DNA from: Anisus vortex
Lineage: Eukaryota; Mollusca; Gastropoda; Planorbidae
Assembly (NCBI GenBank): GCA_949126835.1
Contig: OX421497.1
Location: forward strand, 42,554,226-42,618,225
DNA length: 64,000 nt
Direction of reading: 5' to 3'
In this document: piece after piece, positions 1-64,000 of the stretch
Layout of the letters: every line of letters starts with the position of its first letter
Numbering within the stretch: position 1 is the first letter of the stretch
Translations under genes and position numbers: made by a program
The notes under the pieces: model-generated
Database searches by the model: none
Told to the model about the DNA's origin: nothing
What the model saw: the letters and a program-made list of their open reading frames with translations, nothing else

Positions 1-682
1 AGTGTAGATTATTAATATAGTTGAATAAATATTACACATACACACATGTATATAACTTTGAAATATTGACGCTAACCAAGTTGTGTAGAAAGCAACGATA
101 AATTTGGTTTAATTTACAACATCAATCCAGTAGGAATCCAAATAATATTATATACACAATCAAGAAATACACATATTCCAATTAGTAATGAATATCCTCA
201 ATGAACATATAGCATTGTAGTTAATAGTAGAATAATAAATTTTCCATAATACAACTCAAATAGAAACGATACTCAGAGACTCAGAATCTTAGATGTTATC
301 TGATCGAATGTACGCCAAGAACTGACTAAAAGTGTCGAATCGCGTAGAAATATATTACGGGTCAATCGTTGGAAAAACCAGACAGCCTAGTGACACGAAT
401 ATTTAAATCAAGCCTGCATGTTGACTGCGTGATCAGAATGTCAAGCAATAATGCTCTAACAAAATAAGGAGAGACCGGACGACCTTGACACGCTGTGTTT
501 ACGTGAACAGTTCATGTTTTTATCGAGGTTAATAAAAAAACAATAATGCTCTCATTAGGTTAGGAAAAACCCGGGGGGAAACCTTGAGCTGAGAAATATT
601 TTATATCGTTTAAACGCAATTCGCTTAAATGATTTAGTTGGTTTATTAACATTACAATGTAGGGAATTTACGTTTCGTAACA
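1..682 (-). repeat. Inverted LTR arm (left)
   Basis: Reverse complement of the LTR at 2059-2750. Its terminus CGTAACA at 676-682 is the complement of the LTR start TGTTACG and abuts internal pol sequence directly. The arm may continue past position 1. Confidence 0.85.
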
Positions 683-691
683 ATAGTAATT

Positions 692-1284
692 ACAAAATAA
701 CGGTCACAATGTCAAGGCCAGATCCCGATGTTTCCATCCTGGTGATAAAGTCCTCATGTTGACCCAATTGTCTGGACAACCCCTGAGTGCAAAATATACA
801 GGACCATATCAGGTTTTAGATAAAATCAGTGATGTGACATACCTTGTAAAAACCCCTGATAGAAGGAAAACACAGAGACTGTGCCATATAAACATGCTAA
901 AACCTTATGTTGTTAGGGAAGAACAAACTGACATTAGGCCAGTGAGTGCTATCAAAACTGTTGAAACACCCCCGCCTAAATTTAAAAAGACAATCATAGA
1001 AAGTAAACTTCAAAACACTGAAGCACTTAAAAACCTCAATGATAACCTGGCACATCTAGACTCAGGTGAACAGACTTCTATCAAGGGTTTAATCTATGAT
1101 CATGTAAATTTGTTTAGTGATGTTCCTAACAAAACAACTTTGGTTACCCATGATGTAGTTTTTAAAGATGATAAGGTTAAACCTGTCAAACAACATCCTT
1201 ATAGGGTTAATACCATACAACTTAAGAATAACTTACGTATTGGTAAAAGATCACATCGTCGCGGACACCCTATCGCGCATGTAA
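692..1284 (+). pseudogene. pol remnant: integrase C-terminus fused by deletion to RNase H C-terminus
   Basis: An open frame enters from about 692 and is clear from 708. It aligns residue by residue with the integrase C-terminal (GPY/F-like) region of the intact pol, sharing [28 protein letters not shown] and HINMLKPY. It continues through the linker that precedes RT up to about 1226. The sequence then jumps to the very end of RNase H. In a shifted frame, 1257-1284 reads VADTLSRM-stop, the counterpart of [12 protein letters not shown] in the intact copy. About 1.2 kb holding the RT palm and RNase H is therefore deleted, and a frameshift follows the junction. It cannot encode a working polymerase. 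The ATG at 756 is internal, not a true start. Confidence 0.85.
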
Positions 1285-2058
1285 CAAATGTATAAGGAAA
1301 TAGATAACTTCATGTATATATTCTGATAATCCTAACTAAGAGAATTGGATCATTTAAAATATAAATGCATAAATATATGAATATGTTGTGATTATTTTAT
1401 GCAATATCTTATGCCTTATTTTATGCCATGAATATTTCCATTTGCTAAAACAAATATTATTATTGTTGTAGGAAAAAAGAAAGAACCTAATAAGTTACTT
1501 ATAAATATTATGGATTTATGAACGTAATTATCTTTATTAGTAAGATAATGAATGAACAGAAATGTACATCCTTATTTTGAAACAATCAAACTATAGTTGT
1601 GATTATGTAAAAACCAAAATAGAGTAATGTGCATACACTTCACATGCTTACACACTTAAGATTAAATTCTTACTCTTAAGTTTATTTAAATATTAATTCT
1701 ATTTAAGTTGAATTAATTAATGATTGAATTGTTTAATATGATAACATTAGTTATGTTGATTTTTACCTTATAAATAAGATGATGATGTTTATAAGGAATG
1801 ATATCTCAGAGAGTATAATTTTTTTTAATAACGCGAACATGTGTTATGGTCTAAGGATAACTTGAGATCCTATATGATGAGGGTTTAATAGAATAAATCA
1901 TTTCCCTTACTTGTCTTATTTAACGGACTACCCAGGTGGAGTCAGTTTTTTTTTTTGTATATTGTTTAGAACTAAAGTTAAGTGCAGGCGGTTCTAAAAG
2001 AAATTGCACACTTCTATTGTTTAGTATGCAATGTTCTTTTCCTTTTGGTACGGGCGAC
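1285..2058 (+). other. Non-coding 3' region of the decayed LTR element
   Basis: AT-rich stretch between the pol stop and the right LTR, with no open frame of note. Its position and length resemble the 0.86-kb non-coding segment of the intact element (40865-41725). It ends in a weak purine-containing stretch (GGTACGGGCGAC) just before the LTR. Confidence 0.6.
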
Positions 2059-2750
2059 TGTTACGGAACGTAAATTCCCTACATTGTAATGTTAATAAAC
2101 CAACTAAATCATTTAAGCGAATTGCGTTTAAACGATATAAAATATTTCTCAACTCAAGGTTTTCCCCGGGTTTTTCCTAACCTAATTAGAGCATTATTGT
2201 TTTTTATTAACCTCGATAAAAACATGAGCTGCCCATGCACCTACAGCGTGTCAAGGCCGTCCGGTCTCTCCTTATTTTGTTAGAGCATTATTGCTTGTTC
2301 TTAATAAAAAAAACAATCTGATCACGCAGTCAGCACGCAGGCTTGATTAAAATTCTCGTGTCACTAGGCTGACTGGATTTCCCAACGATTGACCCATAAT
2401 ATATTTCTACGCGATTCGACACTTTTAGTCAGTTCTTGGCGTACATTCGATCTAGTAACATCAAATATTCTCCGCTCTGAGTATCGTTTCTATTTGAGTT
2501 GTATTATGGAAAATTTATTATTCTACTATTAACTACAATGCTATATGTTCATTGAGGATATTCATTACTAATTGGAATATGTGTATTTCTTGATTGTGTA
2601 TATAATATTATTTGGATTCCTACTGGATTGATGTTGTAAATTAAACCAAATTTATCGTTGCTTTCTACACAACTTGGTTAACGTCAATATTTCAAAGTTA
2701 TATACATGTGTGTATGTGTAATATTTATTCAACTATATTAATAATCTACA
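2059..2750 (+). repeat. 3' LTR of the decayed element
   Basis: Starts TGTTACGG and plausibly ends CTACA at 2750, giving TGT...ACA termini like the intact element; an end at 2756 is also possible. It is about 690 bp, against 599 bp for the intact family, and differs in most of its sequence, so it is a different subfamily. Confidence 0.7.
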
Positions 2751-2756
2751 CTACCA

Positions 2757-3407
2757 CTCGACATCGAGGTTCTTGCTGTATAATATGAGCCACACAAATA
2801 ATTATACATGAAGTAAATCAACTGAAAACTCTAAAACTACGCTATGTGAATTGCCAGGGGATTATAAGAACCAGGAATACTCTAGACAACTACAAATAAA
2901 CTTCAGAATGATATAATAAGATCTTCACTAATACAAGGATACTCACACTAACAATAACAATACTATAACTATCATTTTCATAAATTGAATGGGGGCTCTA
3001 GCCGTAATAACATTATAAATCATAATTATACTTGTGTGATAAATAGAAGGTCTCATCCATGATTTATTATGGTGAATAAATTGCCTTGTAATAATGTGTC
3101 GACGTGAAACGCGTGATATACCTATTTGCTTACGTATGATCATTGATTTAAGATTAACAATTTCAAACAAATGCAGTTAATTTGTTTTTGTCAAGAATTA
3201 GTCACTGGGGTTCTGATACTGAATTACCGCACCTCTGTACGCGGCGGATTTTGAAACAGCTTGCCGCTGAATTTACGATATTTTTGCTGTAGTAAATCAT
3301 TGGTCTGATAACAGAACAGGGAAAATCATTTTTTCAGTGTACGTTTTTTCGTTTTTTCATAATGCAGTAAATTCTAACTAAAAAATACTACACAAGAATA
3401 ATCTATG
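2757..3407. other. Intergenic, no gene recognised
   Basis: AT-rich sequence with only short chance frames. I see no splice-bounded coding segment and no recognisable repeat in it. Confidence 0.5.
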
Positions 3408-3625
3408 GCAATGCTCAGATAAACTTAAGGATAAAAACACTTTTCTTATTCCATTTGCAAGAACAAATAAGTTCGCTTACTTCCCGAGTGGCACCCGGGC
3501 ATGGGATGGGTTGCCTGAACAAACCAGGAAAACCAATAACTTTACATCATTTAAAACACTAATACAAATGCGTGACTAGATTTAGACCACGGATAAGCGT
3601 AGGCCGCATAGCTAAAGGGAGTTAT
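3408..3625 (+). mobile_element. LINE 3' end (family A): RT C-terminus plus 3' UTR
   Basis: Translates as a typical non-LTR pol C-terminus, with FPSGTRAWDGLPEQ then FTSFKTLIQMRD-stop at about 3476-3581. A short 3' UTR follows, with the family motif GACCACGGATAAGCGTAGG. The 5' part is missing, as expected for a 5'-truncated insertion. Related copies lie at 11365, 23805 (-), 31770, 42985, 49219 (-), 49425 (-) and 56512 (-). Confidence 0.75.
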
Positions 3626-4343
3626 GGAAAGCGAACTTTAACAAAAATAGAGAGATAAATAGAGCGTTCCCAGTAGGCGGAGCTTAAGTTTTTTTGTGTA
3701 AATTTAGTGACGTATTTGTGTAAATATAGAACCCACTTGAGGTACAAACCAAACGTGGTGAAAGTGAAGTACTTCTTTATCATGCAAAATTCACATCTGA
3801 ATATTGGCTATCCTACTCAAAAATAAGGAGGTAAATAGTAGTACTGTAGATTAATTGATTAATGTGATTAGGCTAGGGCCGGCTAGACCTATTTACACTT
3901 TCAATTTCACTTTATAGGCCTACACTTTTAATGTTTCGTAGGATAGGCTACGATGTCAAGTGATATTGTTGGTGAATAGGCTATCTAGTCAAGTCACTAT
4001 TAGGCTCACATCGTCTATGATCTATGTATATGATAATAATAAAATAGCCTATTTTATTTAACATACATAATACAGCTTAAATCTTAATAAGACTTAAAAC
4101 ACAACACATCATTTAAAAAAAGCTCGAGCCTATATGAAACTTTATTAATACAGCGGCCATATTTAATTGTACACCATTACTCAAAGTAAACACAAATCAC
4201 GTGCTTTTTGTCACGGGATTGCAAACGCCCTATAGACAGACAGACGCTCGGACAGAATGACAGCAAAAACGTGCAAAAAAAAAAAGGCCTAGAGACTGGT
4301 CAATAAACAGGGTGAAATAGCTCTAATAGAATGGATGAAAAAG

Positions 4344-4344
4344 C

Positions 4345-4386
<42 letters not shown>

Positions 4387-4400
4387 AAGGGAAAAAGAAA
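4344..4400. repeat. (GA)n microsatellite
   Basis: Nearly perfect GA dinucleotide run followed by imperfect purine sequence. Confidence 0.95.
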
Positions 4401-4659
4401 GAGGTTAAGGACAATTAAACATGGGTTAATCTTACAAGGCTTCTCCTTTAGTCAAAATAAAATGGCGGAAACCGAGCTGCACAATTAAGTGACTGCGCAT
4501 TTTAGCCTGGCGCAATGCCGTTAAACGTGTAGACTTACTGTAGACCCTCTATATATATATTCATGTTGTAGTTGTAGACCTGAATAAGAAATCATATCAT
4601 ATATAATGTTACAGGGTCTCTTTCTATTTTAGTATTATATAGATGAATAGGCCTACTGC

Positions 4660-4735
4660 GCTATAGGCCTACGCTTATCCGTGGCACCATAGGAGCCTTT
4701 TGATTTGGATTTTAAATGATGTTAATTTGTTGGGC
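4660..4735 (-). mobile_element. LINE family A tail fragment
   Basis: The reverse complement contains AACATCATTTAAAA followed by CCACGGATAAGCGTAGG, the junction of pol C-terminus and 3' UTR seen in family A copies. Short and degraded. Confidence 0.45.
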
Positions 4736-4739
4736 TTAT

Positions 4740-5245
4740 TACAACTAGCAGCTGCTTGCGTCGAATTTTAGGCACCACCTGGGAGGAACGCAAATCAAAC
4801 CAGAAAATCCTAAACCAGGCCAATATGCCAAGCATGTGTGGATTGCTTGGCCACACCAGGCGAATGAATGATGGCCGGATACCAAAAGGACATCCTGTAC
4901 GGAGAAATGGCCGCAGTATCTCGAGCCACAGGCCGGCCTCTTCTACGATATAAAGTTGTGTGTAAGCGGGACCTCAGGGAAATGGATATAGACGAGGATT
5001 CATGGGAGGAGCTTGCGGCTGACCGTGGAGTCTGGTGACAGGCCGTCTACAGTGGGATACAGTTCTTCTCCCTAAAAGTAAAAAGGGCCAGTGATCGCAT
5101 TGACAGAAGGCAGAAAAGGAAGAAAAAAGCATCCTCCACACAGCCGCCCTCACTGTTCAAATGCGAGGGATGTTTAAGGGACTGTCATTCAAGGATCGGG
5201 CTGTTCATCCACAGCAAGCGTTGTCTCTCATTAAAATCTTAAGGG
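4740..5245 (+). pseudogene. LINE (family B) pol C-terminal remnant with zinc finger
   Basis: Related to the C-terminus of the LINE at 26588-29219: both share a block reading RRILG or RRVLG, then a GH(V/T)RR segment and GRIPK. This copy extends further. Across frameshifts it continues with CKRDLRE and SWEELAADRG and ends in a cysteine/histidine-rich finger (CEGCLRDCHSRIGLFIHSKRC read in two parts, 5160-5222) followed by a stop. Such a C-terminal finger is typical of a group of EN/RT-type non-LTR retrotransposons. At least one frameshift and an in-frame stop (near 5036) break it. Confidence 0.75.
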
Positions 5246-5639
5246 CGCATCCATTGTCTTGCGAGACAGATAGGAGCCATAGTTACAATTTACAACTAGG
5301 CCTTATCAGAGAAAAATTCCTGATTTTTATTTTTTGACAGTTCATCAGTTGATGTGGTATGTCTGTGTGACACGCGACGGGGTCATTTAGGGTCAACTGC
5401 CCACGTTCGCTGAACTGGCTGTGGTGGCAGGAAAAGAAAAAAGAGTTGGAATTTCCACAGATAATAAATGTGGAAAAGAAAGTCTTTTTTAAAAGAATAC
5501 AGAGAAATGTTTGTATAATATTCTGTATTAATGGTTCCATTTTTACATTTAAAAATTTTTGAGTGCTAGTGTACTAGATTAGGCTACTCCAGATTATAGA
5601 AGTCTGCAATACAGATAGTAAATTAAAGAAAACTCGCTC

Positions 5640-5926
5640 CCGCGCGAAACAGGGCGTTTGTTCAGTTAGCTTTAGAAAAAAAAAGTGGCTTTCGGAACCA
5701 ACAAAGTAGCCTCCCCCCTCGCTTCACGTGAAACCACGAGCTCGGGCAGTCACGAGCTGTCTCCCGTCTGCTCTTTGCCGCCGAACCGGCGCTGTGCGTG
5801 CATGAGAAAGAGAGAGAGAGAGAGTTGTTCCCCCCTCTTCGCCCAACACACACACGCGCAATTTTGTTGTGTCTCTCCTGTTGTAGTTTTTTCTTCTTCA
5901 GCCAGCAACCATAACTCAGACTGAGC
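5640..5926 (+). promoter_or_regulatory. Probable core promoter and 5' UTR of the SDR gene
   Basis: A locally GC/CpG-richer block compared with its AT-rich surroundings. It has a CACGTG E-box at 5726, a GA run near 5809-5824 and CT-rich stretches, and leads into the start codon at 5927. No TATA box is obvious. The transcription start is not determinable by eye. Confidence 0.35.
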
Positions 5927-5978
5927 ATGGCAGGAGTAGCAAGAGGCGGCCTAGGCGGTAAAGTTGCATTGATTACCG
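5927..5978 (+). CDS. SDR exon 1
   Basis: Residues 1-17 plus the first base of Gly18, ending inside the cofactor loop (ACC G|GTAAGT). First beta strand: GGKVALIT. Confidence 0.9.
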
Positions 5979-8900
5979 GTAAGTTTTATAACTATGGTGT
6001 GTGTTATAATATAATTATCGCTCCCTTTTTTTTCTAACGGGGGTAAGGCAAGTCTCACGGAATTGTCGATAAACAATAATTAATTACTAACGAACAACAA
6101 AACTAGTCTAGATCTAGCATCGCTAGGACTAAAGTTTCTAAATGTTGTCGTCTGGAAGCAGTAGTCACAATAATAACATCAATAGCTACTGTCATGGGTT
6201 TCCTACATAATGGTGTTCTTTTGTTTTTATTTTCTTCACGTTCTACTGTATGCTAACAATAAACGCGGTATATATAATGTATAGGCCTTAGGCCGATGTC
6301 AATAATATCCCTCCTTTCACATTAATTTTCTGTACTATTTAGTTCTGTCTATCTGTCTGTCCGTCTCTCTTCCTCTGAATTCTATTCTTGTGTTTACGTT
6401 CGAGTCGGGATGCCGGTGATCCGGGGTTAAACTTTTGGTAGGGGTTGAAAAGGAAAACAGCTGATATCTGTTTGGTTGAGCGATTATAGTCACTTCTGCT
6501 GGGAAGTTTCCGCGTGACGGAGCATTGTGTTTTTAGTTCCTATGAAGTAGAGGGCACCTCGTATGTTTATCCACTGCTAGCTCTCTCTCTCTCTCTCTCT
6601 GTTTGTCTCTCTCTCTCTCCCTTTGTTTAGTTAGGCTTTATTTAGTAGAGGTAGAGGACATCCATCATTCCCCCAAAGCCGCGATCGTTTTTATCTTCGT
6701 CCTTTGTTGATATTCTTGTTGTAACAACCAATGTTGTGTTTGCGTGCCCGCAACAGGTTCGATGAGTGCCCCAATGTGGATATGTATGCTGTACCACAGG
6801 TTGGGAACCTCTGGTGTAGAATGATGAATGAATGATAATGGTACAGGCTATGGAATTTAAGGAAATTGTGTCACACGCTTATCTGGCATACGTGCTTATA
6901 TTATTTAAAGACAAAATGTTTCTTACCGAAATGTATAGGCCTATCATATTATAGATAGTTCTTTAGGTCCACTTTTAGGCTTTTTATTTCCACAGACCGA
7001 ACGTTAATTGATAGACGCGATATTTTTTTTATACCTTGTGGTGATTGACAGACGTCATTTATGTCAGGGTGATAGATAGACGTCATATACGTCAGGGTGA
7101 TTGATAGACGTCTTATCTATACGCCAGGGTGATTGATAGGCCTAGACGTCATATTTTTATACGTTGTGGTGATTGATTGACGTCATATACGTCAGGGTGA
7201 TTGATCGACGTCATATACATCAGTGTGATTGATTGACGTCATATACGTCAGGGTGATTGATAGACGTCCTATCTATACGCCAGGGTGATTGATAGGCCTA
7301 GACGTCATATTTTTATACGTTGTGGTGATTGATTGACGTCATATACGTCAGGGTGATTGATTGACGTCATATACATCAGTGTGATTGATTGACGTCATAT
7401 ACGTCAGTGTGATTGATTGACGTCATATACGTCAGGGTGATTGATATACGTCATATACGTCACGGTGATTGATAAACGTCCTATTTTTATACGTCGTGGT
7501 GATTGATTGACGTTATATACGTCAGGGGGGATTGATACACTTCACGTCATATTTTCCTCGCCTGTGTGTGTTAATTAATAGACGTTTTCACGTGCTTTAG
7601 CTAACGCGACGATTAATAGGCCGTCATATTTCTATGTAATGTGTTGATACAAATCATAGTTTCTTGTTTTGTGTCACGTGGTGGACACACATCGTTTCAA
7701 TGTTATTGATGTTAGCTTGGTGGGAAAGGTGATAAGAAGAATGTACTTGCTACAAATACATATCCAATCATCATCCAATGTGTGGTGTAACTTGTCTAGG
7801 CTGAATCCTTACAATCCTTACTCTAACCCGTCGGACCGAATTGATCCAATATGTCCGGTGAAGCAGCGTTTACCAGTTTTGGTGGCCACGGCATACTAGG
7901 GGAGGGGATTGTGTGGCCAGCACTATGCACAGCCGCCTTTACTTCACCCCAACTGAGGTCAGGTGTCCATCAGAGCTGGATTAGACTCAGGGACACCCTC
8001 GAGACCGCGCACCAGGATTCGAACCCGGGGGGTCTTCGTCCACCGTGCCTCCCACATAGATTCGGCATAGAATCCCATAAATCGAAGAGTTTTTTTGTGC
8101 GTGGTGCCATACGATGTATTGCCTTTTTGTGTGTTGTATTTAGAATCTCAAGTTCTGAAATTGTTCTCACGGGATTCCCCTCTCATTCTCTATAGTTTAT
8201 ACAAGCATTCGCGTTTAACCCCCCCCCCCCTTCTTTCCCTCCCCTTGGGATACGACTTCTATAAGTGCCCCCCCCCCCCCTCCCCCTAATGGAATGGCGG
8301 TGTCTCGCTGAAATGCCCATCAATTTCTATCAAGCCAGCGTGTACTGGTGTTTCCGATAAATCAATACGTTCGATAATACTGATTCCTTACGCCCCAAAC
8401 CCCCCCCCCCCCCACCTGTGTTTTGTGTTTCTAACAGTCCATTGCTGCTTACGTAAGTTAGCGATAGATATGTTTGTATTGAGCGTATCCATAATACTGT
8501 TAAGTGGGCAATAACTCTTGACCTACCTGTGTTATGTTTATATTATTATGTTTCTGTATTAAGGGTGGATTGTCTGCTTATGTTACTAAAAGCTAAAAAC
8601 CCTTCTTGCCATGATAAAGTCTCATCTATTTTTAATTAACCCTTTCAACCCTGACTAGATCACACGTTGCGTCTTTCAGTCTGTTGGTTTAAAAAAAAAA
8701 CCACAAAGCTCTAATGAGCCATGTCTTGAACGCTCTACCTAATTTTCCTAGATTATCACTGACACAATTTATCGCTGACACAGTTTACCACTGACACAGT
8801 TTATCGCGGACACAGTTTACCACTGACACAGTTTATCGCTGACACGGTTTATCACTGACACGGTTTACCACTGACACAGTTTATCGCTGACACAGTTTAT

Positions 8901-11900
8901 CACTGACACGGTTTATCACTGACACGGTTTATCACTGACACGGTTTATCACTGACACGGTTTATCGATGACACAGTTTATTGATGACACAGTTTATCACT
9001 GACACGGTTTATCGCTGACAGTTTATCGCTGACAGTTTATCACTGACACGGTTTATCATTGACACGGTTTATAGATGACACATATTTTTGTTACGTTATA
9101 CTGAAAGGAATATCTGACTTTTTGTCACGACCGAAATAGGGAATCGGGGAATGGGGTGGGGGGGGACAAAAATTGGTCACAATCACATGACGTCATTTAT
9201 AGCTATTATGTTAAAAAGCTCTATTTAAAAAACAAGCAAAGAATATAGGCCTACTGCACAGACTAACTTCAGTTCTGTCATTAAAATTGCTCACAGTATT
9301 CCCTGACTTAACTTGACTTTTTTAAAAGAAAAAAAACAACAACAACACGGCGAGTCAACACTCGCCCAAACCACTTCATTATCGTGTAATTTCAAAATAT
9401 AATAATATATATAGGCCTATGTACACTGTGTAGGTATGCAAAACTAAAGACAAAAAAATTTTAATAATGGAGCACACAGTACAAGCATGACGTAACCTCA
9501 CGCAGACACGCCCTTAAAAAGTAAAGTAAAGTACCCGTCGGACCAAATTGATCCATGGGTCCGGTGAAGCAGCGTTCACCAGTTTCTGTGGCCACGGCAT
9601 ACTAGGCGATTGTGTGGCCAGCACTTTGCACAGCCGCCTTTACTTTACCACAACTAAGGTCAGGTAGCCTACCCATCAGAGCTGGGTAGACTCAGGGACA
9701 CCATCCAGACCCGGGAAAAAAAAAATCCTAGCCTGCACCAGAATTCGAAGCCAGGACCTTCGGTACGCCAGCACTGCCGCACGGACACGCGCTTACCTGA
9801 CCACTTATCTTGTCTTATACATTACAGCCGCTTCTTCTGTAAAGAAAATTATTGCGTCATAACTTAGTTTGCTTTATCTTAGCGAAATGGATCGTATGCG
9901 TAACTGTCGGAGAGTGTAAGCTAGAATGGACACCCTCGGTGTTGGAATAGATCCCCCTTCATTTGTTCGACAGCTGGTGTAACTGGAGATATTTGAATTG
10001 TCATTACGAGGACATGTTCAAATCCCTGCCTCCCCCTCCCCTCCAGGCTAAAAAGAACTCCTAAGTCTAAGCAACTCTATTGAGTAGCTGACAAACAAAT
10101 GTAACTTGCCACTTGCATGCCTTCAAGGAGAAAAAACAAACTAGTCCTGGTTCATATTCTTCACTTACTGCCATTCGCATTGATACATAATTTGCCATGT
10201 GTGTCTCCACTACATGGGACACCTTTTATAGTGGATTTCGTCATGAAATATTGACATAACTGATATCAGTTTCCAATTACTTTACACAAAGAGCCCTAAC
10301 GGATCAATTCTACTACAACCCTTGTCTAGAAACAAAACCACAAAAAAAAAAAAAGATTGATTCCATTTTTGTTCTCCCGTCTTTTTTTCTTTTAAAACCA
10401 TAAAAACACTTGAGCTGAGAGAGGCGTCTTTTTTTTTTTGACCCCTTTCTCCCGCACCCTGCATACCCCACCCACACAACCCGGGTATTTTCGAGTCAAT
10501 GACATTCTGAATTGCCAACACACATGAAAAAAAAAAAAACTATAACGGGTGAACTTTATTTATATATCACTACCCTGGCTCCGCGTATTGAATCTCCCTT
10601 CTCCGAGTCCAAGAAACCTCGCCGTGTCATCGTGTGCTATCCCCCTCTCCGTTACATGGCGTGGAATTCGCTTTATCTCTCGTATATATCACTTTGTTAT
10701 CACGACTCCCCTCCCCCGCCCCTAGCCTTCTTTGCCACAATCCTCTTTTTAATTTTTTAAATGTTCTAGTTTTTTTTTTTTTTTTTATTTAGCGCTTGTT
10801 GGCATTTTTTATGTGCCAGTTTTCTTAGCCTGCCGGCTGAAGGACTCGTCTCGTGGAAGTCAACATTTTTAACATGATCTTATATTGTCCCAGAAATTGC
10901 CAGATTCCAGAACAACCTCAGATTTTTCCGAGATAATACTGAATAAGAGTTTGTTTTATTTGCCGCTAGGAAGAAAAACGTGATTATGGGAATTTAAACC
11001 TAAATCTAGAAATAATAATAAAAACTAAAATAGTAAAACCTAGAGTCTGCTGAAGGTCCAAAGAGCTAATTATGTCCAGGGTCCGAAAAACTCAGTCAAT
11101 CTCTGGACCATGGAGCCAAGTACATGTAGGCTACATATAGGCCTACTAGTGGAATTTGGCATATTTTGTACGTTGTATAGGCTCCATCATTTAGCGTAGT
11201 GTATATTCCTTTACAATATTCTTATAGGCCGCTAAGTAGACAGACTACCTCGACTACCTCTTGTAGCGTTATTACTACTCGGTTCTCCTGGAAATTCAGA
11301 TTCTGTCAAGGAACATAACTGCGTCATTCTCCGCATGCTGCTGGTGGCTATATGTTACACGGATTTACTCTTTCTTCCCGAGTGGCATTCGGGCATGGAA
11401 TGGGTTGCCTGGACAAACCAGGAAAACCTATAACTTAACATCATTTAAAAAATTACTGAAGATGCAAGACTAGACTCGGACCACGGATGAATATATAAGA
11501 TACGTTACTAGCTTTGGGTCCAGGTCACTGGTGAAAAACCTGAGATAATAACCCCGACGGGGGACATCCGCCTTGCTACTGGGTCCTGTAGTAACTTGTA
11601 GGTGCTCATTACCTGAAATGTCCATGAGCACAGAATGATACCATATGCTACGACTGTCAAGAGAATGTAAAAATGACTGGTTACTCGATATTCGATACTG
11701 ACGTAAAACGAAACCACGGAGCCGGACAAACTCGATACTATATTAATATTATGGATCGTTAAATAGATACTCCTTTAAAAAAAAAATACCCGTCTTTCCT
11801 TGTTTAAACTTTGACTTCACCTAACGGTAAAAAAAGGACCCTCGATCCTCAGCTCACGCTAAACATTTCCCTGCATAAAACTCAACGTGGAATACGCACG

Positions 11901-14900
11901 AACATAGCCGGTTTACGAGTAAATCTTCATACGTAATTGAAAACGACACCGTTCCAGATAGGGAATTCCCCCAATTCATCTTTTTTTTTCTTCTCCTTTC
12001 TCTATTCTCTCGCTCTCTCTCTCTCGCAACCCAGTTTCATTATTCGTGACTCCCATAGCTGCCCACCAGCCACCAACCCAGGCGCCCCTCCCCCCACAAC
12101 TCACATGCTCCCTCCCCCCCCCCCCAACTCTATCCGCGTACACACTCAGAGGATGCCAGTTTTCATTCATTCGCGAGTGCATCTCTCTCTCTCTCTCACC
12201 CCCCTCCCTTTTAGGTGTTTGTGACCTGGACGTGGGAGTGGCGCGCGGGGTGGTGGGGTGGGGGCGTGGATCACTCACCACAATACCCATCGTTAGGCTC
12301 CCCATCGCTAAGCAGATGTTCCGTTGTCTATCTGCCATATGCTTTTTTGTTTTCATCCTAACACTGCCTGGCTATTGGATGAGGAAGATTGGCCATTGTT
12401 CCCTTAATTAGAGGGGTTTAGTTTACAATTAATGCTATTACGTTACGTCGAGTGTTAGCCCACGCTTTGAAAAAATATACAGTAGACCAGTCTACTCCAC
12501 GTGTTTCCAGATAAAAGAACAATAATTACCTAACATTACCTAGGCTGTGAATAACTATAGCTCCCAGTGTAGTAAAGCTAGGCCTACGTCTATTTCGTTA
12601 TGATGTTTACAACTGGAAAAAACTTTTCTTCTTTTAAAGTAATTTAAAAGTTTATTTACAAACAACATATGCGCTATTGGCTGTTGTTCTGCACATTAGA
12701 TGGCAACGTCATATAACCCAGGCGTTGTCAACCTATGAAACGCGTGCCTGACTTGGCACGCAGGTCGATTTTCAATGGTACCAGACAGACCCCCCCTCCC
12801 CCCCACCCAAAAAAAAGCAATTTAAGTCTTTTCTAAAAAAAATTGTTAGTGACGCAGGGCTAATTTTAGGCTGTTGGCACACTGGATGAATTAGAAAACC
12901 TACTTTGGCAATCTATTATCAAAAGTTTGCCGACCCGCGATATAACTTATCAGCTGTTCTGTAGGGAATTCCCCAATAGGGAACCACTGTGCGTTTAATC
13001 TTTATCTATTTTATTCTTTTCACATTTAATACGCATTTGACCTTATTGTATATTTAAGTATATTATGTACTGAGGACTTCTTTATATTATACGAAAATTT
13101 CATCCGTAATACTGAAAAGTAAAGTATTTTTTTAGACCACATAAGTCCATACGACTTATAGTGAAGAAGAAGAAGTTACCATTTTATAGGTTCCTTACAC
13201 TTACATCTGATGTTAAAGAAATTCCTACAAATACTGTGTTGCTGTTGCTGTATTTTTACGCATTAATTGCCCAAAGGGCCATTCGCTCGCACCATCGACA
13301 TGCCCTTTTGCCCATGGGCCATCAGTTGAGATAACAAGGGACTGGCTACAATCAGGGGAGGGGGGGGGACACAACTATCTTTGTCAAACTCTTTGAACGC
13401 CTGCGGCAGTGATAGAAAATTGACACATCCTCTGAATGTTTCCCTATGTCTCCACTCCCCCCTACCCCAACAGCCTCATCCTTCTTCCCTTCCACCGCTG
13501 GCCATCGGTATGTTTGATTGCTGGACTCGTCACGTGGTGTTTGTGTATATTGATCTTTAAAAAAAAAAACCACAAAAACAACACGCGGTTTCATTGGGCT
13601 CAGTAGAAGGGAAAGAACTCTCGCTGGACTACTCATTCCTGCTCTGCAGACGACACATTTCATTCGCGTTGTAATGAAACACAAACACTTAAAACATACG
13701 GATGCTTGAATAATCCCGTGATGTTGTTTGTTCGTTAGGAAAAAAACAAACAAAGAAAATGGATGATTAACCCGACTTATGGAAAATTATTCAAACGGAT
13801 GGTGGAGATTATTCTAACGGGTGGTAGAGTTATTAAAACGGATAGAAGCGTATCGAAAGGGATGCAAGCTTAGCATGTTTTAACTTTGACATTTGCTTGC
13901 GTGAAAAAAAAGAGGAAATGATATGAATGAAACATTGGAGAAACAAAAAATGACACTCAATTCTAAGGTGAAATTAGTTGATGTGTTTTTGATTTGTTGA
14001 AAGTTACTTACGCCAAACATTTACTTATCTGCAAAGTACGGTACTGCAAACACCCACCTTTTTTTTAAATTTAATCACAGAGCTTGGATCTATTGCGCTC
14101 GGGAGGATATTTTGCGATCGGGGTAGAAACTATGAGATTGGCGCCCCCACCGCCCCTGTTTAATCACAAGTTTCTAAACGTAACGCTGTTAAGCTTTTTT
14201 TGGGTCCCCCTTTGTCTTGGCGCCCGGGGACATGTGTACACAATGCCCCCTCCCACACTTTAACTACGCCTCCGTTTAATCAAGCCCTATTCCATACCAC
14301 CACTGTTGGCAATAGAAGCAGGGGACCTTGACATAGCCTACAAGTGGATTGTGTGGCCAGTGCTATAACCCATCACTCCTTACTTCCCTTAATAGAAATT
14401 AATAATGTGTCAGAAAGGGTTCTGTTACGACCAGTAAATCTAAGTCTAAGGGAACATAATTGAGGATATTTAAAGACATTTCTATATGAAAAACTTCTGT
14501 TTAAGTCACTGTAACATTTTCTGCATCTGAAAAAGCATGGATTCATGACAGTGCAACGGATCGTCCTCTAGAAACAGGATGAAGGGTTTAGCTGAGTTCA
14601 GCCCAGGCGATACCTTCTATCTAACTTGCAATCTATGGAAGGCCTAATGCCTGGTAACGAGTAAACGTCCTCGGTAGATGAAAGCTGAACCTTCCACCTT
14701 GTGTTTATTTTCTGTCAGCTCCAAAAGACTAATCTAACGATATCTTTTAAAACCTCGATAAACCTTCTGCGAATCACTTGTCCATTAAAGTCAGCCATTT
14801 CTTTTTTTTCTTTATATTTTTTAATTTAGTTTAACAATGATTAGGCTTTTCTTGTTGTTTGCTCAAAGGCGGAGGAATATTTATGAATTTCGGGCTATAG

Positions 14901-17900
14901 CAAAAAACAAACAAAAAATAGTTTCTTTCAACTTCCAACAATGATATTGCAAAGCTCTGCAGGTTTGTTTGTTATTTGAAAAGCATAGACTCAATTGTGA
15001 AATGCGAAGGAAGACGTAGCCTATTTGTTCCACTAAGTTTTGATTCTAATCTCCTATCGATATGAAACTACAACGCTAAAAAAAAAAAAAAAGGAAACAT
15101 AATATAAAGACACATACAAACTCGCGCAAAAAAAAAAAAAAAAACACTAGCAACGACTCGTAACTGCATCTCGTTCTTTACCAATCATAATTGATGTAAT
15201 GTTTGATAATGTAATATGATTTCATTAGAGTAGGGGTTTGGCAACCTATAGAGCAGGTATGTCAAACGTGCGGGCCGCATGCGGCCCTTTGCAAGCACGT
15301 GTGCGGCCCGCACAAAGGATGCTGCAATTGTTTCATTTAATTGCGAAAATTGCAGTTTTAATACTTTAAACTGGGTGTATAAAACAGAAATCTGGCACGG
15401 TGCCAAGTATAAGAAAACAATAGGGCTATTTTAAACGTTAGCTTAATAAATCCGTTGTAGTAGGCGTGCAAATTAATTAAATATAATTCAATAAGATTAC
15501 AGTGTTTCTCAGATTTGTTGGTGTGGCCCGCCGGTATACTCAAAGTATCTTATGCGGCCCATGGTGCTTTTTGAGTTTGACACGCCTGCTATAGAGTGTC
15601 ACAAACACAGAATAAATATACCTACCTATTCTGTGGTCACAAAAAAACTCGACATGTAGTTTTATGAGCGTTGGCAGAAGTCTTGCCCGTGCACGCAAAA
15701 GCATGTTTAGACAAATCTTGAAGACAGTAGCCAGCATTTATTGCGTCTGTAAAATACAATCAATTATGTTGAGGATTGGGGTCTGGGTAAAAACGGAAGC
15801 GCCCACACTTATCCACATTTCTCGCCTATTGCCCCACTCAAGATCTGGTTTATTAGCAAATAAAACTATAAAATTAGCTAAACACAACATGGAAGCTCAC
15901 ACACACACAGACACACAAGGAAAATTTACTTCTTCGTTATTATTATGTTTTAATTAGGGCATAATCGAATTTTGCTTCGGATATCTTGTTTTTTTAGAGT
16001 ACATGTATTTGCATCCGGCAAAATATAGCCTAACGCAACCATGAAAAAAAAAATTCGAAGGGCCTATTTATTTGCCAAAATTTGGATTACATAATCAATT
16101 TTGCTGAAGTCTTAATTGTTGCAAGACATGTGTATTGTTGGGGCAAAGGTGAGATTGTCAAGAGAAGAAGCTCTGCGTAATAATATACTATGATGACCGA
16201 AACTCCTGCCTGGTTCATACCTGGATTCGGCAAATTGCACGTCCACCGGTACTCGTAGTTTTGAAATCAAGTGTTACTAGCAGAAATTGACCGAGCACAC
16301 ACATTAGTAGATCAATGCTACAGAACGGAAAGAATTGTTCGCGAAATGTTTGATCAAACAGTCCAAACCGTCAATATAGTGAGTGATGCACAAACAAAAA
16401 CGCATTAACAATGAAACAAACAAACACGTTGCATTTAAGGTAATGGCGGTAAAAACCTCTAGAGACAAAAGACACAAATTGAGCCGTTACTCCTGGTGTT
16501 AACACTTGATGAAGTCTCCATTGTCAGTCAGCACCAGAACCTTTGATGAAGTCTCCATTGTCAGTCAGCACACTAACCCTTGTTGAAGTCCCAATAGTCA
16601 GCTTTGCTATCACCCGAAAGCATATCTGTAGAATGTATAGTAAAGTATCCCGTCGGACCAAACTGATCATAGGGCTGGTGAAGCAGCGTTCACCAGTTTT
16701 TGTGGCCACTGCATACGAGGGGATGTTTGGCCAGCACACTGCCCAGCAGCCTTTACTTTACCCCTTTACATCAGAGCTGGGTAGTCTCAGGGGCACCCTC
16801 TACATTACGGGAAAAAAACCCTAGCCTGCATCAGGATTCGAACCCAGAACATTCGGATCGCCAGTCGAACGCGCTGCCACTCGTCCACCTTGCCCTATCT
16901 GCTGAATGTATAGCGTTATTAAAAATCACCAAGTTTTATATGGCCATTGTTTTGTTCTCTTTCTATCTGTGGCATTTTGTATAAACCTAATGTATCTTTA
17001 AAGAAAATACATAAATAAAGAGTTACAATTTGAAATAAAGAGTCCAGCTCATAGGAAGAGATACACCGACACATAGCAAGTGGCCATTCTAGAAAACCCT
17101 TCGTGTCCATCAATGGGCGACACGTCAGGTCAATAGAAATATGATTTTAAAGAAATCACAAATACAAGAAGTACATAGATCTTTATGTTACCTAATTAAG
17201 CAGGGTTCATTCGGTTTCAATAGGGTCATGTGGTACACTAGAATGGGTTATGTGGACAACACAATACCCAGCCGTTTACTATACTTTATCAAAAACTGGC
17301 CTCGTGCAGGAAATAACACAGTCACACCAGTAACTATGTCAATTGCATGGTATTTATTTTCAATCCTTTATCTTAGCTGTACAGTACAGACGCTCCTTTT
17401 ATTGTTTATAAATATAATTATAAGGCTCTTTCTTGAGCTGAATGTTTTTTTGTCGAGAGGGGAGGGGGTCTTAACCATTAGATTACGCCAGTTGTTTTTG
17501 TGTGTGTGTTATATTTTCGGCAGCAAATGTAAATGCTGAAAAAAAAAACCACTTTATCTTTAGTGTAAAGACTGGGATTTGGGTGTGACAAAGGATTAAA
17601 CGATACAATGAAAGAATAGCTTGTTTTTGTTTGTGTGAACGAGAAAAAGTCACCCGGTTCTAAAAATACAATGACACTGTCACGATAACGAGTTGCCACT
17701 CCTTGCATACAAAACAATTGTTGTTGTCTCGGTCCCCTTTTGTGAAGTAAGCCACCAGTGCCAGCTATTGACACAATTTTTTTTTAAATTTTTTTTTGCG
17801 GGGGGGGGGGGGGGGGGGGGAGGTCTACAGGAACTCAACCAAGTCCCTATCAGATTTATTAGCACTCAATGAAAACTAAAAACCTAAATCTAAATCCCAG

Positions 17901-20900
17901 ATTTTTTTTTGTTCGTTTTTTTTTTGCGACGGATGGTGACCCGGAACGGTAGTTATGGGGAAGGGGGTGGGGTGGGGAGAGACAGAGATATAGCGCGTGA
18001 AATAGGGTGGGTGTAACGAAGACAACCGTAAGTATTGACGATGGTCTTGGTGTAACAGGACAAGGAAGGCAGTCAACCTGCCCCCCCCCCCCCCCCCCCG
18101 TGCCCTTTTGTCACTACTGGGATGGAGGGGGGGGGGGGAATATTTGCATATTATATATCAGTGCTCAGTCTTGTTCATTCATTAAACTTATTCACACGTA
18201 ACATCCACAATAGACACTCCTAAACAGTTTTTTTTTTAAATATATTTAATACAGTGGCTCCACCTTACGTGATCGTCTGTTCTAGGAATCAGACGATTAT
18301 ATAATGGGTAACACTAAATAATCAGGTAGTTTTCTAATGGCCATTTGTAATTGTGTTTTTGTTCAACCAAAAAGAATGTCCATTCTTTGTATAAAAACAA
18401 GAAAATCAAGTAGGTTCGTCCCTTACGCATCAACTTTTCAATTACTGAATGTGATATAATTTGTTGGAAACGCATAGTATAACTCTTCTGTGTGTGTGAA
18501 TGTGTGCGTGTTCGTGAAAGGAACATCCATTGCATGAGCGCTCTACCGTGAATGTCAATTTTTTTTTTTGGTGAAATCTATTTTTACAACGCTAAGGGGG
18601 GGGGGGGAGCATAATAATGTTACCCTGAATAAAGTATCACTATTGAACCATAACCACTGCCCTTGGATTCATTGTAAGTCTTCTTGTCGTAACATAAGAG
18701 CTAAGGTTAATGTACAATAAGTCAAGCTGGTCCCTAAATAGTAAAAAAAAAAAATGACCTTCAGACCAGTGTTCCCCAAACATTTTTTTTGCCCCCATAA
18801 CCTTAAAACTAGAACTCGATCGATATTATTTCTTTGTGGATTGTTTGGGGTGGGGTAAGGGCGATTTTCCAAAATCTAAATTTCTCGAGGTTTCTATTTG
18901 ATCAACTACAAACCAGAACTCTAAATTTCTGCGTCAAACACCTGCACTCTTTCGCACACGTTGGTTAAAACTTGAAAATGAAGCTACAATTATAAGATCT
19001 AGAATCAGATGTCATATTCTTGGGGAACTCAAGGAGTTTTAGGGTTTATGCGGGGAAAATAAATGAAGCGTCTTACAAAATGGCGGGTTCAACCAATGAG
19101 AATCGTCAAAATTTGTAAAAAGGTTCTCAATGTTAATTAAACTAAAGAAACAATGTACAATAAACTAACCCATCAAAACAAAGTTTTTTTATACTCCCTT
19201 TCTTTGTAAACTAAGTTTATATTAAATTTATATTTGGATGGATTAATATAAATATAAGTGATATCATACCTTATGAATTTCCACACTAAAATTTTGCACA
19301 TCCTTTTTTTTTCTTTCCCGCTTTGGCCCGCAAAAACCATAAAAAGATAACTCGCTTTGTTTCGGCTATATTGTGTCTTTTTCATTCTATTTATTTCGTA
19401 AAAACGAACATATCCGAAAAGTTTACTTACTTCCGTCTCTTCCGGGAGAGGCAGCCATGTTGGACGTGGAATATATTCCTCGATTCGCAAATTGGTCGAA
19501 TGAATTCGTGACTATTCCAAACGCTATGAAAATTTGATAGAATGTATTGTTAGTCTGGACAAGTCTGCTGTCCAAGTTTCAGCTCGATTGGACGACGGGA
19601 AGTGGTCGAAAAATCGATTAAAGTTTTGCTATCAAGCAGACAGACAGACAGACGGTACGAGTTAAAAGAAAGGGAGTAAAAAAAAAAGACATTGGGTTCG
19701 ATAAAAATTTAATAATAGTTACACTGTTGTAACAAAGACTATAATAAGATGGACCGCTTGCTTTAATAGTTCTGCTATTTGATGACTCGAATGACTTCTT
19801 TTCGGAATTCTCGATTTCCTTTTGCATTGTACACTTCCGTTTTTTTTAATCGCTATGATTTTCTCATTGGAAAATTTAATTTAAAATCGAAGGTTGTCTA
19901 GAGCGGAAACCTTTAGGCATTTAGGACAGCGTTATTGGCTACGCACGGAAAAAAGAACTTATAAGCTCTTGGTTTTAACAAGAACGTAAAACCTGCATGC
20001 TAATCTAGAATATAATCTGTTGTCTCTGTGTCGCATAAAGGGTCAGAAAATGTAAACAAATTTAGAATAGATCTGTAAGGTTTACCACAGCTGTCACATA
20101 GTAAAATCACCGTATTTCGAAACACTTTATGAAAAAAAATTGAAATTGACTAAACATTCTAATGAAATACGCAAAGTAAAGTAAGCATCCCGTCGGACCA
20201 AATTCATCCATAGGGCCCGTGAAGCAGCGTTCACCAGTTTCTGTGGCCACGTCAAACTAGGGATTATGTGGCCAGTACAATACCCAGCCGTCTTTACTTT
20301 ACCCGAACATAAGTCCGGTACCCACCAGAGCTGGGTAGACTTAGGGACACCCTCGAGACCCGGGAACAGATCCTACTCTTCAACCATAACCACCATTAAT
20401 TGTTTTCATATTCTCTTAACCTAACCTTAATCACGCCCATAATGATTATTATATATACTTCCTGTGCTGTTAAGTGAGGCTTTTACAAGTTACAACACAT
20501 AAAAACAGAATATAACAAGAAATAAAACAATAGTTAACTCCTTCCACTGTATTCTGTATAGGAGCTTTTGTGGGCGCAGTGCCACCGTATGGGAACAGCC
20601 GACAGCCCCGAAGTCGCTATTGCCATTGGCTACAACTGTAAGGAGATGCTTTAAATTTTATCTGCTGCTGTTTATAAAAGCTGAGATGGAAGATAATGAT
20701 TGTGTTGAAAGATCGTGTTTACCTGACGGACTAGCTGGTTTAACATCTCTAATGCGACTTGATGATACCCTTGTGTTCTCTTGTGTGTATGTGTTTGTAT
20801 ATGTGTGTATGTTAGTGTGTGTGTGTATGTATGTGTGTGTTATTGTGCACATTAGGATTATGTGTGTAATGTACACGTGGCGCCTGTCTATTAATCTATC

Positions 20901-23900
20901 TGTCTATCTATCTGTCTATCTGTCTATCTATCTATCTGTCTGTCTATCTATCTGTCTGTCTATCTGTCTGTCTGTCCTTATAAATAATCAAGCCTAATCT
21001 TTGTCTCCCCACCTACATGCCTACGGTTATTCCTTTCTTTCTTTCATTCTTCCTACATTACTATCTATTTATCTACCTTCCTTTCTGCCTACGTAGCTAC
21101 CTCCCTACTCACTCACCTATCTGTCCATCTCAGTGTCTTTCTTCTCTTCTGTCTGTCTATCTGTCTGTCACTATATATTTTTTTCAATCTGCCTTTTTAC
21201 TTGTTTTTTTTTGTCTGTCTCTCTGGCCATCTGCCTTGTTTTCATCTTTCCCCCGACACACAATCTGCCTGTATTTCTGTCTACTTACCATCACATGTCA
21301 GTACTTCTATATGCGCCTCCATCTAACTCTCAGTCCGGTTTGTCTGAACGTGTACCCGAAAGCGTCAGACAGAAAAAAAACAACTTAATCATGTGTTGGC
21401 TGAGTAGTGGCCATTAATCGATCCTCAACACTGACAGCCAGAGAGAGAGAGAAGCAGGTCACAACGATCTGGGTTAAGACACACATAAAATGAAAAAATA
21501 TAGAACAAAAGTTACACAACGCAAGCATTGACACTCTTCTTGGAACTGGCAGTTAAGGATTGGGGGGGGGGGGGAGATGGGGAGGGGGGCATGGCATGCA
21601 CAATATAGAGGTGTTTCCATTAGCTATGTGTGTGTGTGTGTGTGCTCGACTTTGACCTCCTCCATCATCAAAGTACAGTCGAGGACACACAGATTTGGAG
21701 CATGAGATCACTTTACAACTATTATTAAATAATAGAATAAGGAGTAAGGAGATGCTAATTATAAGAGCTGAGTGTGTTGTGCATGCAGTGTGTCTGTGTG
21801 TCAATTATATTTCTTTTTTTTTTTTTGTTGTTGTTATCACTTCGACAGGGCGTGCTGTGGCGAATCACGGACTTGTATTTTGGTCACGTGCACACAACTA
21901 TGTGTTCGTATGTGTGTGTGTGCGCGCGCTTGCTTCTTTGTACATATACGCGATAGTTGGTTAGTTTGTTCGCTAGTCTTCGTTTTCAATGTAAACGAAT
22001 AAAAAAATTAACAGATTGCTTGGGCCTATAGCTTAGATCTATAGACCTACCCCCGTACCAATTTTTTTTCTTGCTGGTGAGGTAAATAATTGATTGGTTA
22101 CAAAGCTCTTGGCAAGTCATTAAGATGCTCTGTGTATTGTACGCGTGTGGGGTGCAGAGTCGGTCCCATGGTTGCTGGCTCCCTAGACAAGGGCAAAGAC
22201 AATTAGCACCACCCTCCAAAAAAAATCTCCTAAAAGAAAATTTTGGAAATCCTTCATGGTGTTCCTTTTCTTCTAAGCGCTTAACGCCTCGGGAATTATT
22301 AATAATAGCCAATACCTAGAGCCGGCACTGGTTTTGTGTGTGCATGTCTCTACGTGCTGATCATGCATTAGATCTATGCCTTTCATTCCCCTAGAGTTGT
22401 ATAGATCGTTTAGGAAAAGCATTCAACCCTGACATAAAGCTTCAGTTATGCTTTACCGTTTTATTTGTTTGCATTCTTCAGGTTATAGATACATGACAAT
22501 TTGTTTGATTCACCCCCTTTCTCCCTTTCCTTTAGAACATTCATGAATGAAGCGCGGCATAAAGCTATTGATTTATTTGTAAGACCTGTCAAATGTATAT
22601 TGTGCATGTTGTAGGCAAACAGTTTTTATTTTTTTTTAAAGCCGTAAAAAAAAAAACAGACCTACTTGCACCCGCTCTCTTTTCAATAATTATTTGTAAC
22701 ACTTTATTTAAGACTAGTGCTTCAGGGCAAGGCACCAATGCCAAAGAAAACCCACACACTCAAAAATCATGCCCGCACTCGACTCTTTCTTTTCAAACAA
22801 GCGACAAAGCCATACAAACAGTTATAAAAAAATTAGATAAGGGAAGGGTGTGTAGGTGGGGGCGAGTTGGAATATGGGCGTGAGAAGGGAAAACAAAATT
22901 ACTAGTCCCCCACAGTTTCTCAAGTTATTATCGGGACTAATTGGAGGGGTTCGTCTTATGACTTTTATTTTTAATCTTTGGACCTGTTAATTAAAATTTT
23001 GATTTTACTTTAAAAAACAACAACACTTTTTTGCTCTGGACTTTTTTTTTCGGTTTCGAAAAATTTGGACACATTGAACGTCTTTAAGTTTGTTATTTTG
23101 TTTTTCATTTAGTTTGATGCCCTAGTGGCTAAGACCTTTTGTAGATTGTAGATCCACTAGTTCTTTGCTTTATTTTTTTTTTCGTGTGAATGAGTATCAG
23201 CAGATGCCAAAACAGCGTTCATACGTGTTGTGAAAGTTTTGAAAAACTCGTGTTTTTTTTTAAGGTGGTGAAAATTTTGTGAAAATTTACTTTTTTTTTT
23301 CAAGTTTGTAAAGTTTGGGACTTTTATTACTATAATTGACAAAGCAATTAAAAATATTTATTTAAAAAAAAAAGTGATCAAATAATCAATATTTATGTCC
23401 ATTAACGTCTATCACCTTTTTTTTGTGTTGATATTATACAACAGCTGTTTCTTTTAGTTTTTTTTAGTAAGCTACTTAAGAGCTTTAAGAAATTAAGAAA
23501 TAAATATTTTGTGGGGTGTCTTGTCTGAATAGCATTAAGCCATATAGTAGGCCTATATAGTCACGTGGACCACTAAAATTTTCCATCGCACCATTTAGGC
23601 CTATCAATGGTTCATGGCCCATATGGTGCAATACTGCAAATGGTGCAATACTGCAAATGGTGCAATACTGCAAATGGTGCAATACTGCAAATGGTGCAAC
23701 ATTGCAAATGGTGCAATACTGCAAATGGTGCAACACTGCAAATGGTGCAATAGGCTACTGCAAATGGGGCAGCTGGGCCACGATCCGTTATGTGTATGTC
23801 TTATGTTATCTTATCTTATATATTACAGACGCTGCTTCTATAATAAAATATTTTTGCGCCCTACGCTAATGCATGGTGTGAGTTTAGTCTTGCATTTTGA

Positions 23901-26900
23901 CTAGGGTTTTAAAATGATGGTTAGTTACTGGTGTTCCTTCGTTTGTTCAGGCAACCCATGTCATACCCGGATGCCAATCGGGATTGAAAGAATACCGATA
24001 TGCATTTGTTCTCACATAAGAGAGTCTAAGAAAAGTGTTTTTGTCCTTAAGTTTATCCGAGCTTTGTAACAGGTTGTTATTGGGTTGTATTTCTAAATTG
24101 TGTATAATTACTACTTAGTCTACATTTTCTGCATGCAATGTGTATAAATTATTCTGTCTGTGTGTGTGTATCCTGACCATGCACACCAATAATGTTAAGA
24201 GAAACAAAAAAAAGATAGACCTTGAGGGCTAACGAGTAGAGAAATCGTCTCCATGAAAACACTACTAGATCTACTAATTATACCAACTCTTTAGCGTGCT
24301 AATACCAACTCTTGAGCGTGCTAATAGCTAGCAGTATTAACTATAGCAACGACATACTAAGACTACTCTGTATTCTTTATACGTATAGGTACACGCATTG
24401 TTTGTGCGGACGTGTTATTATGTGTGTGTAGTGCTGACTAAAGCACACACACACACACACGTGTGGAAACACTAACACACAGAAGCACTGTACGTAATCG
24501 TGTATGGATTATTTTTGTTTGTGTGTTTACAAAATTACAAGCGCGTGTATCTGAATCGGGTTGGGAGCTTGGTGGGTCCACAAACAATTATTTATTTTTT
24601 CAGGAAGTCTTTATCATACTTTGTTTAATAAAAAACAACAACTACATATAGTGGGTCAATAGTCTCAAGGCCAACGTAATTGCGATAATAGTGGAACCCG
24701 AAGTTATAATAGGTCTATGTAGCGAAAAAAATGTTCGTAATTGTTGTAAAGAGACCTGCCTGAACTCTAACCTCTCTTTCGGACACTAGTGGCTGGGGAA
24801 TACGAGGAGCTGCCAGAGTCAGATAAAGCCTATATTAGCACGTACTGGGCCAAGGGATTTCGGATGAGAATGACGGATGGCGGAGACGAATAAGGAGGAT
24901 AACGGATAAAAATGGGTGATAGTGGATTAGAAAGCTAGATAGTGGAAAAGATATAGATATAGTGAATAAGAGTGGGAGATAGTGGATACGATTTGACGAC
25001 AGTGGATAGTATAAGGAGATAGTGGATATATACGATTTGGCGATAGTGGATAGTATAAGGAGATAGTGGATATATACGATTTGGCGATAGTGGATAGTAT
25101 AAGGAGATAGTGGATAAGATTTGGCGATAGTGGATAGTATAAGGAGATAGTGGATAAGATTTGGCGATAGTGGATAGTATAAGGAGATAGTGGATAAGAT
25201 TTGGCGATAGTGGATAGTATAAGGAGATCGTGGATATATACGATTTGGCGATAGTGGATAGTATAAGGAGATAGTGGATAAGATTTGGCGATAGTGGATA
25301 GTATAGAGATAGTGGATAAGAATGAGAGATGGTGGATAAGAAAGGGACCCAGCGTATCGATGGGGAAAAAAACGCAGTTTCCATGTGTTTTCGTGGTTTC
25401 CACGTAATTTTCACGTCGATACAACGTGGTGTGCCAGCTGGGGAGATAGTGGATAAGATTGGGAGATAGTGAATACGGTTGAGAGAATGGATAAGAACAA
25501 GGAGGACACATTTATTATGTACTCTAATACATATCCTCAAGATGATTTGAACTTTACTTCCGCCCTTTCCTTAGACCCTATTTTCCCATCACTAAATTTA
25601 ACGTTTAGGCCTATATCCGCCCATGATCTTACATCAATCGATATAATGACTGACTGTCTGATGATTGATTGACTTCATATTGACGTGTAAAACATTTAAC
25701 TGTTTAAAATTTGCTAATCACCCCAGTATTAAAAACATAAAATATTTCACTTTTCATTGATCTTAATATAACTTTCATTATTTTTTTAAATCAGCCATCG
25801 ACATTACAATCAAACTATAAAAATATTTTTTTTTTTTTTTACAAATGCTTAAATATATTAAAACAAAAATAATTCTAAAAACAATAACACAAAAGAATAA
25901 TTCTTTTGTATTAGCTCCCTTTCATTCTCTCATTTTTATTTACCTTTTATTCTTTAATATCTTATTCTTATCTTGAGTCGCTTACTAATCGTTTCAAAGA
26001 AAAATCAATCAATTCATGCCATATAATTAGATCATTATAAGTTCTTAAAACTGAGTGAATCCGCCGTATGTGTATATTAAGAGCGAAATCAATAAATAAA
26101 CGAACATTTATTTCATCCAATCCAATAAACGTTCAACTAAACCGTTCATTAAAAATGTACGCCAGCAGGGTTTATATTGATTGATATTGGTCGGGGTCAT
26201 GAATGACAAAAAAATATTTGAAAGTGACCTTTGAACTTTCCAGCTTACAGCATTTATTTTGTTGCTGTTCTTTGATGTGTGTTTAGTATATATATTGTTA
26301 CATGTGGTTACATATCGAGAGATATTACAAGGAAGGGATCATCGGTTATTTTGACCCGCTTACGTCAAATAAATGATATACCTGTGTGGCTATGTTAGCT
26401 GGATATTTCGTTAGCTTTTATAAGTAAACGCAATTATATTTCATTAAAGAATCTTTTACAGTTATAGTGAAATAGCTGTGTTTGTATGTAGTTCTAGTAA
26501 AATAGCTGTGTGTATGTAGTTCTACCCGAGAGAAAATCAGGAAACGGAGTACCTACAGGCGGTCTGTATATAAAAAGCTATCTACATTCCGGCTTCTCCT
26601 GCGACGTCATTGGCGCCAAGCTGCATCGACGCAAGTCGCTCCCTTGGTTACACCAGTAACGTGGAGAGGGGGGATCTGCTGTTTGGGCTACAGCTAATTC
26701 TCCATACATCACCCGCCCAGGCTTGCATCACCTTTTTGAGAGGACACTCCAGCGTCGCCGCAAGGTGTCGGCAAAACACGGGAAGCAGCAGTCTACCGGT
26801 TATAAGCCAAAGCCCAATTGACGTAGAGCTGGGCGCCAGGGGTTGCTTCCGACGGTGGGAGAGACTAACAAGTTTCATTGGACAGCTACCGCCCGCCTTG

Positions 26901-29900
26901 AACTGGACAGCCCCCAGGCAAATAGGTGCTATCCCGTCATGGCCTGCCTTCTCCACTGGGTGCGTGGAGATTAGAGCACCAGCTCAACAAGTGGGCCAAA
27001 AAGCCCTGCACCAGGAAATACGAAAAAGAAAAAGAAGACTCCAGCTCTTCGAATTGCAAGCTGGAACGTTAGGACTATGTGTCCCGGCATCGTAACTGAC
27101 CTGCAATCCATCAACGACATGCGGAAGACAGGCATCATCGACAGAGAACTCGACAGGCTAAAAATTGACATCGCCTGCCTTCATGAGACTAGGCTTCCAT
27201 TTGGCTCCCAGACAGCGGCCCACTGAAAGAAACAAATTACACATTCTTCTGGCAAGGCAGACCCACAGATGCACCAAAACAGCATGGCGTGGATTTTGCA
27301 GTGAAGAATACCCTCCTACCCTCCATTGAACCCCCATCATCAGGCACGGAGAGGATCATCGCACTACGACTCAGAACATCTGAGGGCCCGGCCAACATAT
27401 TTAGTGTGTACGCCCCAACTCTCTGCTCTACCTCAGAAGAGAAGGACCAGTTCTACGACGCCTTAGAACAAGCAATAGCCGGCATCCACAAAAATGAGGC
27501 AATCTCTTAGGAGACTTCAACGCTAGAGTGGGGGCCTGGCCCACGTGCCTTGGTCTTTTTGGAAGGGGCAAAATAAATGAGAACGGACAGAGATTGCTGG
27601 AACTGTGTTGTTCATGGGGCTTGTGTGTGACTAACACTTTCTTTAAATGCAAAGATATACACCAAGTGTCCTGGAGACACCCTCGATCGTGCCAATGCCA
27701 CCAGTTGGACCTCATCATCACCAGGCGTTCACAACTTGCTAGTTTTCTTCTCACCCGCAGTTACCATAGTGCCGACTGCGACACTGATCACTCCCTAGTG
27801 GCCAGCAAGGTACGAATAATGCGAAGAAACTAGTATCACACCAAAGAAAAGAGACGTCAACGCATAGACACCTATTGCATGAAGGACCCAGTAAAAACAC
27901 AGCTTTACATTGGCAAAATACAAGAAGCCCTCTTAGAATCAACCCAAAATGTCACTATTGACTCCAAATGGTCGGATCTCCGTGACTCGATCAGACTCGA
28001 TCTACAACTCAGCAATACATTTTTTTGGCACAAAAAAAAACACGCGAAAACACGGACTGGTTTGACGCCAACTGGGACGAAATGAAACCTGTCACCGAAG
28101 CTAAAAGGAAAGCTCTCCTGGCACACAAGGAGAAGCCTACTCCCGACACGCTGCACGCCCTCAAAACAGCTAAGATGCTTGCTCAGAGGGTTGCCCACCA
28201 ATGTGCCAATACCTACTAGCTTAACCTCTGCTCAAGCATACAATCAGCTGCTGATATGGGAAACGCCAAAGCCATGTACGAAAACATTAAAAAAGCAATC
28301 GGCCCTACGACGTCAAAGGTTGCACCCCTAAAATCCGAAACTGGAGAAATCATCAAGGACGAAGCGGAGCAGCTCAAACGCTGTATTGAACATTACCTGG
28401 AACTGTATGCAACAGTTAACACAGTGCACTTCAAAGGAGCCACCTCTGAAGCCTTCCCAGTCAGCAGCGGAGTAAAGCAAGGCTGTTTACTTGCACCAAC
28501 GCTGTTCGCAATATTCTTCTCCATACTGCTCCGATACGCCTTCTCCGAGCCAAAACCAAAACGAAAGAGGTCCTAATTCGCAAGCTACTTTTTGCTGACG
28601 ATGCGGCCCTGATATCACACACAGAGACAGGCCTACAACAGCTTGTGTCAAGCTTCGCCAACGCCTGCAAAGAGTTCGGCCTACAGGTGAGCATAAAGAA
28701 GACAATAAATATCATGGCCCAATACACCTGCTCCGTTTCTACCATTACTATAGAAAACGAAAACTTGGAAGTTGTGGACTGCTTGGGGTCCAAGATTTCC
28801 AGCTCATTGTCCATAGAGGATGAATTAAATAGCAGAATCGGCAAGGCGGCTGCCACAATGGCTAAACTTAGTAAACGGGTTTGGGAAAACACCAAGCTGA
28901 CAAAAAGGACCGAACTATGTGTCTACCAGGCCTGCGTCATCAGCACGCTGCTTTATGGAAGTGAATCATGGACAACCTATGCGTCCCATGAGCGCAAACT
29001 AAATAGCTTCCACCTGAGGTGTCTGCGTCGCGTCCTTGGCATTAAATGGCAGGACAAAGTCCCTAATAGTCAGGTACTGACGCACGCCAGCGCCCAAAGC
29101 ATGTTCGCAGTCCTCAGTGAAAGACGCCTAAGATGGCTAGGGCATGTAAGAAGAAAGAGTCCAGGCAGAATCCCTAAGGACCTCCTATATTATGGAGAAT
29201 TGGCATCTGTAGGCTAATAGCTCAAAGAAAGCCAATATTCTGATCGGCATAGCTCTTGTAAACCAAAGCGTTTATTGTCTCACTTCAATCGCTCTTTCTC
29301 TCTCGCTCTCTGTCTCTCTCTTTTTTTCTCCCCTGTCATCAACGGGATATGCGCTATAATGCAAGCACCATTTTTTTTTATTATTATATCGCTCGCCCTA
29401 CATCTCACATGACCTACATATCGCTCGCCCTAAATCTCAAATGACATACATATCGCAGGCCCTACATGTCGCATGACCTACATATCGCGCCCTGCTTATC
29501 GCCCGTCCTTCCTATTTCCTATTGCATGTTCAATCATCAATATTCAGCACAAGTGCACATAATACCAAATGGCATCCCCATCATTAGCTTAGTGGAATGG
29601 AATAACCATGGATGACCAAATGATTTATCTAAGAAACAATTATTTGTAGTTTTTTTTTTCAAAATAAATAACTAGGTCTAATACCTATTTAATTTGCATT
29701 TCGTCTACCCCCCTTTATAAGTAAGGAAAGTTTTCTTTTTATATATATATTACAGACGCTTCATCTAAAAGGCTTACGCTCGTCAGCTTATCTATAGTCT
29801 TGTATTTTTATTACACTGAATATGTTTAGCTTGTACAAAATGAGTTTGTTTTTATATGGAATATTACTGTTTTTGTTTGTGTTACCAATGCTGCACAAAT

Positions 29901-32126
29901 AAAAAAAACGAAGGAAAAAAAATGATAATGAATTGAAATAAAAATTTTCCTGATCATGCATGCTGGGCCATCTCCTTAATCCTGGATTATCACAGAGAGA
30001 GAGACTAGTCTAATCAGATATAGGCCCATAATATAAAAAAAACAAGGTCAATCCCATTAAGTCTCCCTTCTCAGTCTGAAGTCATAGCCTATAAAGTGTG
30101 TTGCATCTTTTGTAATGCTTTTTCATCCTCCAAACACTGTTATTAAGTGTGTGAGATCATTTAAGGACAGCCCTTAAGAACGTAGCCTACACATTCCCGG
30201 TAATTGGTTTCTTCAAGTACTAATTTTAAGTGTTGTTAAAATTTTTGTTTTTCTTGTGTGTCCAGGTGCAAGCTCTGGTATTGGTGCAGCCACTGCTACT
30301 CTTTTTGCTCAGCTGGGGGCCAGGTTAGCACTAACTGGCAGAAATGAAGCCAACTTGAAGAAAGTCGGAGATGCTTGTGAGAAGAAGAGTGGACAAAAGG
30401 TCGGTTTTACTCAGAGAATAGATAAATATCTTTTTTGGGGGTGGGGGTGGGGGGTAGTGTACAGGTGTTTCTTCTAAGGGAAAATTATTACTCTATACAT
30501 ATTCTATAATGGGACATGGTGGCAGAGTGGCAGCGCCATCAACTGGCATACCAAAGGTCCTGGGTTCAAATCCTGGTGAAGGCTAGGATTTGTTCTCATA
30601 CCAGGAGGGTGTCTACCCAGCTCTGATGGGTACCTGACTTTAGTAAGGGAAAGTAAAGGTGGCTGCGCATTGTGCTGGCCACACAAACTGGTGAACGCTG
30701 CATCATCAGTCCCTTGGATAAGTCAACGGGATACTTTTTACATATCCTAGTACCATCTTGCAAAAGTTTGAAATGTTATGTTTCTTGTTTTCCTGACTAA
30801 CTCAGGCAACCCATTCTGTATTCAAATGCCATTCATGTATCAAGAAAACTTTTATGAAATAGTTCCTTGCATAGGGAATAAAAAACTATTTCTATCTTTT
30901 TTAATGTATTTTTTTATTACCTTTATTTTAGTTCGATTTTTATTCTGCAAGTTTTAATTTTTTTTAAAATGTTTTCTTCACATCTGAAGCCTTTGTTACT
31001 TGTTGGAGACCTGACCATAGATGATGATACTAGAAGAATATTTAAGGGAACTGTGGATGGCTACAAGGGCCAGCTGGACATATTGGTGAGATATCTCTGA
31101 TCTCTGTACTATAACTTATTGATCAGCACTTACTGGTCAGGCAAAATAACACTTAGATTGGAATAGGAAAAAAAAGTTGTAAAAAAATAGTTTTTTTTTT
31201 TTCGGAAATTGAAAATGAAAAATTGTGTTTACTAACAGCAAAAAAAAATAAATTATTATTGGTTTTTAGATTGGATTATTAGGTAATCTTAATTTGTACA
31301 AAATAAAAGCAGAAAAATTGACATAACTAAAAAAAAAAAATAGTCATTCTTCATTCTACAAAAAATTCTATAATGGAAAATTTGACAAATCAGTGTATAA
31401 GTCCAAGGTCTGGCAATGTTATAACTGTTTATAAAGATACATTTGGTACCATTACTTTTTTCAGGTAAATAATGCTGGTATTATAGCCTTGGGAGGAATC
31501 CAGAAGGCAACGTTGGAACAGTATGACAAAATAATGAATACAAATGTCAGGTAAAATTCAACTTTTGATTTCTGGAAACACTGAAATGACCTTTATCTCA
31601 TCTATATGTTTTAAAAAATACAGAACTCATTGAAACATACACATAAATTTAGCATTACAGAAGGTTGTCAATTAACTTATAATGAAAAGTAATAGAATTG
31701 AAATTACTATGGTAATTACATAAGTATTTTGGTTGAATCTGATTCATTATTATATTATAATTTATTATAATAAAAATGCAAGACTAGACTCTGACCACGG
31801 ATGAGCGTAGAACGCCTTAATTTTCTTTATAGAAGGAGCATCTGTAATATATAAGTATAGGATAAGATAGAAAGTAGTCAACAAAGGCAAATGCATGAAT
31901 GCAATCTGTTCCATTCCTCCTCAGAACCATGTTTCACATGACACAGCTAGCAGTTCCTTATCTCGTCAAGACCAAGGGTAATATCATCAACGTCTCAAGT
32001 ATTAACGGATTACGTGCCGTAAGGAAAAAACAACCTTTGACTCATTTTTATTTGCAAATTGATTCTTTTTTTTTAAAATAAAAGTTCTTTTTTTTTGTTT
32101 TCATTCCCTCAAGCGTTTGCTGTCAT

Positions 32127-32166
<40 letters not shown>

Positions 32167-35100
32167 ATCCCTTGACCGTTGCCGTCCTTTAGTAACTAGC
32201 ATAGAATTTTGCATTGAATTTAGCAGTTGTCTTCCTTTATTTCTTCTCTTTAGTGATAGTTCACACGCAGAAAAAAAAATATTTTCTAACATCTAAATCT
32301 AGGATTTAACTAATCACCATTTATATTTATGTTAAGAGTACTAAGAAAGTGTCAGTTAAATTATAATTGTATCATATCTTATTATATTTAAAACTTTGGT
32401 TATAAAATCTATTGAAGTTCTTTTGGCTTTATACTGGGCTCATACAAGTTGGGAAAGTTTGGGAAAACTGAATGATTTTTTCAAGTTTGGGAAATCTTGA
32501 CGATAGTTTGGGATGAGTTTGTTAATTTTGCTATAATAGACAGAGCAGTATGATACTGAAAAAAATAATTCACAAATAAATTGTTCAATTTGGATTACCT
32601 ATTTACACTTCTGCTTAAAAATAGCACAATTAATACATCATTTCCAGCACATATTGGTTTGTGAAATGATTTTAGATTAAGAATCCTGCGTGTGAAGATG
32701 GAACTCATATAAATGTTTGGTCTAGCAAGAGAGCTCTGAATTGTCAGTTTTTAAGTCTTGGTCAAAATTCTGTTTAATGCTTACATTTTTTTCTGTGTTG
32801 TCTTTATAACTTTATTTGCTCTCATAGCCTTGTAGGCCTTAGAGAACTTTCATATAGGCAGTAAGAATTGTTTTTTTTGTGTCTTATATGATGTCACTTT
32901 CAAAGACTGAAATAATAAAAATAACATTTCATGATTGACTGTGACTGTCAGACTAGCTGTGAAATGTTGTGTATAAAATATTTAGGCCCTACAGGAATTT
33001 TTATTTTGTTATGTTACTGTAGTATGAACTAAAAATCTTTTATGTGTTTTTCAGTTTGCTGGTGTACTCACCTACAGTTTGTCTAAGCATGCAATAGATG
33101 CCTTTACACAGTGTGTTGCATTAGGTATGTTGAGCACATAGCTGCCCTATATTCTAGTTAAGTTCAGAAGTTACACAAGTTTATACATATATATTATAGT
33201 TTATTTAGCTTTTATTGAGTCAATTGGATGCATTATGTCCAGCTTCAGTTTATTTGGGTAATCATTTTATAAAATGTTACATTACAAGTCTTATTGTTCT
33301 TGTAACAGTTCTCAAAATTCCTTTTTTTGGGCCTAAATTTCTGTTTAAATAGAATTATTTCATCATCATCTGGATTCCATGATAATTTGTCTTTTATTAT
33401 TATTTCTAAGTACTTTGCATCTTAGTTTAATTTTACCATGAATGTCTTTTCCTTAAAACTATTATAACAGTTAACACTTTTCTGGGTGGAAAGACATACT
33501 CCAATTAGATTCCCGTTTTTGTAATTCATCTACGTATTTTTGTAGATCTCAGTATACTTTGCTGTCTATATTATTATACAAGCATCTGCAAAAATTCTTA
33601 CTTTGGTTCCTGTATTGTGCTGTTGACCTTTAAACCATTTTGCATATCCAGCCCCATTCACCAGTCTAAACCCAGCACCATTCACCAGTCTAAACCCAGC
33701 ACCATTCACCAGTCTAAACTCAGCACCATTCACCAGTCTAAACCCAGCACCATTCACCAGTCTAAACCCAGCACCATTCACCAGTCTAAACCCAGTTCCA
33801 TTCACCAGTCTAAACCCAGTACCATTCACCAGTCTAAACCCAGCACCATTCACCAGTCTAAACCCAGCACCATTCACCAGTCTAAACCCAGCACCATTCA
33901 CCAGTCTAAACCCAGCCTTCATTATATCCTGACATTATTTCATTTTACATCTTTGAAGCACTTAATCATTTCTCATGTCGATCAGAATAAATTATTTCTA
34001 AATGTCTTCTGATATATCACCTCAGTAAAAATCATTTTAGGCGTTGCAATATAGTTTCTTTTTTAAACGACATGTCTCGCATACATACATATTTTTTATT
34101 GGTCAAAATAAAGAAAACAGACAAACCATGCAGAAATTCAATATTATAAAAGAAAATCTTCTTTTGGGCAAGCCCTTGCTACTGCATAGATGGATTTAGC
34201 GAATGAGTTTGAGTGTACATTAGCCACAGCTTGCAGGCAGTAGCAGTGCAGGTTTCCTCACTGCACATCTTCATCATTTCCCACACCTGTCTTTGTGATT
34301 ATCCTGAAAATGTAAAGCAAAAATCATCATCTTCTATTGCACTAACACCAGCTATGATTTATAGTTTTTTGTGTTCCGCCAATGTGGGTAATCTGACATT
34401 TTATTAGTACCTGATATCGAAAAAAAAATATTTTTTAATAAATATATCTATAGAATAAGCTTTGATCATAGTTGATTACCTATATCAACTAAATATTGAT
34501 TCTGTTAAGCAGCAATTCTTAGAACAAAACAATGGATCATACAATGTATTTTAAAATTCTAACAAGCAGGTGATTACAATCGTTAGAATAAGCGGTGCAT
34601 ACTTTATCAAATATATTATATAGAAGTTTATATAGAAATAGATATATGTAGATATAATTTAATATAAACAAACTTTTTTTGTATGTACAGATCTAGCTGA
34701 CAAGCAAGTGAGAGTTAATTGTGTTAAGTATGTTTAATTTTTATTTGATTAGTATTTATAAATAACATTATCAATTGAAAATCTTCCAAAAATATTTCTC
34801 CTTTTTGAACATTACCAAATCTTTGAAAACAACACCAAAGAGAATTTTAACTTAACTATATAAACTATATAATTGATCAAAATGGAAAAAAAATTTTTGT
34901 CAAAAACTATTGTGACTTTCCAGGAACAAATGTCAATATTGTTTACATATTAATTTTTAAGATTGTTGTAAGCTATAACTGGCATTGTTTTATTTTAGGT
35001 TTCTAGTGACGTTTACATTATAAGTTTTTATTAAGTTCCTTGAATAACAATAATTCTCTGTATATGCTTCCAGTCCCGGTGTTACTCATACTCAATTACA

Positions 35101-38100
35101 CAAACGAGCTGGTCTCAATGAACAAGAATATCAAGCAGTAAGTAATTTTTTTAATGGAAATGATATTGTTACGAGTAGATTTATTTCCATATTATATTGG
35201 TTTTGTTATTATTAACTAAAGTTAAAATGAAATAATCTTAAACCCGAAATGTTTCCGTGTTAGGAATAAAACATGCATATGTCTAGACACTACGTCATAG
35301 CGATAAAATACGTCATATGCACGAGGGTGGAATACCGTTTAGTTTAGTTCTAGTTTGGGCGCTAATGTGGAAGGACTGTTTTTGACGACTTTCTTAAAGA
35401 TAGGATTACAGCTTAACTCATTATAGAAGAATCTCAACTGATTAAGTTTCATTATATAATACTGGTACATGTATTCTGTGGTATTGTTATATTTTATCAT
35501 CTCAACTTGTTGGAATAAAATTGTGTTCAATTTCAAACAGGATTGTGGATTTCCTATATATTAAGGTACAGTTTATCTAAATCACTTTATACACAAAAGA
35601 TTCATATCGCGACGAGTCAAATAAACATCAAATCTAATTCAATAACATCAATATAAATTCTTATACAACCTTGTGAGATCCAAGATGGATATGAATCAAA
35701 ATAATATATAATAATACATTACTAAAAATATCATCTAACGTCAGTAGCTGATTTCGCACGTGACAAAAGATTGGGGGCTCAAGTCCTGGATCTAAAGTTT
35801 GTATGTATAAGAAATTAAGAATATACAACTGTTTTAGTGAAAACGATTTACAACAAATATTTATTCAAATTCTGTCTACGTGGGAGGCACTGTCTGTGTT
35901 CGGACATACTGTTTTCAGCTTTGTACACAATCATCCTTAAAAATTTATCTTCTACAAATATTAAGTGGTGTAAAAATATTTCAAAGGACTTTATGAAAGG
36001 TAAAGTTGAAATTTTTTATCTTCTATTTACGTCATTAATATAAAACATGGCGGAAGCTAATCTTACGTTGGAGCAAATGAATATTTTTGCTATCACGTCA
36101 GAACAGTTAAATAGCATGTCACTAACCCAGTTAAAAGAGATGGCAAACTCTCTGGGAATAGACATTACTGAAGTTACACCAGTAAGGAGTAAATTGATTC
36201 AAGATATTAAGGAATGTTTGAAAAGACATGGTAGAATGCTTGAAGAAAATACTATGAATAATGAAGAATCAGTGGTTCTCAATGTATCAGAAACCCTGAA
36301 AACAGACATAAATAACCATGATATTAAAATGAATGTGAATGAACTAAGTGCGGACATAAAATTCCAGTTAGAAATGAAGAAGTTAGAAATTCAATTACAA
36401 TTACAATTAGAGGGTAAAAGAATAGAAGCAGAGAAAGAGAAGGAATTGGAAAAAGAAAGAATCGCTAGTAATGAAAGGATTGAATTGGCAAAGTCTCGTT
36501 CGTCAACTCATACGATGCAGGAAACAAATAATGTGGAACTATATAAGTTTAAAAAGCATGTTCCAAGCATGGAGAACATAGAGATTGATGAGTTCTTTAT
36601 GGTCTTCGAAAGAAACTCGATCGATTATAAATTTCCTGAAGATAAGAAAGCAGTACTTTTACGTTCAGCTCTAACAAAAGGCAAGGCTCTAGATGTAGTA
36701 TTGAATTTGACTCCAGAGGAATGCAATGATTATGAACTAATAAAGAGCAGAGTACTATTGAGTTATGTTCTAACTCCAGAAAAGTATCGAAAGTTATATC
36801 GTGAGTACAAGAAGGAACCAGAAATTTCACATGTTGACTTCCTGAGATTAGAGAAAAAGTATCTTGATCGATGGTTACGTTCTAAGAATGTGAATAAAGA
36901 TTATGAGAAACTATATAATCTCATACTGATGGAGGATTTTACTGAGAAGATTCGCACTGATATAAAAGTTCATTTGGCTGATCGTGGTATTGAAATAGCA
37001 GAACAAGCAGCAGTTAAAGCCGATGAATACGTCATTATTCACCCGCATAGCCATTATTTTCAAAATGACAGAACAAGTTTGAGGACTCAAAACAGTAATA
37101 CAGAGAGGAAGTTAAGATCGACAGATGATAAAAGTAAACAAAAAGCCGATAAACAAGAGAATTCAAGTTTTGTACAAAAGAGAATTACCTGTACATTCTG
37201 TAAGAAAGATGGACATATCAAAGAGAATTGTTGGAGTCTACATAAAGAGAAAAGACCCATTAAAAACAAGAACAACGTGGTTTTATCACACATCGCCGTA
37301 CAAACTGAAACTCATAGAAATAAAACTGCCCACAAAAGAATTAAAACTGAAAGAAAGACATCTGATGTTAGTCATGAGGAGATGGCGAAACACGCATGTC
37401 CAAGTTGCTCAAAGTCGGAAAAAGTCTTTGAAATGAAGACCGAGGCTATTGAACATTCTAGTTTCAACTCCAAAGGGAGTGTGACAGATGAGCAATCAGT
37501 AAATAAAACGTTTACTTATGGAGGCAGTAGTGTAGCAAGAAACTCAGTAGGCAGAGAACTACCCGAGTGCATGCTATCGGATGTTAGCGAGGGCTATGTG
37601 TCACCTATAGATAATCAAGCTAGAGAACGGAAGATTAAAATTCTACGTGACTCCGGTGCTGATATATCTCTACTGTTGAAGAATACTGTACCAACGTCGA
37701 AATTGACTCATACAGGCCAGTATGCCTTGATCAGTACTATGGCTGGAACACTTACGGCACCGTTACATCGTATACAGTTGAAGAGTAATTACTTCACTGG
37801 ATCTGTTATTGTTGGGATAGTGAAGAAATTTCCCTACAGAGGCATTTCATTACTTTTAGGAAGTGACATTGCCAAAAATCAGGTACATCCTGTACTTAAA
37901 GAAACCAAAGACTCTGTTCAGTGTAGGAATACTGAAAATTCAGTATGTGTTATCACCAGAGCTATGGAGAAACAGCAGATGACTAATGAATCGACAAAGA
38001 AACCAGAACCAACACCAGAGATTGACTTACAAGCAACCTTCATGGCGGATGTTCTAGGTGGTCACTCAAGTCATACTGATCAAAATAATTTGTCGCCTAG

Positions 38101-41100
38101 ACAACTACTCATTCTTGCTCAAGGCAAAGATCCAGAGATTGGGAAGCTAAAAGAGGAAGCAAAGAATGAAGGAGAGTTAGAAACAATGGCCGCAGGTTAT
38201 TACCTGAGGGATGAGTTGTTGATGAGGAAATGGAGAGGGAAAGAAAACGACGATGAAACATGCAGCGAAGTACATCAAATCGTGGTACCCAATGTATACC
38301 GCAAGGACATACTACATATGGCCCATGATTCACCGTATGCTGGTCACCTAGGGATACAGAAAACCTTCGACAGGATTCTTCCATATTTCTTCTGGCCTGG
38401 CCTACGTCGTGACGTCACATCGTTTTGCAGATCATGTCATGTCTGCCAGATGGTCGGCAAGCCGAATCAGACCATTCCGGTAGCTCCTCTACGACCCATA
38501 CCAGCATTCTCAGAACCCTTCAGTCACATCATTATAGACTGCGTCGGTCCGTTGCCTAAAACTAAGGCTGGCCACCAGTATCTGTTCACTATAATGTGTT
38601 CGGCAACGAGATTTCCAGAGGCTATTCCTCTACGTAGCATCAATGCCGACAAAATATCTGATGCACTTATCGGATTCTTCACCCGATATGGTCTTCCGAA
38701 AACCGTGCAGTCAGATCAAGGTTCAAATTTCACATCGAAATTATTTCGCCAAGTCTTAGAACGGCTGGGTATTCGTCATGCAGTATCGAGTGCATATCAT
38801 CCACAGAGTCAAGGCGCACTAGAACGATACCACCAAACATTGAAGAATATGCTCCGTACTTTCTGTTTCGAGCATAACGACGACTGGGATCGTGGTATTC
38901 CCTTCGCACTCTTCGCAACCAGAGAGGCTGTACAAGAATCTCTTGGTTTCAGTCCCTTTGAACTGGTATTCGGACACACAGTTCGTGGACCACTAAAGCT
39001 GTTACAAGAGACATGGTTGTCATCCACTGAAGACACTGGTCTACTGACATACGTGGAAAATTTTCAAAATAGACTGTATAATGCATTAAAAGTTGTCAGA
39101 TCTAATCTTTTGCAGGCACAAGACAAGATGAAGGTCTATTATGACGTCAACGCAAGAACCCGTATCTTCCAACCTGGTGATAAAGTTCTCATGCTGACGC
39201 CACTGTCTGGTCAACCCCTGAGTGCCAAGTTTACAGGACCCTATGAGGTTATGGCTAAGCTTAGTGAGGTTAACTATCTTGTAAAGACCCCTGATAGACG
39301 GAAATCGCAACGAGTGTGCCATATCAATATGTTGAAACCATACATTACCAGAGAAGAACAAAAAGTTGTTGCCTCGGTAAACACTGTTATTAAAGTCGGG
39401 AATAATTCACCCGAAATTGAGCGTGAAGTGGCAGAAAGCAAACTGCAAAATACAAAGGCTCTGAAAAACCTAAATGAAAAATTGGCACATTTACCTGATT
39501 GCGAACAATCCGCTATCAAAGGTCTAATTAATGAAAATATCCATTTATTTGGAGATGTACCTAGTAGAACTAGTGTAGTAAAGCATGATGTAATTCTAAA
39601 TGAAAATACTAAAGCTATTAAACAACATCCATACAGGTCAAATCCTATCCAGTTAGAATGCATCCGTAAAGAGGTTCACTACATGCTTGACAATGACATT
39701 ATTACACCTAGTAGTAGTGACTGGTCTTCCCCTTGCGTATTGGTACCTAAAGCCGATGGATCCATGAGGTTTTGTGTAGACTACCGTAAGGTAAACAAAG
39801 TGACAAAAACTGATTCCTATCCAATACCAAGAATCGACGATCTAATAGATCAAGTGAGTAATGCTAAGTTTGTGACGAAAATTGACCTATTGACGGCGTA
39901 TTTTCAGATTCCCCTGACGGAGAGGGCTCAGGAGATATCATCGTTTGTAACCCCTGACGGACTGTACAAATTTAAGGTCATGCCCTTTGGTATGGTTAAT
40001 GCACCCTCTACTTTTCAACGGTTAATAAATACCATTACTCAGGACATTCCTAAATGTCATGCATACCTCGATGATATTGTTGTCTTTAGTGACGATTTTA
40101 AATCTCATTTAGATCAACTACATTTGTTATTTACGAAATTGACTCATTCTAATCTCACCATTAACTTGACTAAGAGTCAGTTCTGCCATGCAACCATCGA
40201 GTATCTAGGTCACATGGTGGGAAATGGTTTGGTAAAACCATTAAATGCAAAGGTTAAGGCTATTCGTGAGTTCCCTGTTCCTGAAACCTGTAAACAACTC
40301 CGTAGTTTTCTCGGGATGGCGGGGTACTACCGTCGGTTCTGTCAAAATTTCTCAACCATTGCATGTCCATTAACAAATCTATTAAAGAAGAATTGCACTT
40401 TCAAATGGTCTAATGAATGCCACCAGGCCTTTGAGAAATTAAAAGATGTTCTTTCTGAGGCACCTGTATTAGTAACACCCAATTACAGTAAACCCTTTAA
40501 AATTACCGTTGACGCGTGTGATACAGGGATGGGAGCGGTCATTTCTCAAAAGGGTGATGATTCACTGGAACACCCGATTAGTTTTTACTCTCAAAAATTT
40601 GATAAGCATCAAAGAAACTATAGTGTGATAGAAAAGGAACTTTTAGGATTAATCCTGGCATTGAAACATTTTGATTGTTATATCAATGGTTCTCCATATC
40701 CAATTGATATTTTAACTGATCATAACCCTTTAGTTTTCCTTTCCAGGGTTAAACAGAACCAAAGAATTATTCGCTGGAGCTTATTCCTCCAAGCATATAA
40801 TTTAAATGTGTTATATTTACCAGGTAAACAAAATGTGGTCGCTGAGACGTTGTCGCGCATGTAACTGGTAAACCAGAAGATGAAAGTCAGTTTCTCATTA
40901 AATGTTTTCTTTTATGTCATTCATTGTATTGATTAACATTTATATTATTGTAAATATGACAATAAATAAACTATGTTTTGAAATATTGCAATATGAAACA
41001 TTACAGAACAAAACTTCAAATTCTACTAGAAACAATCATACGTTGTAAGGTAAAAGGTAACTATTGCATACAGCAATTGCACACACACCGGTATTTAACT

Positions 41101-42728
41101 TGAATACATCCACACTTGTGTTTGTTCAATTGATTATTGATGTGTTTTGAAAATTGTTTGTTTCTATGTCGTCATGTTATAATTTGGATGTCTTATTTTA
41201 TGCTATGTAAAAGCTAAATCAGCTGAGATTATAACATTTTTTTTTAAATATTCTTGATGTCATAATTGAGACATCATAATAATCATATAATAACTGAAAA
41301 TCATTAGTTAATGATACAGTGATCGGTTATAAATAAATTAAATTTTCTAAAGAATTATCTATCAATTATTAATCGGTTCCACTTATTTGGGTAATTCATA
41401 TCAATTCTGTGGGAATTGGTTATTGGTGGTAATAGTTTTATGGTCAACGTTGTACACACAATAATCATAATTGTAAATATTAATTGATAAATAAATGTTT
41501 AATTAATAATCATTGATACGATAATGTGATAAGGGATTCCATAATAGCGACTTTGTTATTAAGGGGATATGTAATATATGGTTCATTTTAATCTTTAAAA
41601 GATTGTCCAATAGTCAATTAAATCTTACGAATAGTTTGGGAATTCGGTTCATTTTATGGGTACTCTACAAAGAATTCCATACTTAACGCTGTCTGTAATT
41701 CCTTTGTGTCTTAAGGGGGGGCGAGTGTTACGAGTAGATTTATTTCCATATTATATTGGTTTTGTTATTATTAACTAAAGTTAAAATGAAATAATCTTAA
41801 ACCCGAAATGTTTCCGTGTTAGGAATAAAACATGCATATGTCTAGACACTACGTCATAGCGATAAAATACGTCATATGCACGAGGGTGGAATACCGTTTA
41901 GTTTAGTTCTAGTTTGGGCGCTAATGTGGAAGGACTGTTTTTGACGACTTTCTTAAAGATAGGATTACAGCTTAACTCATTATAGAAGAATCTCAACTGA
42001 TTAAGTTTCATTATATAATACTGGTACATGTATTCTGTGGTATTGTTATATTTTATCATCTCAACTTGTTGGAATAAAATTGTGTTCAATTTCAAACAGG
42101 ATTGTGGATTTCCTATATATTAAGGTACAGTTTATCTAAATCACTTTATACACAAAAGATTCATATCGCGACGAGTCAAATAAACATCAAATCTAATTCA
42201 ATAACATCAATATAAATTCTTATACAACCTTGTGAGATCCAAGATGGATATGAATCAAAATAATATATAATAATACATTACTAAAAATATCATCTAACGT
42301 CAGTAGCTGATTTCGCACGTGACAATATGAATATGTAGCTATATTGGTTTTGAAAAGTAAGTTTAACATATTTTTTATTGGTCAAAATAAAGAAAACAAA
42401 CCATGCATAAATTCAATATTATAAAAGAAAATCTTCATATGACATTTTTTTTTTTTTTTTTTTTTAAAGAAAGGATTAAAACCAATAAATGAATTTTTTT
42501 TTTTTTACTTTTCAGTATCTAAAGAGAGCAAGATTCACTCATGCTTTAGGAAGATATGGTGAGCCAGAGGAAGTGGCAGACTGCATTGCCTTTTTAGCCT
42601 CAGATCAGGCAAAGTTCATCACAGGGGCTAGCATCCCAGTGGACGGTGGACGACACGCCCTTTGCCCGAGCAGCCTGTCCCGGGAAGAAGGTGGGGTATC
42701 TGCCATGGCTCAGAGTGTGGATCTTTAA
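5927..42728 (+). CDS. Short-chain dehydrogenase/reductase (SDR), FabG-like, nine exons
   Basis: Spliced model: join(5927..5978, 30266..30399, 30990..31085, 31465..31550, 31925..32018, 33055..33124, 34691..34727, 35074..35137, 42516..42728). It encodes 281 residues, every intron is GT-AG, and the frame holds across all eight junctions. It is a classical SDR (Rossmann fold, NAD(P)(H)-dependent oxidoreductase). Visible motifs are the cofactor loop TGASSGIG (17-24), GD at 68-69, NNAG (96-99) and the tetrad N121, S148, Y161, K165 (YSLSK), then PG at 191-192 and a C-terminal VDGG. GRN after the second strand hints at NADP(H) but is not decisive. The start has a good context (A at -3, G at +4). A tail of about 24 residues follows the usual SDR end. 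The substrate cannot be told. The nearest label is 3-oxoacyl-ACP-reductase-like. No targeting signal is evident. Confidence 0.9.
5979..7032 (+). other. SDR intron 1, proximal part
   Basis: Intron 1 spans 5979-30265. This first kilobase is AT-rich, with a CT-repeat at 6580-6620 and a stretch near 6775-6825 (CAGGTTGGGAACCTCTGG) resembling one end of an hAT element. No partner end was found. Confidence 0.5.
7033..7530. repeat. Minisatellite of about 28 bp carrying CRE palindromes
   Basis: About 17 imperfect units built on GTGATTGATTGACGTCATAT plus ACGTCAGG. The palindrome TGACGTCA occurs perfectly at 7178, 7234, 7334, 7362, 7390 and 7418; other units carry AGACGTCA or TACGTCA. A larger period of 156 bp is visible: GATTGATAGGCCTAGACGTC recurs at 7131 and 7287. 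Confidence 0.92.
7826..8056 (-). mobile_element. tRNA-derived SINE
   Basis: On the minus strand it runs from a tRNA-like head with box-B-like GGTTCGAATCC through a core with CAGAGCTGG, AAGGCGGCTGTGCATAGTGC and GGCCACACAATCC to the tail TTCGGTCCGACGGG. Near full length. Confidence 0.8.
8219..8285. repeat. Poly-C tracts
   Basis: Two C-homopolymers (8219-8230 and 8269-8280) in a C/T-rich strand. Another lies at 8400-8413. Confidence 0.9.
8753..9081. repeat. 16-bp minisatellite
   Basis: About 20 copies of the unit CTGACACGGTTTATCA with variants (CACAG for CACGG, CGC for CAC). Two units near 9021-9040 lack the CACG portion. Confidence 0.93.
9521..9795 (-). mobile_element. tRNA-derived SINE, full length
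   Basis: The tail side begins AAGTACCCGTCGGACC and the tRNA-like head ends the element (box-B-like GAATTCGAAGCC at about 9750). It has the same core as the other SINE copies and is flanked at the tail by GTAAAGTAAAGTA. Confidence 0.85.
9815..9890 (-). mobile_element. LINE family A 3' tail
   Basis: The segment TTATACATTACAGCCGCTTCTTCTGTAAAG and the following TTGCG correspond on the minus strand to the conserved 3' UTR end of family A (CGCAATAATTTTCTTTA then GTCTGTAATATATAAG). Only the tail is present. Confidence 0.6.
9891..11364 (+). other. SDR intron 1 sequence without a recognised gene
   Basis: Holds homopolymer runs (A13 near 10529, T18 near 10771) and pyrimidine-rich sequence at 10680-10790. 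I see no coding segment. Confidence 0.5.
11365..11500 (+). mobile_element. LINE family A 3' end
   Basis: Reads [15 protein letters not shown] then [16 protein letters not shown] (about 11371-11472), followed by GACTCGGACCACGGATGA and ATATAAGATA. 5'-truncated. Confidence 0.75.
11501..12710 (+). other. SDR intron 1 sequence without a recognised gene
   Basis: Contains CT-rich tracts at 11980-12030 and 12180-12210 and C/G-rich sequence at 12060-12270 that leave frames open on both strands by composition alone. No gene is supported. Confidence 0.5.
12719..12939. mobile_element. hAT-type non-autonomous relic
   Basis: The left end CAGGCGTTGTCAACC and right end AAAGTTTGCCGACCCGCG are imperfect inverted hAT-like termini. 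The flanks ATATAACC (12711-12718) and ATATAACT (12940-12947) form an 8-bp target duplication with one mismatch. The 221-bp body includes a C-rich/A-rich tract and has no coding capacity. Confidence 0.6.
12948..15245 (+). other. SDR intron 1 sequence without a recognised gene
   Basis: AT-rich with A-runs (15079-15092, 15128-15144). A short stretch at 14330-14392 (GATTGTGTGGCCAGTGC) matches the SINE core in minus orientation and is probably a decayed SINE piece. Otherwise I see nothing in it. Confidence 0.45.
15254..15588. mobile_element. hAT MITE with perfect 8-bp target duplication
   Basis: Terminal inverted repeats CAGGTATGTCAAAC and GTTTGACACGCCTG bracket 335 bp. Immediately outside are identical 8-mers CTATAGAG at 15246-15253 and 15589-15596. 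Subterminal GCGGCCC/GGGCCGC stretches are typical of hAT ends. There is no transposase, so it was mobilised in trans. Confidence 0.88.
15597..16500 (+). other. SDR intron 1 sequence without a recognised gene
   Basis: AT-rich with no splice-bounded exon candidate and no recognised repeat apart from a short CA run near 15899-15915. Confidence 0.45.
16505..16610. repeat. Short tandem repeat, about 37 bp x 3
   Basis: Three imperfect copies of a unit with TTGATGAAGTCTCCATTGTC and AGTCAGCAC. The third copy is the most diverged. Confidence 0.85.
16640..16897 (-). mobile_element. tRNA-derived SINE, full length
   Basis: Tail AGTATCCCGTCGGACC, the shared core, and a tRNA-like head (box-B-like GGTTCGAATCC on the minus strand, at about 16842-16852) followed by box-A-like sequence near 16875-16885. 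Confidence 0.85.
17800..18138. repeat. Long poly-G and poly-C tracts
   Basis: A 21-nt G run at 17800-17820, a 19-nt C run at 18081-18099 and a 12-nt G run at 18127-18138, in purine/pyrimidine-asymmetric sequence. Confidence 0.9.
18139..19191 (+). other. SDR intron 1 sequence without a recognised gene
   Basis: AT-rich. ACAGTGGCTCCACCTTACG near 18252 resembles a pogo/Tigger-type end and CAGTGTTCCCCAAACATTT near 18769 an hAT-type end. Neither has a convincing partner. Confidence 0.4.
19194..19676. mobile_element. TA-flanked inverted-repeat element (Tc1/mariner-type MITE candidate)
   Basis: Ends CTCCCTTTCTTT and AAAGAAAGGGAG are exact inverted repeats, each flanked by TA (19192-19193 and 19677-19678). 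Weaker pairing continues inward. The body includes a run of GACA repeats near 19637-19652. The termini are low-complexity, so the pairing carries less weight than in the hAT case. Confidence 0.55.
20173..20378 (-). mobile_element. tRNA-derived SINE, lacking its head
   Basis: Tail AGCATCCCGTCGGACC and the complete core. It stops at ACCCGGGAACAGATCCTA before the tRNA-like head. Confidence 0.8.
20773..20975. repeat. TG-rich and (TCTA/TCTG)n microsatellites
   Basis: TG/TA-rich to about 20850, then TCTA/TCTG tetranucleotides to 20975. These create long open frames by composition alone. Confidence 0.92.
20990..23623 (+). other. SDR intron 1 sequence without a recognised gene
   Basis: Pyrimidine-rich at 21030-21290. 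A (TG)n lies at 21629-21644 and T-runs near 21812 and 23166. I see no gene. Confidence 0.45.
23624..23770. repeat. 17-bp minisatellite
   Basis: About eight copies of TGGTGCAATACTGCAAA with minor variants. Confidence 0.93.
23805..24065 (-). mobile_element. LINE family A 3' end
   Basis: The minus strand reads from GATAAACTTAAGGAC through the degenerate pol C-terminus (GCATCCGGGTATGACATGGG, where the family has GCATGGGATGGG) into the 3' UTR and the ATAAGATAAGATAA tail at 23805-23820. It shares the upstream portion with the copy at 3408. Confidence 0.7.
24066..24889 (+). other. SDR intron 1 sequence without a recognised gene
   Basis: A (CA)n run lies at 24443-24460. TAGTGGAACCCGAAGTTATA at 24689 resembles a pogo-type terminus without a partner. 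Confidence 0.4.
24890..25345. repeat. Minisatellite of about 40 bp (GATAGTGGAT-based)
   Basis: The main unit alternates AAGGAGATAGTGGATAAGAT and TTGGCGATAGTGGATAGTAT, with a 42-bp variant containing ATATATACG. A few units recur at 25441-25500 after a unique spacer. Long minus-strand frames here are only the repeat translated. Confidence 0.92.
25501..26580 (+). other. SDR intron 1 sequence without a recognised gene
   Basis: AT-rich, with a short duplicated GTTCTAGTAAAATAGCTGTG-type stretch near 26465-26525. Confidence 0.45.
26588..29219 (+). pseudogene. Defective LINE (family B): endonuclease plus truncated reverse transcriptase
   Basis: An EN/RT non-LTR retrotransposon in several frames. 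An apurinic-type endonuclease region runs from about 27055 (ASWNVRTMC) through VYAPTL (27409-27426) and [10 protein letters not shown] (27508-27535, across a frameshift) to the CDTDHSLV segment near 27778. The spacer and RT follow. [16 protein letters not shown] (28463-28510) and LLFADDAAL (28585-28611) are RT palm motifs. However, the part with the earlier palm motifs, including the first catalytic Asp, is absent: at about 28420 a region ending ELYATVNTV joins directly to [11 protein letters not shown]. The C-terminal part (28645-29217) is a clean open frame with [14 protein letters not shown] and GRIPKDLLY. It stops short of the zinc finger seen at 4740-5245. It is inert. Confidence 0.85.
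29387..29505. repeat. Short tandem repeat, about 32 bp
   Basis: Three to four imperfect copies built on TATCGCTCGCCCTACATCTC followed by ACATGACCTACA. Confidence 0.85.
29740..29830 (-). mobile_element. LINE family A 3' tail
   Basis: ATATATTACAGACGCTTCATC and TATAGTCTTGTATTTTTATT match the complement of the family A pol stop and 3' UTR. Confidence 0.6.
30266..30399 (+). CDS. SDR exon 2
   Basis: Residues 18-62: the rest of the TGASSGIG loop, the second beta strand and GRN. Acceptor TGTGTCCAG, donor AAAG|GTCGGT. It ends in phase 0. Confidence 0.92.
30507..30738 (+). mobile_element. tRNA-derived SINE, clearest tRNA-like head
   Basis: The head GGTGGCAGAGTGGCAGCG (box-A-like) and GGTTCAAATCC (box-B-like, near 30562) form a tRNA-like module. 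The shared core and the tail TCAACGGGATAC follow. It lies in SDR intron 2. Confidence 0.85.
30785..30870 (-). mobile_element. LINE family A pol C-terminus fragment
   Basis: The minus strand contains ATACAGAATGGGTTGCCTGA followed by GTCAGGAAAAC, the family A GLPEQTRK block, without its 3' UTR. Confidence 0.45.
30990..31085 (+). CDS. SDR exon 3
   Basis: Residues 63-94, with the adenine-ring Asp in GD (68-69) and LDIL leading into NNAG. Acceptor CATCTGAAG (weak tract), donor TTG|GTGAGA. Phase 0 at both ends. Confidence 0.88.
31465..31550 (+). CDS. SDR exon 4
   Basis: Residues 95-122 plus two bases of Arg123. Carries NNAG (96-99) and the structural/catalytic Asn121 (TNV). Acceptor TTTTTTCAG. 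Confidence 0.93.
31770..31875 (+). mobile_element. LINE family A 3' tail
   Basis: AATGCAAGACTAGACTCTGA, ACCACGGATGAGCGTAG, TTTTCTTTATAGAAGGAG and GTCTGTAATATATAAG in order, a nearly complete 3' UTR. It lies in SDR intron 4 close to the exon 5 acceptor. Confidence 0.75.
31925..32018 (+). CDS. SDR exon 5
   Basis: Residues 123-154, including NVSSING with catalytic Ser148. Acceptor CATTCCTCCTCAG, donor GCC|GTAAGG. Confidence 0.93.
32124..32168. repeat. (ATC)n microsatellite
   Basis: Perfect TCA/ATC trinucleotide run in SDR intron 5. Confidence 0.95.
33055..33124 (+). CDS. SDR exon 6
   Basis: Residues 155-177 plus one base of Asp178, with the catalytic YSLSK (Tyr161, Lys165). Acceptor GTGTTTTTCAG, donor TTAG|GTATGT. 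Confidence 0.94.
33653..33917. repeat. 24-bp minisatellite
   Basis: About 11 copies of a 24-bp unit beginning ACCATTCACCAGTCTAAACC and ending CAGC, in SDR intron 6. The length is a multiple of three and no frame used here contains a stop, so open frames exist on both strands. They are not genes. Confidence 0.95.
34089..34162. repeat. Duplicated intronic segment, copy 1
   Basis: About 74 bp nearly identical to 42367-42437. Both start ATATTTTTTATTGGTCAAAA and run to AAAAGAAAATCTTC. Copy 2 differs by a short deletion and a few substitutions. Confidence 0.85.
34691..34727 (+). CDS. SDR exon 7
   Basis: A 37-nt exon: rest of Asp178 to Val189 plus two bases of Asn190 ([10 protein letters not shown]). 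Acceptor TATGTACAG, donor TTAA|GTATGT. Confidence 0.88.
35074..35137 (+). CDS. SDR exon 8
   Basis: Rest of Asn190 to residue 211, with the conserved PG (191-192). Acceptor TGCTTCCAG, donor GCA|GTAAGT. The LTR retrotransposon begins 29 nt after this exon. Confidence 0.92.
35167..35765 (+). repeat. 5' LTR
   Basis: Begins TGTTACGAGTAG, ends CGCACGTGACA (TG...CA, with TGT/ACA inverted ends). Contains two ACGTCATA motifs and AATAAA motifs, which may act in transcription and 3'-end formation. Confidence 0.95.
35766..36046 (+). other. Leader of the LTR element, with candidate primer-binding site
   Basis: TGGGGGCTCAAGTCCTGG starts at 35772, six bases after the LTR, where a tRNA primer-binding site is expected; TGG pairs with a tRNA CCA end. 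The tRNA could not be identified by eye. The rest is AT-rich. The gag ATG follows at 36047 with A at -3 and G at +4. Confidence 0.6.
36047..40864 (+). CDS. Gag-Pol polyprotein, Gmr1-like (integrase before reverse transcriptase)
   Basis: A single uninterrupted frame of 1605 residues. Gag: SAP-like helix pair at about 27-60, a Lys/Glu-rich coiled coil at about 100-150, a capsid whose C-terminal part (about 245-330) reads like a SCAN domain, and a CX2CX4HX4C knuckle (382-395). Protease: LRDSGAD with DSG at 535-537. Integrase: HHCC zinc module at about 757-799 and a catalytic core Asp831, Asp890, Glu926 (the D,D-35-E spacing is exact). A GPY/F-like C-terminal module follows at about 1048-1085. 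[15 protein letters not shown] with Asp1280, then YLDD at 1340-1343. RNase H: Asp1489, EKE at 1529-1531, Asp1558, ending ETLSRM. No stop codon or frameshift separates Gag from Pol, so all products would come from one polyprotein cut by the protease. All catalytic residues I can check are intact. Family knowledge: Ty3/Gypsy-type sequences with copia-type order define Gmr1-like elements. Confidence 0.95.
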   Translation: MAEANLTLEQMNIFAITSEQLNSMSLTQLKEMANSLGIDITEVTPVRSKLIQDIKECLKRHGRMLEENTMNNEESVVLNVSETLKTDINNHDIKMNVNELSADIKFQLEMKKLEIQLQLQLEGKRIEAEKEKELEKERIASNERIELAKSRSSTHTMQETNNVELYKFKKHVPSMENIEIDEFFMVFERNSIDYKFPEDKKAVLLRSALTKGKALDVVLNLTPEECNDYELIKSRVLLSYVLTPEKYRKLYREYKKEPEISHVDFLRLEKKYLDRWLRSKNVNKDYEKLYNLILMEDFTEKIRTDIKVHLADRGIEIAEQAAVKADEYVIIHPHSHYFQNDRTSLRTQNSNTERKLRSTDDKSKQKADKQENSSFVQKRITCTFCKKDGHIKENCWSLHKEKRPIKNKNNVVLSHIAVQTETHRNKTAHKRIKTERKTSDVSHEEMAKHACPSCSKSEKVFEMKTEAIEHSSFNSKGSVTDEQSVNKTFTYGGSSVARNSVGRELPECMLSDVSEGYVSPIDNQARERKIKILRDSGADISLLLKNTVPTSKLTHTGQYALISTMAGTLTAPLHRIQLKSNYFTGSVIVGIVKKFPYRGISLLLGSDIAKNQVHPVLKETKDSVQCRNTENSVCVITRAMEKQQMTNESTKKPEPTPEIDLQATFMADVLGGHSSHTDQNNLSPRQLLILAQGKDPEIGKLKEEAKNEGELETMAAGYYLRDELLMRKWRGKENDDETCSEVHQIVVPNVYRKDILHMAHDSPYAGHLGIQKTFDRILPYFFWPGLRRDVTSFCRSCHVCQMVGKPNQTIPVAPLRPIPAFSEPFSHIIIDCVGPLPKTKAGHQYLFTIMCSATRFPEAIPLRSINADKISDALIGFFTRYGLPKTVQSDQGSNFTSKLFRQVLERLGIRHAVSSAYHPQSQGALERYHQTLKNMLRTFCFEHNDDWDRGIPFALFATREAVQESLGFSPFELVFGHTVRGPLKLLQETWLSSTEDTGLLTYVENFQNRLYNALKVVRSNLLQAQDKMKVYYDVNARTRIFQPGDKVLMLTPLSGQPLSAKFTGPYEVMAKLSEVNYLVKTPDRRKSQRVCHINMLKPYITREEQKVVASVNTVIKVGNNSPEIEREVAESKLQNTKALKNLNEKLAHLPDCEQSAIKGLINENIHLFGDVPSRTSVVKHDVILNENTKAIKQHPYRSNPIQLECIRKEVHYMLDNDIITPSSSDWSSPCVLVPKADGSMRFCVDYRKVNKVTKTDSYPIPRIDDLIDQVSNAKFVTKIDLLTAYFQIPLTERAQEISSFVTPDGLYKFKVMPFGMVNAPSTFQRLINTITQDIPKCHAYLDDIVVFSDDFKSHLDQLHLLFTKLTHSNLTINLTKSQFCHATIEYLGHMVGNGLVKPLNAKVKAIREFPVPETCKQLRSFLGMAGYYRRFCQNFSTIACPLTNLLKKNCTFKWSNECHQAFEKLKDVLSEAPVLVTPNYSKPFKITVDACDTGMGAVISQKGDDSLEHPISFYSQKFDKHQRNYSVIEKELLGLILALKHFDCYINGSPYPIDILTDHNPLVFLSRVKQNQRIIRWSLFLQAYNLNVLYLPGKQNVVAETLSRM
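40865..41725 (+). other. Long non-coding 3' region of the LTR element, ending in the polypurine tract
   Basis: 861 bp of AT-rich sequence with no open frame of note, and so no env. It ends in AAGGGGGGGCGAG (41713-41725), the expected plus-strand primer site immediately before the 3' LTR. The decayed relative at 1285-2058 has a similar segment. Confidence 0.8.
41726..42324 (+). repeat. 3' LTR
   Basis: Same length (599 bp) and, by eye, the same sequence as the 5' LTR. Followed by ATAT, matching the left flank. Confidence 0.95.
42367..42437. repeat. Duplicated intronic segment, copy 2
   Basis: Near-identical to 34089-34162. It lies in the short ancestral remainder of SDR intron 8 and is followed by a T19 run. 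Confidence 0.85.
42516..42728 (+). CDS. SDR exon 9 (terminal)
   Basis: Residues 212-281 and stop TAA. Contains [19 protein letters not shown] and the GASIPVDGG end of the SDR fold, then a tail of about 24 residues rich in Ser and Gly. Acceptor after a T-rich tract (ACTTTTCAG). Confidence 0.94.
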
Positions 42729-42984
42729 GTGAACAGGAGTCGAGATAGAGCAAGATTGTTTGGCCTGTTAGAACACCTTCATTTTTGTTGTTGTTGTTAC
42801 ACTGGTTGTTATCTTATGAGTGGGAGATATTGTGGTATTTAGTAAACATGACATGTTTAAACATGAACAATGTTAACAATTCAACCTGAGAGTCCAGCCC
42901 ATTTTAATTAAAGCCAGGCAGACATATTTCGGTATAACTTCCTTGAAATATTCCACACTGCTATAGTAATTATTTTTAGACCCA

Positions 42985-43055
42985 GACCAAATTTGAGCTT
43001 AGGACACAATAATTTTCTTTATAGAGGGAGTGTCTGTAATATATAAGATAAGAAA
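42985..43055 (+). mobile_element. LINE family A 3' tail
   Basis: CACAATAATTTTCTTTATAG, then GGGAGTGTCTGTAATATATA and AGATAAGA: the end of the family A 3' UTR, just downstream of the SDR stop. Confidence 0.7.
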
Positions 43056-45299
43056 AAAATATGTAGCAGTTGAAAAAAAGGAGAGAAATATTCTAGTGCT
43101 AGTTACACAATTAGGTTAAGAAAAGTATTAATAAGCTCAGTCGATCAGTCTCTGTATTTCAGTCAAAGGTCTACGAGAGAAAAGAAATGGCTTTTACTGT
43201 TTCACTTTGAGTTGTCTAGTGCTTTTGAGGGTTTCATCACATTATGCTACCATTTAACCATGTATTTTTTTTTCCCTTTTTTTCATAATCATCTTTTATG
43301 TTTTTAATGCTGTTTTTAAATTTTTGTATTATAAGCTTGATAATTTATTAATAATCATTGTTTTCTGCTTATAAACTGACAATTATGGCTGTTTGCTCTC
43401 CGTTTGACTTGTCATTTCCATTTATGGCATTGCATTCCTTATGTTTTGCAATTTGGCATTCCTTTCCAACAAGATAAGTTTATCTAAGCAAGGTAGGATG
43501 GTCTAATCTTTATTCCAGCTTCTTGCTGTTTATACAGAAAATTCACATTCAAAATTGTAAACAGTTTGTCTAAAAAAGAGATTGAAGCTTTCCAATATCT
43601 GAAACAAATGTTTAGAGCCAAATATTTTACAAAATTATTTTACAATTGCGTCCTTTTATTTCATCATTTAAAAAAAAAAAAGACTACAGCATCTATCAGT
43701 ATGATGTAGCTTTTTAAATTTGAAATCTTACCATTCCATTTTGTAATGTACAATTAAGGAGATTGGAGCAACAACAGTACTAAGTATGCAGTGTAAATAT
43801 ATATATTGAGCTATTGTGAAACCCGCAGTTTGGGTTTTGATTGGAGAATGATATTTGTGGGCTGTTTTTTTGTTTTTAAACCTTAATGTATGATTGTAAA
43901 GTTGAAATGTACACCTAAGTGCATATGTGGGGACTCAGCAGTTTGTTCAGTTTTGACATTTCAAACCTATTTGTTTCTATGAAACATAAACTTACATTAT
44001 CGACTATTATAATATATTTGAGTCATATTGCAGTGTAGTTTTATAAATTTTAATTCATTTTCATTTTTGCAAAAGCACTCATAATCATAATAAAATATAT
44101 AATTAAATGATAATAATCTAAATTGATACATGCATTTATAAAAGTCAAAATGTTATTGAAATTTTTTAATTTATATTTTTTTTTAAATGTCAATGAGCAG
44201 AACTGTTTTAAAAAAAAGTCATATTCATGATAATGATGGAATCCCTCTGTCCTTTTTTTATGCACCCATTGCAAAAATTTTAAAATAGACAGATATGATT
44301 ATTAAATTTTAATATACGGTATATATGTTTTAAAAACCTTTAGCCTTTAGAAACTTGTCGTCAAATGTGAATCTCTGAGGAAAGAGAAGGGACTGAGCAT
44401 GCTAAATGCAATAGCATGAAGAGATGTGTTCAATAAATGATCATTATTAAGCATCAGCAGTTCACTATTTTACTATTTCCTACTTCAGAGAAACAAAGAA
44501 GTCATTCTTGAGGTTCTCATTCAAATGAGAAAATAGAAAAAGGAATGTTAAAAAATACTTGTGCCAAGCGTGAAGACTTATAATTGTCCACCGGAGACAA
44601 TTATTGTAATTTAAATCCAAGTTGTGATTTATTTTTATTTAAATATTATATTTATGGCCAGCTGATACATCTCTTATATTATTTTTATGGCAATTTCAAA
44701 GACTATATAGATCAAGCAGAATGTAGAATCTCCTGATAAGAGAAAACTGGAAATGAACTGTATTTACACATATACTATATGATTCTATAGATTATAAATA
44801 CATTTAGGATGCATTAAAAAAACTTTCAATTGTGCAATCATAAAGTTCAAAAACACTAAAATTTCATTGAAATGTGTATATATTTTCCAAGAAGATTATT
44901 TAAAAGTGTATTTATTTATCTAGTAATTTTAGCCTACATGTTAGATTACATTTCTAGAGCCATTTGAGAGCCATTTGAGTACAAGATTATATTCTGTGCT
45001 CTTCTTATTATATAGTTGCAGAGATACAGAAAAATTATACTTCAGGAATATTTTTAGGTTGAGTTATTTTTTTTAAATAAATATTTTCAATTAGCTCAGC
45101 AACTAAATATTTAACAAATATAGGTCATATTTAAGCTTACTATGTCTTTATTTATTCATTTCATTTTTCATTTCATTTTTCATTTCATTTCAACTTCAAA
45201 AGAACAACATAGGAAATGTTTTTACTGGTAAATTAAACAATGATTAACCTAAAACTTGTTTTTGTTTTCTAATTTCATTTTGGTCAGTTATAACCAGAT
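43056..45299 (+). other. Downstream region of the SDR gene, no further gene seen
   Basis: AT-rich, probably 3' UTR in its first part. AATAAA motifs occur at 44093 and 44432; which is used cannot be decided. A 12-bp CATTTCATTTTT repeat lies at 45157-45195. Confidence 0.4.
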
Positions 45300-45390
45300 G
45301 GGCTGTGGGTGGTCTAGCAAGCAGCTCAGCATTTGATAGATATTCTTAAGGTCGCAGGGTCCAATCCTAGCCAATACCACACTTTTCCCT
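45300..45390 (+). mobile_element. Possible second tRNA-like SINE head
   Basis: GTGGGTGGTCTAGCAAGC and, about 50 nt later, GGGTCCAATCCTAGCC resemble box A and box B of a tRNA-derived SINE not related to the main family. Similar decayed arrangements occur near 45710-45785 and 49640-49715. Confidence 0.35.
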
Positions 45391-45925
45391 GAATCCAAAA
45401 AGTCTTTAGGTTTTGCTCAGATCTAATGGAGCCCTAACTCAATGAGGCTAAGTTATTGCTCTAATGGGGACCTAACTCAATGAAGCTACGTTATTTACGT
45501 GGTCACTCACTATATATGTATGGGATGATTGCCTTTTAAATGGTAGACCCAACTTTGTGCCATTGGCAAATATAAAAGTCGGTTACTTTGAAAGCTGGAT
45601 TGCTTACCTGTTGCCCAAATGTTCAGGACTTGAACTTGGACAAAACATGATTTCTGTCGGCTTGAGAAAAAAAGATAACTGACTGATGATTGTGGTTTCA
45701 CAATGCCATGGCCAGTGGGTCCTGCCTCCCTGCGGTTATAACTGTGGACTATCACATGATGATCCGGGCTCTATCCTTGCCACTGCAGGAGATTAGGGTA
45801 GGGGGCGTAGTAATGTTCTTAGAAGAAGGGTCTTCTATAACTTATAAGACAAATAACCTTTGCCCTGGTGAAACTCTCTTGCATGTGTTCTACAGACCAA
45901 TAAAAAAATAATACTTATACATTAT

Positions 45926-46122
45926 GCTGCCATGTGGCAGTGCGTTTGGCTGGCGTACCATAGGTACTGAGTTTGGATCCTAGTGAAGGCTAGGATTTTT
46001 CCCAGCGGTTGTGCATAGTGCTGGCCACACTATCACCTCATATGCCGTGGCCACAGAAACTGGTGAACGCTGCTTCACTGGACCTATAGGGATCAACTTG
46101 GTTTGACGGGTATTTTACTTTT
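45926..46122 (+). mobile_element. tRNA-derived SINE
   Basis: Degenerate head (GTGGCAGTGCG, GAGTTTGGATCC), then GTGCATAGTGCTGGCCACAC, GGTGAACGCTGCTTCAC and the tail TTGACGGGTATTTTACTTTT. The middle of the core is deleted. Confidence 0.8.
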
Positions 46123-46739
46123 CCATTATGAGTAGCTTGTTAATGGCTCTGATTTCAACCAAATACTGGTCAGTTGATATCACAGTTTGAAATAAGAGAA
46201 AATGAACAACATATTGAATAAGAAACCGTTCATAGTGGGGAAGGGGGTCGGGAAAGGAGCCAATGTCTGAAATATTTTCTCCTAAGCTATTTCAAAACTA
46301 AAATTATTTCAAACTATCTTGGTATCAATGATCAAATCTTTTACAATTGTATTAGTTATACATTTAAATCCAGCAAAAAACAGTAAATGCTTAATTATTC
46401 CAAAAATAAATTATTAAAGAAAAACATGCAACACTAACAGATGACAATTCAAAACAATGATGAAATGTGTTGAAAAAAATGTCCATAAATGGTCGAATCT
46501 ATCACAATCTAGAAAAGGGTTGAGAGGACATATAATATTAGTATTTTTAAAAAGGAAGAAAAAATATTTTTTTTTTAAATGTATAACAATGTGCGTGCAA
46601 ATGAAATTTAAAAGTCAGTTTACTCTATGTAACAGGGTGGGGGAAGAGGGGGGGGTAATTAATTTTAAATTCATAGTTGCTACTAATTATAGAGGGTTGT
46701 GGGTAAAGGACAGCAATCATAACTAAATACATCTAAACT

Positions 46740-48310
46740 AGGGCACGAGGGGACTTTGGGCTTCCGTGACACTTCCGTTGGTACAGAAGGATATTACAAT
46801 CTAAACAGACCAACAACACTGAACACTAAACATAAAACACTAAAATCATATTTAAATTACAAATTACTGTTTATTCATGGAAATTCACTCATCCCATTTA
46901 AGGAAAATAAAAATCATTAAAAACAAATCGAACCCCAACAATAAACCTATACTATCTAAACTCTAAACATACTGTGAACCCAAACAAAATAACCAACTTA
47001 AACTCCCCACTAAAAAACTAACTTCAACTCCCCACTAAAAACTACTTCAACTCCCCACTAAAAACCAAACTTCAACTCCCCACTAAAAACCAAACTTCAA
47101 CTCCCCACTAAAAACCAACATAGGCCGACATTACGACCTACAATATAATAGAATAGAAATAGAGAAATAAAAATACACATTAGAACATGGTCATCTAGAT
47201 ACATAAGCATAATATATATATATACTATATACAGTAAATAAAAACTACATAGCATAGTCCCAACTATAACCAGTTCCAACATGAACCTATACTCCTTGTA
47301 CATCTTATAACATAATATGAATTATGACAATAGAATCAACTCAGCTCTAGTCAATGAAGACTAGAACAAGACAACACCGCTCTATACTCTGTACCACAGA
47401 GTTAGGCCACTCACTGGTTAATACATACCAGTTAAAACCAAGCATGAAATAAGACATCTACCATAACTTATTCCCATGCCGGCCATTAAAGGCAACATTA
47501 CATTAAAATAATAATATACATGAAATAAAAAGAAATATACATTTAAAAAGAAGAAGCCAACATGGCGGATAATGTTCCTTCCCAAAACCTCCAACTTAAT
47601 CCATTCCCATCAATGCACTTATCATAGACAAGTGGACAATATACATAAAATAACAAAATTAGACATAGTATAAAATAGAATAAAAATTCTAAAAAGTAAT
47701 TAAATCTCAACTCACGTCATATCCGAACAAGCCACACACAACTACGCCATAATCTGACCACTGGTCTTCCACAAAATGGGCCATTTCGGACGGAAGTGAG
47801 TGATTAATTGTTCTATTTATAGACCCTGACCGAACGTAACTGATGACAACTCTACCTCTCGCTCTAACTAATTTCAAAATGACTATTTCCTGTTGACTAA
47901 AGTGGTAATCCTTATTCTAAATCTCTAATTGCTAAATATCTACAAATCTACCTTATTTACAACCCTATATTAAATTAAACTACAATAAAAATTCTACCTA
48001 TTACTTTAATTAAACTACACTAACAAAAACGCAATTTAAAATGATCAGAAAAAGAATTCCGAAAAATGACGCAAGGCCTAGCCGCTTAACCTCGTTTCAG
48101 GGCTTTCACAAAATACAAAACAATATTTACATACATCATTTTTATACCAAACAGTCCCCCAAGTCTATATCTATATTACAAATAATAAAATACACCTACA
48201 TTAAAAGTCAATTACCTACATTCTCACAAATCATAACACGCTCAGAGCACAGAAACACATTCAAAACAGACCACTCCCACTTCACAGCACAAAGCAATTA
48301 ATCACACTTT
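46740..48310 (-). other. A/C-rich (G-poor) block, probable decayed transposable element on the minus strand
   Basis: The plus strand is strikingly poor in G over about 1.5 kb, unlike both flanks. The minus strand carries TCTATAAATAGAAC at 47811-47824, a good TATA-box match, with GGAAGTG motifs nearby. I found no coding frame and no paired termini, so its class is unknown. Confidence 0.4.
46997..47120. repeat. 24-25 bp tandem repeat
   Basis: Five copies of a unit with CTTCAACTCCCCACTAAAAA and ACCAAA variants. Confidence 0.9.
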
Positions 48311-49218
48311 TAATTTAGGTCACCGACCTACATCTATATGATTGTTTTTAGATTTACTAACATTCACCCTTCACCCCATTCCTTCATCCTGCCACTCAGT
48401 TCCAGAGAAAACTCTTGTAAAAAATGAAATTTTAGTTTTGTGGAAGAGTTTAGGGAGACTCATGTGCCTAGCAGTTGTTTCCCCCCCCCCCCCTTTTCAC
48501 ACTTTCTGCTTAAGTTTCTTGTGCATTTATTTTTCACTCCTGTGGTTCATGAGATTGTTTAGGTGACCAGGCATGTTTACTTGGCATTGGCAGTAAAAGA
48601 GAAGTCTGGTAAATATTAAAAAAAAAAGAATTAGAAGGGAGAGCATCCCTAAAAAAATATTAAAAAATAAAGTAAGAGTCAAGAATTAAGCCAAGGGAAG
48701 TAACAAAATATATCTGTCCAAATTGTTTTAAAGAATTGGGTCTTACTATGGGGGTGTTGATAAAAAGGGAAGGTATTATGAATAACATCTTGCCAGAATA
48801 TTTTCTTATTTAATCGACATACTTTATACAAGGTTAAAGACTAATAGTATTCATTTTTTGAATAATTTTCATCCTAACATTTTTTTTGAATTTCATCAAC
48901 TCCAATGTAGCATATCTGTGGAGAATAAAGCTATTGTAGGTTGGGACTCATTTTTAAGTCACTAAAACACAGGAGGATGTCTCTGAGCCTACCCATATGT
49001 TATCTGAAGAACCATTTGCATTTCAACAGAGATATATATATTTTTAGGTGTTATTGGCAACATTTTCTTATAGGGTAAATTTAAGGTTCCTGTGGGGACA
49101 GAAAAAGACTGTGGTGCCATGAATGAAAATACCTCAAATGGTAATTCCTCTACTCTGAAGTAAATTACTTTCTCTAAAGTATTCTGTAGAGGAACAATGT
49201 AAAACCATTAAAATTAAT
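48311..49218 (+). other. Intergenic, no gene recognised
   Basis: AT-rich; a C14 tract at 48481-48494. I see no gene or repeat. Confidence 0.45.
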
Positions 49219-49290
49219 CTTATATATTACAGACGCTCCTTCTATAAAGAAGATTGTTGCGTCCTACACAAAATGTTAAGATTTATGTAA
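49219..49290 (-). mobile_element. LINE family A 3' tail
   Basis: CTTATATATTACAGACGCTC and GAAGATTGTTGCGTCCTAC match the complement of the family A tail. Confidence 0.65.
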
Positions 49291-49424
49291 CCAAAGTTGC
49301 CATGAGTGTTCCCTGTTAAAATATTTAAAAGTGACCTAGTTTTTGTCTTCATGTCCTAGTTTTTGCTACCAAATGCAGTTACTGTATCTAATTTTTTTGA
49401 AATATCCCCAGGAAAACACAAATC

Positions 49425-49545
49425 TTATACATTACAGACGCTCCGTCTATAAAGAAGAATATTGCGTCCTACGCTCATCCGTGGTCCGAGTCTAGTCTTG
49501 TATTTTTATTAATGTTTTAAATGATGTTAAGTTAGCAAATGTAGC
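49425..49545 (-). mobile_element. LINE family A 3' end
   Basis: A well preserved complement of the 3' UTR: TTACAGACGCTCCGTCTATA, TTGCGTCCTACGCTCATCCG and GTGGTCCGAGTCTAGTCTTG, then the pol stop region. Confidence 0.75.
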
Positions 49546-50011
49546 ATACTATACAAAGTTCTTTGTCCCTTACATCTGAAAACAATTAAGTAGCTCTCTA
49601 AATTAAATATGTGGGCTAAGGTTTTCTAAGGGCTAAGGCCAGCCCAGTGGTTATTATAGAACTCTGCATTGGGCTGTTAACTAGATAAACCATGCTGCAG
49701 GTTCTAACCTTGCCGACAACCATGAATCCCTGACGCTCTGCAGACAGGAGGTTTGGGCTATTGACATAAAAATCTTATTTCTAGAAAGAATGTATGAAAT
49801 CTATAACTTATAGGATTGATGAAGATAATGCTTTTTTTTAATAAGTAGCCAAGCATATATCCTATATAGAGGCTTACAATAGGGCCCACTAGTAGGCTAC
49901 CTTTTATAGGTCTATATTATAAATTTGATATGCTCAGACGTTTTTTAAATAGTAAAGTAAACAGTCGAGCAAATTAAATTACCAGTCATTTTAACATCAT
50001 AATTCAATCAT

Positions 50012-50203
50012 AGGACTGGGGGTGTCACTGAGTCTACCCAGGCTGACCTTAGTTGGAGTAAAGTAAAGGCGGCTGTGCATAATCCTATCATAGTATAAGC
50101 TTAGTGCTGGCCACACAATCACCTAGTATGCAGTGGCCACTTAAACTGGTGAACGCTGCTTCACCAGCCCTATGTATCAATTTAGTCCGACAGGATACTT
50201 TTT
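50012..50203 (+). mobile_element. tRNA-derived SINE, lacking its head
   Basis: Starts near GGGTGTCACTGAGTCTACCC, then AGTAAAGGCGGCTGTGCATA, GCTGGCCACACAATC, GGTGAACGCTGCTTCACC and the tail TTAGTCCGACAGGATAC. A short insertion lies in the core near 50081-50100. Confidence 0.8.
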
Positions 50204-50668
50204 TTTATACTTTATTCTTACAATGACCAATGAATGAACCATTAACAATGATACAATATATAGGCTAGTTAATATAGCCTAATAAATAGGAATAGCTAAA
50301 TACTTTTAAATAGCCTATGATAGGCCTATCCTGCTATGATGTCAATATGGAATTATGGATGCTGTTTTACTTTTTAGCCATAACTAAGCATAACATTATT
50401 TAATTAATAGTATTGGCATGTGTTAAGTAGATATATATCGCATTTGTTTATAAGTATATATAAGTTCTGGATGTTTAAGTGTTAATTCTGTTTAGCAGAC
50501 TGTTCAAGTTTGTTGCGAATGTAAACAAAACAAAACCCAGGACCAGGTGCGATAACCCTTGCAATGTAAAAGTCTGTTGTATGAAGTAACCTCTTCCCGT
50601 TAAGAGATTCTTTTCACGTTTTCCAGATAGATTATTATTTTCAATGATTGAGGAGTTATATTTATAAA

Positions 50669-50742
50669 ATGGCCTCTGATTCCGACAGTATAAACAATCA
50701 TAATTCTCCAAGCGAGTATTATAATCCATTGTTAGATGACAA
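50669..50742 (+). CDS. MAP3K4: MAP3K4 exon 1 (inferred start)
   Basis: ATG in the context AAAATGG, 24 codons plus two bases, rich in Asp, Ser and Asn (MASDSDSINN), then donor ACAA|GTATGT. The phase fits the exon 2 acceptor exactly. An alternative is that translation starts at the in-frame ATG at 52662 upstream of that acceptor in an unspliced 5' exon. Confidence 0.65.
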
Positions 50743-53700
50743 GTATGTTGACAAATTGATTTTTTATAATATTATGAATAAACCTATAGACTTATATAAT
50801 GATACTTTCCTTGCTTTATATAAATGTCTTTATTTCGTTATAAATTTCGATAGTCCGGATTTGTAAATTTTGTAGGGTTGATTTTTGTTGAAACTTGTGA
50901 ATACTGAATTCTGAATAGTATTATTAATATTATTATTATTATTAGTATAATATGCCTACTTTCGTTGAGTTAGATAAGTGATTTGAAATTTTCTAAATAA
51001 ATAAGTATTTTTTGCTATATAGGCCTACCAATATTAGGGCAGGGTTATTACGGTATTGATTAGTCCTACAAAGTTACAAAGTTACGATTTTCAGTTAGGC
51101 CTAGCCTGCACTAGGGCCTATTTATCATTAATTTATGCCTATGAATCCTATGAGGCAATGAACCACTATGATTCCTATGAATATGAATATGAATCTAAAT
51201 AGTATTTTAGTATAGGTATAGGAGTATAGGCTATAATTTATATATATATAAATAATAATGTGAAAAAAAACTGTGCCTCTGCCCCTGTAAATTTAGGAAG
51301 CATACCATTATAATTTATAAAAGGTAGATAGTTTATTACCTAGAAGCTTTTGGCCTTGGTATTAGACTACCAGTAGACACTTCCTATTAATAAATAGTAG
51401 GCTATCACTTTCAGACCACGTTGCACCATAGCGAGAGAAAAAAAGGTGCTGGTGCGAGACCTTTTCTGGGCCCTCCTTTCCAACACGTCATATCTAGATT
51501 ACTTATTTGCATTAAATACTTTTTGAGAAATCAGGAATCTTTTTAAAAGGTAAAAAGGTCTGTGGACCATTTGTCAAACTGTCATAAAAGATTAGGGCCT
51601 ACCATTAGAATGTAATCATACCATTCACAGCCTTTTAATCATGTAGACCCACAGTTTTTAGTTCAAATTAATGTAACTTATCCTCCACTTCAGTATTGAT
51701 CTTCTTCTTCGTTCTCAATATTTATTAATGGAGCGGTTCAAACAACAAGGCCTATAATATAGGTATGGTGAATTGCACGGTGGTGTCCAGGGTCTGTCTT
51801 TTTACAAATAATATTACAAAGATAAGTAAAATGGGAAAAGTACACTCACTGATGATTAATTTGGATGAAAAGAACTCCTGGAGAAGTGTTGGAGGTTATC
51901 AAGTTGGACAATTAGCTTGTCACAATTCATTTTAATATGGAATAATTTGAATGTGAAAAAAAAGAGAGTAAATTGAGAATCTGAGACAAGTTAAGGTAGG
52001 CTACTGGTAGTTTTCTCAGCTGCAAGGTTTAATACGTTGAGACATATATATCTATGACAGTTGGAACTCTGTAATAAATAAACTGCATATTATATAAATC
52101 AATATATACGCAATATAATGAAAATACAAACAATAGATCTAAATGGAGACCATTATAATGTAATTAGAGCTATTTCCCTTCTCATTGTTTCAAAGTTGCC
52201 AGAAATATAACATGGTCACTATAAGATTAACGGGTGTAGCCACAAGACACTGGAGGTTTCAGTTTGTTTCCCTCTCCTAGATGAGCTACCTACCAAGGCT
52301 TTTGAGCTTTATTTACCTTCACGGTCACCCTTCTCCTCTTAGTTGAAACATGACCCACTAGACTTAGGTATCAAGTCATTTAAGAAGGCTATTAGTTTGG
52401 CTTTGGTTAGCAGAGGCTATTAAGATGCAAGCCATGAGGATATTTCAAGAGAAGTCTGTGCTTATTTTTCATTTCCATTCCCAGCTGTACTAACCTTGAG
52501 CCACAATTTATACATAGGCCTACTAACTTTTAATTAGTAACAAATTTAATTTGTTTTGAGTATTTTAAATCTGAAAGTTTTTATTTAGGCATTCATAATT
52601 ATTAAATTTATTGACAAGTTTTACATTTGTAATACATTTGTTCATTGTTTTTTTTTCTACAATGCCTTACAGCTTTTCCAACAGTTTTTTTCAACAACAG
52701 CCCAATGGAGAGGATTCAGGACAGTATAATAGTATACAGGACAGCGAAAGTGATTTTGAGGTGGACTCAAACTGTGATGCTGAAGATGGACATGCCCTGG
52801 GGCAGAAGTATTCTGTCACTCCACCTACGTTATTCAGAAGCCAAATTCGGGAAAAGGAGCGCAATGGCAGTTCGAAAGGTCGAAATTCAGACAGGTCTTA
52901 CAAAGAGTTTCTGATCAGCAAGCGCCAGCAGCAACCAAAGTCTCAAAATGTGATAAAGAATGAGCACCCTTCAGACCCTGCTCTATGTAGCCTTACAGAG
53001 TTTGACTCGGACGACAACCTGGACATGGAGTCCATTAAAGAGAAAAGAGAGAAACGGAGACGGGAAAGTAAAGTTACGAAAAAGACATTGTCAATGATTC
53101 GCTGCAATGATAGGCAGGAAAAACGTTTATCTGAAGACTTTAGTGCATTGAATGTTAATGATGCCTTAGATCAGGCTCCAATCGCGGTCAAGCTAGAAGG
53201 CTCTGGTCGGTTCCAACACCTACGCAAGAAACCTGTTCTAATAAGTACAAGTAGTGTCCCTCGGCAGCAAGTGGCAGAAGTTCCAGTTTGTCAGAAAGAA
53301 AGGGAAGAGTTTTACACAAATTTTTCCTTGCTTATCAGTCTAGGGACTGAAGCTAAGAAAGACAAGGAAAAGAAAATGTCTTCCGCCAAAAGGCAAATAA
53401 GTGTGGAGCTCTACCAGTGGCAAGAGGCTATGTCAGAGCAACTCTGGATAGAGCTGCAGGCATACATCAATGGCAAAATATCACCTGAAGAGCAGTCAGA
53501 CATTTTGAAGAGGGAAAGGCAGCAGCACGAAGACGTTATAGATGACATAAATAAGTTTTGTTGTACTGACACGTTGACAGAGGACTGTTCCGATGGTGCA
53601 TTCATTGGGGATGCTGGTGTGGGGAACAGTTCCACCAACAGCAACCCGAACGAAAAGTCCAACAGAAGAGATCTAGTCACCAGGAGCGTGTCCGCCTCAT

Positions 53701-56700
53701 TTTCTGAGGTGAACTTAACAAACGACGTGGTGGGCCTGCAGGTGAAGGCCCTCTTTCAGGTACAGAAGCTGCTGGACAGGCTGGACCACTATGAAAGCTG
53801 TTTCAACACCACCAAGGCCTGCGAGAAGGAAAACAAAAAATACAAGGATCCAGAATTCCAGCGCAGGGTAAAGTGCCTCAATTTGTGGCTAAACATTACC
53901 TGTGACTTGTGCCAAAAGCTGAAACTTTTTGGGAAAATTATTTGCGCACCGGCCCGTGGTATAGCGTGGCCGCTTATTAACTTTGAGTTTCCAAAACCTC
54001 AACCAGTGGAGTTTGTCCCCAACTTGAGAGCTAGCTTACCCAATGTTTTGGAGACGGAGCCGACAGACTGCTCTGATATAGAAGAGCTTGATGATAGTTT
54101 CAGCAGTAAAAAAGACGATAAGAGCAATTCAGATTTCAGTGGTGACCCTGGAAGCAAACTCTTTCTGAGCCCCTGTCGGAAGCAGGTGAAATTTCAGTTT
54201 GGGGATGAGAGCAACAGTGATCCAGCATCTCCGTCCAGCAGCCCTTCAAACTACGATCCATCCAATCCGTTAAACTGCAGCACGCCTGCGCGTGACGGGG
54301 ACACATCTTCCTGCGCGAAGACTCCTTCTTATTCATCCATGCTTGGCTCCTCCCAGAGCAACCTCGAGGACAGCCAGCTGTACAACTCCTCTCTGTACAG
54401 GCATTACGTGGAAAAGTGTTTAAGGAAGATGGGTTTGCAGAAACTGAATGTCAGGCTGAGAGATTTATTTCACCGTAGCCTAGGAAGGGCTAAAGAGGCT
54501 TTGCAGAGACCCAAAGACACAAATTATACTGATACTGGCACTACAGAAAAGGTGAGTTGTTTGTTTTTTTACAATGTTCATTGCATGTACAAATATATGA
54601 TTGTAAGTTTCCAAGTTTATGCAAAGTTTACAATGAAAACATCTTTTATGCCTCTATCAATAGCAATAGTAAACACTAAAATAATTCCCCAAGTACATTT
54701 TTATATTTGATAACACTTGGTAGTTTAATTCAAAAATGTCTAATACTCAAGACCATGGTTCCAAAACAGGGGTCTGCAGTCCTAAAGGGGATTTCTGAAA
54801 GAAAGGACAGTAAAGCCGTAAAGGGGTTTCTGGCTTATGGCATTGCAGCCCATTTGTGAATTAGCTAGCCCTAGATATCTTGCTAGACTGCTCAAGGGAG
54901 GTTAAATATACATGAATGCCTGAAATAGTATTCTAATTGGTTAATATTTACTTATCAGGTTATTGTTTACTCAGAGCTGAAGAGTTACTCATCTGTTGCG
55001 ATAATAAGAAGTTGAAAAGCTGTGGTATTTTCTTTTGTCTTTTTCTGAGAAACCGCTGCTCTCACATAAACTTATGTAATTTTGCATAAATTTTGACCTA
55101 ATCATTTGATTAAAATTTTATTTCCACACATTTACAGATGCATAAATTATCTTCCAGAAAACAGCAAACTAAAAATCATATTTCGCCCACTTCAGAACCA
55201 TTCTGTGGAATCGCATCAAATATATGTTCAAACTATATAATTATTAAGTATTAAATATTTTGTGAGAATTTTCCGATTGAACCCCTTAAATAACGTGGAC
55301 GTCACATCATCGTCATAAAGAAATGGTAAAAATGTGCAAAGTCAGCAAATATTTACCGGTATATTAAAAACCTGTGGTAGTTAAATAAGGGTTCATTTAT
55401 AAAAAAATATTTTTTATTTTCCATTTCATTACAAATTGATCAAAGAGCAATAACTATATTTCTCTAGGAGGAAGAAAGCGCAGAGAAGCAAGAAGAGTGT
55501 CCTTCCATAAGCTCCTCTGGGCCATGCTCAGCTGATGATTTGACACGCCCGGGTCTTGCCAGGGGAAGTAGTCTCTCTGAACACGGTGAATGGAGCTCCC
55601 AGTTTATTGAAATGGGGCTGCCCTCTTTTCGCCCTACTTACTTGTACATTGTGCGGATTCAACTGGATGTGATCCATGAATGTTTGAAGCTGCGTAAAGA
55701 TCAAAGACCTATAGGAGACCCATCATTCCTTAGTATTAGACAGGTATGGGCTGTCCTGATGTATTAATAACCAATGACTTGATTCACATAGTCTTAGTTG
55801 CTAATTTTATCTAAAAATAATAAAATAATTTATTAACTGACTCTATAGCAGTTTCTGTTGAATAAACATTGTTATTATTATAAAGTAATTATTGAACTTC
55901 AGAATTCAAATACATTGTTAAGCAAGTCAATGGAATGAAATAAATTGTTTACTTTCACTTTTGAATGACATTAGTAAGCAAATGAAAGTTTACACAGCAG
56001 TGAATTCTGCTCACCAAATATTTACTATAACAAAGAAAGAAACAGTGTTATCAAGTAACATTGTAATACGATAGACAGCTAAAAAGTTGTTTTTTTTAAA
56101 GTTATCCTTTTAGCACAGAAAATATGATTACATAAAATAATAAAATAAACTTAATAGTGCTAGGGAGAAAAGGCTAGTTTATTTTGGGCTAAAAATTGTA
56201 CAAACTTATATGTGTTAACCTCTACTTTATTTATGCTTGAAACAAATTGTAATTTTTAAATACGGTATATATTTAGATTCAGGGGATAGAACTCTAAAAA
56301 AACTCTTGAGACATTTTACTATTTTCTCATTTGCCAGCTAATTCGTGAGTGTAAAGAGGTTTTGAAAGGAGCCACGATGGTCAAACAGTATTACCACTAC
56401 ATGGTGGACGCAGTCATGTGGGACGAGCAGGAGGCTGAGGCAAAGCTGGAGACAGACCTGTTGGAGTTTGATGAAGACATGAAGAGCATCTTGGATGTAA
56501 GACCCCCAAGTCTTATCTTTTTATATATTACAGACACCCTTTCTATACAGAAGATTGTTGTCTCTATGCTTAACCCTGGTTGGAGTTAGTCTTGCAGTTT
56601 GATTAGTGTTTTTAATGATAAGTTACTAGTTTTCCTGGTTTGTTCAGGTGACCCATTCCATGTTATTTGCTTTGTGCACTTTGATCATTGAGAAGTGAAC

Positions 56701-59340
56701 TGAACTTGCCACTGTATATTTATAACTCTTTTATTCTTGTGTGTGTGTCTTTCCTATCAGGTTTACTTTAATTATTTACAAAACTGGATCTACATGCTTC
56801 AAAGTTTACCCCAGGCCTCACTAGGTATGAAGAGCGCATTGGAGGAGGAGTGGACCTTCACTAAATCTATATGTGCATTTATTGTAGGAGGGGAGGCCAC
56901 TGCTGCTAAGAAATTCAGGTAAAAAAAACAGGAACAAATGTCACATTCTTTTTTTATAAATGTTTTCGGTTTTATCTTTTTATTATTTGAAAAGGTTTCC
57001 AGATAGTTAGTGTTTACATTATAGCTCTGATAACCTTAAGAGTCTTTTTAGTTATCATTTAAAGATATTTTGCTACATTACTGCTGCACCATGTCAATGG
57101 GCACAATGAGAAGTCCTTTGCTGTTTGCACCTTTTAAGTGTCTGCTCCATCTACACTATGGAACAGCATCTGAGCAAAAAGAATCTAAAAGGCCATTTTC
57201 TTGAGCTAGTTTTTTTTAGAGTGCCTTACCCACCTCAGCGTAGTTGTAAAGAGAGGGCACTGATCAAGTTTAATGCAATGACAGGGAGAGATGCACAGCA
57301 TTAATGATCTTTATTATTATTTAAGGTCGTATGCTTGCTTGCCTTATCTTATGCTTTTTTCAACCACAACATTTGAAAACAGTTTTAGCATCAATAGCAT
57401 GAAATAGAAAGTCACGTGCTGTTCTATTGAACCCCTTGTGTGTTATAACATTTCATTTGATCGCTTGATGTTTATGTGGAACTTGTGTCTACGTGACATT
57501 TTAAATTTCATTTTTATTTTTAATCCTTCACTAGCAATGGCTTCTTTAATTGTTTTAAAAAAATTGACAAATAGCTCTATTGTTGATTCAGTATTTTATA
57601 AAACATAAAGCTCAGAGAAAAAAAAAACATATCGTTGAGCCTATATTCTAAAGTCGGTCATCACCTTTGACAGTTCCCTGGCCAGCAGTCTGCTCTACTC
57701 CATATCTGACTTTGTGGACAAGGGCATCGACGACAACACTCGGAATCTGTTTGACGAGGGACTGGACAATGAAGAAAACTCGGAAGAGTACGAGGATGAC
57801 GAGTACAGTGATGAAAATGAGAACATTGAGAACAAAAGTAGGTCGCAGAAGATGGCCGAAATGAAGTGAGTATTTTGTTCTCTTGTAAATGGTGAATTTA
57901 GATTTCTAGTATTTACTTTTTGATAGTTTCCCTAAAGCTCCACATTTTGTTGTTGGCTGTTTAAATTACATTTAGTTTTTGTGGTTTAGTTGTTTACATT
58001 TTTTAATTGCGTCTTTTCCTCGCCGTACAGGAGCAATGTTCAAGTAATCCTGCGTAACTTCAAGAATCTTTTCAACGAGGCCAGGGAGAGGTCGTCTAAG
58101 GCTCTTGGCTTTGCTAAGCTTCTAAGAAAAGTACGTAATCTCACGGTTTTTCTCACAAATAATTTGTTGATTTGGTCTGTGTGTCATGTATTTAAATATT
58201 CATCATTGGTCTCATATTTCATGCCATGTATACTTTGAGTATTGACAAATTGTTTGATTAGTTGAAATGAAATGGTTTGCCTTCTTTGACACTGCAGGAT
58301 CTAGAAGTGGCAGCTGACTATGATATATCTGTAACTACAAAGGAACTATTTACCAGGCTCAAAGAAACAAGACATGTCCAGGTAATATTGGCAACTTAAT
58401 GTTTAAATTAAATCTATTTAAACAGATCTATTTTGTTAAGGTTTTATTATTCTGATCAACTCTTTTAAATCTAAGCACTACCTTTTCAATTGTTTTTTTA
58501 AAGCCATAAAAAAATTTATACTCACACAATAGATAGAGACTCTAATAAATATAAAAAGGCTGTCATGGTACCTGCCTTGGGTTGGAGAAAGCAAAGGCAG
58601 ACTGGGCATTGTGCTGTCCACACAATCCCCTTGTATGTAGAGGCCACAATCAAACTCTGCTTCACCAACTCAGTGAACCAGAATGGTCTAACTACAAAAA
58701 AATAATTTTTAATGCTTATGTGGGCCAATTACAGTTTAAAAAAAGAATCATTGTTGCATATATATATATATATGTGCTGTATGGGACACAGCGGCCGAGT
58801 GGCAGCCTGTTGGCTGTGGTGGGTTTAAATACAGTGGAGGCTAGGATTTGATCCTGGTTCTGGAGGATGTTTCAGAGAATGCTCAGTTGTGCTAGTATGC
58901 CGTGGCCACAGAAACTTGTGATCCCTGCTTCACAGGCCCATGGATCAGATTGGTAAGATGGGGATACTTACTATACATGCTGTGCAGATGGCTAATGTGA
59001 ACTAACAATATCTTTTGTTCATCAGCTGTGTGCTCCGTTGAGTTCAGGGTACATGATGTTTGTGCCGGAGAAGATACTCAACAACAATCAGCTGGTCCTG
59101 CAGCTGCTGAATGTAACCTGTGGCAGGGAGGACAGGCCAGAGAAGTCCCTGGACCCCTGCAAGCACGCTGACCCCTCCGGCGTCACCCACCCAAACCTGC
59201 CCTCGAAGGACGACGGCTACCTGCTGATGATGAGGTGCGAGAGCGGGCAGGATCACATAAAGGAGTGCCCCAGGTGGACTGGATTCGTGAGGCACGTTGT
59301 GCCTACTGCTGAAACAGCCATAGCACTGTCTCATATTGAG
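50669..59340 (+). CDS. MAP3K4: MAP3K4 (MEKK4/MTK1) orthologue, N-terminal part, nine coding exons; gene continues beyond the window
   Basis: Model: join(50669..50742, 52673..54551, 55468..55743, 56338..56496, 56761..56918, 57674..57865, 58031..58130, 58298..58381, 59026..59340), 1079 residues in one frame, all introns GT-AG. The family is a MAP kinase kinase kinase upstream of p38/JNK, with a long regulatory N-terminal half and a C-terminal kinase domain. Diagnostic blocks are MSEQLW (about 276), LNLWLNIT (about 426), the VIHECLKLR, QRP and LSIRQL run across exons 3-4, LPQASLG, EEEWTFTK and the ARERSSKALGFAKLLRKDLE run in exons 7-8. These match the conserved regulatory region of animal MAP3K4. 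The first 250 residues are acidic and Ser-rich. The kinase domain is not present and must lie to the right of the minisatellite. Exon 1 is inferred from its donor, phase and composition; the other exons are strong. Confidence 0.92.
50743..52672 (+). other. MAP3K4 intron 1
   Basis: AT-rich, with an (ATT)n run at 50925-50944 and several AGGCCTA motifs. Acceptor TTTTTTCTACAATGCCTTACAG read in parts. No gene or TE recognised. Confidence 0.55.
52673..54551 (+). CDS. MAP3K4: MAP3K4 exon 2 (large regulatory exon)
   Basis: Residues 25-651. Acidic/Ser-rich start, a basic Lys/Arg/Glu segment (about 140-165), the YQWQEAMSEQLW block (about 271-282), the LNLWLNIT block and a long Ser/Asp-rich linker. It ends TTEK|GTGAGT in phase 0. 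The frame stays open for about 50 codons into the intron, which is not coding. Confidence 0.93.
54552..55467 (+). other. MAP3K4 intron 2
   Basis: AT-rich. GGTTCCAAAACAGGGGTCTG near 54758 resembles an hAT terminus, with no partner found. Confidence 0.5.
55468..55743 (+). CDS. MAP3K4: MAP3K4 exon 3
   Basis: Residues 652-743: a variable Ser/Glu-rich start, then the highly conserved LPSFRPTYLYIV and IQLDVIHECLKLRKDQRP. Acceptor ATTTCTCTAG, donor CAG|GTATGG. Confidence 0.94.
56338..56496 (+). CDS. MAP3K4: MAP3K4 exon 4
   Basis: Residues 744-796: LIRECKEVLKGATMVKQYYH and an acidic helix ending ILD. Acceptor CATTTGCCAG, donor GAT|GTAAGA. Confidence 0.94.
56512..56690 (-). mobile_element. LINE family A 3' end
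   Basis: In MAP3K4 intron 4. Complement of the tail (TATATTACAGACACCC), the UTR and the degenerate GLPEQTRK block (GTTTGTTCAGGTGACCCATT). Confidence 0.65.
56761..56918 (+). CDS. MAP3K4: MAP3K4 exon 5
   Basis: Residues 797-848 plus two bases of Ser849: YFNYLQNWIYMLQSLPQASL and EEEWTFTK, then GGEA. Acceptor TTCCTATCAG, donor TTCAG|GTAAAA. Confidence 0.95.
57674..57865 (+). CDS. MAP3K4: MAP3K4 exon 6, with acidic insert
   Basis: Rest of Ser849 to residue 912 plus two bases of Lys913. Starts SSLASSLLYSISDFVDKG, then a strongly acidic run (Glu, Asp, Asn from about 872 to 903). Acceptor CTTTGACAG, donor ATGAA|GTGAGT. Confidence 0.9.
58031..58130 (+). CDS. MAP3K4: MAP3K4 exon 7
   Basis: Rest of Lys913 to residue 946: FKNLFNEARERSSKALGFAK, among the most conserved stretches of the family. 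Acceptor CGCCGTACAG, donor AAA|GTACGT. Confidence 0.96.
58298..58381 (+). CDS. MAP3K4: MAP3K4 exon 8
   Basis: Residues 947-974, starting DLEVAADYD. Acceptor GACACTGCAG, donor CAG|GTAATA. Phase 0 at both ends. Confidence 0.93.
58563..58695 (+). mobile_element. tRNA-derived SINE fragment
   Basis: In MAP3K4 intron 8: GGTACCTGCCTTGGGTTGGA, GGGCATTGTGCTGTCCACAC and CTGCTTCACC, a degenerate core. A second copy follows within 100 bp. Confidence 0.65.
58783..58972 (+). mobile_element. tRNA-derived SINE
   Basis: Head GACACAGCGGCCGAGTGGCA (box-A-like) and GTGGGTTTAAATACAGTGG (decayed box B), then GTATGCCGTGGCCACAGAAA and the tail AAGATGGGGATACTTACT. The core is internally shortened. Confidence 0.75.
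59026..59340 (+). CDS. MAP3K4: MAP3K4 exon 9 (last exon in window)
   Basis: Residues 975-1079: SSGYMMFVPEKIL, NNQLVLQLLN and a Pro/Cys-containing linker, ending TAIALSHIE|GTAATT in phase 0. Higher GC than neighbouring exons. Acceptor TTTGTTCATCAG. Confidence 0.92.
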
Positions 59341-59744
59341 GTAATTTTTGTTTTTTTTAAATTACTTGATTCATAAATTTCTAAGCCACTGACTTTTTAG
59401 AATGTACATTTTAACCCTTCCATTCCCTGGTCTGTATATTTTTTTACCCGCCTAGCACATATATTTATCAAAAATTAATTTTAGTCAAAGACACATGCAT
59501 TGTGTCGAATGAATACAGTAAAAAAAAACAACTTTTTCACCTCAGTCTTGGGCAGACATTTTTTATCTGTAGAGGCAAAATTCCCGATTTTAAAATTAAA
59601 TGCATTGATAATATAATCTATAACATAATCATCTTTTTGTGTTTATTTTGTGCCAAACTTTTTGGTAGGAAGAAACAGTCTGTTCATACATGTGATATAC
59701 ACTTTAGAACAATAATTTTGTGTAAAATATGTTTAGATAAACAG

Positions 59745-62700
59745 ATAGACTGTATTGTGTTTAAAATATTCTACTTGAGAGCTAGACTGTATTGTGTTTA
59801 AAATATTCTACTTGAGAGCTAGTCTGTATTGTGTTTAAAATATTCTACTTGAGAGCTAGACTGTATTGTGTTTAAAATATTCTACTTGAGAGCTAGTCTG
59901 TATTGTGTTTAAAATATTCTACTTGAGAGCTAGACTGTATTGTGTTTAAAATATTCTACTTGAGAGCTAGACTGTATTGTGTTAAAAATATTCTACTTGA
60001 GAGCTAGACTGTATTGTGTTTAAAATATTCTACTTGAGAGCTAGACTGTATTGTGTTTAAAATATTCTACTTGAGAGCTGTATTGTGTTTAAAATATTCT
60101 ACTTGAGAGCTAGACTGTATTGTGTTTAAAATATTCTACTTGAGAGCTAGACTGTATTGTGTTTAAAATATTCTACTTGAGAGCTAGTCTGTATTGTGTT
60201 TAAAATATTCTACTTGAGAGCTAGACTGTATTGTGTTTAAAATATTCTACCTGAGAGCTAGTCCGTATTGTGTTTAAAATATTCTACTTGAGAGCTAGAC
60301 TGTATTGTGTTTAAAATATTCTACTTGAGAGCTAGACTGTATTGTGTTTAAAATATTCTACTTGAGAGCTAGACTGTATTGTGTTTAAAATATTCTACTT
60401 GAGAGCTGTATTGTGTTTAAAATATTCTACTTGAGAGCTAGACTGTATTGTGTTTAAAATATTCTACTTGAGAGCTAGACTGTATTGTGTTTAAAATATT
60501 CTACTTGAGAGCTGTATTGTGTTTAAAATATTCTACTCGAGAGCTAGACTGTATTGTGTTTAAAATATTCTACTTGAGAGCTGTATTGTGTTTAAAATAT
60601 TCTACTTGAGAGCTAGACTGTATTGTGTTTAAAATATTCTACTTGAGAGCTAGACTGTATTGTGTTTAAAATATTCTACTTGAGAGCTGTATTGTGTTTA
60701 AAATATTCTACTTGAGAGCTGTATTGTGTTTAAAATATTCTACTTGAGAGCTAGACTGTATTGTGTTTAAAATATTCTACTTGAGAGCTGTATTGTGTTT
60801 AAAATATTCTACTTGAGAGCTGTATTGTGTTTAAAATATTCTACTTGAGAGCTAGACTGTATTGTGTTTAAAATATTCTACTTGAGAGCTAGTCTGTATT
60901 GTGTTTAAAATATTCTACTTGAGAGCTAGACTGTATTGTGTTTAAAATATTCTACTTGAGAGCTAGTCTGTATTGTGTTAAAAATATTCTACTTGAGAGC
61001 TAGACTGTATTGTGTTTAAAATATTCTACTTGAGAACTGTATTGTGTTTAAAATATTCTACTTGAGAGCTAGACTGTATTGTGTTTAAAATATTCTACTT
61101 GAGAGCCAGACTGTATTGGGTTTAAAATATTCTACTTGAGAGCTAAACTGTATTGTGTTTAAAATATTCTACTCGAGAGCTAGACTGTATTGTGTTTAAA
61201 ATATTCTACTTGAGAGCTGTATTGTGTTTAAAATATTCTACTTGAGAGCTAGACTGTATTGTGTTTAAAATATTCTACTTGAGAGCTAGACTGTATTGTG
61301 TTTAAAATATTCTACTTGAGAGCTGTATTGTGTTTAAAATATTCTACTTGAGAGCTAGACTGTATTGTGTTTAAAATATTCTACTTGAGAGCTAGACTGT
61401 ATTGTGTTTAAAATATTCTACTTGAGAGCTGTATTGTGTTTAAAATATTCTACTTGAGAGCTAGACTGTATTGTGTTTAAAATATTCTACTTGAGAGCTA
61501 GACTGTATTGTGTTTAAAATATTCTACTTGAGAGCTAGTCTGTATTGTGTTTAAAATATTCTACTTGAGAGCTAGACTGTATTGTGTTTAAAATATTCTA
61601 CTTGAGAGCTAGTCTGTATTGTGTTTAAAATATTCTACTTGAGAGCTAAACTGTATTGTGTTTAAAATATTCTACTTGAGAGCTGTATTGTGTTTAAAAT
61701 ATTCTACTTGAGAGCTAGACTGTATTGTGTTTAAAATATTCTACTTGAGAGCTAAACTGTATTGTGTTTAAAATATTCTACTTGAGAGCTGTATTGTGTT
61801 TAAAATATTCTACTTGAGAGCTAGACTGTATTGTGTTTAAAATATTCTACTTGAGAGCTAGACTGTATTGTGTTTAAAATATTCTACTTGAGAGCTAGAC
61901 TGTATTGTGTTTAAAATATTCTACTTGAGAGCTGTATTGTGTTTAAAATATTCTACTCGAGAGCTAGACTGTATTGTGTTTAAAATATTCTACTTGAGAG
62001 CTGTATTGTGTTTAAAATATTCTACTCGAGAGCTAGACTGTATTGTGTTTAAAATATTCTACTTGAGAGCTGTATTGTGTTTAAAATATTCTACTTGAGA
62101 GCTAGACTGTATTGTGTTTAAAATATTCTACTTGAGAGCTAAACTGTATTGTGTTTAAAATATTCTACTTGAGAGCTAGTCTGTATTGTGTTTAAAATAT
62201 TCTACTTGAGAGCTGTATTGTGTTTAAAATATTCTACTCGAGAGCTAGACTGTATTGTGTTTAAAATATTCTACTTGAGAGCTAGACTGTATTGTGTTTA
62301 AAATATTCTACTTGAGAGCTGTATTGTGTTTAAAATATTCTACTTGAGAGCTAGTCTGTATTGTGTTTAAAATATTCTACTTGAGAGCTAGTCTGTATTG
62401 TGTTTAAAATATTCTACTTGAGAGCTAGACTGTATTGTGTTTAAAATATTCTACTTGAGAGCTAGACTGTATTGTGTTTAAAATATTCTACTTGAGAGCT
62501 AGACTGTATTGTGTTTAAAATATTCTACTTGAGAGCTGTATTGTGTTTAAAATATTCTACTTGAGAGCTAGACTGTATTGTGTTTAAAATATTCTACTTG
62601 AGAGCTAAACTGTATTGTGTTTAAAATATTCTACTTGAGAGCTGTATTGTGTTTAAAATATTCTACTCGAGAGCTAGACTGTATTGTATTTAAAATATTC

Positions 62701-64000
62701 TACTTGAGAGCTGTATTTTGTTTAAAATATTCTACTTGAGAGCTAGACTGTATTGTGTTTAAAATATTCTACTTGAGAGCTAGACTGTATTGTGTTTAAA
62801 ATATTCTACTTGAGAGCTGTATTGTGTTTAAAATATTCTACTTGAGAGCTAGACTGTATTGTGTTTAAAATATTCTACTTGAGAGCTAGACTGTATTGTG
62901 TTTAAAATATTCTACTTGAGAGCTGTATTGTGTTTAAAATATTCTACTCGAGAGCTAGACTGTATTGTGTTTAAAATATTCTACTTGAGAGCTGTATTGT
63001 GTTTAAAATATTCTACTCGAGAGCTAGACTGTATTGTGTTTAAAATATTCTACTTGAGAGCTGTATTGTGTTTAAAATATTCTACTTGAGAGCTGTATTG
63101 TGTTTAAAATATTCTACTCGAGAGCTAGACTGTATTGTGTTTAAAATATTCTACTTGAGAGCTGTATTGTGTTTAAAATATTCTACTCGAGAGCTAGACT
63201 GTATTGTGTTTAAAATATTCTACTTGAGAGCTGTATTGTGTTTAAAATATTCTACTTGAGAGCTAGACTGTATTGTGTTTAAAATATTCTACTTGAGAGC
63301 TAAACTGTATTGTGTTTAAAATATTCTACTTGAGAGCTAGTCTGTATTGTGTTTAAAATATTCTACTTGAGAGCTGTATTGTGTTTAAAATATTCTACTC
63401 GAGAGCTAGACTGTATTGTGTTTAAAATATTCTACTTGAGAGCTAGACTGTATAGTGTTTAAAATATTCTACTTGAGAGCTGTATTGTGTTTAAAATATT
63501 CTACTTGAGAGCTAGTCTGAATTGTGTTTAAAATATTCTACTTGAGAGCTAGTCTGTATTGTGTTTAAAATATTCTACTTGAGAGCTAGACTGTATTGTG
63601 TTTAAAATATTCTACTTGAGAGCTAGTCTGTATTGTGTTTAAAATATTCTACTTGAGAGCTAGACTGTATTGTGTTTAAAATATTCTACTTGAGAGCTGT
63701 ATTGTGTTTAAAATATTCTACTTGAGAGCTAGACTGTATTGTGTTTAAAATATTCTACTTGAGAGCTAGACTGTATTGTGTTTAAAATATTCTACTTGAG
63801 AGCTGTATTGTGTTTAAAATATTCTACTCGAGAGCTCGACTGTATTGTGTTTAAAATATTCTACTTGAGAGCTGTATTGTGTTTAAAATATTCTACTTGA
63901 GAGCTAGACTGTATTGTGTTTAAAATATTCTACTTGAGAGCTAGACTGTATTGTGTTTAAAATATTCTACTTGAGAGCTGTATTGTGTTTAAAAAATTCT
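59745..64000. repeat. Large 37/32-bp minisatellite in a MAP3K4 intron
   Basis: A continuous array to the window end, at least 4.25 kb and roughly 120 units. The 37-bp unit reads GCTAGACTGTATTGTGTTTA, then AAATATTCTACTTGAGA. A 32-bp form lacks AGACT. Variants include TAGTCTG, TAAACTG and ACTCGAGAG (a CTCGAG hexamer). The order of variants repeats at about 1161 bp: the pattern from 61907 recurs from 63068. The array is not coding. The small open frames in it are the unit translated. Confidence 0.97.

What the first reader, a model, noticed from the sequence alone, without database searches (positions are those of the whole stretch)
36047..40864. Intact LTR retrotransposon with integrase encoded before reverse transcriptase
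Direct reading gives protease (DSG at 535-537), then integrase (Asp831, Asp890, Glu926), then RT (YLDD at 1340-1343), then RNase H. The domains are Ty3/Gypsy-like, with a GPY/F-like module and a Gypsy-type RT and RNase H, but the order is that of Ty1/copia. This defines Gmr1-like elements, first described as a deuterostome group. If the host is a mollusc, as the repeats suggest, this is an intact, possibly active protostome member.
Basis: partly seen in the sequence, partly recalled or inferred. Interest (0 to 1): 0.75.

Follow-up and report, generated by a model that had tools for sequence, protein, structure and literature searches.

The report
Snail Gmr1-like retrotransposon with RT-less partner
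A recently copied jumping gene in a freshwater ramshorn snail carries its enzymes in an unusual but already described order, and it shares the genome with a shortened form that has lost its copying enzyme yet appears still to spread and to swap sequence with the complete form.

Summary
Window 35167-42324 is a complete LTR retrotransposon: identical 599-bp LTRs, a 4-bp target duplication, one 1605-codon gag-PR-IN-RT-RNaseH frame. RT and IN are Ty3/Gypsy-type; IN precedes RT. COX1 places the host with planorbid snails, nearest Bathyomphalus contortus. IN-first elements form one group in separate RT and IN trees, so this is a Gmr1-like element of a mollusc. Twelve of 12 further long copies share the order.

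The less expected part lies elsewhere in the genome: 508 matches to an RT probe, and 222 to the junction of a shorter form that lost RT and RNaseH and keeps gag-PR-IN. The short form has the same LTR ends and near-identical PBS, equally young LTR pairs and its own target duplications. It shows no fixed difference from long copies in LTR, gag, IN or 3' region, but 10-22% divergence beside the deletion. Best reading: an RT-less partner mobilised in trans and recombining with the autonomous element. A sister family shows none.

The parts
35163..35166 (+). target site duplication ATAT, left copy
   Evidence: right copy at 42325-42328
35167..35765 (+). 5' LTR, 599 bp, TG...CA
   Evidence: identical to the 3' LTR
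35772..35789 (+). primer binding site, tRNA-Pro-like variant
   Evidence: position; copy L038 carries in its place the exact complement of the 3' end of host tRNA-Pro genes L061 and L064 plus CCA
36047..40864 (+). single gag-pol ORF, 1605 codons, open
36776..37030 (+). SCAN-like part of the Gag capsid
   Evidence: PF02023 E 7.2e-5, 22.9 bits, below its cut-off of 27
37190..37231 (+). CCHC zinc knuckle of Gag, aa 382-395
37628..37873 (+). aspartic protease, DSG at 37649-37657
   Evidence: RVP 20.8 bits, cut-off 20.7
38285..38803 (+). integrase zinc-binding and catalytic domains (D831, D890; E926 lies just beyond, at 38822)
   Evidence: PF17921, PF00665; best PDB chain Ty3 2.4e-27
39236..39244 (+). 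GPY of the integrase C-terminal GPY/F module
39743..40216 (+). reverse transcriptase, YLDD at 40064-40075
   Evidence: PF00078; best PDB chain Ty3
40406..40798 (+). RNase H
   Evidence: PF17919, PF17917
39574..40876 (+). stretch absent from the RT-less short form elsewhere in the genome (present in this copy)
   Evidence: left match ends at 39573 in 12 of 12 short copies; right match resumes at 40877 in 8 and at 40884 in 4
41713..41725 (+). polypurine tract
   Evidence: adjoins the 3' LTR
41726..42324 (+). 3' LTR
42325..42328 (+). target site duplication ATAT, right copy

Best explanation
The window holds a recently inserted, structurally complete Gmr1-like Ty3/Gypsy LTR retrotransposon of a planorbid snail. 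It encodes one Gag-PR-IN-RT-RH polyprotein, probably primes reverse transcription from tRNA-Pro, and integrates with 4-bp duplications (structure shown, activity inferred). It lives with a short form that lost RT and RNase H, most likely in one event, and still encodes Gag-PR-IN. The short RNA is packaged with the long one and copied by its RT; template switching in shared particles mixes the two, so they are one recombining population with two states at the pol locus (inferred from sequence alone). Because IN precedes RT here, a 3' pol deletion leaves gag, PR and IN in frame; in the ordinary Gypsy order it would take IN first.
For: Anatomy. Kinship: IN-first rows are one side of a branch in the RT tree (35 of 42 labelled rows, 100/100) and in the IN tree (34 of 39 rows, 99/96); of the 120 homologues listed, 82 have IN before RT, 4 the reverse, 34 no mapped IN. 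Copy number by 40-mers with up to 3 mismatches, backward controls 0: RT 508, IN 775, LTR 1028, short junction 222. Short form: same gap in the 12 of 12 copies examined; whole ORF open in 7 of 8 copies chosen by LTR spacing and 1 of 4 chosen by junction; 12 of 12 are open through the block beside the gap, have the same 6-base in-frame insertion (0 of 13 long copies) and end at the same TGA. Mobility: 4-bp duplications in 6 of 8 short and 10 of 12 long copies, read; LTR pairs differ by 0-1 of 599 bases (short; one pair also has 12 gap positions) and 0-2 (long). Exchange: no fixed difference in LTR, gag, IN or 3' region; 43 of 46 gag, 13 of 18 IN, 15 of 17 3'-region and 4 of 11 LTR SNPs occur in all four combinations with short/long; 31 of 45 non-singleton variants in PR-IN are shared; yet 10-22% divergence per bin at 39411-39573.
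Against: No RNA or protein data; packaging and template switching are inferred. Ectopic gene conversion between genomic copies could also mix the forms. Copies were sampled mostly through exact pattern matches, which favours young ones, and only 12 of about 222 short copies were read. Only 7 RT-first rows (RT tree) and 5 (IN tree) were available, so near relatives in the ordinary order could be missing. L031 (in a tandem array), L037, L046 and L050 lack matching duplications. Only 4 of 11 LTR SNPs show all four combinations. L040 has no PPT match within 3 errors, and the PPT of L034 and L035 is altered.
Confidence: 0.8

Rival explanations
1. The short form is a helper, not only a passenger: its Gag-PR-IN product raises the ratio of Gag to RT in particles, which a single-frame element without frameshift cannot adjust itself.
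For: The gag-PR-IN frame is kept in 8 of 12 copies read; the block private to short copies is open in 12 of 12, with an in-frame 6-base insertion and one stop position; pN/pS in IN is 0.18 in short and 0.19 in long copies. Published parallels: wheat Quinta is proposed to supply Gag to Cereba (PMC11302176, abstract and passages); BARE makes a spliced Gag RNA (PMC3735527, abstract).
Against: Recombination with long copies would keep most of the short frame intact without any use. Variants found only in short copies are few (5 synonymous, 2 non-synonymous among those in two or more copies).
Confidence: 0.35
2. The short form is a pure parasite whose open frame is hitch-hiking on recent exchange with long copies.
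For: All exchange data; in the junction-chosen sample only 1 of 4 copies has the whole frame.
Against: The block that is private to short copies, which exchange cannot mend, is still open in 12 of 12.
Confidence: 0.5
3. Mixing between the forms is gene conversion between genomic copies, not template switching in particles.
For: Not distinguished by these data; head-to-tail copies at one-element spacing suggest that copies do recombine in the genome.
Against: LTR pairs stay identical or nearly so within copies while backbones differ between copies, which fits mixing before insertion.
Confidence: 0.2
4. The order is an assembly or local rearrangement artefact, or the element is a Copia element.
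For: None found.
Against: 12 of 12 copies, a second family L058 in the same genome and 82 of 120 listed homologues share the order; IN scores 99 bits with Ty3 and 28.5 with chain 7z0h_W, Ty1 by recall.
Confidence: 0.01

Closest known systems
Gmr1-like clade of Ty3/Gypsy (Metaviridae), type element from Gadus morhua
   Same: Gypsy-type RT, RNase H and IN with IN upstream of RT; SCAN-like Gag (PMC8220671 and PMC4592553, passages)
   Different: Mollusc host; type sequence not compared; accompanied by an RT-less form
L058 family, second IN-first family of the same genome
   Same: PR-IN-RT-RH order; 73% IN and 76% RT identity
   Different: 51 IN and 51 RT pattern matches, so no sign of an RT-less form
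Cereba/Quinta of wheat, with the 'semi-autonomous' Sabrina (PMC11302176, abstract and passages)
   Same: Autonomous and RT-less partners sharing PBS, LTR ends and activity period; partner keeps Gag
   Different: Quinta keeps Gag (and an unknown domain) and lost IN with RT; here PR and IN are kept, and the two forms are not separate lineages outside a short block
BARE1/BARE2 of barley (PMC3735527, abstract)
   Same: Autonomous element with a parasite that is packaged in trans; single ORF
   Different: BARE2 cannot make Gag; here RT is what is missing

Membership tests
Gmr1-like Ty3/Gypsy | integrase encoded upstream of reverse transcriptase | tested here: met
Gmr1-like Ty3/Gypsy | RT, RNase H and IN of Ty3/Gypsy type | tested here: met
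   best PDB chains are Ty3 for RT-RH (1.4e-94) and IN (2.4e-27)
Gmr1-like Ty3/Gypsy | RT and IN group with other IN-first elements, apart from RT-first Gypsy | tested here: met
   100/100 and 99/96, one change each; 7 and 5 RT-first rows only, with long branches
Gmr1-like Ty3/Gypsy | groups with the type element Gmr1 of Gadus morhua | not testable with these tools
   sequence not held; a carp IN-first element (P0317) falls inside the group
Gmr1-like Ty3/Gypsy | SCAN-like capsid (associated feature, PMC4592553 passages) | tested here: inconclusive
   PF02023 at 7.2e-5 but below the curated cut-off; precomputed for 33 of the 34 listed homologues with a mapped capsid; no SCAN chain in the PDB by sequence
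Ty1/copia | copia-type RT and IN | tested here: not met
   Ty3 is the best match for both
BEL/Pao | BEL-type RT and IN | not tested
   no BEL sequence was put in a tree; Ty3 is the best PDB match
autonomous/non-autonomous LTR partner pair (criteria in PMC9744471, passages) | same PBS and LTR termini | tested here: met
   family 18-mer exact in 7 of 8 short (the eighth has the tRNA-Pro complement) and 11 of 12 long copies plus the window; TGTT...GACA in 20 of 20
autonomous/non-autonomous LTR partner pair (criteria in PMC9744471, passages) | active over the same period | tested here: met
   LTR pair differences 0-1 and 0-2 of 599 in 8 short and 12 long copies, chosen through exact LTR matches
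autonomous/non-autonomous LTR partner pair (criteria in PMC9744471, passages) | expressed at the same time | not testable with these tools
   no RNA data; LTRs of the two forms differ by 1.3% on average

The most novel reading that the evidence does not exclude
The integrase-first order gave this lineage a stable two-genome life: a long form carrying everything and an old RT-less form that supplies Gag, protease and integrase to shared particles, both kept by constant recombination. The same loss may have arisen independently in other IN-first elements, as in-frame RT-less proteins of Diadema (P0333) and of an unnamed source (P0260) hint, though gene prediction could have made those.
Probability: 0.3. 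Interest if true: 0.7.

Novelty: new variant of a known kind. Interest (0 to 1): 0.5.

Why it matters
It shows that complete, recently multiplied Gmr1-like elements occur in a gastropod. It also offers a natural case, in one sequenced genome, for asking how retroelements without a frameshift set their Gag:RT ratio, and whether a defective form can persist by recombining with its helper. The domain order makes a testable prediction: RT-less, IN-bearing partners should be found in IN-first lineages and be rare in ordinary Gypsy.

Tried and rejected
Artefact and Copia readings were rejected; BEL was not tested in a tree. The RT-less proteins of other species (30 with CA-PR-IN among 109) were looked at as possible relatives of the short form. 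Their ends fall at different places, so stops, frameshifts or gene prediction may explain them. Of the 13 compared with full-length proteins, P0333 and P0260 skip RT and resume in RNase H, and P0340 skips part of RT and resumes late. P0241 (89% identical) ends in a long-form-like linker, not in the short-form tail. A search for a tRNA matching the common PBS variant found none, and ARAGORN found no tRNA in L059 and L060; of four more places, L061 and L064 are tRNA-Pro, L063 was called tRNA-Ser and L062 none. The PDB search with the capsid piece gave only a chance-like hit. No structure prediction was run.

Papers opened but not used above: PMC8556966, PMC4131045, PMC12440569, PMC10294476 (passages), PMC3087523 (abstract).
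Full report
What is there. The window copy runs from 35167 to 42324. Its LTRs (599 bp, TG...CA) are identical and are flanked by ATAT on both sides. A PBS starts at 35772 and a polypurine tract ends at 41725.

Whose genome. The mitochondrial contig encodes a COX1 that is 99% identical to Bathyomphalus contortus and 98% to Gyraulus. The host is therefore a planorbid snail; the species is likely but not proven.

Kinship. By sequence, RT-RNase H matches Ty3 best in the PDB (1.4e-94) and IN also matches Ty3 best (2.4e-27); chain 7z0h_W, which I recall to be Ty1 integrase, scores 28.5 bits. Of 120 homologues listed (of 4216 hits), 82 have IN before RT, 4 have RT before IN and 34 have no mapped IN. 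Of 109 further proteins from the short-form search, 62 have IN before RT, none the reverse and 47 no mapped RT. I put 43 chosen sequences and loci, the window and Ty3 into trees: in the RT tree of 44 rows (35 IN-first, 7 RT-first, 2 unlabelled) and the IN tree of 39 (34 and 5), the order changes once, with support 100/100 and 99/96; rows covering under 75% of a domain were dropped. RT and IN thus tell the same story, so the element is not a chimera of two lineages. The IN-first side holds snails, Pinctada, echinoderms, hemichordates and carp. Long branches separate the two sides and few RT-first rows were at hand. Same-genome controls behave: L056 and L057 are RT-RH-IN, L058 is IN-first.

Known before. 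Crustacean elements were called the first Gmr1-like ones in protostomes in 2013 (PMC3587641, passages). An annelid family was placed in the clade in 2021 (PMC8220671, passages). A mollusc survey lists C, AB, CsRN1, Cigr-1, Tor2 and 16 MolGy clades but no Gmr1 clade (PMC6238403, section 6 and passages). It classed by RT/RNase H, so some MolGy clades may be IN-first; I could not check. The searches (20 of 75 papers listed) listed no title or abstract start that announces a Gmr1-like element in a mollusc; only open papers are held and most were seen as listings.

Abundance and age. With 40-mers at up to 3 mismatches (backward controls 0), the genome has 508 RT, 775 IN and 1028 LTR matches. In the protein search 150 of 5152 candidates were scored and listed at 99-100% identity to the query; at least 96 of them have an open frame of 1590 codons or more (counted on 149 transcribed values). 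Of 12 long copies, picked from exact LTR matches on C1-C3, 9 have an ORF of at least 1600 codons, 8 have LTR pairs without mismatch, and 10 have matching 4-bp duplications.

The short form. LTR pairs also come at about 5.3 kb. Eight such copies, and four more chosen from the junction list, all lack about 39574-40876 of the window; the junction 40-mer occurs 222 times. The remaining frame is gag-PR-IN, 1187-1207 codons where whole: 7 of 8 in the first set, 1 of 4 in the second. In 12 of 12 the frame is open through the block beside the deletion, carries the same 6-base insertion (0 of 13 long copies) and ends at the same TGA.

One population. Mean divergence between forms is like that within forms (short, long): gag 2.0% against 1.9 and 1.8; IN 1.1 against 1.1 and 0.9; 3' region 1.5 against 1.6 and 1.1; LTR 1.3 against 1.0 and 1.3 (12 short and 13 long copies, 8 short for LTR and 3' region). 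No piece has a fixed difference. Most informative SNPs in gag, IN and 3' region occur in all four combinations with the form (43/46, 13/18, 15/17), fewer in the LTR (4/11). Beside the gap, at 39411-39573, the forms differ by 10-22% per 40-base bin, with 20 fixed columns. Against L058 the long form looks ancestral in this block. So the deletion most likely arose once, is old relative to the insertions, and moves between backbones.

Mechanism. The simplest account is trans-mobilisation: the same LTR ends, PBS and, with small exceptions, PPT, RT from long copies, and template switching between packaged RNAs. In one short copy (L038) the PBS is the exact 18-base complement of the 3' end of host tRNA-Pro genes plus CCA, as expected if it was copied from the primer; the other copies carry a variant of it. 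Whether the short product helps or merely rides is open: pN/pS is alike in both forms (0.18 and 0.19), but exchange alone could cause that. Singletons are mostly non-synonymous in both forms, as expected after insertion.

Specificity. In the L058 family, 51 IN and 51 RT matches give no sign of an RT-less form, so it is not a by-product of the order alone. The order only makes such a form possible while IN is kept. The listings (20 of 26; 20 of 55; 15 of 378; 12 of 45) showed no RT-less partner that keeps PR and IN; the nearest cases seen keep Gag (PMC11302176, passages) or lack Gag (PMC3735527, PMC3977881, abstracts).

Noticed in passing
window 711-1205: Relics of an integrase (80% over 153 bases) and RT (71% over 209 bases) related to this family but not part of it.
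   Followed up: no
G000:C1:2981834-2997815; G000:C8:11475925-11510468; G000:C14:13536958-13544070: Head-to-tail copies at a spacing of one element, short or long, as expected for unequal crossing-over at shared LTRs.
   Followed up: partly
window 34087-34166 and 42366-42441: An 88-91% direct repeat lies on both sides of the element, about 8.28 kb apart, outside the LTRs.
   Followed up: no
window 52611-54710: A 699-codon open stretch matches the MEKK4 N-terminal family (1.2e-30), probably a host gene exon.
   Followed up: partly
window 59746-64000: Long tandem array with a 37-base unit that runs to the end of the window.
   Followed up: no
L059, L060: Two of 20 places matching a tRNA-Pro 3' end lie in non-tRNA sequence and may be a longer tRNA-Pro PBS of another retroelement.
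   Followed up: partly
P0333, P0260: Proteins of Diadema setosum and of an unnamed source keep gag-PR-IN, skip RT and resume in RNase H.
   Followed up: partly
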